Assembly: GCF_020520425.1 (NCBI RefSeq)
Contig: NC_079491.1
Coordinates: 7,365,143-7,429,142 of the forward strand
From: Spinacia oleracea
Lineage: Eukaryota; Streptophyta; Magnoliopsida; Caryophyllales; Amaranthaceae
Length of the DNA: 64,000 bases
Reading direction: 5' to 3'
Shown here one piece after another: positions 1 to 64,000 of the stretch (positions are counted from its first letter, which is position 1; every line of letters starts with the position of its first letter). Both the position numbers and the translations under genes were made by a program. Below the pieces are notes generated by a model. That model ran no database searches and was not told where the DNA came from. It was given only the letters and a program-made list of their open reading frames with translations.

Positions 1-61
1 CGAGGGATCTCGCGCACCATCCCTCGCTGACATCATGATGAGCGACTAGCAAGAAGGTAGA

Positions 62-431
62 GCAGCGAGGGAGCTAGCGAGCCATCCCTCGCTGCCCTGC
101 GCGTGTGTGTAGCAAGCTAAGCGACGAAGCTATAGGCAGCGAGGGAGCTAGCGAGCCATCCCTCGCTGGCCTAGTGAAGTGCAGCAAGACAGGACGACGA
201 AGCTATAGGCAGCGAGGGAGCTAGCGAGCCATCCCTCGCTGGCCTAGTGAAGTGCAGCAAGACAAGACGACGAGCAACGAGGCAGCGAGGGAGCTAGCGA
301 GCCATCCCTCGCTGGCCTAGTGAGATGCATAGCAGGCCAAGGCGACGAGCAACGAGGCAGCGAGGGAGCTAGCGAGCCATCCCTCGCTGGCCTAGTGAAG
401 CAAGCAACTATGAAGCGATGAGGCACGACGA
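62..431. repeat. Tandem array of ~73-75 bp units, each with a perfect hairpin
   Basis: Five units begin near 62, 136, 209, 282 and 357, and a degenerate one lies at 1-30. Each unit has CAGCGAGGGA, a 12-nt spacer beginning with the palindrome GCTAGC, then TCCCTCGCTG, which is the exact reverse complement of the first arm (unit 1: arms 63-72 and 85-94). The linkers vary more than the stems. Minus-strand open frames across the array simply repeat with the unit and are not taken as genes. The array may be an internal tandem region of a larger mobile element cut by the window edge; that is inference. Confidence 0.9.
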
Positions 432-528
432 TAGATGTAGCGAGCCAACGATAAATGTAGCGAGCCTACGATAAATGTCTTGCGAGCCAACGAGGGATCT
501 TGCGAGCCAACGAGGGATCTTGCGAGCT
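428..528. repeat. Five tandem 20-22 bp repeats
   Basis: Units starting at 428, 448, 468, 490 and 510 share the ending GCGAGCC(A/T), preceded by ACGATAAATGT-type or ACGAGGGATCT-type halves. The array directly follows the hairpin array and shares the GCGAGCCA word with it, so the two probably have a common origin. Confidence 0.85.
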
Positions 529-815
529 ATGCACAAGCGATACATCGAGTTAATCATCCCCGGAAAACTCAATTCTCCGATCAAACACTTCGTCTCCGAC
601 TCAAACCATCCGGTGATCATTCGTTCCACCTCCAAACACTCCGAAAGCACCCAAATGAAAAATCACCTGAAATATCAAAGAAAACACAAACGGAGCGTAA
701 TAGAGTACAATAACGACGACTTATGCAATTATGACTCTAAATGCAACTAAAATGAGACGAATGCCTAGAAATGCAACCTAAATGAGCCTAGAATACCCTA
801 TATAAATATGATTCA
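529..815. other. Non-coding stretch before the Copia fragment
   Basis: No credible gene is visible. A TATA-like string (CCTATATAAATA) lies near 797-808, just before the abrupt start of Copia coding sequence. It could be the tail of another, unidentified element that carried the tandem repeats to its left. Confidence 0.4.
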
Positions 816-818
816 TCA

Positions 819-1811
819 GTGTCCAAGCTAGCCAAAACACCACTTCCTGTCAAACTCAAGCTCACTGCTTTGTCAGATGAACCATATACTGATCCTACTC
901 AGTATAGGTGCTTGGTAGGCAAACTCAATTTCCTCACTCATACCAGACCTGATCTCTCCTTTGCAGTACAGACTTTGAGTCAATTCATGCAGTCTCCCAA
1001 GGTATCTCATTCCTATGCTTTGAATCATCTGCTTAGGTATGTAGCTCATACAATTGGTCAAGGGATATGCATTCAGTCTTCTTCTCAATTGGTTTTACAA
1101 GCTTACTGTGATTCTGATTGGGCTGCATGTCCAGATACTAGAAGATCTGTCACTGGTTATCTTATGCTACTTGGTACAAGTCCAATTTCTTGGAAATCTA
1201 AAAAGCAAATCACCATCTCCAGATCATCTTCTGAAGCTGAGTATAGAGCTATGGCAGCTGCAGCTTCAGAAATTACTTGGTTGGTAAGATTGCTGCAAGA
1301 GATGGGTATATCTAATCTAAGTCCAGTTAAGCTTCAGTGTGACAACCAGTCTGCCATACACATTGCAAAGAATCCAGTTCACCATGAAAGAACTAAACAC
1401 ATTGAACTAGACTGTCATTTTACAAGGGACAAAGTGCTGGAAGGGTTGATTGATCTGACTTTTGTTCCTACTTCTAATCAGTTAGCTGATGTGTTAACAA
1501 AGGTGTTGTCATACCCTCAACACTCTGATTTATTGTCCAAGCTAGGTATGCTACCCCCACCTAGCTTGAGGGGGGCTATTGGAGAACATGATCATGGAAT
1601 ACATGATCATGATCAGAAGCAAGACAGCAATCAAGCTGAACAACAACTGAAGCAAGACAGGAACACAGTTGAGCAACAACTGACTAACACATTCGAGCAA
1701 GATCAGTCCAACACAAGAACTAAACTGATCACTGCACTGCTGACTTGTTTGCTGACACTAGAAGACCACAATGCACATATTGGTGATGTGGCACTGCAGC
1801 ACACAGATTGA
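819..1811 (+). pseudogene. 5'-truncated Ty1/Copia pol: end of reverse transcriptase plus RNase H
   Basis: This is an open frame of about 330 residues with no ATG at its beginning (the first codon is GTG). It starts in the C-terminal tail of a Copia reverse transcriptase (YRCLVGKLNFLTHTRPDLSF) and continues into RNase H, with YCDSDWAACPDTRRSVTGY, SWKSKKQ, SRSSSEAEYRA, the CDNQSAI block, KHIELDCHFTRDKV and QLADVLTK. Gag, protease, integrase and most of RT are missing, so the element is truncated at about 819. The frame runs past the polypurine tract (GAGGGGGG, 1568-1575) into the LTR and ends in a Q/H/D-rich tail. The retained part has no stop or frameshift, which suggests a fairly young truncation or rearrangement. 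Confidence 0.92.
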
Positions 1812-2000
1812 TGACATGGCTAAGGTTGTTACATGATGTAATAGTTAGTTATAACTAACTCTCTTAGGTGTGTTTGTTTAGGCTTGTAAAACTAGCACAC
1901 TAGTATAAAAACAGTAGTGCTTTGCTTCTGTTAAGTAACAAGAATCATTCTCGATTCTTAGTTACTAAAATTCTCTTCCCTTTCTCTCAATTTGTAGTTC
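1577..2000 (+). mobile_element. Probable 3' LTR of the Copia element
   Basis: It follows the polypurine tract directly and begins TATTGGAGAACATG, where Copia LTRs usually begin TGTTGGAG, so the first dinucleotide looks mutated. It contains a TATA box (TATAAAA, 1904-1910) followed by a T/C-rich leader, as in LTR promoters. The 3' limit is uncertain (about 1990-2040). No 5' LTR is in the window. Confidence 0.6.
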
Positions 2001-2079
2001 TAAATATAGAACTTCTTCGAGGACCTAACCTAGTCTTCTCTCCGTATAAATTAAAAAAAAAAAATACACCCTTTGACTA

Positions 2080-2325
2080 TCCAAACAAAACAAACATTAA
2101 TACAGAGTTACAGACCGGGGGAGGCATAAAAGTCCTGATGAAATTACAAACATTAGCATTCCTAGCTTCCTTTGCCAAAATGTCAGCTACTTTGTTCTGC
2201 CCTTCCTTCAAACGAGACTTTAATACCTGGTTCTTGCCGGCCCTGCATTCAGATATTATATTAGAAACTCTGGTAATAAGGTCCATACTACATTTGCAAT
2301 CGGCACTAATAACAGCTTGTTGGCA
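2080..2325 (-). pseudogene. LINE-type RNase H C-terminal fragment (minus strand)
   Basis: Read on the minus strand, this encodes the end of a plant RNase H-like (RVT_3) domain of L1-derived proteins. It has a DCQQAVISADC stretch, NKVADILAKEARN (the usual 'N-VAD-LAKEAR' signature) and a PPP-V-N tail. It has no start and no upstream RT. It abuts a second, oppositely oriented RNase H scrap. Confidence 0.6.
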
Positions 2326-2329
2326 GTCA

Positions 2330-2550
2330 CGCTGTTATTTACTTCAAATGGAAAATATTGAAACTGACATACACTATGATTGTTTAATACAATGCAGGGA
2401 GTTACGCCGGTGTTTCCAAGAGGTTATAATTGAATACATACCGAGACAGAGAAACCAAGTGGCTGATTGTTTTAGCTAAGACTGCACGACACAAAGAACT
2501 TGAAGTCAATGTAATTAGGAACTTTCCCATCCCATCTAGTTATTGTTTGA
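2330..2550 (+). pseudogene. LINE-type RNase H C-terminal fragment (plus strand)
   Basis: Plus-strand codons give CRELRRCFQEVIIEYIPRQR followed by NQVADC, again the end of an RVT_3 RNase H. One extra T near 2472 then puts a stop in the frame, where the sister frame would read on as LAKTAR. It is in the opposite orientation to the adjacent fragment and not identical to it, so these are two separate insertions or an inverted duplication that has diverged. Confidence 0.55.
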
Positions 2551-4440
2551 ACTTATTATTTACGGATTTTAATGGGCCTCCATAACGTAATTCGTTTGGA
2601 TCTTGTTAACTTGCTAAACTTTTAGTATATCTCAGTTCCTTTTTCACCAAAATAAATAAATTCGGCACTAATAACACCCTATAAGTCCCATTTGAGGGCT
2701 TCATAAATTGTCTATCTCTAAACTCAAAAGTACAACAAGTCAGCTAAATAATAAAGCTTCTCCTTCACATGAAAATGCACCTCAGAAAAACAAATAAAAT
2801 AAAAAGCATTGTGTGAAGTCCAAAATTAACTTATATGTCAAGAGCAGAGAACCTTGAACACACATTGTAACTTGACTAACATATGAAATAGAACGCATAT
2901 CTGAAGTCTAATCATGATTAAATGTCGTCTGACAGGATTAAAAGAATTATGATCTGTAAATGAGGGTGTGAGATATTTAAGCAAGACTAGGCTTAATTAG
3001 TATTGATGACTGGTATACTGCTATCCTTTTTTTAAAAGAAAGAACACCAGTAAACTCTTCTTGTTCTGTAAGTATTGCAAAGCAAGATCCTAGTTCATAC
3101 ATGAATGAAAATGTAACAGCAACACTTTATAGCATGTAGACCACAAGCACATCAACTTCAGGACATTCCTAGTTCCATCAGTCCATTATGTAAAATCCTT
3201 TGATACTTGACCAAATATTAAAGATCGTCAAATATACACCTCACTAGAGACTCCACTGGAAAACCTTTCAATGACATTATACTTAAGCTACATTCGAGGC
3301 ACTAGTCCACGCTTTTGGCCTGTGTAACTTATTTGGGTCACAGATTATTAATTTTAGTTAGCTTAACAAGGAAAGTAACAGTAGTACAAAGTTTGTTCAC
3401 TTATTAATTTATATCAGTGAGCAGACACATCCTATTTCCTGCATCAGCTGGTCCAATTATTTACAAGTAATAAGGTCGTCTTCAAATAACATTATTGCAC
3501 TCCTACCCAAACATCTCACTAACATTATCATTTCTTGTTTTAGGCCTTATTTTCAGGCAAACTCCAAAGTTTGTGTCTATTATGCCAGCAGTCTGTCTTC
3601 ATTTTCAATTAAAGATCTGCATATAAATTTATGAATAAAGCAGAAATGTTGACTCGACTGAATGACTACCCTAAATCACCAAAGCTCCGAGCTCCACAAC
3701 ACCCACACACACAAAAAGAAGCAAAGAATGCATCTTAGATATTTCCTGATAAATATGCAAGTATGCAACAACCACATGCTCCTGCTATTAGGCTAATATA
3801 TACTACTATTGTATCGTGCATAAGACATTTATATTAATAATCAGTTGCTATTGCATAGTCTTTACTCTCCTCATGGAAATCAAAATATGAATCTCTCAAA
3901 GATCAGGTCGGTACCTATTATGTGTCATGCTCAACAGATAGTCAGATACATGACTCCTTCAGAATTTCCAACGAAAATTGAAGGAACATCACTTCTAAGA
4001 ATTGGCAACTTTAATTTGTATTGATATGAATTTTTTTTCACTGTGAATACCCTATGCTACTATCCGGCCTATGTATGATACTTCACAAAGGTTGGATTAT
4101 ATGGTAGGAGATAACATCAAAGAAAGTCCAAAAGTCACTTAATTATATGCCGAAATAAGAGAACCTTGAACACATATTGTAACTTGACTAACCAAAAAAG
4201 AAAGACAAATAAAACCAAATCATTGCAGATGTTGAAGTTAATCCTCGTTCATCAATCATCACTGAGGATATTCTCCTCTTGCATGGTAAACATATGAAAT
4301 AGAAGAGAAAAATAAACCAGAAAACGCATGTCGAAAATCTAATCGATTAAATGATGTCTAACACAGTAAAAAAAGCCTCAAAATTCAATCATGACATTGA
4401 TATTGATATTATTTGTGATATTTCAGAAAGAGCCATTGTC
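2551..4440. other. Intergenic; contains a dispersed internal duplication
   Basis: No gene is recognised. About 2815-2945 is repeated at about 4128-4375: both contain AGAACCTTGAACACA followed by TTGTAACTTGACTAAC and then ATATGAAATAGAA. The second copy carries about 100 bp extra between those last two blocks. Confidence 0.6.
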
Positions 4441-4477
4441 CTCCATTCATGCTTGTTAAGTTGTTAGGGGAAGGATG

Positions 4478-5349
4478 TCAAAGTCCGTCCTTCAAATCCC
4501 ACAAAGCGAAAATCGCTAATGACTCACGAAGGAGGAAAATAAACTTGACAATACTTTCTTTGACAGCCTCCGGCAATTGCATAACGCTGAATTGTTCAAC
4601 TTCAAAGTTCAAAGAGAGAAGATGATGAGTCCTTTGGCTTAATAAAGGATCATGTCCAATCCAGTACAAGACCCCTCCACAGAAAACGCGCCGTGGTTCA
4701 TATTCTTGAAGTATTACATATTTTAATGAATCCCAACCCCAGACATTTGTCCAATCAGGTGTAGTCCTCCATAGGTGATCATTAAGTGAATATATTGCAA
4801 ATAACATTGACATACTTTTAGAGTCTTTTATGGCAAGCACCTTATAATCATTACTAGATGGGGCAAATCCTAAAATATAATTAGCACATCCTAAAGGACA
4901 AGAGGGGAGAATCAAGGACTTTCCAATAGAGGGGTTCCACAATACTAAATCCCGGTAATTCCTAAACAACATCAACCCATTAATGTTTCCACGAAATTTG
5001 TGTGAGCAAGGAATTCTACCAAGGTCAGCAGATTTCCTACATGGGCCACTTCTACAAATTGTGAATTGAGTATGCCAGCAACACTCTTCCTGGCTAATAC
5101 ACGAGTGTTTTCAGAACTTTGGTAGTTCAAAAGTTTAAAATGCATAGAAATAAAATTAGAAGAATCGATAATCTGGCACCAAAATTTACAAACACACCTG
5201 AATTTGAGTAGGGTTTTCAACGGCAACCTCGCCAACACCTCCCGTAACAACTTCGTCGGAAGATAGCTGTCCACCGGCAATTGATCGTCCCATGTGAATT
5301 TCCTCTTTCTCTTCTTGGTCCCACCATTGTTCTTCATCTTGGCGCACAT
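4478..5349 (-). pseudogene. F-box/FBA gene, frameshifted and 3'-truncated
   Basis: Starting at 5349 (or the second in-frame ATG at 5337), the minus strand encodes an F-box (YLPTKLLREVLARLPLKTLL, FRCVCKFWCQIIDS). An FBA-type region follows in another frame: LWNPSIGKSL, LGFAPSSNDYKVLAI, AIYSLNDHLWR and a hydrophobic FIFLLRESLAIFALW. The frame changes at about 4985-4972, where ACATTAATGGGTTGA would read INGLMLF if shifted by one base. The C-terminal third found in intact relatives (about 390-407 aa) is missing after ALWDLKDGL. Intact family members are SCF ubiquitin-ligase adaptors that bind SKP1 through the F-box. The first frame alone could still make a 125-residue F-box-only protein, but decay is the simpler reading. 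Confidence 0.85.
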
Positions 5350-5351
5350 AG

Positions 5352-5690
5352 CCTCCGTTTGGTAGGGCGTAAAACGTTTTCATGGAAAACGATTTTCCCC
5401 CTTTAAATCATTTTACGTTGTTTGGTTGGGTAAGGGATGGAAAACAATTTTCCATTACTCTCTCAAAGGTGGAAAACCCTTTTCCATTTGAAAGGGAGGG
5501 AAACCACTTTTCCTTCTTTCCTCCTTACCTCCCTCTCCTTTCTTCCCCCTCAATCTTCACCATCTTCTCCCATTTTCCTTTAAGTTACCAAGCAAAGGAA
5601 AACTAGTTTGGAATTGTGTTTTCCATTAAAAAATATTTTCCATGAAAAATCGTTTTACAATGAAAACGTTTTACGCCTTACCAAACGGAG
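5352..5690. mobile_element. MITE with ~45 bp terminal inverted repeats
   Basis: The left end CTCCGTTTGGTAGGGCGTAA and the right end, whose reverse complement begins CTCCGTTTGGTAAGGCGTAA, continue as similar inverted arms (AAACGTTTTCAT, then AAAACGATTTT). The element is about 340 bp and non-coding. No clear target-site duplication was found. Its left edge lies 2-3 bp upstream of the start codon of the minus-strand F-box relic. Confidence 0.8.
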
Positions 5691-5862
5691 CCACTGCACT
5701 CACTGTGTGTGTTTGGGGTTATAGAGACTTTGAAACCGAATAGGGAGAGAGGGAGAGATTATTGGAAAAGGAAAGGCTTGCTTTTCAAGAGGGGTAGTCA
5801 ACTGGTCATATATACTCATTTACTAGCTAATCTTGCTACTCACGATTCGCGATTTCAAAATA

Positions 5863-5893
5863 ACTAGTTTTTGGGCCCGTTCGACGAACGGGC
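5863..5893 (-). mobile_element. Helitron-type 3' terminus (minus strand)
   Basis: On the minus strand, a near-perfect hairpin (GCCCGTTCG T CGAACGGGC, 5893-5875) is followed about 8 nt later by CTAGT. This is the classic Helitron 3' end, a short hairpin just before CTRRT. The matching 5' TC end was not located. Confidence 0.6.
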
Positions 5894-6004
5894 TGATTAT
5901 ATTTAGTCGGGTAATGGAATTTAGAAGTTATGTTGTTCTTAAGTAGGTGTTAGAAGGTGTTTAAACAAATGACAATAATTAAAAATTTAACATATGAAGT
6001 CTTG

Positions 6005-6273
6005 CACTACAAGAAATTATAATATTAACGACGGGAAATCCCGTCGCAAAAGACCAATAATTGTTGATTAACGACGGGATTTCCTGTCGCGGAGCCGTCA
6101 TAAAAGGGGGTCGTCGTTAATAGAAAATCCCGCCGTTAACCCGTCGTAAAAGACATTTACGACGGTTATTCCCGTCTTTGTTAGGTTGTTAGCCCCGTCG
6201 CAAAAGGCTTTTGCGACGGGATTTTTGACCCGTCGTAATTAGGTTGTCGTTAAAGATACAAATTCTTGTGGTG
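6005..6273. mobile_element. CACTA-type MITE, copy 1
   Basis: It starts CACTACAAGAAAT and ends ATTCTTGTGGTG (imperfect inverted termini). Inside are many subterminal GACGGG / CCCGTC motifs in both orientations, typical of CACTA (EnSpm) transposase-binding ends. No transposase is encoded. Flanking trinucleotides TTG and GAA do not match, so the target duplication has been lost. It is closely related to the copy at 59194-59461. Confidence 0.85.
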
Positions 6274-7033
6274 GAATTTTCTTTTTAATCATTACATTTT
6301 TCTGCTTATGTTCATCTTCCCTGAATAAATAGATCCACTTTAAATCACTTACTACCACCAATAACATATCATCTGTACAAAGACCAAACAAATTTGCAAC
6401 TGTTACAATTTACGACTATACTCATGTTATCCAATTAAGGGAAAGACTTAACAAAGTCTAACTATTGAACTATACTGACAAAACTTTTCTTATAGGAGAA
6501 CTAAAACTAATTGTAAGTTCCCCTAACAACAAAAATATACAAATAAAACCCACCTAAAAGTCTCAAAATGTCGATGACGATTTACCCACCTTTAATCATT
6601 TGCATGGAAACCATATGTTATAAGATTATCCTTCTCTGCAAAATGAATTGCAACTAATTAAGCAAGAAAAATAAACAACATACTTCCAATGTGCTTAAGA
6701 AAAATCAAGAACAACGTGCTTAGAGAGAGATAGAGGGGAGGGGGGTGGTATTACAGCTTGAATTGCATGCATGAAAATAAACAATAGAAATGTTGAATTA
6801 AAGCACCCTATAATCTCCTACCGTTTCAAAACATATCAGTCAAAAAGTCTATTAGTGAGGTTAAATTTTGAATTAATGCTACAGGAGAAGGGGAGAAGAT
6901 TTGGGGATTGAATTAAATTGACATTGAAAATAATTAAGCTTGGAGAGTTAATGGGAAGGTGAATAATGGGGAAGATGAAGTAGGGGAGGGTAGTTTAGGC
7001 ATAATCAAGTTGAGTATCGATCCTAATTTTTGG

Positions 7034-7338
7034 TAATCCCTCCGTCCCGTTTTTGTAGTCCTGATTCTATTTTAAGCGTCCCAAAATTATAATCATGTTT
7101 CTATTTCTGGCCATTAAGTTTTCCACTTTCCCATGTACTATATTAATTAAAAATGCACTGAAAACCCAACACAACTTCTCTATGTATTATATTCCTTTAT
7201 CCATGCATTATATTTCACTTTCTCATACAAATCAATTATCAATGTACTATATTCTAAATTTCCGTGTACTATATTACACTTTTCTTAAAATCCGTGTTTT
7301 TAGTCAAATAATACTGTAAATATGGGATGGATGCAGTA
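7034..7338. mobile_element. Probable Stowaway-like MITE
   Basis: It begins TAATCCCTCCGTCCC, and its right end read in reverse begins TACTGCATCCATCCC, with TA at both edges. The inverted termini are degenerate. No coding content. Confidence 0.5.
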
Positions 7339-7534
7339 CAATTCTACTAAATTAAAGAGACGGAGATTAGTAGTATACTACGTAATAACTAATGACAATA
7401 AAGTAGAAGAATGAATGACCATTATTTTTTTTATAACAAAAAGTAAATAGAAAGATTAATAAGATTGAGACACGTGTCATCAAAATAGTATTACTTATGT
7501 GTCATTGAAATGGTGATGGTTATGCTTTTTAAAT

Positions 7535-7999
7535 ACTAGGTTTTGATTAAGCCTCGGGCCTACATTTTTTTTTATGGAAGTAGTTGTTGGAATAGCTGGG
7601 AATAATACTTGTTAATTCTTGGTTTCCGCCAAAAATCATTTTTCCCAAAAATAGTGTATCTGTTTGATTTTATATTTATTCTTTACCTTTTTTATATAAA
7701 CTATTTATGTATAGAAACAAAATTTAGTTTATAAATTATGGTAATAATAGATACGGCGTAATAATAATTATTCTAAATTGGTAATATCTTAGTCAAATCG
7801 CTATATTAATAATGGAAAATATATCACTCAATATTTTGGTCAAATTACCATATTAGCATTTTAAATATGCATATTAGATGAATAAATTTAAACGAGTATA
7901 TTAAAATGTTATAAATATGCAGTAGTTTTGGAGATATTCAGTTAAATATTTTGTGAAAAAAATGATCAAAATCCGTGCGTGCACGGGATCTAATCTAGT
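7535..7999. mobile_element. Element bounded by outward-facing Helitron-like 3' ends
   Basis: The right end (plus strand) has the hairpin CCGTGC-GT-GCACGG at 7973-7986, then GATCTAAT and CTAGT at 7995-7999. The left end, read on the minus strand, has GGCCCGAGGC, then AATCAAAAC and CTAGT (7539-7535), with a decayed hairpin. Each end resembles a Helitron 3' terminus. Either two Helitrons lie tail to tail, or this is a short non-autonomous unit with the terminus at both ends. Confidence 0.5.
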
Positions 8000-8256
8000 A
8001 TTACATAAAAAACAGACATTTACTAATTTGTAGTCATTGCTAGCAACATCGGTCCTCTGAGATATATTTCCTCCGCATTTTATGAGTCACGTGTTAACCG
8101 ACCCGCATATTAAGAAAAAAGTGTTGAATCTAATAAAAATAATTAAGCAAGTGGGACAAAGAGTAATATACAAATAGAAAAAAAGATGATGAAAAAAGTA
8201 TTTCAATCAACGGCAACTTTTGTGTAAGACCATCTTACCGGAAAAAACCATTTTTA

Positions 8257-8398
8257 TTGCTTAACTAACTAGTTATATTGCTTAACTAATTAGTTCTAGT
8301 GCTTAACCAATTAGTTTCATAGTTTAACTAATTGGTTCTAGTGTTTAATTAACTAATTGGTTCAAGTGTTTAACTAATTGGTTTCATTGCTTAACTTA
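8257..8398. repeat. 21-bp tandem repeat with palindromic core
   Basis: About six copies of a 21-bp unit of the type TTGCTTAACTAATTAGTTCTA. The core AACTAATTAGTT is its own reverse complement and is retained or nearly retained in several units. Confidence 0.8.
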
Positions 8399-8399
8399 T

Positions 8400-10905
8400 A
8401 CGACACCGATATGATCTTTATATAAAAGTTTGTATTCAATTAATGTAGAAGGGAGTTTATTGTATTGGTGGTTCCTAGATGAAATTAAATATATAGTAGT
8501 ATTAAATAACGCAAGTACTAAATGCAGGATAAAAACACCTAAATGTAGGATAATTAAATGACCTAAAATAAGTAGAGGACGAAAATACCCTCTTATACTT
8601 TCATCTCCTCCGTGATGTTCATTAGTTCATCATCTCTTCACGCTTTTTATTTTCCCTTCCGTGGTCTTTGCTCTTTACACCTTTGATAATTGGTCCCCTT
8701 GTTTCTCTCTTTGCTAATATATGCGTATTTGTTCAAATCACTATGTTTGCTATTAATTTTTTTTAATTTCATCGATCATTTGGAAATTTCTTCCAGTAGA
8801 TGACCATGATCTCCGGAAACATCATCCGGCAGTCTGCCAAAACCTTCGGAAACAGAATCCGGCAGATGGTTAAGTGCTCCGAATTTGATTTCCGGCAGTT
8901 GGCTCCAAAAACAGTATGCAGCTACAATTGTACCTGGAATCTTTTCTTGTAGTTATGTAGGTTCAAAAATTTAATTTGATTTGGGTTTAACAATTTAACA
9001 TAATCTGAAATTAAGAAAGATTGAGAGAGTGACAACTTATCCATGAAAATGTCAGGGGAGAAATGAATAATAAGTGAAACACATGAAAGTAGCATCATTT
9101 CATCATCATTATGATATTATCCAATTGAATGGTCACACATCTAATATACGTAGTAATTGTTTCCTTTTAAAGGCAAGGAAGCCCACCATTAACAAGATCA
9201 TAGAAATCCCTACAACCTACTATGAATAATATGTCCAACATGCTTGCCCAAATTGAGATGGGAAATTCGCCGCTCGTTGCTCCTATTGGCTTAGTAGTGG
9301 TCGTCAATAATAAAAGATAGGCTGAACAAACAATATGCGGCACCCTACCTAACACAAATCGAATTACACGTCCACCTAATTAAGGAATCAAACACTTGTA
9401 GCAACAACATAAAAAACATACAGAGTATGCAACATATATACTCGTCTTTTAGATTGTTGCGAATAAATCAAATAATAAATTGATGTTGCAATAATAAGAT
9501 AATTATGAAGAACTTATCTGGAAGATGCGAACAATCTGATGAACATATAATGAACAATTGTTGCGCCGTGGGATACCACTGTCCTAAAAGACGATTATGC
9601 ACTACTCCTGGTGCAGTAGTACAAAAGCGGTCGCCCTCCAAGATTAACACAACTCCAAATTTGTGTGCACTCACAAATCCGGATGGAGTCAGAATATATG
9701 CCCAAAACCAGAGCAATTTGAGAGAGGGAAGAATGTGTTTGGTTTTTTCCTGGAACTGTGTACATGTATTGTGTGTATGTATTTTCGTCCCTTATGGATG
9801 AAAAGAAGCTTGATTAATATAACCATGAACTCCAATGGTAAAAAACGGTTAAAGAAATTAATTGAGAATAATGCATATTAAGGCCTTAATTAAGCCAAGA
9901 GAATAATGCACATTTAAGGCCTTAATTAATCTAATGGCTACATAATCAATAGATTCTTGTAACAATGACTTAGCCAAAACGGTTGGGTACCAAAAGGAAT
10001 AGGTAGGCCCTCAACCCACCCGCATATACCAATGGGCCCTAACCGGCCAGCCTACACGCCCATGTGAGTATGTCCACCAAGACTTCCTACTGATTTCTTA
10101 AAAAAGAAGTATACTCATACCCCAACAAATAAATAAATGAGTTGTTTGGTATTCTACCAATGAGGGACATTTCTCACTCTACACTTTTCACTCTTTTCTT
10201 TTATAGTTTCCAACAAGAACTTCCAACAGAAATGGCAGAATCACCAAATTTGTGATATGGGTATCTTGCAGATTGTAGAAAGCATCGATTTTTATAAAAA
10301 ACCCACCTAATAAAACACCTGCAAAATTGAGAAACAAACAGAATGAGACATTAATCCAAACAAAATCACAGATCTAAGAAACACAATCAGAGACTAAGAG
10401 ATCCCAAAAGAAAAAAGAATCAGATAAAAAAATCAAACTAAAAATTGCAGATTAAATGGTAAATCCGCTAATTAATTCTAGATTTTCAACGAAACCTTGA
10501 ATTTGGAAGAAATTTAAATCACAAAATTAAAAAATTAAAAAAAATATGAGAGTGAAGGAGATCGAAGATTTGAGGGAGATCGAAGGAGATGAAGATTTGA
10601 GGGTTTGAGGGAGATCGAAGGAGATCGAAGATTCGAGGGTTTGAGGGAAGGAGAGAGAAAGTATGTGAGAGTGATAGGGAAGCGACGGAGGAATGAAATA
10701 TGAGTTGTATGCGAAATGGTTTGACAGTAAGAGGTTGACGGTATTTTCGTCTTTTACATGGTGGACACGAAAAATGTATTTACCGTAATATCCTTTCCCT
10801 CTTGGCTTATATAATAGAGAGGAAGATTATGCACTTGTCCACTCTCAAAACAGCAAGAGATTATCCAAATTTTGCACTTTCTTTCTATCTAATTCAAAAG
10901 GCACT
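8400..10905. other. Intergenic region
   Basis: No gene is recognised. The visible content is a few degenerate ATCCGGCAG repeats (8827-8900), a paired AATGCA..TTAAGGCCTTAATTAA repeat near 9870-9930, and a purine-rich tract of short GAGATCGAAGATTTGAGG-like repeats (10555-10660). Minus-strand open frames at 9167-9716 encode hydrophobic residues but match no family I can name. Confidence 0.4.
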
Positions 10906-10908
10906 TAA

Positions 10909-11195
10909 GAGCAACTCCAATGGTTGTATTTAGGGGTTTGCTTGCAATTTCCAAAACTTTCAAGCAAGTAGCTAAACCATTGAAGCAATTTTGTTAAATT
11001 AGCTAGACAAAGCAAATTAGTTCTACCAAGCTAATTAGCTTGGAAAAAAACAACTTTTTTCCTAATTATTAGGAATGTAATTATGTAAACGTAAAAATAA
11101 AATAAAAATTTTTAGAAAAGAAGTTAAACAAAAATCAAGTTACTTGCTAACTATTGGAGTATCAACATAGTATTAGCTAACCATTAAAGATGCTC
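10909..11195. mobile_element. PIF/Harbinger-type MITE upstream of alpha1
   Basis: The termini GAGCAACTCCAATGG and CCATTAAAGATGCTC are inverted repeats. TAA directly flanks both ends (10906-10908 and 11196-11198), the 3-bp target duplication expected of PIF/Harbinger elements. It ends about 165 bp upstream of the alpha1 start codon, so it lies in that gene's promoter or leader. Confidence 0.8.
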
Positions 11196-11362
11196 TAAGT
11201 TTACTCTTAGCCTCCCAAGCTTGAAAAATCATCCCTAAATAACCAAAATTAGAAAACCCCAAGAGAAAACCCCAATATCCCATTCTTCTTCTTCTGAGTT
11301 CTAACCGTAACTCTCCATTTTGCAAAAGTACAAAGTATTTTGGCTGATTGCTGTCGTTTCTA

Positions 11363-12586
11363 ATGAGGGGTCAGAAAAGGAAAACACCATTGCCGGAAAA
11401 CAAGTATTTAACACCAGATCTATGGAATGAGGTCTTACTTAGGTCGCCGGTGAAAACCCTTTTACGATTCAGGTGTGTTTGTAAATCATGGTTTTCTTTA
11501 ATTGATTCTCCTGATTTCATTTCTATGCATCTCAAAATGTACAAGAACAATCAATTATTAGCAATTGAATATGCACCCAAATCATTACTAGATTTTGCAT
11601 TTATAATTCGTCGCAGTGATACTACAATTAGAAAAATTGCTCAACTTGTTAAGAATTCGGAATCCCCAATGATTTCTGGAAGTGTTATGATTGATGGGTT
11701 GATGTTGATTGGCTGTTTTACTTTGCGCGGTTCCCATTTGAATACAAGAGAATTGAGTTTGTGGAACCCCTCCATCAGAAAACTAATGTCGATTCCCTGT
11801 TGCCCTCTTCAACCTAAGTTTTATGATGTTGGTTATTATCTGGGATTTGCCCCTTCTAGTAAGGATTATAAAGTAGTTGCTTATGAGCTTGGTGATTCTG
11901 ATGCTTTCGAGTTGTCAATTGCAATTGCAATTTATTCAATTCGTGATCGTCTTTGGAGGGTTAAATCCAACTGGAATAATGTTCCCAGATGGTGTTTTGA
12001 TTTAATGAAGGCCAGGAATGGGGTTGTTTTTTCCCAAGGAGTTTTGTATTGTAAACCTTATTTTAGGTTCCTAGAATGTCTAGGAGTAGAAGAGAAAACC
12101 CATCTTCTTTCTTTCGATTTTGATTCTGAAGAATTTGGTGTTCTAAAGCTTCCAGATATTGGGGAAGATATGCGTCGGTTCCTTTTCCTCCTTGGTGGTT
12201 CATTAGCCATTTTCGGTATTTCTAATGTAAGAGCTTCTGTTTGGGTAATGGAAAAGAGTCCCGGAAAGGAGACATGGTGCCAATTCTCTTCTGGAGATTC
12301 TGATATAGAGGCCTATGAATTCTTCGATCTTTGTTCTGGGAAAAATTTACAGTTTCTGTATGTTGAAAATACCGGTACATTGTTGGTACATAACCTTAGC
12401 AAACTGATGTTTTATGACATTACAAGTCATCAAGTACGACATAAGAAACATTTTCATTGTTCATATCCCGATACTTATCGGGAGAGCTTGGTGTTGCACA
12501 AAGGATACGGAGGTGCAATTTTCAACCTCACTCACATAAAAGGCACACTATATCATAGAATGGCTGATTCTGGAGATGACAGGTAA
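11363..12586 (+). CDS. F-box protein with FBA-type domain (alpha1), intact
   Basis: Single open frame of 407 residues from the first ATG (11363). It has a basic N-terminus, an F-box at about residues 15-58 (LTPDLWNEVLLRSPVKTLLR, FRCVCKSWFSLIDSPDF), then FBA hallmarks: LWNPSIRKL at about 133, YYLGFAPSSKDYKVV at about 158, IAIYSIRDRLWRV at about 188, THLLSFDFDSEEF at about 246 and FLFLLGGSLAIFGIS at about 273, ending near an ESLVLHK motif. Known relatives (CPR1/CPR30-like, At3g06240-like) are substrate receptors of SCF E3 ubiquitin ligases that dock on SKP1. The target here is unknown. The stop TAA lies inside an AG|GTAACT splice-donor-like site (12582/12583) conserved in alpha2 and alpha3. If used, the stop would be spliced out and the C-terminus would change. 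Confidence 0.93.
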   Translation: MRGQKRKTPLPENKYLTPDLWNEVLLRSPVKTLLRFRCVCKSWFSLIDSPDFISMHLKMYKNNQLLAIEYAPKSLLDFAFIIRRSDTTIRKIAQLVKNSESPMISGSVMIDGLMLIGCFTLRGSHLNTRELSLWNPSIRKLMSIPCCPLQPKFYDVGYYLGFAPSSKDYKVVAYELGDSDAFELSIAIAIYSIRDRLWRVKSNWNNVPRWCFDLMKARNGVVFSQGVLYCKPYFRFLECLGVEEKTHLLSFDFDSEEFGVLKLPDIGEDMRRFLFLLGGSLAIFGISNVRASVWVMEKSPGKETWCQFSSGDSDIEAYEFFDLCSGKNLQFLYVENTGTLLVHNLSKLMFYDITSHQVRHKKHFHCSYPDTYRESLVLHKGYGGAIFNLTHIKGTLYHRMADSGDDR

Positions 12587-14500
12587 CTGTGATGCTTATT
12601 AAACTATGTGCTGTTTTCTACTTGTTTTGATAAGTTCTGGCATTGTATGGATAGTGTTTGTCTTACTAACTATCCCACAATGTGTTGGTGGTTGTTACAA
12701 AAGTTTCTCATGTACTTAGTATTTATTATTAATGTTTATGTGTTTGTGATGTTAAGAATGAGATACTTGTAAATTGTAATGTTTGTTGTCTTATATTGAG
12801 TAACAAAAGAAAAAGATAGAGTGTGAGCCTTAATTCCAGTTTGCCCATCTTTCTTTCTCCGGCTCAATTTTGGAAACCAAAACTACTTCAAAAATAAATA
12901 GAATGGTAGGAAAAATGATGCCAAATAATCTGATGTGAGTCTGCCATGATGAACTGCACAAAAATTCTGCAGTATGAAAATGGGCAGAGTAAGATGTCTT
13001 CTTCTTTAGTCCAGTAAGCCTGTGAATTAGCTTTGAGAGTTTATCTTGTGTAGTTGTGTTAGTATTGATGGTGGACTGGTTGTCGGTGTTGATAATTTTT
13101 ATTACTGGATCTGAGTTCTGATTTTGTATAGAAATAGGTAGTACTGATAAATAGAAACATGCACATGACTACATGAGTGATTGCCTCTACTGTTTGGTTG
13201 GGTTCTTGATATTAATGAGAACTAAGCAAAGATGATTGTAGACGTTTAAAATGGAAACTGATTTTGGCACACCGTTATGTGAGTATAACACAAAAAAACT
13301 ATGCTCTCACCTATGTATGCCAAAATCACTTCTCGTTTGAAATACACATCGAAACACATAACTTGATTGTCAAGAAGACGTGTAGAATACCGTTTGTCAT
13401 GTAGTGTTACTAGTCTAACAGGTTAGGTTTGTGAGTGAAAAAGCAGTACGCAATCCTTGATTAAGTTTCTTTTCAAATTTTGTTGTTCTTATTCCACATT
13501 CTTATGCAGCTTTTCTGGTGTAAATGGGTTAGGAAATGGAGAAGCACTGAGTTAAGGTAGTGAATTTTAGTAAACTTCATTGATTAGCACGGAGTATAGG
13601 AATAGAAGCTGGTGGAAAAGGGCAGATGAATTGACACAGACGTGGACTACAATGTTTCTGATTCCTCTGGATATCCTTAGATCATCTCAGCAATCCTAAG
13701 ACTTTGCAAACATGCATCTAGTTTTTGTATTTGGACTCACCCATTTTTAGCAAATGGAGAATCATTGGCTTTACCCAAGGAGAATGCTAGTTTGCTACCA
13801 CATTTTCATGTATTTTCTTCATTTGCTTCATTTTCCCACCACTTTGGTATTATAATACATTTCCAGGTGTATGGCCAAGTTGACAGAGATTCCTGATTTT
13901 CGATTTCTTCCCTAGCTAGATGTGAAAAGTTTCAAATCACACACTTAATGCCTGCAGATGATTTGTTAATGTTTTTGTACAGCTGATGTTACTTCGATGA
14001 GTCTCTTATATGTGGCTTTTTTTAAGTTCGCAAAGTCTTCATTCTTCATTATGTGAATAGAAGAATCGGTTTATAGCTGTGTTATTAGCTTGAGATTGTA
14101 GGAACATGCTAACACTAAGAAAGAAAGAAAGCCCACTCGTGTAAGTTTAGCTGTGAGAATATCAGTGACATTATTATCAAAATATAGCAAACTGAATGAT
14201 TTTTTAAAAAAAAATATCATTATTATATTTAATAGGCAATTGTCAATCGATTTCTTATTTAGTTTTTACAAAGTTAGCTTAATATTGATTTTGTCATTGA
14301 TTACATATTGAAATTTAACATGTTTTTGGCGTTTTGCTAATAAGCAGTATATTGATTTGCCACATGTTCACACATTCAATATTTATTGGGATATTACTTG
14401 ATGTATTTAATTGTCATAATTTGATTTATTTTATACCCCATTCTCGGAAATTCTTTAATATAGGATAGATATAAGTCCAGAATTCTTGACCAGACCCAAT
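12587..14500. other. 3' flank of alpha1, homologous to the flanks of alpha2 and alpha3
   Basis: No gene is seen. About 12,590-13,400 shares ordered blocks with 19,140-19,860 and 28,030-28,800 (for example GAGTGTGAGCCTTAATTCCA and ATTGATGGTGGACTGGT). The alpha duplication therefore carried its downstream DNA. Homology fades after about 13,400. Confidence 0.65.
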
Positions 14501-14935
14501 TAGAGCTGGCATGGGCTGGGCGAACACGCGGTTTGCTCGTGTCCGATGCAAAATTGGTCTGTTCCGGGACAAGCCCATTACAAATCCGGCATGGCACGAG
14601 AGGCATGGTTATGGGCCAAGGGTTGTGCGTGAACCTCATTTTAGAAATTTGGCACGAGCACGACAGACCAGCCCGTATGTCGACACACTTATTTTTTAAG
14701 CTAAATAAGTAAGTGAGCTTGTAACACGGCATGATTTGGCTCGACACAACACGTGGACGGGCTGTGCATGGACCTTATTTTATGAAAGAGAGACCCGAGC
14801 CCACCATGGCATGACTTTCTCTTAGTCCATTCTATGTACAGCCCGTTAGGGCCCGACACAACTTGACACATGCCCAACTGTAAACCCATTTATTTTGTGT
14901 TGGGTTAGTGTGTCGTGTTAAAAGCTGGCCTATTT
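14500..14935. mobile_element. GC-rich hAT-like dispersed repeat, degenerate
   Basis: Rich in GGGC, CACGAG and CGACAC words arranged in both orientations, like the better-defined element at 55213-55563. The ends are not clear, so the boundaries are approximate. Confidence 0.4.
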
Positions 14936-15028
14936 AAGACATAAGAGTTAAGGAGTCACAATTGGAATTGCGATTTATCTCGAAAACCCTCCTCGTTCTC
15001 TCTGAAACCTTTCAGCAATCCAGTCCAA

Positions 15029-16290
15029 ATGTCCAATTCAGTCAACATGAGTAGCCGGGAAAGTATAAAACGGTGCACCACATCGCCGGAAAACAACTAT
15101 TTACCACCGGAGTTATTGCGCAAAGTCTTCGCAAGGCTGCCAGTGAAACCCTACTACGATTCAGGTGCGCCTGTAAAAATTGGTGCTCTGAAATCGATTC
15201 CCCTGATTTCGTTCTTATGCATTCTAGACTCTTCGAGAACACTCGTGACCAAACTCAAATTATACTAGCCGAGGAATATGTAACACAATCTAGAATACGG
15301 GGGCGCAAAATCACAATATGTGTCAGGAAAACTGCCCTAATTATGAAAACCTCAAAACCATGCACGGTCGTTGGTAATTGTAATGGGTTGGTGTTGTTGG
15401 TAGACTATGAATCAGAGGGGAAATTGAGATTGTGGAACCCTTCTATTAGAAAATCCTTGATACTTCCCCCTTCCCCACTTACTTACTTTTATGCACCGTA
15501 CTAGCTATCATCTGGGATATTCCCCTTTCTGTAATGATTATAAGGTGGTTGTCTTTGGGGTTGATATTGGTGGATTCTGGTTCGAATTAGCATCGTCATT
15601 CGCAGTTTATTCGGTTAATGATAACCTATGGAATATCAAACCAATTCCGACCAAGTTTCCGTTTCCCCATTCGTATGTGTATTCGCTTTTGTATATATCT
15701 TCTTGTTTTTGTCAAGGGGTATCACATTGGATGGTGTGTGATACAAATCTACGTACGTCCTAGAAGGGTCAATGGGGGGAGGAACCCATGTTCTTTCCTT
15801 CAACTTCGATACCGAGGATTTTCTCAATGTGGAATTGCCGGATGCTACTGGGAATCTAGTTTTCAAGTGCCTTTTCATCCTTGGTGAATCTGTGGCAGCT
15901 TTTGGCATATCTTGTTCAAATTGTTGCATATGGGTTATGAATAAGGATGGTACTGGTGGAGAGAAGCTATGGAGTCTGAGGTTTACTGGAGATTCTTGTT
16001 ATGATGCTTACTCGTTCTTTAGAAGTTACAGTTTTGATAAGAGTTTCTATGATGAACATAGTGGTAAACTATTTACAATGACGACACTTGCGTTTGGGGA
16101 TGTGCAAATGGTGTCTTACGACGTTAAAAGCCATAAAGTACATCGATGGGGGAAATCTATTCGGCCTTATTTGGATTTTGGATTACGTGGATACTTATGT
16201 AGAGAGCTTGGTGTTGTTTAGAGGAGTCGAGGGCCAAACGTTGACAATTTGACATCATTCCCATGAAATGGTAGATTCTAGAAGATCAAA
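15029..16290 (+). pseudogene. F-box/FBA pseudogene (gamma), four frameshifts
   Basis: The ATG at 15029 opens an F-box (YLPPELLRKVFARLPVK), but one A is missing from the following A-run at about 15146-15150, so FRCACKNWCSEIDSPDF continues in another frame. Two further shifts occur near 15490-15500 (between the LWNPSIRKSLILPPSP part and YHLGYSPFCNDYKVVVF) and near 15760. A fourth near 16177 moves the terminal VDTYVESLVL motif into a different frame. All FBA blocks are recognisable in order, including THVLSFNFDTEDF and CIWVMNKDG. At least four independent indels argue for a dead gene rather than a splicing effect. It is more diverged from the alpha and beta genes than those are within each group. 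Confidence 0.88.
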
Positions 16291-17640
16291 GGTAAATACA
16301 ATGTTGGCTTACAAGTTGTTTGTATGCTTTCATGATGTATGGGTTACTTATAATGCATTGTTCTTTGATAATTTGAAATCCAACATTGTTCTTGTTATGC
16401 AGATGCAACCTTCTAGTATTGGTACTTGGTAGGTCCTGTTATTTTCCAGATTTGTTAAGTCAGTAGCAGTTGTACTAATTTAATGGTTGACAGTCTTGAC
16501 TCTTGAGACTGCAATACTGGATTGGTTTTTTCAGAGTTTTACAAATAGACAAACAGATGCTGTTGATAGATAGTACGAATGCTTGAATCTGATAGTTGTT
16601 TCTTTTTCGCCATTTTCTGGTGTGTTCCCTCTTCCAAATCTAGCTAGCCAAAGTCTGATTTCTGAAACTGAGAAACCTCAGCCGGAAAACACCATCAGGA
16701 GCAGCTACTGAGTTTATCAGGTGGTAATCAGGCGTTGACTTGACTAGTTATGGCCTGACATGACTTAAAGGAAAGAGTGTAAGCTTTGGCATATGTTTGT
16801 ACTCCGTACATGATAATGCATGGTGAATCAAGTTCTTATCTTATGTTCTCCTTTCTCTTTTAGATGCATGACATGACATGCCAACCAGTCATACTCATGG
16901 GATTCCACATGTAGGCATTTAAGCAACCACATACATTTGTTTCTAAATTTACATCAAATACGTCTTCTTCATGATTAACTTTAAATTTTAATGTAGGTCA
17001 ACTTGTTTAGTTATTATATTACTCATTTCTTCTAGACCCCTAAGAATAGTTCATCTTAATTACATATAGCATTATGACGCCATCAGGCCCGTCACAAAGC
17101 TTTTCTGCCTTGACTTTTTCCTAAAACCCTTTGCAATACATAGCAGCCTCCTAATCCACTCCATCAACGAGAGGATTGATTTCCTTTTCATTCCTCACAT
17201 ATTATTAAAACTCTCATAGTAGTCGTTGAAAATATACCAAACTCATGCATTCCTTGATCTCTAGAATGTTGGAATTCCTTCCAAATAGTTGAATACCTCC
17301 ACATTAAGTTCACTTATTGTCTCCAGTAAGTTTTGCAATGATGCTAGCTAGCACGACAAAATAAAAATTTCTTCAACCGGTCTTAAAGGTTGTTTCTCGC
17401 AAATACTTTTTTTGAAGGTCTAGAATTACCAAAAAATTTATAATAGGTTGTTTCTCGCAAAGTCAAACATATAAAAGGTCTTTTGGCAAATTTTTCAAGA
17501 AAGAAAATCACAGGAGACCTGCAGGATACCGTCAAGGTCGAAAAGGCACGTTTTCTTAACTGGATCAATCGCTTTGTCAGAACTCTAACGTTGCTTGCTT
17601 CACTTCATCTCGCCTATAATTCAATAGTATGGCACATTCC
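16291..17640. other. Intergenic; contains a dispersed GTTGTTTCTCGCAAA repeat
   Basis: No gene. At 17,385-17,500 the phrase AGGTTGTTTCTCGCAAA occurs twice, followed by ATATAAAAGGTCTTTT. A related arrangement occurs at 55,010-55,125, so this is a dispersed repeat of unknown class. Confidence 0.5.
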
Positions 17641-17951
17641 TGCCGTACGAAAATTATAACGCGACTCAACTGTGAAATTGTGAAAGCCCATGGGACAAGC
17701 ATTGACAACACCAAGCCATGGGCTGGCACAAAGCCTGATTTCATGACCATTAATATTATCCGATATGACCCGAGTTATTTAATCTCGACCCGACAACCCA
17801 TGACTGACTGCGAACCCAATTTGAGGGTCAAAATTAGAAAATCCAAGGAGAAAACCTTATTCTCTCATTCTTCCTCTTCTAAACTTCTAACCGTCACTCT
17901 CCATTTTGCAAACTTGTAAAGCATTTTGGCTGGTTGTTATCCTTTGAAAAA

Positions 17952-19139
17952 ATGAGGGTTCGGAAACTGCGAACACCATTGCCGGAAAACAAGTATTTAA
18001 CACCAGATCTATGGAGTGAGGTCTTGCTTAGGTCGCCGCCGAAAACTCTCTTACGATTCAGGTGTGTCTGTAAATCATGGTGTTCTTTAATTGATTCTCC
18101 TGATTTCATTTCTATGCATCTCAAAACTTATAAGAACAATCAATTATTATCAACCGAACGTATACCCAAAACACTATTCGATAATGTATTCGTAATTCGT
18201 CGAAGTGACACTACAACTAGAAAAATTGCTCAACTTGTTAAGGATTCGGATTCTGAATCCTTTATGATTTCTGAAAGTGTTGATGGGTTAATGTTGATGC
18301 GCTGTTATGGTTCGAATTGTTCGAATTCAAATGAGTTCAGTTTGTGGAACCCTTCTATTAGAAAATTAATTCCGATTCCCCGTTGCCCTCTTAAAATTAA
18401 TCAGTTTCATATTGTTACATATCATTTGGGATTTGCACCTATCAGTAAGGATTATAAGGTGGTTGTATTTGAGCTTGGTGATTTGAATGCTTCCAAATTG
18501 TCTATTGCAATTTATTCGGTTCGTCATCGTCTTTGGCGGATTAAACCCAACTGGAGCAATTTCCCCAAGTGGTGTTTAGAATTAATGCAGGCTAGGGATG
18601 GGGCTGTTTTATTCCAAGGGGCTTTTTATTGGAGACCTTGTTATCATGAGTACTCGAAATATCTAGGAGAAGAATCAAATACCCATCTTCTTTCCTTTGA
18701 TGTTGAATCCGAAGAATTTAGTTTTCTAAAGCTGCCGTATATTGGGGAAGAAATGCGTAAGTTCATCTTTCTCCTTGGTGGGTCATTAGCTCTTTTTTGT
18801 ATTTCTAAATCAGAAGCTTGTATATGGGTAATGGAAAAGAATTGTGGAAAGGATCCGTGGCGACAATTCTCTTCTGGAGATTCTGATACAGTTACCTACG
18901 AATTCTTCGATAGTTGTTCTATGCATAATTTGCATTTTTCGCACATAGAAAATACCGATGTGTTGTTGATACATTACTTTAACAAACTGATGTTTTATAA
19001 CATTATAAGTCATCAAGTACAACATAGAAAACATTTCCGTTGTTCACATATGGATATTTATGTGGAAAGCTTGGTGTTGCACAAAGTATATGAAGGTGAA
19101 AGTGAAACTTCAAGCTCACTCGTATTAAAGGGACAGTAG
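17952..19139 (+). CDS. F-box protein with FBA-type domain (alpha2), intact
   Basis: Single open frame of 395 residues. The ATG at 17952 aligns with the starts of alpha1 and alpha3; an earlier non-ATG extension is ignored. F-box at about residues 15-58 (LTPDLWSEVLLRSPPKTLLR, then FRCVCKSWCSLIDSPDF). FBA blocks in order: LWNPSIRKLIPIPRCP, YHLGFAPISKDYKVVVFEL, AIYSVRHRLWRIKPNW, THLLSFDVESEEFSFLKLP, FIFLLGGSLALF and CIWVMEKNCGKDPWRQF, ending ESLVLHK plus a 15-residue tail. It is the closest relative of alpha3 and is expected to be an SCF substrate adaptor; the substrate is unknown. A CAG|GTAATAG donor-like site follows at 19169/19170 in the 3' UTR. Confidence 0.93.
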   Translation: MRVRKLRTPLPENKYLTPDLWSEVLLRSPPKTLLRFRCVCKSWCSLIDSPDFISMHLKTYKNNQLLSTERIPKTLFDNVFVIRRSDTTTRKIAQLVKDSDSESFMISESVDGLMLMRCYGSNCSNSNEFSLWNPSIRKLIPIPRCPLKINQFHIVTYHLGFAPISKDYKVVVFELGDLNASKLSIAIYSVRHRLWRIKPNWSNFPKWCLELMQARDGAVLFQGAFYWRPCYHEYSKYLGEESNTHLLSFDVESEEFSFLKLPYIGEEMRKFIFLLGGSLALFCISKSEACIWVMEKNCGKDPWRQFSSGDSDTVTYEFFDSCSMHNLHFSHIENTDVLLIHYFNKLMFYNIISHQVQHRKHFRCSHMDIYVESLVLHKVYEGESETSSSLVLKGQ

Positions 19140-22100
19140 CACAGAATGGCTGATTCTGAGAGGTGACAGGTAATAGTAACGTTTCTATTTTAATAGTTTT
19201 GTCATTGTCAATTTCCAAAAAAAAAAAAAAAATTTGCATAGTTTTGGTGTTACTAAATGGTTAGCTTATTCATGGCAAACATGTTACTGGTTATTACCAA
19301 AGTTTCTCAAGTACTCTGTATCTATTATTTGATGTATTTTGCCAGTTTAAGAATAAGATGCTTGCAAATTGTAATGTTTGTTCAGTTGTTGTCTTATTGT
19401 GATTATCAAAAGGAAAAGAATGGAGTGTGAGCCTTAATTCCATTTTCCTATCTTTCTTTCCCTGCTCAACCTAAAAACCAAACACTACTTTGAAAAATAA
19501 ATAAAATCTTAGGAAAAATATTATGATGGTGAATAATATGATATTGTGTCTGCCATGATGATCTGCACAAAATTCCTGCAGTATTGAAACTGAAAATGGG
19601 GCAGAGCAAGATGTTTTCTTTTTTTGGGTCCAATAAATCTGTGAATTAGCGTTGAGAGTTTCACTTGTGTAGTTGTGTTAGTATTGATGGTGGACTGGTG
19701 GTTGGTGTTCACAATTCTTATGCCTGGATCTGAGTTCTGATTTCGATAAATAGAAACATGCACATGAGTGATTGCCACTAGTGTCTAGGTTGATTCTTGA
19801 TTTTAGTGAGAACTCGGCAAAAATTATTATAGATGTTTAAAATACACATCGAATCATATAGCATTATTGTCATGGGTAGTGTAGAATTCCACAGCAGCAG
19901 AGGAGATTTGAATATTTATTTATCAAGCAGCACATGAAATCAAGGTGCATGTTGTGAATCATGTGAATGTCTGAGTTACGCTCTACTAGATACTCCCTCC
20001 ATCCATAAAAGATTGTTCCATACCCAAAATTTACTTTATTAAGGAATTGGGTGTAAAATGTGTATATGAGTTGGTAAAGTGGGGCCAATGCTCACCGGGG
20101 TGAACCCCAACAATCTGGATAGGTGAAAGATAGAGAGAGAGGAAGTGGAAAAGTTTATCATTTAAGGTATGGGGCAAACTTAAAGGAACGCCCAAAAAGG
20201 AATAAGGGCAAATCTTTTAGGTACGGAGGGAGTAGTCAGACTAGTAACCATCATTAAAGCCTGTCAAAACTATTAAGATTTAACCACAATGATCGGGCTG
20301 CGGAAATGTAACTCTCCAAGGCACATGATCGTAGGTTGGCCAAAGGTTACCCTAGTTATAGCATATTTTTGCCTGCTTCACATGTCCTTAGCAGAGGGGA
20401 AACAATGAGTATTGCAAGACGATTTGAAGTGTGAACTACCTTTTTCCTGGGATATAGCACTGCGCATAGCATAAAGAGAGCTAGACCACTCTGTTCCTTC
20501 AAATTTTGAAATATTCTCTATCCCTTTGTGCTGATTACTGATATATAAGCAGTATCATTAGAAATGGCCACATATCTAGCTCACGGGAATTAGCTTCAAC
20601 ACATATCATTCACAGATTCACTGATATGTTAGGGTATTCCAGATTTCCAGCAACATAAGCTGCGACAAGTCACCAATTATATATGTTTTTCAAGAATTTG
20701 AGTTTGTATAAACTCAGGCGGTGTTTAGTTATTAAGAGTAGAGTAATATTTTGAATACCCAAAGACTATCCTGGAAAAATGACTGGCACGCCCTGCTATC
20801 TGAACCACTTCCACATGAGTTCCTCAACTATAATGAAATCAAAATAGAGATTGCAATCATTCTTTCCATTTGGTATCTCCCCATCTTTTTCTCTGCCTCA
20901 TTTACCTATGTTTTATTTGAGGTATGAGTAGAAAACAGAGGAAGCAGGGGATAGCAATAGCATGCTATTGTGACTCTTGACTAGAAAGTCAACTTTCTTT
21001 ACCTGTTGTCTCTTCTCTCTTATTTTTCTAAGGAAGAAGTGAAGCCATAACTTGAATGAAATGTTTTGGCCTTACTGATGAAACCTGCCGGTTAGGGTGT
21101 AATCTCTGAAACTGTTAAATTTCAGAATGATTAGCCATTTACGTATGTTGCGAGATTTACTTATGCTGTTTGTTGAATACAGAGCATAGTTTTGGAAACT
21201 AACAGGAAAGGACTTAAGGTTAATAAGATCAAAATGTTTTTGAGTTTGAGAGAAATACGAATGCAGTTTGAAGATGAATTGAACTACTCATTTTACACTT
21301 TATCTAAATAGAACTTCACACATCCCTTACCCTTTAGTTTTGGTAGTATATGTTAAAGATGAACAGCTTCACATAATTCATAGTTTTGGGTAAGGCTTAA
21401 GAGGGATTTGTTAAAGAAAGAACGATTTTTTTGAAATATGTGATGAATTTTATAAGACCTTCCGTGCAGAGAATTGTGGTTATTTTGACAGTTTTTTGTT
21501 GTATTGTAGTGTATGTTTCAACTTCTCACTTTTACCATTACTGATGTTCATTTATATGCATGTTACCCTTTTAATGTTTGCCGGTTTTACACCATGACAT
21601 TGGACTAACATTTCATTCAATTTCTCCCATCTCTATGCATATTTCCACTTGATACATTATGTGAGCCACCCCATTCCTCTCAACCTCATTTTGTATTTCA
21701 AGTTCACAAGAAAGAACTGAAGTTCCAGTGTTTATATAACCATGGCCTAACCTAATAAGTAAGAGAACAGTTGCATCCATTGCGTTGTTATCTGATCCGA
21801 ATATTTATACGACTCCAATTAAATTGAATTTATCATTCCAAAATTTTTAGAACTCTAATTTATATCAGGAAAGAGAGAAAGAGAGGGAGAGAACTAAATA
21901 GTGTTCAGCATATGAATTAGACTATTAGTTATCAACTTGTTGCACCATTAGTTGTGAATTAGACCTTTTTAATACAATGTCTTTTCTTGTTCCAGGTTAG
22001 CAGCCTTCAAATAGGTGCATCCAGAACTCGAATTGTTCCTTTCGGCATCTTTTTCACATCTAGCAAATAAGACAACTGAGTGTGAGATGAAGCATCACTG

Positions 22101-22949
22101 CAGCCGAACTTATGGCCAGTAGTCTGATCCGGGCCAATTACTAAGGTCAAAGTGAATTTCATTTGGAGAAGTGATTCTGTTTATATTCTGTCAAAGTAGA
22201 ACCTTGATGATATGTTTTTTTTTCATAAAAACTTTGAGATCTTCTAGATGATTTTAAGTTTTCTTGTTCAATCTTTGAAGGCAGAAAGGGTACTATGTTC
22301 TAGCAGGGATTCATATTTTCAGCTTTTGTTGTTTGTTGCCGAATTATTTGTCTTTTGGTAATGGCATTGTACATCTATGACGTCTTGAGTTGAGGTTGAA
22401 GGTAGTTTTTGTGATTTGGGTAAATGTTTTTGGTCTGATTTTTGAGCATTAAATGTCCTGTTTCTAATCATCTGATTAACTCATACTGTTAAATCATCTA
22501 GATACTGTTAAATTTTGAAGGCTCAATCATCTGATATTGATAAATTTCCAGAGGCTCTTTTGCTTCATTGCCTTCAATTGTTATGATTGGGCCGTTGGAT
22601 ACTTTTTACCATATTGCGATACGAGGATAGTATTAAGGTAGTATTGCGATATTAATTAGGAAGTTAACTAATACAGTACTACTATTGTACGGAGTCTAGT
22701 TTTAGTCTGTCTAATATTAGGAAATATGTGATTAAATTGTTGATGCGACAGATTTATGGGAAGTATTCCTAAGCTAGGACTCTAGTCTAGTTGTGTATGA
22801 GATGTATATGTATAATAAAAGGTTAGCCTATACCAAGTAGTATGCAATTATTCAGATTTATGTTTAACTTTGTATTACTCTAATGAATCTTAGAATTAGG
22901 GTTTGATTTGAAGATCATAGTTACCTTGGGCAGTGCGCTTTACAGTGTT
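19140..22949. other. alpha2 to beta1 spacer (duplicated in blocks B and partly C)
   Basis: No gene. It contains one MITE (19993-20232) and a pyrimidine-rich acceptor-like site CTTTTCTTGTTCCAG ending at 21995. Together with the donor at 19170 this could bound a long 3'-UTR intron of alpha2. The upstream region of beta1 (22,870-22,950) is nearly the same as that of beta3 (48,405-48,500). Confidence 0.55.
19993..20232. mobile_element. Stowaway-like MITE inserted only in block A
   Basis: CTCCCTCCATCC...GGTACGGAGGGAG is flanked by TA on both sides. The corresponding place in block B (about 28,919-28,931, GCTCTACTAAAGTAGTC) lacks it. It therefore inserted after the A/B duplication or was lost from B. 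Confidence 0.8.
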
Positions 22950-24112
22950 ATGGTAACGATGAAAGACAGGAAAAGGCAAAGGAGAAGGAGAAGATCACTG
23001 CAAGTAGACAGGTATTTGCCTCCTGAATTGTGCAGGGAAGTCTTTGCAAGGTTGCCTACCAAAACCCAAAACCCTATTAAGATTCAGGTGTGTTTGTAAA
23101 ACCTGGCTTTCTTTAATTGACTCCCCTGATTTCACTTATATGCATCTTAAGCTTTACAGCAACAATTATCACAAGACTCATTTGATTTTTGAGAACAATA
23201 TGTTCAAGATGTCAGTTCGTCAAAGGGACACATTAAAGAGAAGTGCGAAATTTACAATGGATGCTCCAAATTTTAGGGTGGTTAAGGAAAGTAATATGAT
23301 TAACGGGTTGATGTTAATGGAGAGGCGGAAGAGAGAAGTACGTTTGTGGAACCCCTCTATAAACAGGTCCTTAAAACTCCCCCCTTGTCCCAAAGTTGTT
23401 GATCCCAAAGTTATATTTGTGGTATATTATTATCATCTAGGATTCGCACCATCTTGTAATGATTATAAGGTGATTTCTTTTATATTAAGGATTCCGCCAT
23501 TAATGGAGGTTGAATGTGCAGTCTATTCACTTCAAGATCGCGTTTGGAGGGTTTTTAAGCCCAGCTGTATGATTGGTCTCTCTATCTGGGCTTTACGGGA
23601 GGCTTTATGGACATGCCTTTACTTTACAAGGAGCTCTATATTGGATACTCAACATTCTAGGTTGCAGAAAAAATCTTTGTTTTGACGTTGATGCTGAGAA
23701 TTTTAACTTTCTGGAGTTGCCATCTACTGGGGATAAGGATAACATGATGATGCTTAAGTTTATATTTCTTCTTGGTGGGTCATTAGCTGTTTTCGGTATT
23801 TCTCCATTGAAACGCTGCATATGGGTTCTGGAAAAAGATCAATCATGGCGCCAAGAATTTTCTGGAAATTCCACATCTGATGATGATGATGCTTATGGTT
23901 TATTTTGGTCTTGCGAAGATTCATTGGCAGGTAGAAACCTCTTATACAATGAAAGTAATGGTACCTTCTTGATAAGGTTCAACGAAAAAGCGAGTTTGTA
24001 TAACATTACTAGTCATCGGATACGCCATCTGCGAAAAACTGTCAAGTTCACCTACATGGATACTTATGTCGAGAGCTTGGTGTTGCACAAAAAATCAGAT
24101 CTAGTGACCTAA
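22950..24112 (+). pseudogene. F-box/FBA gene beta1, two frameshifts
   Basis: It aligns throughout with intact beta3. The N-terminus is arginine/lysine-rich (KRQRRRRR) and the F-box is YLPPELCREVFARLPTK. A 7-bp tandem duplication (AAAACCC twice, about 23,060-23,074) then shifts the frame before TLLRFRCVCKTWLSLIDSPD. One extra base at about 23,625 (ACTTTACAAGG versus ACTTTCAAGG in beta3) shifts it again. The C-terminal part, FIFLLGGSLAVFGISPLKRC, a DDDD tract, and DTYVESLVLHKKSDLVT, is preserved. The long uninterrupted frames between the lesions suggest recent inactivation. Confidence 0.88.
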
Positions 24113-24149
24113 GTTCGACCTCTCTCTGGCATGAAAATAATGATCCAAT

Positions 24150-24670
24150 CCGTGCTAGTCTTTTGGGATGTCAATGAGCCTAACGAGTCCGAATAACATT
24201 TTGAATTTCGTTTAATAAATGATACTAGTTCGAATAACTTGGTGTTCGGCTCGTGTAGACTGGCGATCAGCTCGTCCGTATTCGTTTATAAGTTCATTTA
24301 AAGCTCGGTCAATTAAGCTTGAATTTTAAGTTAGAACTAAGTTGCAATTATTTTGTTAGACTGACTTTTAGAATATTTTTATTTTACGAGTATTAGCAAA
24401 TATACTATGCAAAAAAATTATTTTAATTGGTTAATATTTTAAAATGATATTACGTTTAAATTCGATCTTGCTTGTTTATCAAGGCTCGTTTATATTGATA
24501 TAGCTCGGCTCGACTCGAGCTTGAAGTTAAACGAGCTACTCGTGAGGTAAGTTTGAACAATAAAAAACTTAAACGAGTCAAGCTCGAACAGGGAAAATGA
24601 AAGTTCAGTTAGGTCGAGCTCAGAAATTTCTTATCAAGCTTAGCTCGAACAACCAATTTCTTATCGACTC
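24150..24670. mobile_element. Degenerate repeat rich in GCTCGA/TCGAGC words
   Basis: It has many CTCGGCTCG, AACGAGTC and GAGCTCG words in both orientations, typical of decayed hAT-type non-autonomous plant repeats. It is present downstream of beta1 but not at the same point after the beta2 scrap in block B. No clear ends. Confidence 0.4.
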
Positions 24671-26072
24671 TTTAACATAGCTACTAGTCTTGAAAATAAT
24701 AGTAGTTTTGAAGCTGATTTTGGTTTGATTAAAGTTAGCTACCAATTAGTGAAAAAAGTCTTTTCTTGATTTGCAAACGAGAATCAAGTTACTATAAGGT
24801 ATGACTTTATATTTTTATGTTTCATATGCGTCAAAAAGGAGTGTCTCATGATGTTTTCGTCCATCTTAAAGTTAAATAAATAATTTTTATTTATTTAGGT
24901 GGTAAACAATAAAATTTTCATATTGGATGTGATAATCTAATATTTTACCAATCAAATTACTTAAACTACTTCGCTTTATGTGACGTATGCATACCTCAAT
25001 AAAATAAATCGATGGAACTCAATTAAGATCAACTATCTACAAGGGTCATCTCCATACCCACAAATATTTTATCAAATAAGATATCTAAAAAGAGGGATTA
25101 ATAATCAAATGCGATAAAATAAAATGCAAATAACACGTAAATTATATATATAAAGTTTTTTTTTTTTAATGTGAATAGTAAAAGTAATGGGACTTGTGAG
25201 GAGTCCGTCTTTATCACATTCTCTTATTATGATTGAAGGGGAATTAACAATCTGTTGCACAAAAGTTGGCATTCATAGATAAAAGATCAACTGTTGAGAG
25301 ATAAAAGTAATATCACCTAATTTAGTATTTTTGTAGGTTTTGTCCAGCTGTAACTATAGACAAACCGGGATTCAAAACGAAGATATAATCATTCAAAACA
25401 AGGCTCTACATGCCCTCAACAAGCTAGCCAAATTTCAACAAAATCCAACGGCCAGGATTCCGTCAAATGATAACTTTGTGAATGAACAGTCATAAATCCT
25501 CTTATGTCATAAGCATACATCAAACGCGGCTCAAGACATTCAAGATAAGTCAACTCATTTAATCCCAAGTATATTAAACATAGAACCTTATATGTTAGGC
25601 TCATAAACACGAATTAAAGACTTACTCATGCAACAATTGTGCTAGATGCGCAAAATAAAAACATTATTTCGGCGTTCTGACATTACACGAAATCTCAATC
25701 TAGAATAAGTGAGACGAGTCAGATGACTACTAGCACGACTAGATCTCCGTGCACTCAAAGCAAACATTCATCTGTAATACAAGTTTACGTTCAAATTTTT
25801 TCCATCCCAATTTATAATTCGTGTCATCCTTATAACTTATTAAAAAATAAACATGTTAATAAAACTAAAAATAATAATAATAGAAGGAAAAAAGAAGCAT
25901 GAAAGACAAGGCATGAAGTTGACTGATCAATGCGAAGATGAAGGCATATAGTTCTTGGTCGTCTTAAAAATGTCAAAAAAAACCCCAAACATTCATACAT
26001 GTGTTTGACACATGGGGAGTACACCAAAAGATTGCTATACCCTAATATCGCCATTACAGATTGAATTCGATA
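24671..26072. other. beta1 3' flank with orphan PP2-B upstream sequence
   Basis: No gene. 24,880-25,830 matches 31,980-32,850 and 50,165-50,940. 25,898-25,990 matches 51,044-51,135, the stretch just before the PP2-B start codon in block C, including CATATAGTTCTTGGTCGTCT. The match stops about 30 bp before where the start codon should be. Confidence 0.7.
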
Positions 26073-26157
26073 ATTATAATGCGACACAAATGTGAAAGCC
26101 CATGGGGCAAGCATTGACAACACCAAGCCATGGGCTAGCACAAAGCCTGAGTTCACC

Positions 26158-26650
26158 GCTAGATCTGTCAAAAATTAACCCGACCCAAACTGAAAATATT
26201 GGGCCTTGAACAAGATTTTATAACCCATAAACTGATTTTATCCGAACCCGAACAACCCGAAAAGTAATGGGCCAAAATTCGACCGAACCAGTTTTATACC
26301 CTACCGATTGAAAATCATTGTATTTATAGTAATAAATGAGATTACAGGGAATTTTAAGCATAGTAAACACGTTATTTTATTATTGTTGGTGGTAATATAT
26401 TTTAATTTGAAATATACGTCATTTTATGGTTGAATTTGACAAAATATAAATGTGTGTAGGAAAATTTGTAATTTTGTACCCTGTATTTGGTATACTTATT
26501 TCCAAATTAATGAAAATATAATACGCGTTTTAAAATCTCTCGTCCCGTTGGGCCGATCCTTATTGAACAAGCATTTGTAAAACCCATACTCACCGACTCA
26601 ATTTAACCCAAAAAAAAAAAAAAAAATTAACAACCCAACCCCACCTACAC
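26158..26650. mobile_element. hAT-like insertion in the alpha3 upstream region
   Basis: The interval is flanked by GTTCACC on both sides (26151-26157 and 26651-26657). The preceding bases (A and C) would make it an imperfect 8-bp duplication, the size used by hAT elements. Block A lacks the insert at the equivalent place. Inside are AACCCGACCC-type words near both ends and a poly-A run. The inverted termini are weak, so the class is tentative but the insertion itself is well supported. Confidence 0.65.
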
Positions 26651-26880
26651 GTTCACCATCATTACGATATAACCCGAGTTATTTAATCTCGAGATTCTCG
26701 ACCCGACGACCCATGACCGACTTTAAACCCAATTTGAGAGTTCATTCTTCTCACTAGCCAAAATTAGAAAATCCAAGGAGAAAACCCCAGTCTCTCATTC
26801 TTCCTCTTCTAAACTTCTAACCGTCACTCTCCATTCTGCAAACTTGCAAAGCATTTTGGCTGATTGTTGTCCTTCCAAAA

Positions 26881-28029
26881 ATGAGGGTTCGGAAACTGCG
26901 AGCACCATTGCCGGAAAACAAGTATTTAACACCAGATCTATGGAGTGAGGTCTTGCTTAGGTCGCCGCCGAAAACCCTCTTACGATTCAGGTGTGTCTGT
27001 AAATTATGGTGTTCTTTAATTGATTCTCCTGATTTCATTTCTATGCATCTCAAAACTTATAAGAACAATCAATTATTATCAACTGAACATGTACCCAAAA
27101 CATGCTTCGATTCTGTGTTCGTAATTCGTCGCAGTGACACTACAACTAGAAAAGTTGCTCAACTTGTTAAGGATTCGGAATCCTCTATGATTTCTGAATG
27201 TGCTATGATTGATGGGTTAATGTTGATGGGCTGTTATAGTTCGAATGATTCGAATTCAAAAGACTTGAGTTTGTGGAACCCTTCTATTAGAAAATTAATT
27301 CCGATTCCCCTTTGCCCTCTTAAAATTAATAATTTTGTTGCTGTTGAATATCATTTGGGATTTGCTCCTCTCAGTAAGGATTATAAGGTGGTTGTTTTTG
27401 AGCTTGGTGATTTAAATTTAAATGCTTCAAAATTGTCTGTTGCAATTGCAATTTATTCAGTTCGTGATCGTCTTTGGCGAATGAAACCCAACTGGAGCGA
27501 TTTTCCCAAGTGGTGTTTAGAATTAATGCAGGCGAGGGATGGGGCTGTTTTCTCCCAAGGGGCATTTTATTGGAGACCTTATTATCAATACTTGAAATGT
27601 CTAGGAGAAGAATCAAATACCCATCTTCTGTCCTTCGACGTTGAATCCGAAGAATTTAGTTTTCTAAAGTTGCCGGATATTGGGGAAGAAATGCGCAAGT
27701 TCATTTTTCTCCTTGGTGGGTCATTAGCTCTTTTTGGTATTTCTAAATCAGAAGCTTGTATATGGGTAATGGAAAAGAGTTGTGGAAAGGATCCGTGGCG
27801 ACAATTCTCTTCTGGAGATTCTGATACAGATACCTACGAATCCTTAAATCGTTGTTCAATGCATAATTTGCATTTTTCGCACATAGGAAATACCGATGTG
27901 TTGTTGATACATTACTTTAACAAACTGATGTTTTATAACATTACAAGTCATCAAGTACAACATAGAAAACATTTCCGTTGTTTACATATGGATATTTATG
28001 TGGAGAGCTTGGTGCTGCACAAAGTATAG
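26881..28029 (+). CDS. F-box protein with FBA-type domain (alpha3), intact
   Basis: Open frame of 382 residues from the ATG at 26881, equivalent to the alpha2 start. Same F-box (LTPDLWSEVLLRSPPKTLLR, FRCVCKLWCSLIDSPDF) and FBA blocks (LWNPSIRKLIPIPLCP, YHLGFAPLSKDYKVVVFEL, VAIAIYSVRDRLWRMKPNW, THLLSFDVESEEFSFLKLPD, FIFLLGGSLALFGIS). It ends ESLVLHKV because TAT in alpha2 is TAG here, which removes the last 13 residues of the alpha2 tail. The conserved domain is complete, so function is plausible. A CAG|GTAATAA donor-like site follows at 28101/28102. Confidence 0.93.
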   Translation: MRVRKLRAPLPENKYLTPDLWSEVLLRSPPKTLLRFRCVCKLWCSLIDSPDFISMHLKTYKNNQLLSTEHVPKTCFDSVFVIRRSDTTTRKVAQLVKDSESSMISECAMIDGLMLMGCYSSNDSNSKDLSLWNPSIRKLIPIPLCPLKINNFVAVEYHLGFAPLSKDYKVVVFELGDLNLNASKLSVAIAIYSVRDRLWRMKPNWSDFPKWCLELMQARDGAVFSQGAFYWRPYYQYLKCLGEESNTHLLSFDVESEEFSFLKLPDIGEEMRKFIFLLGGSLALFGISKSEACIWVMEKSCGKDPWRQFSSGDSDTDTYESLNRCSMHNLHFSHIGNTDVLLIHYFNKLMFYNITSHQVQHRKHFRCLHMDIYVESLVLHKV

Positions 28030-30731
28030 GAAGGTGAAACGTCAAGCTCACTCGTATAAAAGGGACAGTATCACATAATGGCTGATTCTGAGAGGTGACA
28101 GGTAATAATAATGCTTATTTATCTGTGGGCTGTTTGCTACTTGTTTTAGTAGTTTTGTCATTGTCAAATTGCCAAAATAAAATAAAAATTATGCGTAGTT
28201 TTTGTCTTACTAAATGGTTAGCTAATTTCCCACAACATGTTACTAGTTCTTAGCAAAGTTTCCCAAGTACTCCGTGTTTATTATTTGATGTGTTTCGTCA
28301 TGTTAAGAATGAGATACTTGTAAATTGTAATGTTTGTTTAGTTGTTGTCTTATTGTGATTATCAAAAGGAAAAGAATGGAGTGTGAGCCTTAATTCCATT
28401 TTCCTATATTTCTTTCCTTGCTCAACTTGAAAACCAAACACTACTTTGAAAATAAATAAAATGTTAGGAAAAATATTATGATGGCGAATATCTCACCATG
28501 ATGATCTGCACAAAAATACTGCAGTATTGAAAATGAAAATGGGGCAGAGTAAGATTTTTTTTTTTTTTTTTTTGTCTTAGCGTTGAGAGTTTCACTTGTG
28601 TAGTTGTGTTAATATTGATGGTGGATTGGTGGTTGGGGTTCACAATTCTTATGCCTGGATCTGAGTTCTGATTTCGATAGAAATATGCACATGAGTGATT
28701 GCCACTATTGTCTAGGTTGATTCTTGGTATTAGTGAGAACTGGGCAAAAATGATTGTAGATGTTTAAAATACACATCGAATCATATAGCATTATTGTCAT
28801 GGGCAGTGTAGAATTCCACAGCAGGAGAGGAGATTTGAATATTTATTTATCAACCAGCACATGAAATCAAGGTGCATGTTTGTGAATCATGTGATTATGT
28901 GAATGTCTGCGTTTTGCTCTACTAAAGTAGTCACCATCATAAAAGCCTGTCGAAACTATTAAGATTTAACCACAATGAATCGGGCTGCAGAAATGCATAG
29001 GTTGGCCAAAGGTTGCCCCAGTTATAGACTTATAGCAGTTTTTTGCTTGCTTCACATGTCCTTAGCAGAGGGGAAACAATGAGTTATTGCAAGATGATTT
29101 GAAGTGTGAACTACCTTTTTTCCTGGGATATAACGCTGAGCGTAGCATAAAGAGAGCTAGACCACTCTGTTCCTTCAAATTTGAAATATTCTTTTATCCC
29201 TTTGTTCTGAATACTGATAAGCAGTAGCATTAGAAATGGCCACATATCTAGCTCACGAGAACTAGCTTCAACACATCATTCACAGATTCACTGATATGTT
29301 AGGGTTTTCCAGCAACATAAGCTGCGACAAGTCACCAATTATAATGTTTTTCAAGAATTTGAGTTTGTGTAAACTCAAGCGGTTTAGTTATTGAGAGTAG
29401 AGTAATGTTTTGAATCCCCAAAGACTATCCTAGAAAAATGACTGGCATGGCCTGCTATCTGAACCACCTCCACCTTTTTGGGGCCTCAGCCACATGAGTT
29501 TGCTGCTTCAACCAACCCTGTCACAACTACTCAAATATACTGAAATCAAAATAAAGATTGCTATTGTTCTTTCCATTTCGGTATCTCCCCATCTTTTCCG
29601 CTGCCTCGTTTACCTATATGTTTTGTTTGAGGTATTAGTAGAAAATAGAGGAAGCAGGGGATAGCAATAGCATGATATTGTGACTCTAGAATAGAAAGTC
29701 AACTTTCTTTATCTGTTGTCTCTTGTTTTTCTAAGGAAGAAGCGAAGCCATAACTTGAATTAGAAGTGAGTTTTGGCCTTACTGATGGAGACCTACCTGT
29801 TAGGGTGTAATCTCTGAAAATGTTGCAAGATTTATTTAAGCTGTTTGTTGAATACAGAGCATAGTTTTGGAAACTAACAGTACAGGACTGAAGGTTAATT
29901 GAGAGAAATACGCATGCAGTTTGAAGATGAATTGAACTACTCATTTTACACTTCACACATCCCTTACCCTTTAGTTTTGGTAGTATATGTTAAAGAAAGA
30001 ACAGCTTCACACAATTCATAGTTTTGGGTAAGACTTAAGAGGGATTTGTTAAGGAAAGAACAACTTTTTTGAAATATGTGATGAATTTTATAAGACCTTG
30101 GTGCAGAGGGGGGGCTTTCAAAAGGATGTAGAGTTGACATTTTATGAGAATTATGGTAATTTTGACAGTTTTTTGTTGTATTGTACTGTATGTTTCTTCT
30201 TCTCACTTTTACCATTATTGATGTTCATTTATATGCATGTAACGCTTTTAATGTTTATCGGTTTTACACCATCATGATACTGAACCATCATTTCATTCAA
30301 TTTCTCCCATCTCTATGCATATTTCCACTTGATACATTATGTGAGCCACCCCATTCCTCTTACCCTCATTTTGTATTTCAAGTTCACAAGAAAGAACTAA
30401 AGTTCTAGTCTTTATATAACCATGGCCTAACCTCATAAGTAAGGGAACAGTTGCATCCATCCGAATATTTATACGACTCAATTGAATTGAATTTATCATT
30501 CCAAAATTGATACAACTTCAATTTATATCAGGAGAGAGAGAAAGAGAGGGAGAGAACTAAATAGTGTTCTGCATATGAATTAGATTATTAGTTATCAACT
30601 TGTTGCACCATTAGTTGTGGATTAGACCTTTTTAATATAATGTCTTTTCTTGTTCCAGGTTAGCCTTCAAATAGGTGCATCCAGAACTCGAATTGTTCCT
30701 TTCGGCATCTTTTTCACATCTAGCAAATAAG
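28030..30731. other. alpha3 3' flank, homologous to 19,140-22,071
   Basis: No independent gene. It keeps the acceptor-like TTCTTGTTCCAG (ending 30658), followed by a short exon-like stretch that runs directly into beta2 coding sequence at 30,732. There is a poly-T run at 28,556-28,573. Confidence 0.6.
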
Positions 30732-31109
30732 GATAACATGATGATGCTCAAGTTTATATTTCTTCTTGGTGGGTCATTAGCTGTTTTCGGTATTTCTCCA
30801 TTGAAACGTTGCATATGGGTTATGGAAAAAGATCAATCATGGCGCCAAGAATTTTCTGGAAATTCCACATCTGATGATGATGATGATGCTTATGGTTTAT
30901 TCATGTCTTTGGAAGATTCATTGGCAGATAGAAACCTCTTGTACAATGAAAGTAATGGTACCTTCTTGATAAGGTTCAACGAAAAAGCGAGTTTGTATAA
31001 CATTACTAGTCATCGGATACAGCATCCGCCAAAAACTGTCGAAGAATTCTACCTGGATACTTATGTTGAGAGTTTGGTGTTGCACAAACAATCCAATCTG
31101 GTGACCTAA
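30732..31109 (+). pseudogene. beta2: C-terminal scrap of an F-box/FBA gene
   Basis: It encodes only the last about 125 residues of the beta protein: DNMMMLKFIFLLGGSLAVFG, CIWVMEKDQSWRQEF, a DDDDD tract, GTFLIRFNEKASLYN, DTYVESLVLHKQSNLVT. There is no F-box and no proper start. The left edge is the fusion point of a 1,666-bp deletion relative to block A (ATAAG shared at 22067-22071 and 23733-23737). The frame remains open, so the lesion is the deletion itself. Confidence 0.9.
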
Positions 31110-31147
31110 CTTCGACCTCTCGGAAAACACAAATTCTTATTTATAAT

Positions 31148-31424
31148 GGGTGTACAATAAATATTGTACACCGGAGTAAAAGTTAAATCAAACTACTTAA
31201 AAGTTAAGCTTAAAGTTATATACTTTTAGTGATAAAATTTTTTCATTTTAATAAAACTTATTTCTTTAAATCACTAATAATGTATAAAATTAATCATTTA
31301 ACCCTTTAATATGCTCATCCATTAACTTTTTTTGTTACTAATATAAAAATTAATCAAAAGTAGGTTAAAGTTACAAAAAAATGAATAAAAGTTATCTTTG
31401 TGTACAATAAATTTATTGTACACC
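31148..31424. mobile_element. Foldback-like element with self-complementary ends
   Basis: The left end GGTGTACAATA-AA-TATTGTACACC is itself a near-perfect palindrome. The right end (31400-31424) is TGTGTACAATAAA-TTTATTGTACACC, again self-complementary and matching the left. The interior is AT-rich and non-coding. Absent at the equivalent point in block A. Confidence 0.6.
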
Positions 31425-31639
31425 TTGTGCGCACAAGACCTTTTGCTCATGAAAACAACAATCCGATTCTTATAATTTATGATGTATGTCAAATGCTAGA
31501 TATATTCGATAGGTTGGTTTTTTATTTGGTTTTTTATTTGATTTAATCGAATTTCACAAATGATATTGACCGAAAGGGCTAATTAGTTAATCATGTCACT
31601 ACGAAATTGCTACAATATAAAAAATTGTTTATCAAAAAT

Positions 31640-31967
31640 ACTCCCTTCGTATTGGAATACTTGAATCGGTTTGACCCACACAAAATTGCGAGTGTTAAAA
31701 ATCGGCAAAAGTACAAAGTAATTGACTTGTTATTTAATTAGTTGGTAGTTGATAGTGAGATTTTTTTTTTAATATAAATAGGGATATGTTTTAACTTTTT
31801 AAATGGGGTAAGGGGGTGGGGGGAGGCTGCATTGGGCCACAAAATGACATGTGAAGTGGGTAGTTATATAACATTTATAAAAGTTTACCATCTATAGAAA
31901 CGGTGCAAATAATCCGTAACAGCTTTATAAAAAAAGCGGTGCAAATATTTCGGGACGGATAGAGTAT
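31640..31967. mobile_element. Stowaway-like MITE, degenerate
   Basis: It begins ACTCCCTTCGTATTGGAAT and ends TTTCGGGACGGATAGAGTA, an imperfect inverted pair of the common CTCCCTCCGTCC type. Non-coding. Confidence 0.6.
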
Positions 31968-32871
31968 AAACTACGGAGTATGGAGTAGTAATTTTTTCAT
32001 ATTGCATTTGACAATCCAATATTTTACCAAGCAAATTACTTATAACTACTCCACTTTATGTGACGTAGGAGTATGCGTATTTCATTAGAATACATCAACG
32101 GAACCTAATTAAGATCAACTATCTACAAACATCACCTCTCAAACGCCACAACATCAAATAAGCAATCTATCAAGATGGGTTAATAATCAAATACGAAAAA
32201 ATAAAATGCAAACAACATGTGAATTATATATGAAGAGCTTCTTCAATGTGAAGAGTAAAAATCACTGGACTTGTGAGGAGTCTGCCTTTATCACACTCTC
32301 TTAGCAAATCTGTTGCACAAAAGTTGGCAACTCATCAATACATCAATACATTTATAAGTTTTGTCCAGCTGCGTCTATACTCTACAGACAAATCAGGATT
32401 CATAACGACGATCTAACCGTTCAAAATAAAGTTCTACATATCCTCAACAAGCTAGCCAAATTCTAGCAAAATCCAACAGTTGAAATTCCATCAAATGAAA
32501 ACTCTGTGAAGGAATATTGTCATAAACCCTCTTAGGTCATAAGCATACATCAAACGTGGCCCAAGACTTTCAAGATAAGGCAACTCATGTATCCCAAGTG
32601 GATTTAACATGTTGAGTTCATAAACACAAATTAAAAGACTTACTCGTGCAACAATTGTGTTGAACACGCACAAAAAAAACATAATTCTGACGTTTTGACT
32701 TTGCACGGGATCTCAAACCAGAAGTAAGCGAGACGCGTCAGATGACTACTAGCACGACTAGATCTCCATGCGCTCAAAGCAAACATTCATTTGTTATTCA
32801 AGTTTCACGTTCGAATTTTTCCATCCCAATTTATAATTTGTATTATTTTAATCTTTATGGCTTATTCAAAA

Positions 32872-32902
<31 letters not shown>

Positions 32903-32906
32903 TAAT

Positions 32907-33613
32907 ATGGTGGTAACCACCAAGGCAATAATCTCAAAAATAGAGCGATTAGGGTGCGAATATGGTGGTTTCACGTCCATAATCCGGCAGGGTTTCCGGC
33001 GGCATTAGGTTCAGCGACGGGACCAGCAGGTTTTTGCGGTGGTTGCGGTCAGGGTGGTTTCAGCCGGTGGTTTCTGGTTTGCGGTAGTTTCTGGGGCAGA
33101 CTTCGACGGCAGTTTAGGAACTGTTTTTGCGGCGGTTACGGTTCAAATTTCAGGCGAGGTTGCGTGTGGGTTCAGGCGGAGGGTTTCTACTCCAGTATTG
33201 GGTCAGTCCGAGTAGGTTTCAAGAAGTTTACGGGGCAGTTTTGGGTCAGTTTCGAGGAGGTTTCAAGCGACTTTTTTGGGAAGTTTGTGATCAGTTTCCG
33301 GTGAGTATTCTTTGGGCAATTTGTGCGGTTTGTGGCAGTTTGTTTACGGGGAAGTTTGTGATCAAGAGAAGTTTGTTGTGGGGTGTGAAATTGCGAATTG
33401 GTTGCGGTGTAAAATTAAAGAAACAAAGTGGTTTGTGTTGCGAAGTGACGGTGGTTTTGTGGCGAAATCAGTTTCAGTTTTGGGCGTTGAGTTTCTTGCA
33501 GTTTGGTGCTGTCGATTTCAGTTTCGGTGTTCAGATTTTGGTAATTCGGTGTGTTCAGTTTCAGTTTCCGGTGCAGTGACGTTGGAGTTACTTTTTGGTT
33601 GAAGGGCTTTGAT
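32907..33613 (+). other. 5' UTR of the non-LTR retrotransposon
   Basis: It begins just after a (TAA)n tract (about 32,889-32,906) and is G/T-rich, in sharp contrast to the AT-rich surroundings, with recurring GTTTC(C/A)GG/CAGTTT words. Two long overlapping open frames (32,954-33,304 and 33,127-33,579) encode glycine/phenylalanine-rich low-complexity sequence. I read them as by-products of composition, though an upstream small ORF cannot be excluded. Confidence 0.55.
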
Positions 33614-36600
33614 ATGGCGGCTTCTGTGGAGAAGTTTCATTGCCCTTTTGTGGGACTTAGCGGGTGCCAGGATGGAGGTGGGCGTGGTTTGGTGAGGAGT
33701 TCTCTGCTCACTCACTTACGGGATCGTCACTGTTGCTTTGGTGTGCGGGATGCTACCCGTCATTCCCTTACTACCAATTTGCAGGTTTTTACTTCGGCTG
33801 AGGTGACCTTTCGTCGTATGGGAATTTGGCTATGTGGAGATTGTTTCAAGACTCATACTCATCGTACTAGGTGTCGACATGGCAGTGGTTCTAGTACTGT
33901 TTTTGTGGACCCTCCTGATTCTGGGGATGGTATTCCCCGTTTTATTCTCTATGGTATTCAAAAACCCCTAGCTCCTACTTCCGAGCTGCCTTCTTCTGAT
34001 GCGCCTCGGGAACATCATTTTTCTTTTGATGTTGCTCTTCTAGACTCTTTGTTGTCTAAGCGGTTGCGTTCTGTGAAATCCATCCCTCCCAAATGTCGTT
34101 TGGGTTTTTCGCGGGTTCTGAAAGGGGCGCTTGATAAGGTGATTTGCAGATCAGATGACATCGCTTGTTGGGTTCAGTTGCTCGTGTTACCTCTTTGTGT
34201 CCTCACGACTTTTTCTCCGCGGAGTAATCGTGAGTGTTCATCCGGTGTTAGGCGTCGTCGTCAGGAAGAGAGTATCACCGCTGCTATTCGTTCTTGGGGT
34301 GTGCCTGGTGGTTCTGAGCAGCTTGTTATGGACACATTGGCTAGCGTGTCTCCCCCTCTATTAGATGTTGACGACGACCATGATTTGGCGGAGCGTAATA
34401 TTAAGCAATGCAAGAGAAAAATTTCTGACGGTCACTACACGGCTGCCGTTAGAGTTCTTTCGTCCTCAGGTCTTGCCCCTTACAATGATGCTACTCTTGC
34501 TGATTTGCAAGCAAAGCACCCTTCAGTTCCGGAACCTACCTTTCCGGATATCCCAGTTGATCATCACCTTACTGCTTCCTCCGCTGTTGTGATGGAGCAG
34601 ATTAGGGGCTTTCCGCGTGGTACTTCGTGCGGTAGAGATGGCTTGCGTGCTCAACACCTTTTGGATTGCTTGGGTGGTGCTGCTGTAGCTGTTTCTGATG
34701 AGTTGGTGGACTCTATCACTCAGGTAGTTAATCTCTTTCTTGCTGGAAAGTGTCCTGCTGAGCTTGGTGGATATATTGCTAGTGCTCCTCTTACGCCACT
34801 TGTTAAGCCGGGTGGTGGTATTCGGCCTATTGCTGTGGGCACTATTTGGAGGCGTCTTGTTTCTAAGGTTGGGGCTGCTATGATTGGTCCGCGTTTAGGG
34901 AACTACTTTGGGGGGCTTCAGTTTGGAGTTGGGGTTCCAGCAGGTGGTGAGGCTATTCTCCATGCTGTCAATCGTTTGGTTGAGGCTCGTGGGGCCGATG
35001 TTGGCCTCTCTATGTTATTGGTGGATTTTCAGAATGCATTCAATTTGGTTGATCGTTCGGCTTTGTTGCGTGAGGTTCGGCTACATTGTCCTGCTCTTTC
35101 GCGTTGGGTTGAATTCTGCTACTCTTCTAGCACGGTTGTATTATGGGGAGCATACCTTGTGGTCTTGTCAAGGTGTGCAGCAAGGGGATCCTCTCGGCCC
35201 TTTGCTATTTTCTTTGGTTCTACATCCATTGGTGTGTCGAATCAGGGACTCTTTTGATCTATCTCTGCAGGCGTGGTACTTGGATGATGGCACTATCGTT
35301 GGTGACACTTTGGTGGTTGGAAAGGTCTTGGAGTTGATTTTGGAGGAGGGTCCTCATTTAGGTCTCCATGTTAATGTTGAGAAGACAGAGGTTTTCTGGC
35401 CTTCGGAGGACCCACGCAGTCGTCTAGAGGGTGTCTTTCCTTCTGATATTGCTCGTCCCGCGCTTGGTGTTAAGTTGCTTGGTGGTCCAGTCAGTACGGA
35501 TTCCTCTTTTTGTAAGGAGTTGGTTTCGCGACGGGTGTCGAAGACTGTTGTGTTGATGGATGCTATAGCTAAGCTTAATGATCCCCAGTGTGAGTTGTTG
35601 CTTCTTCGTGCGTGCACTGGAGTTTCTAAACTCTATTTTGCTATGCGCACTTGTCCACCTCATCTTTTTGAAGCGGCCCAAGTTTCTTTTGATGTGGCTC
35701 TTCGGGCTTCTTTAGAGCGTATCGTGACTGCTTCGGGACCTGGGTTCGGTGGCTGGCAATGGCGTCTTGCTACCTTGCCTTATTCGTATGGAGGATTGGG
35801 TGTTTATTCAGCTGGTGATGTTCGGCATTATGCTTTTCTTGCATCCCGTTTGCAGTCTTCTGGTTTGCAGGATTCGCTTCTTCGGCTTTCAGGTGTTGAT
35901 GGTCCGGGGTCGGCCTTTGATGATGCTCTTGGTCTTTTCAACAGGACCGTGGAGAGCGACCTTATGAGTAGCCCTAGTGAAATCGCTGCCCCCACTCTCA
36001 TGAAGAAATTGGCAGACATATATTTCACGAAGGTTACTGCTGATGCGGTATCCGCCTACTCCTTATCTTCGCGTCATGTTGCCCTTTGGAAATCCCAGCA
36101 GGGGGATCACTCCTCACCTTGGTTGCGGGCAGTCCCCATCTCGGGTTTAGGCCAGACTATGAACGGTAAGACTTATCGTTCGGTTCTTTGCTATCGGTTG
36201 GGTATTCCGTTGTTCTCTGATTCGACGCCGTGTTCTGCTTGCTCTCGGGTTTTCGATGGGGATATTTATGGGGATCATGCCGTGTCTTGTGCTGGGATCG
36301 TGGGTATCAAACATCGACATAATGTTGTTCGTGATACCCTTTTGGATATTTGCTGCCGGTCGGGGATTTCTGCTCGAAAGGAGGTTGATGTTGGGCTGAC
36401 TAGTGAGAGTGATGGAGCTCTTCGTCCTGCAGATATATTGCTTTATTCTTGGGATGGCGGTGTAGATGTGTGTGTTGACTTGACTGGGTCTTCACCTATG
36501 GCGCAATCTGGGTTGTCAGACTTCGTTTCGGGTCGGGTTGTGGCGGTTGCTGCGCAGCGGAAGCAGGTTAAGTATGCGGCACGTTGTAGGGCTTTGGGTT

Positions 36601-36801
36601 ACGGTTTCTTTCCTTTTTCCTTCTCTTCTTTTGGGGAGTTAGAGAAGGGGCTGTTTCGTTGCTGAAGCGGGTCCAGACGTACTCCAGGGCTCAAGACATA
36701 GGGGCACGGGCAGCTGCCCACATTTTCAGCAGGATCGGGTTCGCCATAGCTAGAGGAGTGGGGGCCCAGATTGTATCTCGGCTCCCCACCAACTTCTTGT
36801 A
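33614..36801 (+). pseudogene. Retrotransposon ORF: zinc fingers, reverse transcriptase, CCHC, RLE endonuclease (two frameshifts)
   Basis: The ATG at 33614 is followed by a C2H2 finger (C10, C18, H34, H39; C-x7-C-x15-H-x4-H) and a second Cys/His cluster (CGDCFKTHTHRTRCRH). RT blocks follow: GTSCGRDGLRAQHL, LTPLVKPGGGIRPIAVGTIW, QFGVGVPAGGEAI, LLVDFQNAF (catalytic Asp), QGVQQGDPLGPLLF, YLDDG (catalytic Asp pair) and GLHVNVEKTEVF. Near 36,231-36,290 is C-x2-C-x11-H-x4-C, then RHN, KEVD, RPADILLYSW and VCVDLT, a PD-(D/E)XK-like nuclease layout. Two lesions: one base lost near 35,139 between RT motifs A and B, and one near 36,650 that truncates the tail. The true end is the TAG at 36,799, by comparison with the second copy. 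Length is about 1,060 codons if the lesions are ignored. Confidence 0.85.
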
Positions 36802-36853
36802 GTTTACTTGATCTTTGTAGCTTGTTAAGCTTGTAACGTTTTGGTGGTTTCCC

Positions 36854-36922
<69 letters not shown>

Positions 36923-36924
36923 TG

Positions 36925-37400
36925 ATTTGGGATACCCTTGTTGATGTTTGTTATCGCTCTGGGATTTCGGCGCGGAAAGAGGTTGATATTGGTCTATCTG
37001 GAGGGAACGATGGAGCTCTCCGACCAGCAAACGTGTTGCTCTACTCTTGGGACCGGGGCTGTGATGTGTGTGTTGACTTGACGGGATCATCTCCTTTGAC
37101 ACAGTCTGGGTTGTCTGGCTTTGCTCCGGGCCGGGTTGTGACTGATACGGCTATTCGGAAACGGGTCAAGTATGAAGCACATTGTAGGGCAATTGGTTAT
37201 GGCTTTCTTCCGTTCTCTTTCTCTTCTTTGGGGGAGCTGGATAAGGATGTTGTTGCGTTGCTGAAGCAGATTCATAAGTTTTCTATGACACAGGACATTG
37301 GGGCTCGTGCTGCTACTCATATTTTCACTAGGATAGGCTTTGCTATAGCCAGGGGAGTGGGGGTCAGATTGTATCTCGGCTGCCCACTAACTATTTGTAA
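36925..37400 (+). pseudogene. Second, 5'-truncated copy of the RLE retrotransposon
   Basis: It begins in the endonuclease region (VIWDTLVDVCYRSGISARKE) and continues DIGLSGGNDGALRPANVLLY and VCVDLTGSSPLTQSGLSGF through the conserved end GARAATHIFTRIGFAIARGVG. One base lost near 37,365 shifts the last residues; the expected stop is TAA/TAG-like at the RLPTNYL position. It differs at many sites from the first copy, so it is a separate insertion of a related element, not a local duplication. It starts directly in the (TAA)n tail of the first. Confidence 0.85.
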
Positions 37401-37432
37401 AATATTTGACTTTGTTAGCATTTGATTTACAG

Positions 37433-37495
37433 TAATAAAAAAAAAAAAAAAAAAAAAAATAATAATAATAATAATAATAATAAGTAGTAGTAGTA

Positions 37496-37541
<46 letters not shown>

Positions 37542-37545
37542 TAAG
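37433..37545. repeat. Poly-A and (TAA)n tail of the second copy
   Basis: After a short 3' UTR (TTTGATTTACAGTAATAAA), a run of A is followed by (TAA)n with a few TAG interruptions. It matches the style of the tail at 36,857-36,921. Confidence 0.8.
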
Positions 37546-38147
37546 GAAAATGATAATAATAAGGAAAATTTGTTAATATTAATCCAACATTTGGCCGATT
37601 TTGTTTAATTAAGTCTACTTGTGTGGTACTTTTGAATAACCCCACCTTTAAGCCCTAAATATTTTTATTAGGCCAAAGTGATCGGCTACCGGGAACAAAG
37701 TCAACGTTTCTTTCGTTGACAACCTAAATTTGGTGTCCCTCCTAAAATGCTTGCCACGTCATTCATCAATTGCCAACCGTCCTCCATTCTCAATTTGTTT
37801 TTAAATACTAATTTTCTTGGTACCTATTATTTCAAAAGGATTTCAGCATCCAAATTATTAATATGAAAAAAGTCAAATTGAAATTATAAGGCAAAAATGA
37901 AACAAATCTGATTTTCAATTTCGTATTATGTTTTTCATACAGTTCAAATACAAAATAATACGTGATGGATAAACATGAGATCAAATGAAAAAATTGTACG
38001 CAAATGTAAAAACTCCTCTATTCCACTCCATAAACAAAACTCCTTTTCTGCATCCCTTTAATTAATCTGTATAGAAAATTCCAAAATGAGAAATTTTAGG
38101 CTAGAGCAACTGAATTAAATTATCATCTAGTTATAATAAATAATAAA
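37546..38147. other. AT-rich spacer, no gene
   Basis: No coding sequence or recognisable element. It separates the retrotransposon pair from the MITE/satellite array. Confidence 0.5.
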
Positions 38148-41100
38148 TACTCTCTCCGTTCCTTTAAGTTCTATCCATTTGGAACAGTGGGTGGTTTTTA
38201 AAAAAATTCGAATCTTGGTTTGTAAAGGTGTATAAGTGTAATGATTGAGTGTAAAAAAATGATTGTATGTAAGAGATTATAATAAAAAAAAAAGATAAAT
38301 TAATAAAGAAATAAGGTAAGAGAGAGGAGTGATAATGATGGGTGAGAGTGGGTATTGGGGAAGGCAAAATAATTAAATAATAGGGTGGAGAAATTTAGGT
38401 GGGAATATAGGTAAAATCTTTAGGTATATATTTTTGGTAATTAGATAGAAATGTAAGGGTATTTTAGGATAAATTGTATGTCCAAAAATAGAAACGGATA
38501 GAACAACAAGAAACGCTTAAAAAGGAAACTGATAGAACATTAAGGAACGGAGGGAGTAATAAATAATAAATAATAAATAATAAGTACTCCCTCCGTTCCT
38601 AAATGTTGTATCCATTTGGGAAAGTGGGGTGTTTTTAAGAAATTTGGAATCTTGGTTTGTATTGCTATAAGTGTAATGATTGGGTGTAAAAAAATGATTG
38701 TATATAAGAGATTATAATAAAAAAAGAAAAAGAGAAAATAATTAAGAAATAAGGTAATAGAGAGGAGTGATAATGATGGGTGAGAGTGGGTATTGGGGAA
38801 GGCAAAATAATTAAATAATAGGGGTGGAGAAATTTAGGTGGGAATATGGATAGAATCTTTAGATATATATTTTGGTAATTAGATAGAAATGTAAGGGTAT
38901 TTTAGGATAAAATGTATATCCAAAAATAAAAACGGATAGAACAAAAAGAAACACTTAAAAAGGAAACGGATAGAACATTAAGGAACGGAATAAATAATAA
39001 ATAATAAATAATAAATAATAAATAATAAATAATAAATAATAAATAATAAATAATAAATAATAAATAATAAGTAATAAGTAAACTCCCTCCGTTCCTAAAT
39101 GTTGTATCCATTTGGGAAAGTGGGGTGTTTTTAAGAAAATTGGAATCTTGGTTTGTATTACTATAAGTGTAATGATTGGGTGTAAGAAAATGATTGTATG
39201 TAAGAGATTATAATAAAAAAAAAAAAAAATAATAATAAAGAAATAAGGTAAGAGAGAGGAGTGATAATGATGGGTGAGAGTGGGTATTGGGGAAGGCAAT
39301 TTAAATAAATAATAGGGGTGGATTCGGTATATATTTTGGTAATTAGATAGAAATGAAAAGGTATTTTAGGATAAAATGTATGTCCAAAAATAAAAACGGA
39401 TAGAACAAAAAGAAACACTTAAAAATGAAACGGATAGAACATTAAGGAACGGAGGGGGTAATAAATAAAAAATAATAAATACTCTGTAATAAGTAATAAG
39501 TACTCCCTCCGTTCCTAAATGTTGTGTCCATTTGGGAAAGCGGGGTGTTTTTAAGAAAATCGTAATATTGGTTTGTATTGCTATAAGTGTAATGATTGGT
39601 TGTAAGAAAATTATTGTATGTAAGAGATTATAATAAAAAAAGAAGATAAATTAATAAATAAATAAAGTACGAGAGAGGAGTGATAATGATGGGTGATAAA
39701 AGAGGTGAGAAAGTGGGTATTGAGGAAGGCAAACGAATCAAATAATATGGTGGACAAATTTAGGTGGGAATATGGGTAGAATCTTTAGGTATATATATTT
39801 TGGTAATTAGATAGAAATGTAAGGGTATTTTAGGATAAAATGTATGTCCAAAAATAGTAACGAATAGATAAAAAAGAAACGCTTAAAAAGGAAACGGATA
39901 GAACATTAAGGAACGGAGGGAGTAATAAATAATAAATAATAAATAATAAATAATAAATAATAAATAATAAATAATAAATAATAAATAATAAATAATAAAT
40001 AATAAATAATAAATAATAAGTAATAAGTAATAAGTAATAAGTAATAAGTAATAAGTAATAAGTAATAAGTAATAAGTAATAAGTAATAAGTAATAAGTAA
40101 TAAGTACTCCCTCCATTCCTAAATGTTGTATCCATTTGGGAAAGTGGGGTATTTTTAAGAAAATTGGAATCTTGGTTTGTATTTCTATAAGTGTAATGAT
40201 TGGATGTAAGAAAATGATTGTATGTAAGAGATTATAATAAAAAAAGAAGAGAGAAAATAATAAAGAAATAAGGTAAGAGATAGGAGTGATAATGATGGGT
40301 GAGAGTGGGTATTGGGGAAAGCAAAATAATTAAATAATAGGGGTGGAGAAATTTAGGTGGCAATATGGATAGAATCTTTAGGTATATATTTTGGTAATTA
40401 GATAGAAATGTAAGGGTATTTTAGGATAAAATGTATGTCCAAAAATAAAAACGGATAGAACAAAAAGAAACACTTAAAAAGGAAACGGATAGAACATTAA
40501 GGAACGGAGGGGTAATAAATAATAAATAATAAATAATAAATAATAAATAATAAATAATAATAATAATAAATAATAAATAATAAATAATAAATAATAAATA
40601 ATAAATAATAAATAATAAATAATAAATAATAAATAATAAGTAATAAGTAATAAGTAATAAGTAATAAGTAATAAGTAATAAATAATAAATAATAAGTACT
40701 CCCTCTGTTTCTTTTTGTTGTATCCGTTTCCATTTTAAGCGTTTCATATTGTTGTATCCATTTAGAATCTATTCTATTTTTGGACATACATTTTATCCTA
40801 AAATACCCTTACATTTCTATCTAATTACCAAAATACTTAAAGATTCTACCCATATTCCCACCTAATTTTCCCCACCCATAATATTTAATTCTTTTCCCTT
40901 CCCCATATACCCACTCTCTCACCTCCTTTAACACCCATCATTATCACTCCTCTCTCTTACCTTATTTCTTTATTATTTTCTCACTCCTTTATTTATTATA
41001 ATCTCTTACACTCAATCATTTCTCTTATACCCAATCATTACACTTATACCCATACAAACCAATATTCCAATTTTATTAAAAACCACACCAGATTCCAAAT

Positions 41101-42208
41101 GGATACATCAAAAAGAAATGGAGGGAGTAATAAGTAATAAGTAATAAGTACTCCCTCCATTCCTAAATGTTGTATCCATTTGGGAAAGTGGGGTATTTTT
41201 AAGAAAATTGGAATCTTGGTTTGTATTGCTATAAGTGTAATGATTGGATGTAAGAAAATGATTGTATGTAAGAGATTATAATAAAAAAAGAAGACAGAAA
41301 ATAATAAAGAAATAAGGTAAGAGATAGGAGTGATAATGATGGGTGAGGAAAGCAAAATAATTAAATAATAGGGGTGGAGAAATTTAGGTGGCAATATGGA
41401 TAGAATCTTTAGGTATATATTTTGGTAATTAGATAGAAATGTAAGGGTATTTTAGGATAAAATGTATGTCCAAAAATAAAAACGGATAGAACAAAAAGAA
41501 ACACTTAAAAAGGAAACGGATAGAACATTAAGGAACGGAGGGGGTAATAAATAATAAATAATAAATAATAAATAATAAATAATAAATAATAAATAATAAA
41601 TAATAAATAATAAATAATAAATAATAAATAATAAATAATAAATAATAAATAATAAATAATAAATAATAAATAATAAATAATAAATAATAAATAATAAGTA
41701 ATAAGTAATAAGTAATAAGTAATAAGTAATAAATAATAAATAATAAATAATAAATAATAAGTAATAAGTAATAAGTAATAAGTAATAAGTAATAAGTACT
41801 CCCTCCATTCCTAAATGTTGTATCCATTTGGGAAAGTGGGGTATTTTTAAGAAAATTGGAATCTTAGTTTGTATTGCTATAAGTGTAATGATTGGATGTA
41901 AGAAAATGATTGTATGTAAGAGATTATAATAAAAAAAGAAGAGAGAAAATAATAAAGAAATAAGGTAAGAGATAGGAGTGATAATGATGGGTGAGAGTGG
42001 GTATTGGGGAAAGCAAAATAATTAAATAATAGGGGTGGAGAAATTTAGGTGGCAATATGGATAGAATCTTTAGGTATATATATTTTGGTAATTAGATAGA
42101 AATGTAAGGGTATTTTAGGATAAAATGTATGTCCAAAAATAAAAACGGATAGAACAAAAAGAAACACTTAAAAAGGAAACGGATAGAACATTAAGGAACG
42201 GAGGGGTA

Positions 42209-42605
42209 ATAAATAATAAATAATAAATAATAAATAATAAATAATAAATAATAAATAATAAATAATAAATAATAAATAATAAATAATAAATAATAAATAA
42301 TAAATAATAAATAATAAATAATAAATAATAAATAATAAATAATAAATAATAAATAATAAATAATAAATAATAAATAATAAATAATAAATAATAAATAATA
42401 AATAATAAATAATAAATAATAAATAATAAATAATAAATAATAAATAATAAATAATAAATAATAAATAATAAATAATAAATAATAAATAATAAATAATACA
42501 TAATAAATAATAAATAATAAATAATAAATAATAAATAATAAATTATAAATAATAAATAATAAATAATAAATAATAAATAATAAATAATAAATAATAATAA
42601 TAAAT
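42209..42605. repeat. Longest pure tract of the heptamer satellite (AATAAAT)n
   Basis: About 56 nearly perfect copies of a 7-bp unit. Other tracts lie at 38,990-39,080, 39,924-40,104, 40,514-40,696, 41,545-41,796, 43,043-43,442, 43,865-44,221, 44,952-45,344 and 45,769-45,900. Minus-strand open frames over these tracts (YYLLFII repeats) arise because 21 bp is three units; they are not genes. Confidence 0.95.
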
Positions 42606-44951
42606 ACTCCGTAATAAGTAATAAGTACTCCCTCCGTTCCTAATTGTTGTATTCATTTGGGAAAGTGGGGTGTTTTTAAGAAAATTGTAATATTGGTTTG
42701 TATTGCTATAAGTGTAATGATTGGGTGTAAGAAAATTATTGTATGTAAGAGATTATAATAAAAAAAGAAGATAAATTAATAAAGAAATAAGGTACGAGAG
42801 AAGAGTGATAATGATGGGTGATAAAAGAGGTGAGAGAGTGGGTATTGGGGAAGGCAAACGAATCAAATATTATGGTGGAGAAATTTAGGTGGGAATATGG
42901 GTAGAATATTTAAGTATATATATTTTGGTAATTAGATAGAAATGTAAGAGTATTTTAAGATAAAATGTATGTCCAAAAATAGTAACGAATAAATCAAACG
43001 CTTAAAAAGGAAACGGATAGAACATTAAGGAACGGAGGGAGTAATAAATAATAAATAAAAAAATTTATAAATAATAAAAAATAAATAATAAATAATAAAT
43101 AATAAATAATAAATAATAAATAATAAATAATAAATAATAAATAATAAATAATAAATAATAAATAATAAATAATGAATAATAAATAATAAATAATAAATAA
43201 TAAATAATAAATAATAAATTATAAATAATAAATAATAAATAATAAATAATAAATAATAAATAGTAAATAATAAATAATAAATAATAAATAATAAACAATA
43301 AACAATAAATAATAAATAATAAATAATAAATAATAAATAATAAATAATAAATAATAAATAATAAATAATAAATAATAAATAATAAATAATAAATAATAAA
43401 TAATAAATAATAAATAATAAATACTCCGTAATAAGTAATAAGTACTCCCTCCGTTCCTAAATGTTGTATTCATTTGGGAAAGTGGGGTGTTTTTAAGAAA
43501 ATTGTAATATTGGTTTGTATTGCTATAAGTGTAATGATTGGGTGTAAGAAAATTATTGTATGTAAGAGATTATAATAAAAAAAGAAGATAAATTAATAAA
43601 GAAATAAGGTACGAGAGATGAGTGATAATGATGGGTGATAAAAGAGGTGAGAGAGTGGGTATTGGGGAAGGCAAACGAATCAAATATTATGGTGGAGAAA
43701 TTTAGGTGGGAATATGGGTAGAATATTTAGGTATATATATTTTGGTAATTAGATAGAAATGTAAGAGTATTTTAGGATAAAATGTATGTTCAAAATAGTA
43801 ACGAATAGATCAAAAAGAAACGCTTAAAAAGGAAACGGATAGAACATTAAGGAACAGAGGGAGTAATAAATAATAAATAAAAAAATTTATAAATAATAAA
43901 AAATAAAAAATAAAAAATAAAAAATAAAAAAAAATAATAAATAATAAATAATAAATAATAAATAATAAATAATAAATAATAAATAATAAATAATAAATAA
44001 TAAATAATAAATAATAAATAATAAATAATAAATAATAAATCATAAATCATAAATCATAAATCATAAATCATAAATAATAAATAATAAATAATAAATAATA
44101 AGTAATAAGTAATAAGTAATAAGTAATAAGTAATAAGTAATAAGTAATAAGTAATAAGTAATAAGTAATAAGTAATAAGTAATAAGTAATAAGTAATAAG
44201 TAATAAGTAATAAGTAATAAGTACTCCCTCCGTTCCTAAATGTTGTATCCATTTGGGAAAGTGGGGTATTTTTAAGAAAATTGGAATCTTGGTTTGTATT
44301 GCTATAAGTGTAATGATTGGGTGTAAGAAAATGATTGTATGTAAGAGATTATAATAAATAAAGAAGAGAAAAAATAATAAAGAAATAAGGTAAGAGAGAG
44401 GAGTGATAATGATGGGTGAGAGTGGATATTGGGGAAGGCAAAATAATTAAATAATATGGGTAGAGAAATTTAGGTGGGAATATGGATAGAATCTTTAGGT
44501 ATATATTTTGGTAATTAGATAGAAATGTAAGGATATTTTAGGATAAAATGTATGTCCAAAAATAAAAACGGGTAGAACAAAAAGAAACACTTAAAAAGGA
44601 AACGGATAGAACATTAAGGAACGGATGGGGTAATAAATAAAAATTAAAAAATAAAAAATAATAAATAATAAATAATAAATAATAAATACTCCGTAATAAG
44701 TAATAAGTACTCCTTCCGTTCCTAAATGTTGTATCCATTTGGGAAGTGGGGTGTTTTTAAGAAAATTGTAATATTAATTGGTTTGTATTGCTATAAGTGT
44801 AATGTGATTGGGTATAAGAAATTGATTGTATGTAAGAGATTATAATAAAAAAAGAAGATAAATTAATAATTAAATAAGGTACGGGAGAGGAGTGATAATG
44901 ATGGGTGATAAAAGAGGTGAGAGAGTGGGTATTGGGGAAGGCAAACGAATC

Positions 44952-45344
44952 AATAAATAATAAATAATAAATAATGAATAATGAATAATGAATAATGAAT
45001 AATGAATAATGAATAATGAATAATGAATAATGAATAATGAATAATGAATAATGAATAATGAATAATGAATAATGAATAATAATAAATAATAAATAATAAT
45101 AATAAATAATAAATAATAAATAATAAATAATAAATAATAAATAATAAATAATAAATATTAAATAATAAATATTAAATAATAAATAATAAATAATAAATAA
45201 TAAATAATAAATAATAAATAATAAATAATAAATAATAAATAATAAATAATAAATAATAAATAATAAATAATAAATAATAAATAATAAATAATAAATAATA
45301 AATAATAAATAATAAATAATAAATAATAAATAATAAATAATAAG
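44952..45344. repeat. Heptamer tract with an AATGAAT block
   Basis: About 15 copies of AATGAAT (44,974-45,078) are followed by AATAAAT copies with AATATTA interruptions. Each variant sits in its own block instead of being mixed, which fits local expansion of a single mutated unit. Confidence 0.9.
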
Positions 45345-45904
45345 TACTCGTTCCATTCCTAAATGTTGTATCCATTTGGGAAAGTGGGGTGTTTTTAAGA
45401 AAATTGGAATCTTGGTTTGTATTGCTATAAGTGTAATGATTGGGTGTAAGAAAATGATTGTATGTAAGGAATTATAATAAAAAAAGAAGAGAAATAATAA
45501 TAATAAAGAAATAAGGTAAGATAGAGGAGTGATAATGATGGGTGATAAAGGAGGTGAGAGAGTGGGTATATGGGGAAGGGAAAATAATTAAATAATAGGG
45601 GTGGAAAAATTTAGGTGGGAATATGGGTAGAATTTTTAGGTATTTTGGTCATTAGATAGAAATGTAAGGGGATTTTTGGATAAAATATATGTCCAAAAAT
45701 ATAAACGGATACAACAAAAGGGAACGCTTAAAATGAAAACGGATACAATATTTAGGAACGGAGGGAGTAATAAATAATAAATAATAAATAATAAATAATA
45801 AATAATAAATAATAAATAATAAATAATAAATAATAAATAATAAATAATAAATAATAAATAATAAATAATAAATAATAAATAATAAATAATAAACAATAAA
45901 TAGT

Positions 45905-46159
45905 TAGTTACAAAATAATAATAAAAAATGTTAATTAATAACTAAATAATAATTAATAATTAATAACTAAATAATACGGAGTATATAATAAATAATAACA
46001 ATATGTAATTGATTACTAAATAATTATAATTAATGATAAATATTAATATTAATAATAATAATAATTCATAATTAATAACTAATACCTAAATAATTAATAA
46101 CTAATATTCCGTAATTAATTAAGAAAAATAATATTAAATTCTAAATAATAAATTATATT
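45905..46159. other. AT-rich decayed satellite
   Basis: AATTAATAACTAAATAAT-like words without a strict period. Probably degenerate satellite at the edge of the array. Confidence 0.5.
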
Positions 46160-46697
46160 AATTAATAATAAATATTTAGTTTTGGTAGTATATGTTAAAG
46201 AAAGAACAGCTTCACACAATTCATAGTTTTGGGTAAGACTTAAGAGGGATTTGTTAAAGAAAGAACGACTTTTTTGAAATATGTGATGAATTTATACAAC
46301 TTCAATTTGTTATATCAGGAAAGGGAGAAAGAGTGGGAGAGAACTAAAGAGTGTTCAACATAATTATATGAATTAGACCATTAGTTATCAACTTGTTGCA
46401 CCATTAGTTAGCCTTCAAATACAGCCCAACTTATGGGCAATTACTAAGGTCAAAGTGAATTTCATTATGAGAAGTGATTCTGTTTTATATGCTACGACCA
46501 ATGGAACCTTGCTGATATTTTCTTTTATTTGTTTACTTTTTGAACTTTGAGATTCTCTAGATGGTTTTATTTATTAAAATAGAGGGATTTTAATAAATAA
46601 AGCATTGTGATTTCAGTTTTGTTCTATAGAAAACAAATAGATGATGAAGCTACCTAAAATATTTTCAAAAAAAACTTTGTTCAAGCTTCAATTCCAA

Positions 46698-47003
46698 GAG
46701 TGTTTCCTCAATATACCTCAAAAGAATAAAAGAAATCAATATTGTATATCCTGTTATTTTTGTTACTTTGCTTGATTTTATTTATTATTTATTATTTAGC
46801 AATTTTTGTATGAGATTGTCAACAACTATATGTATTTATTGACAATCTCATGAACCTTTCTTTCGGGAGAGACAATTCTGACAACATCTCTATCACTGTT
46901 ATTCAACGAAAATCAAAGAAAAGAAATCAAGCAAAAGCAACCAAAATAACAGGATATGCAATATTGATTTATTTTATTTCTTTGAGATATATTGGGAAAC
47001 CAT
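46698..47003. repeat. Large imperfect inverted repeat (hairpin) with ~80-bp arms
   Basis: The left arm (about 46,698-46,781) and right arm (about 46,913-47,003) are reverse complements over about 80 bp with few mismatches, e.g. AAATCAATATTGTATATCCT versus its partner AGGATATGCAATATTGATTT. A second stem, TGAGATTGTCAA / TTGACAATCTCA, lies inside the loop. It may be a foldback transposon or a small-RNA hairpin locus; the sequence alone does not decide. Confidence 0.75.
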
Positions 47004-47517
47004 CCGTAAAATATAAACCTCCAACGAAATTTTATAAATATTTAAGGTACCCCTCACAGATAGTGGAATAAATTTCTTAAAGGTTAAAAATTGTATAATT
47101 TACCGACCACGTAGTAGTATGCAAAGTTCCTAAGTGTTAAATTACATTAAATATTTAATTAGTTGGTTTGATCTAAACTTCCGAAGGTGGGATATGATTA
47201 TAATAGGAAAAGTAAATCTTGATGCACAGAATTAATTCTCAAGAAACCAGACACTAAACCTAATATTCTATTACTTTATACTCATACCTTAATCAATCCC
47301 AATATGATTTGAAGGTGCTATGTGAATTGCAGCGTCTTCTAAGCCAAACTAAATTTTCTTCGTACTTAAATTTAGTTCATGAATATAATTCTACGTATTA
47401 TGTAAGACAAATTCTTATATATTATATGATGCATGCACCAAGATGTATATAGTTGAAAATAATCCTAATTCCTAAGTTTCAAAGTAAGAAGACGATCGAG
47501 TAAAGAATTGCAACAAG

Positions 47518-47634
47518 TTTTCCATATTATATCGATCATCACTCAAGATTCAAGAACCAAGATAAACATCATAATAACATTTTCCATATTATATCGATCA
47601 TCACTCAATAATCAAGATAAACATCATAATAACA
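47518..47634. repeat. Two tandem copies of a ~55-62 bp unit
   Basis: TTTTCCATATTATATCGATC begins both units (47,518 and 47,580), and both end AAACATCATAATAACA. The first has a 7-bp insertion. Confidence 0.85.
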
Positions 47635-47775
47635 TAAATACGAATAAATTGAACAAAAAATAAGAACAATGAAAACAAAAAGAACCCTAAAATTGCATGG
47701 TAATACTGAAAAAAGAAAAGAAAAAGGGAGAGAGAAAGTGAGTTACCGAATCGGTGGGATAAGAAATAGCCGCAT

Positions 47776-47818
47776 GAGCCTTGAGCCTTGAGCCTTGAGC
47801 CTTGCCTTTAGCCTTGAG
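47776..47818. repeat. Short (GAGCCTT)n tract
   Basis: Four perfect heptamers followed by a degenerate fifth and sixth. Confidence 0.85.
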
Positions 47819-48049
47819 GTTGAATATTTATAGATTCCAAAGAACCGACCTTATTAATTACTTTTCCAACAAGAAATAGGAATCTACTCCGTAATAGGAT
47901 TACTTCTCCTAACAACCAATCAAATTCTGAGAAACAGACTTGAACATCAAGCAAATTAACACACAATTGCCATTCGCCAAAATCCCAGTGTAGCCTCATT
48001 CATTATTAACTAACATAAATTTAGGATCTAATGTTGTACAGCGGAAGCC

Positions 48050-48292
48050 AAGAAGTCATAAGCCGACCCGACACACACGGCAGGGGACGAAGTCGTGGGT
48101 CAGATCTGGGCCTTAACCTTTTGGAAAAAGCACAACAAGACACACTAAATTTAGTAAAACTAGCCTTAGGCGTGATGGTCCGACCCGACACAAAAGCCCA
48201 CGAGCCTGGTTCCTGTTTTGAACATTTCAGCCCATCTTGATACAATGTGGGCATGGCCCAAAGCCCGACTTGGCCCACGACCATCTTTACCT
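48050..48292. mobile_element. Degenerate hAT-like GC-rich repeat
   Basis: It shares CGAAGTCGTGGG, GGGCCTTAA, AAATTTAGT and ACTAGCCTTAGGC-type blocks in order with 55213-55563, and ends with GGCCCACGACCATCTTTA, like that element's right end. The left terminus has decayed. It lies about 200 bp upstream of beta3. Confidence 0.7.
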
Positions 48293-48501
48293 GTGCCTGT
48301 CACAAGATGTATAAAAGATTAGCCTATAGTCTTATACGGATCGCGGAGTAGTATGCAATTATTCAGATTTTAGATCCAATTAATTTATGTTATTACTCTC
48401 ATGAGTCGTAGAATTAGGGTTTGATTTGAAGATCATAGTTACCTTGGGCGGTGCGCTTTACAGCTTAATTATTCATTCAAGTTATATACTGATCAAGTGT
48501 T

Positions 48502-49677
48502 ATGGTAACGATGAAAGGCAGGAAAAGGCAAAGAAGGAAAAGATCAATGCAAGTAGACAGGTATTTCCCTCCTGAATTGTGCAGGGAGATCTTCGCAAGG
48601 TTGCCTACCAAAACCCTATTAAGATTCAGGTGTGTTTGTAAAACCTGGCTCTCTTTAATTGACTCCCCTGATTTCACTTATATGCATCTTAAGCTTTACA
48701 GCAACAATTATCACAAGACTCATTTGATTTTTAATGATATGTGGTTCAAGATATCAGTTATTCAAAGGGACACATTAAAGAAAAGTGCAGAATTGACAAT
48801 GGATGCTCCAAATTTTAGGAAGGTTAGGGAAAGTAATATGATTAACGGGTTGATGTTAATGAAGAGGCTGTGTAGAGAAGTATGTTTGTGGAACCCCTCT
48901 ATACACAGGTCCTTGCAACTCCCTCCTTGTCCCAATTTTCTTGATGGTTTCTTGATGGTATATTATTATTTAGGATTCGCACCATCTTGTAATGATTATA
49001 AGGTGATTGCTTTCATAATTAGAGGGCTTTCGCCATTAATGGAGATTGAATTTGCAGTGTATTCACTTCACGATCGCGTTTGGAGGGTTGTTGTTAAGCC
49101 CAGCTGTTTGATTGGTCTCTCTGCCTGGGCTTTACGGACGGCTTTACCGACATGCCTTTACTTTCAAGGTGCTATATATTGGAAACTCTCTAAATTTCCA
49201 GGTGGCAGAAAAAAAGAAACCAAAATTCTTTGTTTTGAAGTTGATGCTGAGAATTTTAGCTTTCTGGAATTGCCATCAATTGGGGATAAGGATAACATGA
49301 TGATGCTCAAGTTTATATTTCTTCTTGGTGGGTCATTAGCTGTTTTCGGTATTTCTCCATTGAAACGCTGCATATGGGTTCTGGAAAAAGATCAATCATG
49401 GCGCCAAGAATTTTCTGGAAATTCCACATCTCATGATGATGATGATGATGATGCTTATGGTTTATTCATGTCTTTGGAAGATTCATCGGCAGGTAGAAAC
49501 CTCTTATACAATGAAAGTAATGGTACCTTCTTGATAAGGTTCAACGAAAAAGCAGGTTTGTATAACATTACTAGTCATCGGATACAACATCTGCCAAAAA
49601 CTGTCGAGTTCTCCTACGACATGGGTACTTATGTCGAGAGCTTGGTGTTGCACAAACAATCGAATCTTGTGACCTAA
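48502..49677 (+). CDS. F-box protein with FBA-type domain (beta3), intact
   Basis: Single open frame of 391 residues from the ATG at 48502. The N-terminus has a basic patch (KGRKRQRRKR) that could act in nuclear import, then an F-box at about residues 20-62 (YFPPELCREIFARLPTKTLL, FRCVCKTWLSLIDSPDF). FBA blocks: LWNPSIHRSLQLPPCP, YYLGFAPSCNDYKVIAF, FAVYSLHDRVWRV, YFQGAIYWKL, CFEVDAENFSFLELP, FIFLLGGSLAVFGISPLKRC. A DDDDDD tract and GTYVESLVLHKQSNLVT close the protein. It is the only beta copy without frameshift or deletion, so it probably carries any beta function in this cluster. Expected role: SCF ubiquitin-ligase substrate receptor; target unknown. Confidence 0.94.
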   Translation: MVTMKGRKRQRRKRSMQVDRYFPPELCREIFARLPTKTLLRFRCVCKTWLSLIDSPDFTYMHLKLYSNNYHKTHLIFNDMWFKISVIQRDTLKKSAELTMDAPNFRKVRESNMINGLMLMKRLCREVCLWNPSIHRSLQLPPCPNFLDGFLMVYYYLGFAPSCNDYKVIAFIIRGLSPLMEIEFAVYSLHDRVWRVVVKPSCLIGLSAWALRTALPTCLYFQGAIYWKLSKFPGGRKKETKILCFEVDAENFSFLELPSIGDKDNMMMLKFIFLLGGSLAVFGISPLKRCIWVLEKDQSWRQEFSGNSTSHDDDDDDAYGLFMSLEDSSAGRNLLYNESNGTFLIRFNEKAGLYNITSHRIQHLPKTVEFSYDMGTYVESLVLHKQSNLVT

Positions 49678-51169
49678 TTTCAACCTTGATCTGAAAATAA
49701 CAATCCGATCCTTATAATTTACTACCTCCGTTTCAAAAAGATCTTTACCGTTGTTATTTGCACGGACTTTGATGCAATGTTTGATCGTTAATATATCCAA
49801 TTCTGTATGGCAAAAAATTATAAAAATATCATATTTATAAAATATATTTCGAAACAGAGGTAGTATGATGTGTGTCAAGTGTTAGATATATCGATAGGTT
49901 GATTTTTTATTTGGGCTCATATTGCCCCTCCCCTCTCTTGGCTTGAAAATAATACTTGTTCTAAAATTGCTATTGGTTTGATTCAACTGAATAATGACTA
50001 AAGTTTCTTACAATCAAACATTATGCCTTTGATAATGACCGAAAGGGCCAATGAGTTAATCTTCTTGATTTAATCGAATTTCTCACATGGTATTGACCGA
50101 AAGGACTAATGAGGTAATCATGTCACTACGAAATTGCTACATTTATTAAAGTTTGTTTATCAAAAAGATAAATTATACGTAGTAATTTTTTCATATTGGA
50201 TTTGATAATCCAATATTTTACCAATCAATTAAATTACTTATAACTACTCCGCTTTATGTGACGTATGTATATTTCATTATAAAATACATCGACAAAATTC
50301 AATTAAGATCAACTATTTACAGGGATCACCTCCCAAACACCACAAATAAATCATTAAATAAGCAATCTAGCAAGATGGTTAGTAATCAAATGCGAAAAAA
50401 TAAAATGCAACTAACACGTGAATTATATGTGAAAGAGTAAAAATCATTGGACTTGTGAGGAGTCCGCCCTTGTCACATTCTCTTGGCAAATCTGTTGCAC
50501 AAAAGTTGGCAACCCAGCAATACATAGTTGGGTTTTTTTTCCAGCTGCATCTATATATAGACAAACTAGGATTTAAAACGACGATCTAACCGTTCAAAAT
50601 AAGGCTCTACATATAAACTCTCGTAGGTCATAAGCATACATCAAACACGACCCAAGACTTTCAAGATAGGACAACTCATTTATCCCAAGTGGATTAAACC
50701 GGTTGAGTTCATAAACACACATTAATTAGAAGACTTACTCGTGCAACAATTGTGCAGGACACGCACAAAAAAAAGTAATCATTCCGACGTTCTGACGTAA
50801 CCGGAATCTCAAACTAGAAGTAAGCGAGAAGAGTCAGATGACTACTAACACGACTAAATCTCCATGCTCTCAAAGCAAACATTCAAGTTTCACATTCGAA
50901 TTCTCCCATCCCAATCCATCCTTAGACCTTATAGCTTATTCAAAATAAATAATAACAATAATAAAAAAAAAAAAAAAAAAAAAAAACATGCTAGCAAAAC
51001 TAAAAATTAATAACAATAATAATTAAAAAAAAAAAAAAAAAAAAGCATGAAAGACAAGGCGTGAAGTTGACTGATCAATGTGAAGACGAAGGCATATAGT
51101 TCTTGGTCGTCTTAAAAATGTCAAAAAAAAACCCCAAACATTCATCATCTTCATCAAAAAGTTTCAACA
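49678..51169. other. beta3 3' flank and PP2-B upstream region
   Basis: A small Stowaway-like MITE lies at about 49,723-49,862 (TACCTCCGTTTCAAAAAGAT and its inverted partner CGAAACAGAGGTA). Poly-A runs lie at 50,965-50,986 and 51,025-51,043. The last about 125 bp before the PP2-B start are also found, orphaned, at 25,898-25,990. Confidence 0.6.
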
Positions 51170-54100
51170 ATGGAGGAGAGAGAAAGTAACAAAAGGGGCA
51201 TCAATTTGTTAGATTTACCTGATGGGTGTCTCTCTCACATCCTTTCTCTCACTTCTCCCTTCTATGTTCTTCGTTCTTCCCTTGTCTGCAAATTTTTTCA
51301 CTCCATTGCTAAATCTGATTTAGTTTGGGAGAAATTCCTGCCCTCCGATTTCCACCCCATCATCCAACACTCATCCGCTTCCCCTTCCAAAAAGCACATC
51401 GTCCTCCATCTTTGCCGTTCTTTCATCCTCTTAGAAGATGGGCACAAGGTAATTTCTTCATCTTTTAATTAGATTAATCTGATTGATTTATTTCATGTAA
51501 TTACTTATGCATTTTCGTAATTTGGTTCCTCTGAACTGCTGATTTTTGTGCAATTGGATTCAAAGGAGAAAAGGGGGTTTTGGATTGATAAAGGGTAGTT
51601 AATTTGTTGGTAATATGTAATTTAGGGTTAATTTTTAGAGAATTAAATAAGAATTAAGAGAGAAATTATTGGGTTGAGAAATTCCTCTTAATTCAATTGC
51701 TAAAGTTATAATTTTGAGAGAAATTACAAGATGGTAAAGTAGCATAAGCTGCTAATAAGTGTAATCACACATGGGTGTTTGGGGATTTGCTTAATCCTCA
51801 GTTTTTTCTCAGCAATTAGATGTTCAATGGAAATTGTTCTTGACTGTAATTATGTAAACTTCTGAGGAAGTTTAGATTTTAAATGAAAGATGTTTGACTG
51901 TTTGCTTTGATCAGCCCGAAATCGAAATTCATTTGTTCATCATGGATGTATCTAGTTAATGGATTTATAGTTGTTTAATCGGCAAAGGTAAGAGATGGTT
52001 TATCGGGATAAATTTGCAATTTGGAACTTGCTGAAAGATGGAATAAGAGAGTTGTTTCTTGTGTATATTCGTTTTGATTACTCGTTTGTTTCGAGCAAAC
52101 AAAGGAGTTGAGATCAATAGGTTAATCCAGGAGACTAGCATACAATGGGTTTAGGTTGATCTCAGAAATTGGCAATGTACGGGCTTAGCTTTCTTGTATA
52201 GAACATGTTACGCCCCTAAGGAGACTGACTATTCCTGATTTTCTGACTATCCCTGAGATTAATGTAGTTGCCCGCCTTACAGTTATCAGAGATTGACGGA
52301 AGTCTCCAATTTCAGAGATTAATTAGTTAGACCAAATTGTAATACGGAGTAGAAAGCTGTTTGACTATTCGTTTTTATCAGCTCAAACTCAAATTATTTT
52401 TGTACATCATGAATATATACGGAGTAAATGGTTTATTGGGATAAATTTACAATTTCGGAACTTGCTGAAAGATGAGATAGGAGACTTGTTTCTTGGGAAA
52501 TGTGTATTTGTTTTGATAACTCGTTCGTTTTGGGCAAACAAGGAGTTGAGATCAATATGTTGATCTGGCAAATTGGTGATGATTAGCAATAGTTTGTGTA
52601 GAACATGCTACGGGTCTACGCCTCAACGGAGACTGACAATTTCTGAATTTCTTACTATCCCTACGCCCCGTTGGTTACTTGGTTCTTAGTGTTGTCATAT
52701 ATTAATGGAAGTCTCCAATTTCAGAGGTTAATAGACCTCAGACCCGATGAAAAATGTGGAGGCAAATAGGAAACGGGGTGAATATGCTTGGGGTTGATGG
52801 TCGAGTTCTATTTATTTTTTAGTTAGATGTGAAAATTAGTATCAATCTACGAGATTAATGAGGAGTTCCTCCTAGGCATACATGATATAGACTTATAGAG
52901 AATACTGAACAAGTGTTGTTCTTTCGAATAAGCATAACATATTGCTGGATGCACTTTTCTTATGTAGAGCTTTTCATTGGATAAATGGACTGGGAAGAAA
53001 TGTTATATGCTTGGTGCCAGAGAACTCACACTCGCATTTAGTGATAATTCTCGTTGCTGGAGGTGGAAACCCTTACCTGAGTCCAGGTATCTCTCTTTTA
53101 CTCCGTCTTCCTCAAACAAGATATAATTCATGCATATATGTATGGTTAATGTAACAATTTGCAGCAAATTGATTGGCTTTCCAAAAAAGGCAATGTAATT
53201 GGTGCATTTGAGAGCATATGCTCCCAATGTGACAACAATTCAAAGGGGACATAAAAGTGGACCACTTATTTTGTTGATGAAATATTATCACATCTGAATA
53301 GATAGAGATATAAGAGCCGCATTTTGTGTTTGAGATACTGTTAAATCCGTACAAGTTAATGCGTGGAGACAATTTTTCCACTGAAATTACAAACCTTGTG
53401 AAAAACAGAAGGAATAACGCACAGTTGAAATAGTTTACCTTTCAAATATCCTATGTAATTTCCACTCACCCAAACGGATCTTAAGAGTTTTTTTTTTTTT
53501 GGAAAATTTGGCAAATATAACCTAATAAAGTTTCCTATTTGTCAATTACAATCTCAAACTTCTAATTTTGTCAATTGCAACCTTAAACTTATACATCCAT
53601 TCTAAATTACAATCGAAAGTCATATTCTGGCAAAAATCACCGGAAGATGATGTCATAATGTTATTAAAAAAACAATTACATAATTACATAATGTTTTTTT
53701 TTTCAAGAGAACAGCTATTTACGAGTGTTCTTTTCACTTTTAATGTACATAATAGGTTCCCAGAGGTGGCAGAACTCCTCGGAGTGGCTGAACTCCACAT
53801 AACAGGGAGAATAAGCACACAATTGCTCTCACCAAACACAACATACCACATGTACTTCTCTTTCATGCTTGGGGCTTGGTCTCGTGGTTTTGAAGTATCA
53901 CCTGTCAAGGTTTTCGTGTCAAGGATTGCTACTAATGGTGCATATTTGGGAGGTAGTAGTAGCTATGATACCTCAAAAAGCTTCTATCTAAAAGCACCCG
54001 AAAATGATGAAATGTTTGATGATGTAGAGGGTGAAGAAGCTTTCGAGCATCGAAGAGATAGTGGACATAGATGGATAAAGATAGACATGGGGAAATACTT

Positions 54101-54215
54101 CAACCGAGTAGATGATAATGTTGCTGCATTGGAAATGACGTTGATGGGGACCGAAGTAAGTTTGCATAAGTCTGGCCTTATTATCCATGGTATTGAGATC
54201 CTGCCTCTAGATTGA
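51170..54215 (+). CDS. F-box protein PP2-B type (phloem-protein-2 lectin-like), three exons
   Basis: Exons 51170-51448, 52968-53086 and 53756-54215 give 285 residues, the normal size for the family. Exon 1 has the F-box (LLDLPDGCLSHILSLTSPFY, then VLRSSLVCKFFHSIAKSDLVWEKFLP). Exon 2 gives the PP2 entry motif (FSLDKWTGKKCYMLGARELT, then RCWRWKPLPES). Exon 3 continues FPEVAELLGVAELHITGRIS, LLSPNTTYHMYFSF and RWIKIDMGKYF to LIIHGIEILPLD. Donors AAG|GTAATT and CAG|GTATCT and acceptors GTAG|AG and ATAG|GT fit the rule, and the junctions keep frame (the AG|G codon at the second). Known members are SCF adaptors with a lectin-like PP2 domain, often linked to stress and defence responses. The specific ligand is not predictable here. 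Confidence 0.93.
51895..52760. repeat. Internal duplication inside PP2-B intron 1
   Basis: About 51,895-52,332 and 52,358-52,745 are diverged direct copies. Both contain GATAAATTT(A/G)CAATTT, AACTTGCTGAAAGATG, AGGAGTTGAGATCAATA, AACATG(T/C)TACG and GGAAGTCTCCAATTTCAGAG, in that order. Confidence 0.8.
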
Positions 54216-55212
54216 ATTCCAGAATTCCGGGGGTTCAAATTTGTGTGACCCGTAAATATTCTGATGAAGGTGTAAACATGTTTCAAGATCAATTATCTTG
54301 TACATCTCTCTATACCCCTTACCTGGGTAAGTTGGTTGACATTTATCCATGAAGATGTTACTGAATCTGAACTCTGAACTCTGAACTCTGAACTCAGAGT
54401 TACTGTGTTTATCAGGTGGTGGCCGCCACCCCCAAACCGTGGTGCATTGTTGGCTTTGTTACCCCGTTAATCCGTTATATGTGTGTTTGGTGAAGTCCTT
54501 GTTTGGTTAGTTACAGAGTTAAAGTTTATCACAAATTCACAATGGGTTTCATAAATTTTTGGCATGGGTGTACCCTGCACTGTGTACCTATAATCCTATA
54601 TCAAAACTCAAGAAACACCTGGGTGTAAGTTAGAAATTGTTGGTTTCATCGGGAAAAAAACCAGTATTAGTGCGTCGGTAATGTGTAACATATTATGCAG
54701 TAAGCCCACATTTTCAGGTCTTGAAAGATTAGGTTTTTTTTTTTTTTTGAGGGACCTGAAGAGATTAGTTTTAGCTACTAAAAATAATTTAAGTTCTAAC
54801 AAAAATTAGTTTCGCTCAATAAAAAGAAGTACAAGTAGGTATTTTTTTTTCCCTTTCTTTTGGATTTTGGGAAATAAATGAGGATTAGTATTTATATGTG
54901 AAAATGGAGGGGAAATGGATGCAAGCAGTGAAAAAATAAGCACTCGTGCCCATCACGTGAGAGTCAATGACCTGAACATGCCATTCAACATCGGATAGTG
55001 GGAAAAAGTTGTCTCTCGCAAAGAAACTTTTGTTTAAGGTTTGACTTTGCCAGCTAATTTTTATAAGGTTGTTTTTCGCAAATTTTTAGCTATAAAAGGT
55101 TCTTTTTGATAAATTATCGGCAAGAATTTAGAATTTACAAAGACATCGAGTGAGCTTCGCCAAATAGTTGGGTGTAGCCTTCGTCGAGTGAGCTTCGGCT
55201 ACAGGACTGTAG
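54216..55212. other. PP2-B 3' flank
   Basis: No gene. CTGAACTCT-type repeats lie at 54,367-54,400 and poly-T at 54,734-54,748. A dispersed repeat (GTTGTCTCTCGCAAAG ... AAGGTTGTTTTTCGCAAA ... CTATAAAAGGTTC, 55,010-55,125) is related to that at 17,385-17,500. Confidence 0.5.
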
Positions 55213-55563
55213 TAAAGATGGTTGTGGGCCGGGCCGGCCAGAAGCCCGACCGACACGAAAAAAGCACGGCCCGGCACGAGCACGCAAAAAGCACGGCCCG
55301 GCACGGGCACCAAGTCGTGGGCCGTGGGCCGGGTTTGGGCCTTAATCTTTGGAAAAGCACGACAAGGCACGGCACGACTCGACAAAGCACGTTAAATTTA
55401 GTCAAATTAGCCTTAGGCACGACGGGCCGACCCGGCACGGTACGAAAGCACGTGGGTTTGGGCCGGGCCTGGGCCTTATTTTTAACTTTTCGGTCCGGCA
55501 CGACACGCAACAACGTGGGCCTGGCGTGGGCCTGTCACGAAGCCCGGCCCACAGCCATCTTTA
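55213..55563. mobile_element. hAT-type MITE
   Basis: The termini TAAAGATGGTTGTGGGCCGG and its inverted partner ending GGCCCACAGCCATCTTTA define the element. Flanks GACTGTAG (55205-55212) and GACTGTGG (55564-55571) form an 8-bp target duplication with one mismatch, as in the hAT superfamily. The interior is GC-rich with repeated GCACGGCCCGGCACG-like words. Open frames on both strands here are compositional. Confidence 0.85.
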
Positions 55564-55571
55564 GACTGTGG

Positions 55572-58500
55572 TATTAGATTTGAGTTGGCTGTAGCCTTCT
55601 CCAAAAGACAATCTTATCAATTAGTTGTAGACAAGAAGAGTAGCCAGTAGCCACACATCACAAGTCACAATCTAAAAAAATACTTGGCTTTGTAACATCA
55701 TGTAAAATGTGGCTGGAATAAACAATAAAATCTTTATTTGTGGTTGAAGAAAGTCCGGGCCGATCTCTTTCTAATTGAATGACACTATTGATCTGTTCTG
55801 TTGGAAATTTGGAATGGTGCTAAATTATCCATTATTCACTCACGATGGCATTTTTATGGTGTTTGGGGGTATAACCGTATAATAGGTATTTTCGGCGCAT
55901 TTTAAAAATAATATTTCCTTCGTTTTTTTTTTTTCTTTTTTCGACACACTTTATTTTGGCACACACATTATGACATTAAGAAAAAGTGACAAAGAAAGAT
56001 ACGCTATGTGACAAAGAAAGATACCTCACATACTCACAAACCTATGTAAGTGTTAAATAGAAAATTTACATTACAAAACTAACTAAAATAAAAGTGTGTT
56101 AACTGGAAATAAAATCCAAAAAGAAATGTGTGTCAACTAAAAGAGAACATACGAAATATATTTGTATGCACTCACAAGGATATAGTAAGGGAAAACTCAA
56201 TAATAATGCATATGTCAAACTATAACGAGTCGATAAATTTCAATCATGTCCACTGAGCATCAATAAATTTTAATTAGATCTACTAAATTTATTTGTAATT
56301 TGGTTAATAAGTTTCATCAGGTTTATCAGATCCAATAAGTTACAGGTCTAATAAACGAACAAGTTTAAAATTTCACATTCTATTTATCATCACTTTAATT
56401 AACTTTTAGGTGGGGGCAATGCTCCAAGTCTCCTTGATGGTACACAAAGAGGTACAAATGTACAATTAACGTACAAACACTAATAGTAAATGTTACTCGT
56501 CTTATTAACAACAACATAATGGAAACTCATGTTTTGCTGGCAACTTGCAACTTCTTCATAAAGACCAAGGCCACCATTTAGATTGCCGGCATTCACAGCT
56601 GCGCATATTATTTATTCTATCATTCTAGGTGGTGTCATACCGTATAAAGTATTCTCTCTGTTTTGAAAAGATTTTTTCTATTTACAGTCCATACGAAGTA
56701 TATGATTAAATTATTAAGTGATTACAAGAATTTACAGGGCACGGTACATGTACGAAGTCGTGGGCCTTAGTCCCATAGGATCATGTTAGGGCCACATGTT
56801 TTCTGAAAAAACAAGTCACGACACGACAAGACTCGGCCCCACGCACTCGTATTACATATAGAAAAATGCAGATTAAGGTTGTTAAACCAAGTTGGAAAGG
56901 TTTTAACTCGTGCAGGTGCGACCCTTAATTCTCGTAGCTAGTACATTAATCATGAAGAATCTAGCTTATACCCCCGCAACAACAATTGGGAGGGGACTGA
57001 AACCTAACCACCCAAAACTCGCCCCGAATCGGATTAGCCATAAGGGTGAACTGGGTGCTAACACAAAAAAAAAAAAAAAAATGTTAGAAAATATAAAAGG
57101 GAAACATGCGACGGTTGGGCCATGTATGTTACCAAATGCAATAATGTAGCAAATGAGGCTAGATTCAGCTTTAGATGTCAGTCACAAAAGGATTGAACTA
57201 GTGATCCCTATTTATCTACTTCATGTAAAGTGATGTACGTACATAAACGAAAATGAGAGCTTCATACTAATTGATTTCCATCATCTACTATATATATATA
57301 TATAAGGTGCATGCAATGAATCTAACACTCCTTGTCCTCTCCCCGAAGTTATCAGGTCATTTTGCCGATAGAGAATACACGTAAAGCATAAGTCCATTTA
57401 AGATGATAGTTGATCAGACCGCATACAAGTCAGGTTGGATGATAGTTAATTAGACTGCATATAAGTTAGATCGGGTGATAGTTAATTAAACCGTATATAA
57501 CTCAAATCGGATTTCATCCGAGAATCAATTGACAATAGAAGCAGTATCGTATTTCACTTATAACTTGTTTATCCTTCTTCTATGTACATAATACTACACA
57601 TTTCTTTAATAATGGAAGAAATTGTCCTAAATCACATGTGGGACATTCCTAACAACCCCATGCATGTGACGTACCCATCCTTTATACAAGTGAACCGATG
57701 ATGTTGGGACGTTACTTGCTTTAAACAAAATTTCAAATTAGGTTATATGTTCTGATACCATGATAAATATTTAGCAGGTCATACACAAGTTAGCTCACGT
57801 CAGAGGACGTGAGACCATGGCCACGTGCAAGCCCAACAATATTTCATCTCATTAGATTCAGAAGAACCATTGACAAACCAACCACCATTCTAGTCGGGTT
57901 CGCGCTTTTAACGTCAAAAGGACCACGGTTCCTTTGAGTAATTGGACCATAATTGGACCATTGTCCTATCAAGATGTTACACTACAACTCACAAGGTTTC
58001 AATCCATAGTAAGGACTAAGGACATGGTCACATGGACATTGACATTTTTCAGCTCCAATACGATAAGCTTAAAGCTTGGAGTGCTTTAGGGGACCATTAA
58101 TCCACTAACACAATATAATTTGTTTGTGATTAATTTTCCAAACAAACGTATGAAGTCATGCAATTGTTTAATCATTTTGAAATTTAAACTTCATTCACTG
58201 TCTAAGTTGACTCGTGAAAACAATGTTTTTTTCACTTTTTTTTTTCTTTCAAAGTTTAATTAAGGTACATTATTGTTGGATTGAAATAGAAATAATGTAG
58301 CATATTAATCAAAGATTCCTTCCTACATTCATGATTAATCCTATCATGTTGACAAAATTAGTTATATAAGAATTGAAGTTGACATATTATTAGCAAGATT
58401 AGATGTCATGATGATAATAAATAATGTAGACTCGACGTAGGATGTTGCATTGATTTAAAATTTAGTTTATAAGTCGGCCTATTAACTAGACTTTATTTTA

Positions 58501-59193
58501 TTCGACTTATTTTGTCTGAATATAACTCTGTATGCTATTTGAACTTATTTTCTACTTAAAAAAAGTTGTTTGAAATAATCTTATTTTGTCTGAATATAAC
58601 TCTGTATGCGTTTGAAACTGTCCACGCATTATACATGGCCACGTGCGGACGTGTTATGTATATAGATATAACCTCGGGTGTATCATGTACAAGGTACAAC
58701 CGACCAGTTGATCAGAACTGCCGAGATTTTCTAATCTATACATACGATACATAAGATAATGTTAATTTAAGAGAGAAAAAAATCACAACCCCTCTTCCCT
58801 ATTAAATCTCTTCAAAAATAGAATTACTTATCTCTCTCAACAAAGAAAACTACATCTTTCTAAAAAATTAAATTCAATCACATTTTTCTCTCATTTTCAT
58901 CTTCTAAAAAAAAGAGTCAAACAATATTAGAAAAGTATATGATCAATTTAGTTGGCATTTAATTGTTTATTTAGTTTTTATTCACTCATTTATTTAATAA
59001 GTTAATTATCTTCATTCTCTGTGTTATTAATTTGTTTAATTTTACGGGACATCTTTTATCCTCCCTCTTTTTTTAACTTTACAAAATGAGTCCATGAATT
59101 ATCTCCACCTCTTACTCCACCGTACAACCACCATCTTTTTTGCCTACTCCGCCCTGTCGGTGATGTTGCTACCCACTCTTTTATCGATACACC
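55572..59193. other. Intergenic region
   Basis: No gene is recognised. It contains a fragment related to the hAT-like repeat (about 56,740-56,850), three ~36-37 bp tandem units of the GATGATAGTTAATTAGAC type (57,402-57,510), and a 30-bp direct repeat beginning CTTATTTTGTCTGAATATAA at about 58,505 and 58,581. Confidence 0.5.
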
Positions 59194-59461
59194 CACTACA
59201 CGAAATTGTACCATTAACTACGGGAAATCCCATCGCTAAAGACCAATAATTGATGATTAACGACGGGATTTCCTGTCGCGAACTCGTCATAAAGGGGGAC
59301 GTCGTAAATGAAAATTCCCGTCGTTAACCAGTCATAAAAGATATTTGCGACGGTTGTTCTCGTCTTTGTTGGGTTGTTAGCCCCGTCGCAAAAGGCTTTT
59401 ACGACGAGATTTTCGACCCGTCGTTATTAGGTTGTCATAAAAGATACAAATTCTTGCAGTG
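59194..59461. mobile_element. CACTA-type MITE, copy 2, with intact 3-bp target duplication
   Basis: It starts CACTACACGAAAT and ends ATTCTTGCAGTG. The trinucleotide ACC is present directly on both sides (59191-59193 and 59462-59464), the 3-bp duplication that defines CACTA elements. It matches 6005-6273 along its length, including subterminal GACGGGATTTCCTGTCGCG. Confidence 0.9.
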
Positions 59462-59464
59462 ACC

Positions 59465-60968
59465 GCCACCAACACAAATTAATTTCAAAAACTAAATTGC
59501 TAGTTCAAGTTTTTGAAATTAGATAACGATGGTAGGCTGTCCAAATTAGAACCTTAGGCTAGATTATAAGCACGAGATCAGGATACTTAATACTCTTTGT
59601 ATACGCACTTACAAGTTATTTTATCTTTAACAATGCTTCTTCCTCTATAATATTTGCACCATTTAAACTTTTAGGTAGTTTGCAATATCATACACTCTCC
59701 TCCTTCATATTATGTAATTGATTCGTAATGAGAAACATAGTCACATGAAATCTTATTATATTTGTCTAATATAAACTTTCAAAACATCATTAAATATATA
59801 ATAGAACATGACATATGTGAAGTATTTTTTTAGTTTTAATTTATCATTGCCATAAATGAAAGAGGACATACATCACATTTGTTATCTTAATGTTATGTTC
59901 TTTTATACAAACATATGTATATATTCTTTGGGTGTACGGCGAACTCTTATCCACCATTAAAATTCCAGTGTAATGGATGACATGTTTTTTTATTGCACAT
60001 TCAATTCTTTTATATGAATTTAGGTTATTTTTTGTATGAAAATGGATATGTTGATTTGTTTTAAATGGACTATATGTTTTATGTTTCTATTAATTTGAAA
60101 TACATGCTTTTTTATGATTTACGCGCGAGATTTATGTTTTTATTAATTTGAAATACATGCTTTTTTAAGATTTACGCGCGAGATTTATGTTTTTATTAAT
60201 TTGAAATACATGCTTTTTTAGGATTTACATGTGAGATCTAATATATGTGAAATGAGACTTTGTTCTTCTCGCTTTATTTTCATTTATTTGAATTCAGATG
60301 AGGATAAATAAATTTAAACAAGATAAGTTCATATCTAACAAGCGCAGATAATTAATTAAGTTCAAGAATGATAAAAAAATATTAATGTTAGATGATAATC
60401 GTATAAGTTCATGTCGGATAAAACTAGCTTTAATAAATCCCGATGGGGTAAAAGTGAAATTCGGGTAAAGAGAACGGGTAAAGATGAAAATGAAAACATG
60501 GCAATAAATGAGGGGACGAAAGGAGGCAGGGGAGGGAGTAAAGCGGGTGTAAGTCTAAAAGACATGAAGTCAAATATCAGGCACTTCCATGTGCTCACAT
60601 GGTTGACGAACTCTGAAAGTGGAGAGAGAAACAGAAACAGAAACAGAAACAGAAACTAACCACAGCTCTCAATCAAACCCAACCCCAACTACACCTTAAT
60701 CATAATCAATTCTATTCTCTCATTTATTCAATTATTCTACACCCTCTCAATTTTTCATCATTTTCCCAATTCATTTCTTTCTAAACTTCAAACTCAGCAC
60801 CAGAAATCAGAGTTACCCACAAATACCCAGAACCTAAATCACCAGAAAAGCTTCAAACTTTTACTGTTTTTGGCTTAAATTTGTACTTTTGGAAACACCC
60901 TTTTGCTCATTTTTAAAAAATTTCCCCTCTTTTTTTGTTTTTGAATTTTAATTTGAAGAAAAAGGAAA
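59465..60968. other. Intergenic and 5' region of the kinase gene
   Basis: It contains three tandem 53-bp units (60,078, 60,131, 60,184), a (CAGAAA)n tract at 60,630-60,656 and a C/T-rich probable 5' leader before 60,969. No other gene. Confidence 0.5.
60078..60236. repeat. 53-bp tandem repeat, three copies
   Basis: Each unit reads TTTATGTTTTTATTAATTTG then AAATACATGC and a GATTTACGCGCGAGA end. The third copy has lost the CGCGCG core (ACATGTGAGA). Confidence 0.9.
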
Positions 60969-63900
60969 ATGAAGGAGGGGGGAGATGGTGGGTTTGTGAG
61001 AGCAGATCAGATTGATCTGAAGAGCTTGGATGAACAGCTAGAAAGGCATCTAAGCAGAGCATTAACAATGGAAAAAGCCAAGAAAAAAGATGAATTCGGT
61101 GAGCAACAAAGTAGTAGTGATGTTAAACATGAGTGGGAGATCGACGCTTCTAAGCTCATCATCAAGTCTGTCATTGCTCGTGGCACTTTTGGGACCGTTC
61201 ATCGTGGGATGTATGACGGTCTTGATGTCGCCGGTAAGAGTTTTCCCATGCTTTATCCTCTGTTTTGGTCTTGCTCACCAAGTGTTTGTTGTAATGTCTG
61301 TGAAAATTTACTGTTTTTGTTACCTCATTTTGTTAGTGTCAATTTCATTCTAAAACCCAGATGGGTTGTTTCGTTTTCTTAGCCCTTAGGGTTGCGTATA
61401 TCATAACCATAATCCTAATATCGGATTAGACTTTTTTATAGCTAATTTTAGTGGGATTGTTTGTTTGATTTACCTTTATTAAACTTTGATATGTTTTTTT
61501 TCAAGTTGGAAGATACTGAATTTGCTTTGCTTTCCAGAATCTTGATGAGGTCCACTGAGATTTGGTTGGTTTGTTATTTACATTTAGGCATTAGGCATAA
61601 TGCATTAGGTGGTCCTGTACAATGCTTATGTCATTTTCCATTGCTCCCTTTCTATTCTAGATTGTATTGCTTGGAGGTTTATATCTACTTGTGGCAAGTT
61701 TTTCTGCCTCTGATTGGTAGTGAATCGTATGAGAAGATGGTGATTGACGAGTGTGAGGGTATTTTCTGTTAAATCTGTGAAGTTATTAAAGCACGGGTTT
61801 TAGCTTGAACTTTTGATGACATTTTCAATCTTTCACGTGATCTCATCTGTAACATGAAATTAAAAAAAGAACTTGGAAATTAATGCAAACTGTTGGTTGA
61901 TGCATTATAACCCAACTTGGCCATGTTGTATCTTTTAATGAAAGTGGAAGTCAGATTGGTTAAATGTTTTAAGTTAAAACTTGGTTGCGATTAGTGAATT
62001 GTTTGTCTGTGCAGTAAGCCCATAGCTCGAGCTTTTTCATGAATTGTTTGTTTGTGTAGTATATATCTGAGATGACGGCCTAAATATTTTCTAATCTACA
62101 GTTAAACTGCTTGACTGGGGTGAGGAGGGGCAGAGAACGACAGCTGAAGTAGCTTCGCTCAGGGCAGCCTTTACGCAGGAAGTTGTAGTGTGGCACAAGC
62201 TTAACCATCCGAATGTGACTACGGTGTGTATTCTTAATTTTTCTTTTGCTTTAATCAATGTGGATGGAAATTATGTAACTTCAGTTTTGTTTTTCCCTGT
62301 GCATAATTGGGGCATTACTGAACTAAAACAAGAATTTAATACAAAAAATAGGAAAATAATTTTATTGGAGAGAGTTGTACACCTGTACTGAATCAGGTTG
62401 TATGGGCAAAAATCTCAATGTTCTTGCATATTGGAAATATGTATTCTTAGATACTTTCAAGTGGCATGATTTCATTTTTTTTTTATTATTGGATGTGGAT
62501 GAAGTTGCTCTTTTTGGCCTGTGTCCAACTGTCCATGATTGACATGTCATGTCTGCTTGGATGGTTTAATTGTTTGTAATCTCTGATGTGTTCCTTGTTG
62601 GATTCTTTTTCTTTTGAATGCATGAGTAATAAAGTTTAAAAAATGATACTCCGTAGTTCACTAGGCAAATGTCTTAGTATGCTTCTTGAACATGGAAATA
62701 GTAGTGCTGGATGGGGGGTAGATCTTTCTAGTAAGTAGCAACATGTTAAGCTGTAAGGAAATTCTAAGTTCTATGCAACTTATTATTTATTATATGCCCT
62801 TTATCGATCTGGGGACCTGTCTCGAATGACATCTGATTACATTTAATCTACTGCTACTCTGTGTGTGAACAAGTATTGAGGAGATCATCACATCAGTTTC
62901 ATCAGGCATTAAGGTTATAGAAGATATTATGATTTTGAGAGTTATACAGAGTACTTGATCAAATCTAGGTTCTTATAGGTGCTTGGCCAAGCTTTTAGGA
63001 GGACTGTTACTAGGACCCAACATCTGAAACAAGGCCAAACTCTACAGAACATGAAAGTAGTTTCTAATTGCTAGCGAACTCAGAACAGTTTCTAGGATAT
63101 GAACGAAGGAAACAACGATGTTTTATTTTTAACTTATCTAGATTACTCTTCTTCTTTTAAGTCAAAAAGAAAATAAGAAGATTGGAAATTTAAGGAGCAG
63201 TTTCCTTATGATCACTTCTAGGACAGGGTAGCCAAACACCTCACGGTTTCTTTAAAAGAAGTTTCTATAGAAGTGTTTTTAAAGTAGTTGTTTTTCAAAG
63301 CTTAGCCAAATGGACTCTAATTATGATTTGAAAGATTCCTAGTGTGTGTGGTAGCCTGATAGCATAATGAATTGCTGTGTCAATCAAAGGAGTCACCCAG
63401 CTATCACTGATCGAGACATTAGTTTTCTTCTCCCTCTCTTTCTCTCTCTAATGGGGTTGCTGCTGGCTAGTGTATCTACTTATTTTTTCATGTATGTAAA
63501 CCTCACACAAGAAGGCTTGCCTATTTGTTTTAATCAACATCCAAAAGACATTAATGAAAGTATTGATGATCACCTATCTAATCCTTAACGTGGTGTATAA
63601 CGATGAGAGATTCGTTGCAAAATAAATATTGCATTTGACTTTAGAGGTCAAACTTTAAAATTAAGCTTTTATGTAATCATTTCTTCGTCCGTTTCATATT
63701 GATGTTCCTGGTTTTCTTTTGGGGTGTTTCAAAAAGATGTTCTTGTTATGAATCTTTGCCACTTTTGACAAGTCTCTTCCCGATTTTCCCTTATACCAAT
63801 ATATCTTACTTATGGGAGCACTGCCATCCTTTTTTAGGAGAGAAAATAGCACAGGGGTTACTTTTCTAGGATTCAGACTTTCAGAGGGAGGGAGGGACGG

Positions 63901-64000
63901 AGAAGGAGAGAGAGAGATGGTAAGATTTTAGGAAAGAACTTAACTAGGAACATCAATATGAAGCAGGCGGAGTGTATCATAATTCATGGTAGGAGTTATT
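60969..64000 (+). CDS. Raf-like serine/threonine protein kinase, CBC1/CBC2-like (5' part only)
   Basis: Exon 1, 60969-61233, encodes a conserved N-terminal block (VRADQIDLKSLDEQLERHLS, residues about 10-29), then WEIDASKLIIKSVIARGTFG with TVHRG: a Raf-like glycine loop in which the first Gly is replaced by Ala-Arg, usual for this group. A phase-1 intron (GCCG|GTAAGA ... CTACAG|TT) splits a Val codon one residue before the catalytic Lys (about residue 90). Exon 2, 62102-62223, gives KLLDWGEEGQ, then EVASLRAAFTQEVVVWHKL and NHPNVT, containing the alpha-C Glu. The donor is ACG|GTGTGT. No third exon is seen before the window ends, so the rest lies beyond 64,000. Relatives (Raf group C kinases such as Arabidopsis CBC1/CBC2) act in cytosolic signalling, including stomatal light/CO2 responses. 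That role is inferred from similarity only. Confidence 0.9.
63680..63976. mobile_element. Stowaway-like MITE inside the kinase intron
   Basis: The left end TCCGTTTCATATTGATGTTC is matched in reverse by GAACATCAATATGAAGCAGG CGGA at the right. The interior holds GGGAGGGAGGGACGGAG. Non-coding. Confidence 0.7.

Follow-up and report, generated by a model that had tools for sequence, protein, structure and literature searches.

Does a flowering plant carry a recently mobile non-LTR retrotransposon with a C-terminal restriction-like endonuclease (RLE), and, if so, where does it insert? The question is raised by a 64,000-nucleotide stretch of Spinacia oleracea contig NC_079491.1 (hereafter the window), in which a preliminary description placed such an element at 32907..36921. 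Flowering plants are represented by 233 L1 and 7 RTE families in Table 3 of PMC3747384, and the excerpted text of PMC9033089 lists L1 and RTE alone as land-plant LINEs. In a search of literature titles and beginnings of abstracts, with Repbase and subscription papers outside its scope, no flowering-plant RLE LINE with a target was described among the matches listed.

Organization of the window copies

Positions 32907-36853 of the window are a single frame-broken copy of a non-LTR retrotransposon of about 3.9 kb. Its parts and surroundings are the following.

32868..32906, + strand: target array of (TAA)n type, 5' flank (from the sequence; exact array 32886-32906)
32907..33613, + strand: 5' terminus plus 5' UTR; conserved start motif GAGCGATTAGGG near 32943
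33614..36802, + strand: lone ORF, its frame disrupted in this copy by two short deletions; 1,063 aa and open in other copies
33641..33730, + strand: N-terminal C2H2-type finger, C-x7-C-x15-H-x4-H (sequence reading; no Pfam match)
33833..33880, + strand: second Cys/His cluster, CGDC...HTHRTRCRH (sequence reading; no Pfam match)
34805..35399, + strand: reverse transcriptase core (Pfam RVT_1, transferred from aa 398-596 of the intact copy L031, and R2 profile)
36231..36290, + strand: zinc knuckle, C-x2-C-x11-H-x3-C (sequence reading)
36315..36660, + strand: putative restriction-like endonuclease region with RHN, RPAD-x14-D and KQVKY (motif shuffles; R2 RLE profile comparison; KX2KY from the excerpted text of PMC5678591)
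36803..36853, + strand: short 3' UTR ending in GGTGGTTTCCC, an exact 21-base end found 134 times in the genome
36854..36921, + strand: (ATA)n array separating both insertions
36922..37436, + strand: RLE-region fragment from the 3' part of a sister-family element, truncated at its 5' side (72% amino acid identity; catalytic D is N; 3' end by reading)
37437..37562, + strand: A-run and TAA array behind the second copy

The start is the one given in the preliminary description, but the end is not, position 36921 passing through the 3' TAA array when the element stops at about 36853. Also, the announced number of two lesions is right and their description as single-base changes is not: comparison of the window copy with four intact copies shows that two bases have been deleted near 35.13 kb and one near 36.65 kb. 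On inspection of the ORF pieces, the reverse transcriptase motifs LLVDFQNAF, QGDPLGPLLF and YLDDG lie where they had been placed, and the N-terminal Cys/His clusters can be read as claimed. The N-terminal finger of R2 is similar in form to that of the plant element. At the C-terminus, the described endonuclease-like tail is present with its RHN, RPxD-x14-D and KxxKY residues, preceded by the zinc knuckle, whose spacing is H-x3-C and not the H-x4-C reported earlier. The second copy (about 36922-37436) is 72% identical to the first over 108 residues.

Reverse transcriptase and putative endonuclease

RVT_1 was matched by Pfam in the C-terminal ORF piece of the window copy (E 3.4e-8) and in the intact genomic copy L031 (E 5.7e-14, aa 398-596), with no match in the N-terminal ORF piece of the window nor in its second copy. 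In L031, the one intact 1,063-aa ORF scanned, RVT_1 was the sole Pfam match, an APE endonuclease being absent. The top PDB matches of the intact ORF are three R2 chains (E 7.9e-6, 1e-5 and 7e-4), and chains named LINE-1 rank lower (E 0.084 to 0.14); the R2Bm chain (E 0.012) comes just under a bacterial reverse transcriptase (E 0.0056). The N-terminal half as a query gave four chance matches only (E 0.57 to 1.3), and NCBIfam a single sub-threshold match, to a group II intron reverse transcriptase (32.1 bits versus a cut-off of 300). Moreover, the two reverse transcriptase pieces of the window score 61.4 and 30.5 against an R2-RT profile, values reached by none of 300 shuffles, with 24% identity to R2 across 148 aligned columns. 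No relatives were found among the viral contigs, genome contigs, plasmids and phages searched, as expected of a plant element.

For the C-terminus, the pattern RPx(0-1)D-x12-14-D/E...KxxKY, in which the optional extra residue was permitted post hoc with the sequence already seen, arises in 8 of 200,000 shuffled versions of the final 230 residues of the window copy and in 0 of 200,000 when preceded by RHN or KHN; a six-frame translation of the whole window contains it a single time. The nuclease residues are mostly retained in diverged families, 39-49% identical, located near other copies, the exceptions at the catalytic motif being RPAN in the second window copy and CPAD in one family-3 piece. 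An alignment of five plant sequences from four families scores 28.2 against the R2 RLE (0/300 column shuffles). The PD-(D/E)XK-like tail named in the preliminary description is supported by these motifs and by a weak profile match to the R2 RLE, with low HH-suite probabilities (11.5% and 14.3%). The window RLE scores 23.3 against the R2 RLE profile, next to 21.1 for an F-box decoy, and the second copy by itself is not above chance, its score being reached by 82 of 300 shuffles. A profile of the two copies found no R2 match in the PDB (lone chance match, E 2.4), and a two-sequence MAFFT alignment with R2Bm was left out because its nuclease region was misaligned. The catalytic lysine would be the first K of KX2KY, according to the excerpted text of PMC5678591. 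Judged from these residues, the C-terminus would adopt a PD-(D/E)XK fold and probably acts as a nuclease.

One of the closest known systems is R2 (R2Bm and R2Tg; PDB codes 8gh6, 9dou, 9nl3 and 9nl2), with the same order of reverse transcriptase, zinc knuckle, RHN, P-D...D and KxxKY. Nonetheless, the plant catalytic motif is one residue longer (RPxD-x14-D versus KPD-x12-D), and the plant knuckle C-x2-C-x11-H-x3-C differs from the R2-type CX2-3CX7-8HX4C in the excerpted text of PMC5678591. The complete R2 pattern, knuckle included, is matched by R2Bm and R2Tg, but the window copy does not fit it in relaxed form either; the spacing CX2CX10-11HX3C is found in two families, and one family-3 piece has Q for H.

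The (TAA)n target and recent movement

The insertion target of the family is the (TAA)n microsatellite. Of 21 copies, 18 have a TAA array, in one case interrupted, at most 36 bp from their 5' end. In 13 of the 21 a 5' motif of the GAGCGATTAGGG kind is present, and in all 13 a TAA array stops 3-36 bp upstream, against a background in which 0.4-0.8% of positions are found 36 bp or less past an array; five more copies are 0-17 bp from an array, the interrupted one among these. Two copies (L045 and L035) have no simple 5' array, and in L033 about 43 bp separate array and element. At the other end, 107 of the 134 genomic occurrences of the exact 21-base GGTGGTTTCCC run into (ATA)4 and 27 do not, and among 28 3' ends that fit the end pattern, taken from 30 sequences, 26 have a strict TAA array, 2 an interrupted one and none TTA. 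In the loci examined, the arrays at both element ends have a single orientation. An A-run precedes the TAA array in L046, and L042 has a different 3' end. A search with the right flank of L048, from which five places were fetched, gave three near-identical unoccupied paralogous sites (L051-L053), each with one unbroken array, and two places matching on the right flank alone (L054 and L055).

In the spinach genome, 85 scored matches have at least 95% identity, that of the window included. The 20 further copies studied were taken as the best scoring, a choice that favours young and open copies. In 14 of these 20 the ORF is uninterrupted through its normal stop (1,063-1,064 aa), so the intact relatives anticipated elsewhere in the genome do exist, and in 15 of 20 the start lies within the open frame. 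The dN/dS is 0.28 (91 pairs of the 14 open copies), and the nearest neighbour is 0.13-0.35% distant for 13 of the 14. Because of these open frames, this ratio and these short distances, the family has been mobile recently. A subfamily 5' pattern was found at five genomic places, four of them already among the fetched copies.

R2 topping the PDB search, a reverse transcriptase as the only Pfam domain, R2-like C-terminal residues and a specific target support the assignment to the RLE-type non-LTR retrotransposons, and the central claim of the preliminary description, such an element in a seed plant, is borne out. We therefore favour, with a probability of about 0.9, a recently active RLE-type family with (TAA)n microsatellites of spinach as its insertion sites. 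A single protein would bind its own RNA, its N-terminal fingers and linker would bind the TAA array, and its C-terminal nuclease would nick one fixed strand within the array, in a presumed order of strands. Reverse transcription would then be primed by the exposed TTA-rich 3' end, presumably paired with the AUA repeats in which the RNA terminates, and a second-strand cut followed by second-strand synthesis would finish the insertion, which would sometimes yield 5'-truncated copies.

Relation to known LINEs

It is extremely improbable that the element is a common plant L1 or RTE whose front end has degenerated, even though these are the two land-plant LINE superfamilies listed in the excerpted text of PMC9033089. 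Plant L1 and RTE are likewise non-LTR retrotransposons of plants, but the excerpts of PMC9033089 and PMC3747384 give them an APE-type endonuclease and (A)n, GTT or TTG tails, neither of which is seen here: RVT_1 stands without an N-terminal APE in L031, R2 outranks LINE-1, the nuclease residues are R2-like, and TAA arrays, not poly(A) or TTG, lie behind 28 of 28 matched 3' ends, with the A-run in L046. Very improbable, too, is that insertion occurs without site choice and the element itself builds the arrays as a slipped 3' tail, as the Drosophila I element, which ends in TAA repeats (excerpts of PMC3747384). Many 3' arrays are about 8-9 units long, as such slippage could give, and tail making may lengthen the 3' array. 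However, this would leave unexplained both the 5' arrays, which are present also in the truncated L039, L041 and L049 (80 to 123 bp), and the three unoccupied sites that have an array without an element, and this reading was rejected for these reasons.

Insertion into TAA repeats is a feature shared with the silkworm element Dong, and for this reason membership in the R4/Dong clade proper was considered, which we regard as doubtful. Dong (Bombyx mori, R4 clade) is an RLE LINE in TAA repeats, as described in excerpts of PMC3774820, where a primer joins TAA repeats to the Dong 5' end and an upstream product of 21 nt (7 TAA) is given, and the protein layout is of the same kind; the likeness is one of description, not of sequence. 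Against it, the host here is a plant, and Dong, R4 and R2 have an HDV-like ribozyme at or near the 5' end (same excerpts), with none found in the plant family. A search of 9 loci against Rfam listed no such ribozyme at E values as high as 5, and a descriptor, simple and used without a positive control, so that variants could be missed, found 0 in 13. An assignment to the CRE clade, possibly the label of an automated tool in a 2019 spinach repeat paper, seems somewhat less likely still. CRE elements target spliced-leader genes, in contrast to the TAA target here. In favour, Table 1 of PMC6337768 has 642 full-length CRE and 22 R2 LINEs from MGEScan-nonLTR in the same host, possibly overlapping with the present elements. 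Nonetheless, these are automated counts, the excerpts of that paper describe neither structure nor target nor activity of the elements, and the labels may be unreliable because the table has no L1 row.

Neither the 28S rDNA target of the R2 clade nor the U2 snRNA gene targeted by Utopia was found, TAA arrays being present instead, and the window had no Rfam match. Hero and NeSL-related elements, for example Togen in (TG)n, are also RLE LINEs with microsatellite targets (excerpts of PMC4640811), likened here by description and not by sequence, but Togen has another repeat and fish hosts.

An RLE nuclease with TAA targeting is known from animals and is unlisted for flowering plants in the excerpts of PMC3747384 and PMC9033089. 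We give even odds to the broader proposal that these families form a separate, still mobile angiosperm RLE LINE clade, with an RPxD nuclease variant and TAA targeting, apart from CRE, R2, R4/Dong, NeSL, Hero and Utopia, in which sister families share and reuse arrays as landing sites. Proteins like the C-terminus of the element are probably widespread, under imprecise names, among annotated plant proteins, and the novelty would then be lower. A LINE of this type, young and present in many copies, its frames open and its target defined, would widen the old RLE branch to include the angiosperms, and would offer a plant system for tests of target-primed insertion into microsatellites, beside the animal R2 systems.

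Coding region and candidate nuclease

The preliminary description placed reverse transcriptase (RT) motifs, finger motifs and a tail in a single ORF of the window copy, a frame-broken non-LTR retrotransposon of ~3.9 kb (window 32907-36853). All of them are present in the ORF pieces 33545-35257 and 34899-36665, and a comparison with four intact genomic copies (12 to 20 mismatches in 3,189 bases) confirms that both frames belong to one ORF. The same comparison revises the two single-base lesions formerly proposed to one 2-base and one 1-base deletion. The zinc knuckle is also there, its last spacing being one residue shorter than described (C-x2-C-x11-H-x3-C instead of C-x2-C-x11-H-x4-C).

In the intact genomic copy L031, RVT_1 is found at residues 398-596 (Pfam, E 5.7e-14), with no other domain at E values up to 10. 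The PDB ranking of the intact ORF is headed by R2 chains (E 7.9e-6, 1e-5 and 7e-4), followed by a retron-type RT (0.0056), R2Bm (0.012), group II intron RTs (0.015 and 0.018), a chain labelled simply RNA-directed DNA polymerase (0.041) and LINE-1-named chains (0.084 to 0.14). Moreover, a profile of three R2 RTs scored 61.4 and 30.5 against the window's two RT pieces, neither score being reached by any of 300 shuffles.

The candidate restriction-like endonuclease (RLE) region of the window copy shares RHN and KxxKY with R2Bm and R2Tg (the 9nl2 stretch compared stops ahead of the K), here as RHN and KQVKY, whereas the motif KPD-x12-D of R2 appears as RPAD-x14-D. According to PMC5678591, the catalytic lysine is the first K of KX2KY. 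PDB entries 8ibw and 8gh6 differ by two residues in the aligned stretch, and in 8ibw the D of KPD is replaced by A, which fits a catalytic role for that D. The pattern RPx(0-1)D...D...KxxKY, whose optional extra residue was admitted only after the sequence had been seen, arose in 8 of 200,000 shuffles and, with RHN ahead, in none of 200,000; the full R2 pattern including the knuckle gave no match in the window copy. Diverged families flanking other copies (39 to 49% identical) mostly retain these residues, as RPAD or RPVD, KKKKY and, where covered, RHN, the exceptions being one family-3 piece, which reads CPAD, and window copy 2, a 5'-truncated piece of a sister family (window ~36922-37436), which reads RPAN.

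Comparison of the plant and R2 nuclease profiles gave a weak absolute score (28.2, probability 14.3%), reached by 0 of 300 column shuffles. Against the R2 nuclease profile, the window copy alone scored 23.3 (0 of 300 shuffles), with one F-box protein among six decoys near at 21.1, and window copy 2 alone did not rise above shuffles (82 of 300 reach its score). The putative RLE assignment rests more on the residues, their order and their conservation than on score. A PDB search with an RLE profile built from two copies retrieved no R2, and the scan for APE, the endonuclease type of plant L1 and RTE, covered one intact copy, L031, where none was found. These two points weaken the RLE reading only slightly, and we consider an ordinary plant L1 or RTE very improbable.

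Insertion into TAA arrays

Of 21 sequences, 13 (12 of the 20 fetched loci, L031-L050, and the window copy) carry on the 5' side a conserved motif, GGCGAT(T/A)A or GAGCGATTA. Each of the 13 has an array of four or more TAA units whose end lies 3 to 36 bp upstream of the motif. As background, positions at most 36 bp after such an array make up 0.4% of the window outside the element, 0.6% of the whole window and 0.8% of the outer flanks. Among the eight motif-less copies, L049 directly adjoins an array, L043 directly adjoins an interrupted one, and L036, L039 and L041 lie ~7, ~5 and ~17 bp from one, so that an array is at most 36 bp away in 18 of 21. No simple 5' array is seen in L035 or L045. 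In L033, ~43 bp separate the array from the element and recur after the 3' array with two differences, likely as a long target-site duplication:

L033 1161-1203: 43-bp direct repeat flanking the element beyond the TAA arrays, one copy
L033 5259-5301: the other copy of this repeat

In L035, an inverted RT-region piece stands after a TAA array at ~3190-3290, as in inverted LINE insertions. The 5' UTRs, with the GGCGAT-type start in 13 of 21, differ strongly between subfamilies of L031-L050, though the ORFs are mostly ~99% identical; modular 5' UTRs may possibly have been exchanged among subfamilies.

On the 3' side, 30 sequences were compared (the 20 loci, 9 others from the genome search and the window copy). 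The end pattern was fitted by 28 3' ends. Of these, 26 lead into a TAA-type array without interruption, 2 into one interrupted once, and none into TTA. L035, L042 and L046 have no matching end pattern; L046 has a terminal A-run with a TAA array after it. Genome-wide, the exact 21-base 3' end occurs 134 times, with (ATA)4 next in 107.

Unoccupied sites were compared for one insertion, L048, whose right flank gave 41 matches including its own, from 40 scored of 624 candidates. Five other places were fetched. In L051, L052 and L053, the left (96.4-99.2%) and right (96.8-98.6%) flanks are joined by an element-free TAA array, and in L054 and L055 the likeness is confined to the right flank.

Both the single orientation and the presence of arrays at either end agree with a nick in one array strand followed by target-primed reverse transcription, in which the element RNA would pair with the target via its AUA tail. 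The second cut would be staggered, which the direct repeat of L033 fits.

Pieces of other RLE families lie within arrays in the window, L039 and L050. Elsewhere, the window contains:

62-400: 73-bp tandem repeat, just upstream of the following ORF
792-1811: ORF judged by eye to resemble a remnant of Ty1-copia RNase H/pol
11348-31109 and 48493-49677: cluster of ORFs resembling F-box genes and fragments, labelled by eye (ORF starts 11348, 15055, 17883, 23008, 26821, 30675 and 48493)
38133-46174: large AT-rich tandem block in which 464-bp units carrying a CTCCCTCCGTTCC-like sequence, which we take to resemble a MITE, are mixed with (TAATAAA)n 7-base arrays

Known systems, copies and age

Silkworm Dong has a TAA target, in common with the spinach element, and an HDV-like ribozyme lies at the 5' end of Dong, R4 and R2 or close to it (PMC3774820). 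In contrast, no such ribozyme was found in the spinach element: Rfam gave none at 9 loci, and a simple descriptor, run with no positive control and matched by shuffles in 4 of 260 trials, gave none in 13 copies. The RLE clades named in PMC4640811 are CRE, R2, R4, NeSL and HERO, of which four mostly insert at specific targets, plus Utopia, reported from three supergroups. For flowering plants, Table 3 of PMC3747384 gives 233 L1 and 7 RTE families and no RLE clade, and the land-plant LINEs named in the relevant part of PMC9033089 are L1 and RTE only. Nonetheless, Table 1 of PMC6337768 counts 642 CRE and 22 R2 among spinach full-length LINEs by an automated tool, the table giving neither structure nor target, and these counts tell against novelty of the element.

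The genome searched comprises 894,210,420 bases in 242 contigs, six of 115 to 189 Mb (the window being C5:7365143-7429142). From 2,224 first-look candidates, 85 were scored, all at least 95% identical to the query and including the window's own copy; the sister-family search scored 150 of 1,732 candidates, all at least 83% identical. The 20 further copies fetched were the best scoring, which biases them towards young copies; in 15 an open frame includes the MAASVEK start, and 14 of these reach the normal stop (1,063 residues in 13 and 1,064 in one). Among these 14, uncorrected dN/dS is 0.28 (91 pairs), and the nearest-neighbour difference is 0.13 to 0.35% in 13, being 2.9% in L047. The closest pair would have separated about 0.1 million years ago, assuming 6.5e-9 substitutions per site per year. 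With a probability of roughly 0.9, the window copy belongs to a recently active RLE-type non-LTR family that inserts into (TAA)n microsatellites.
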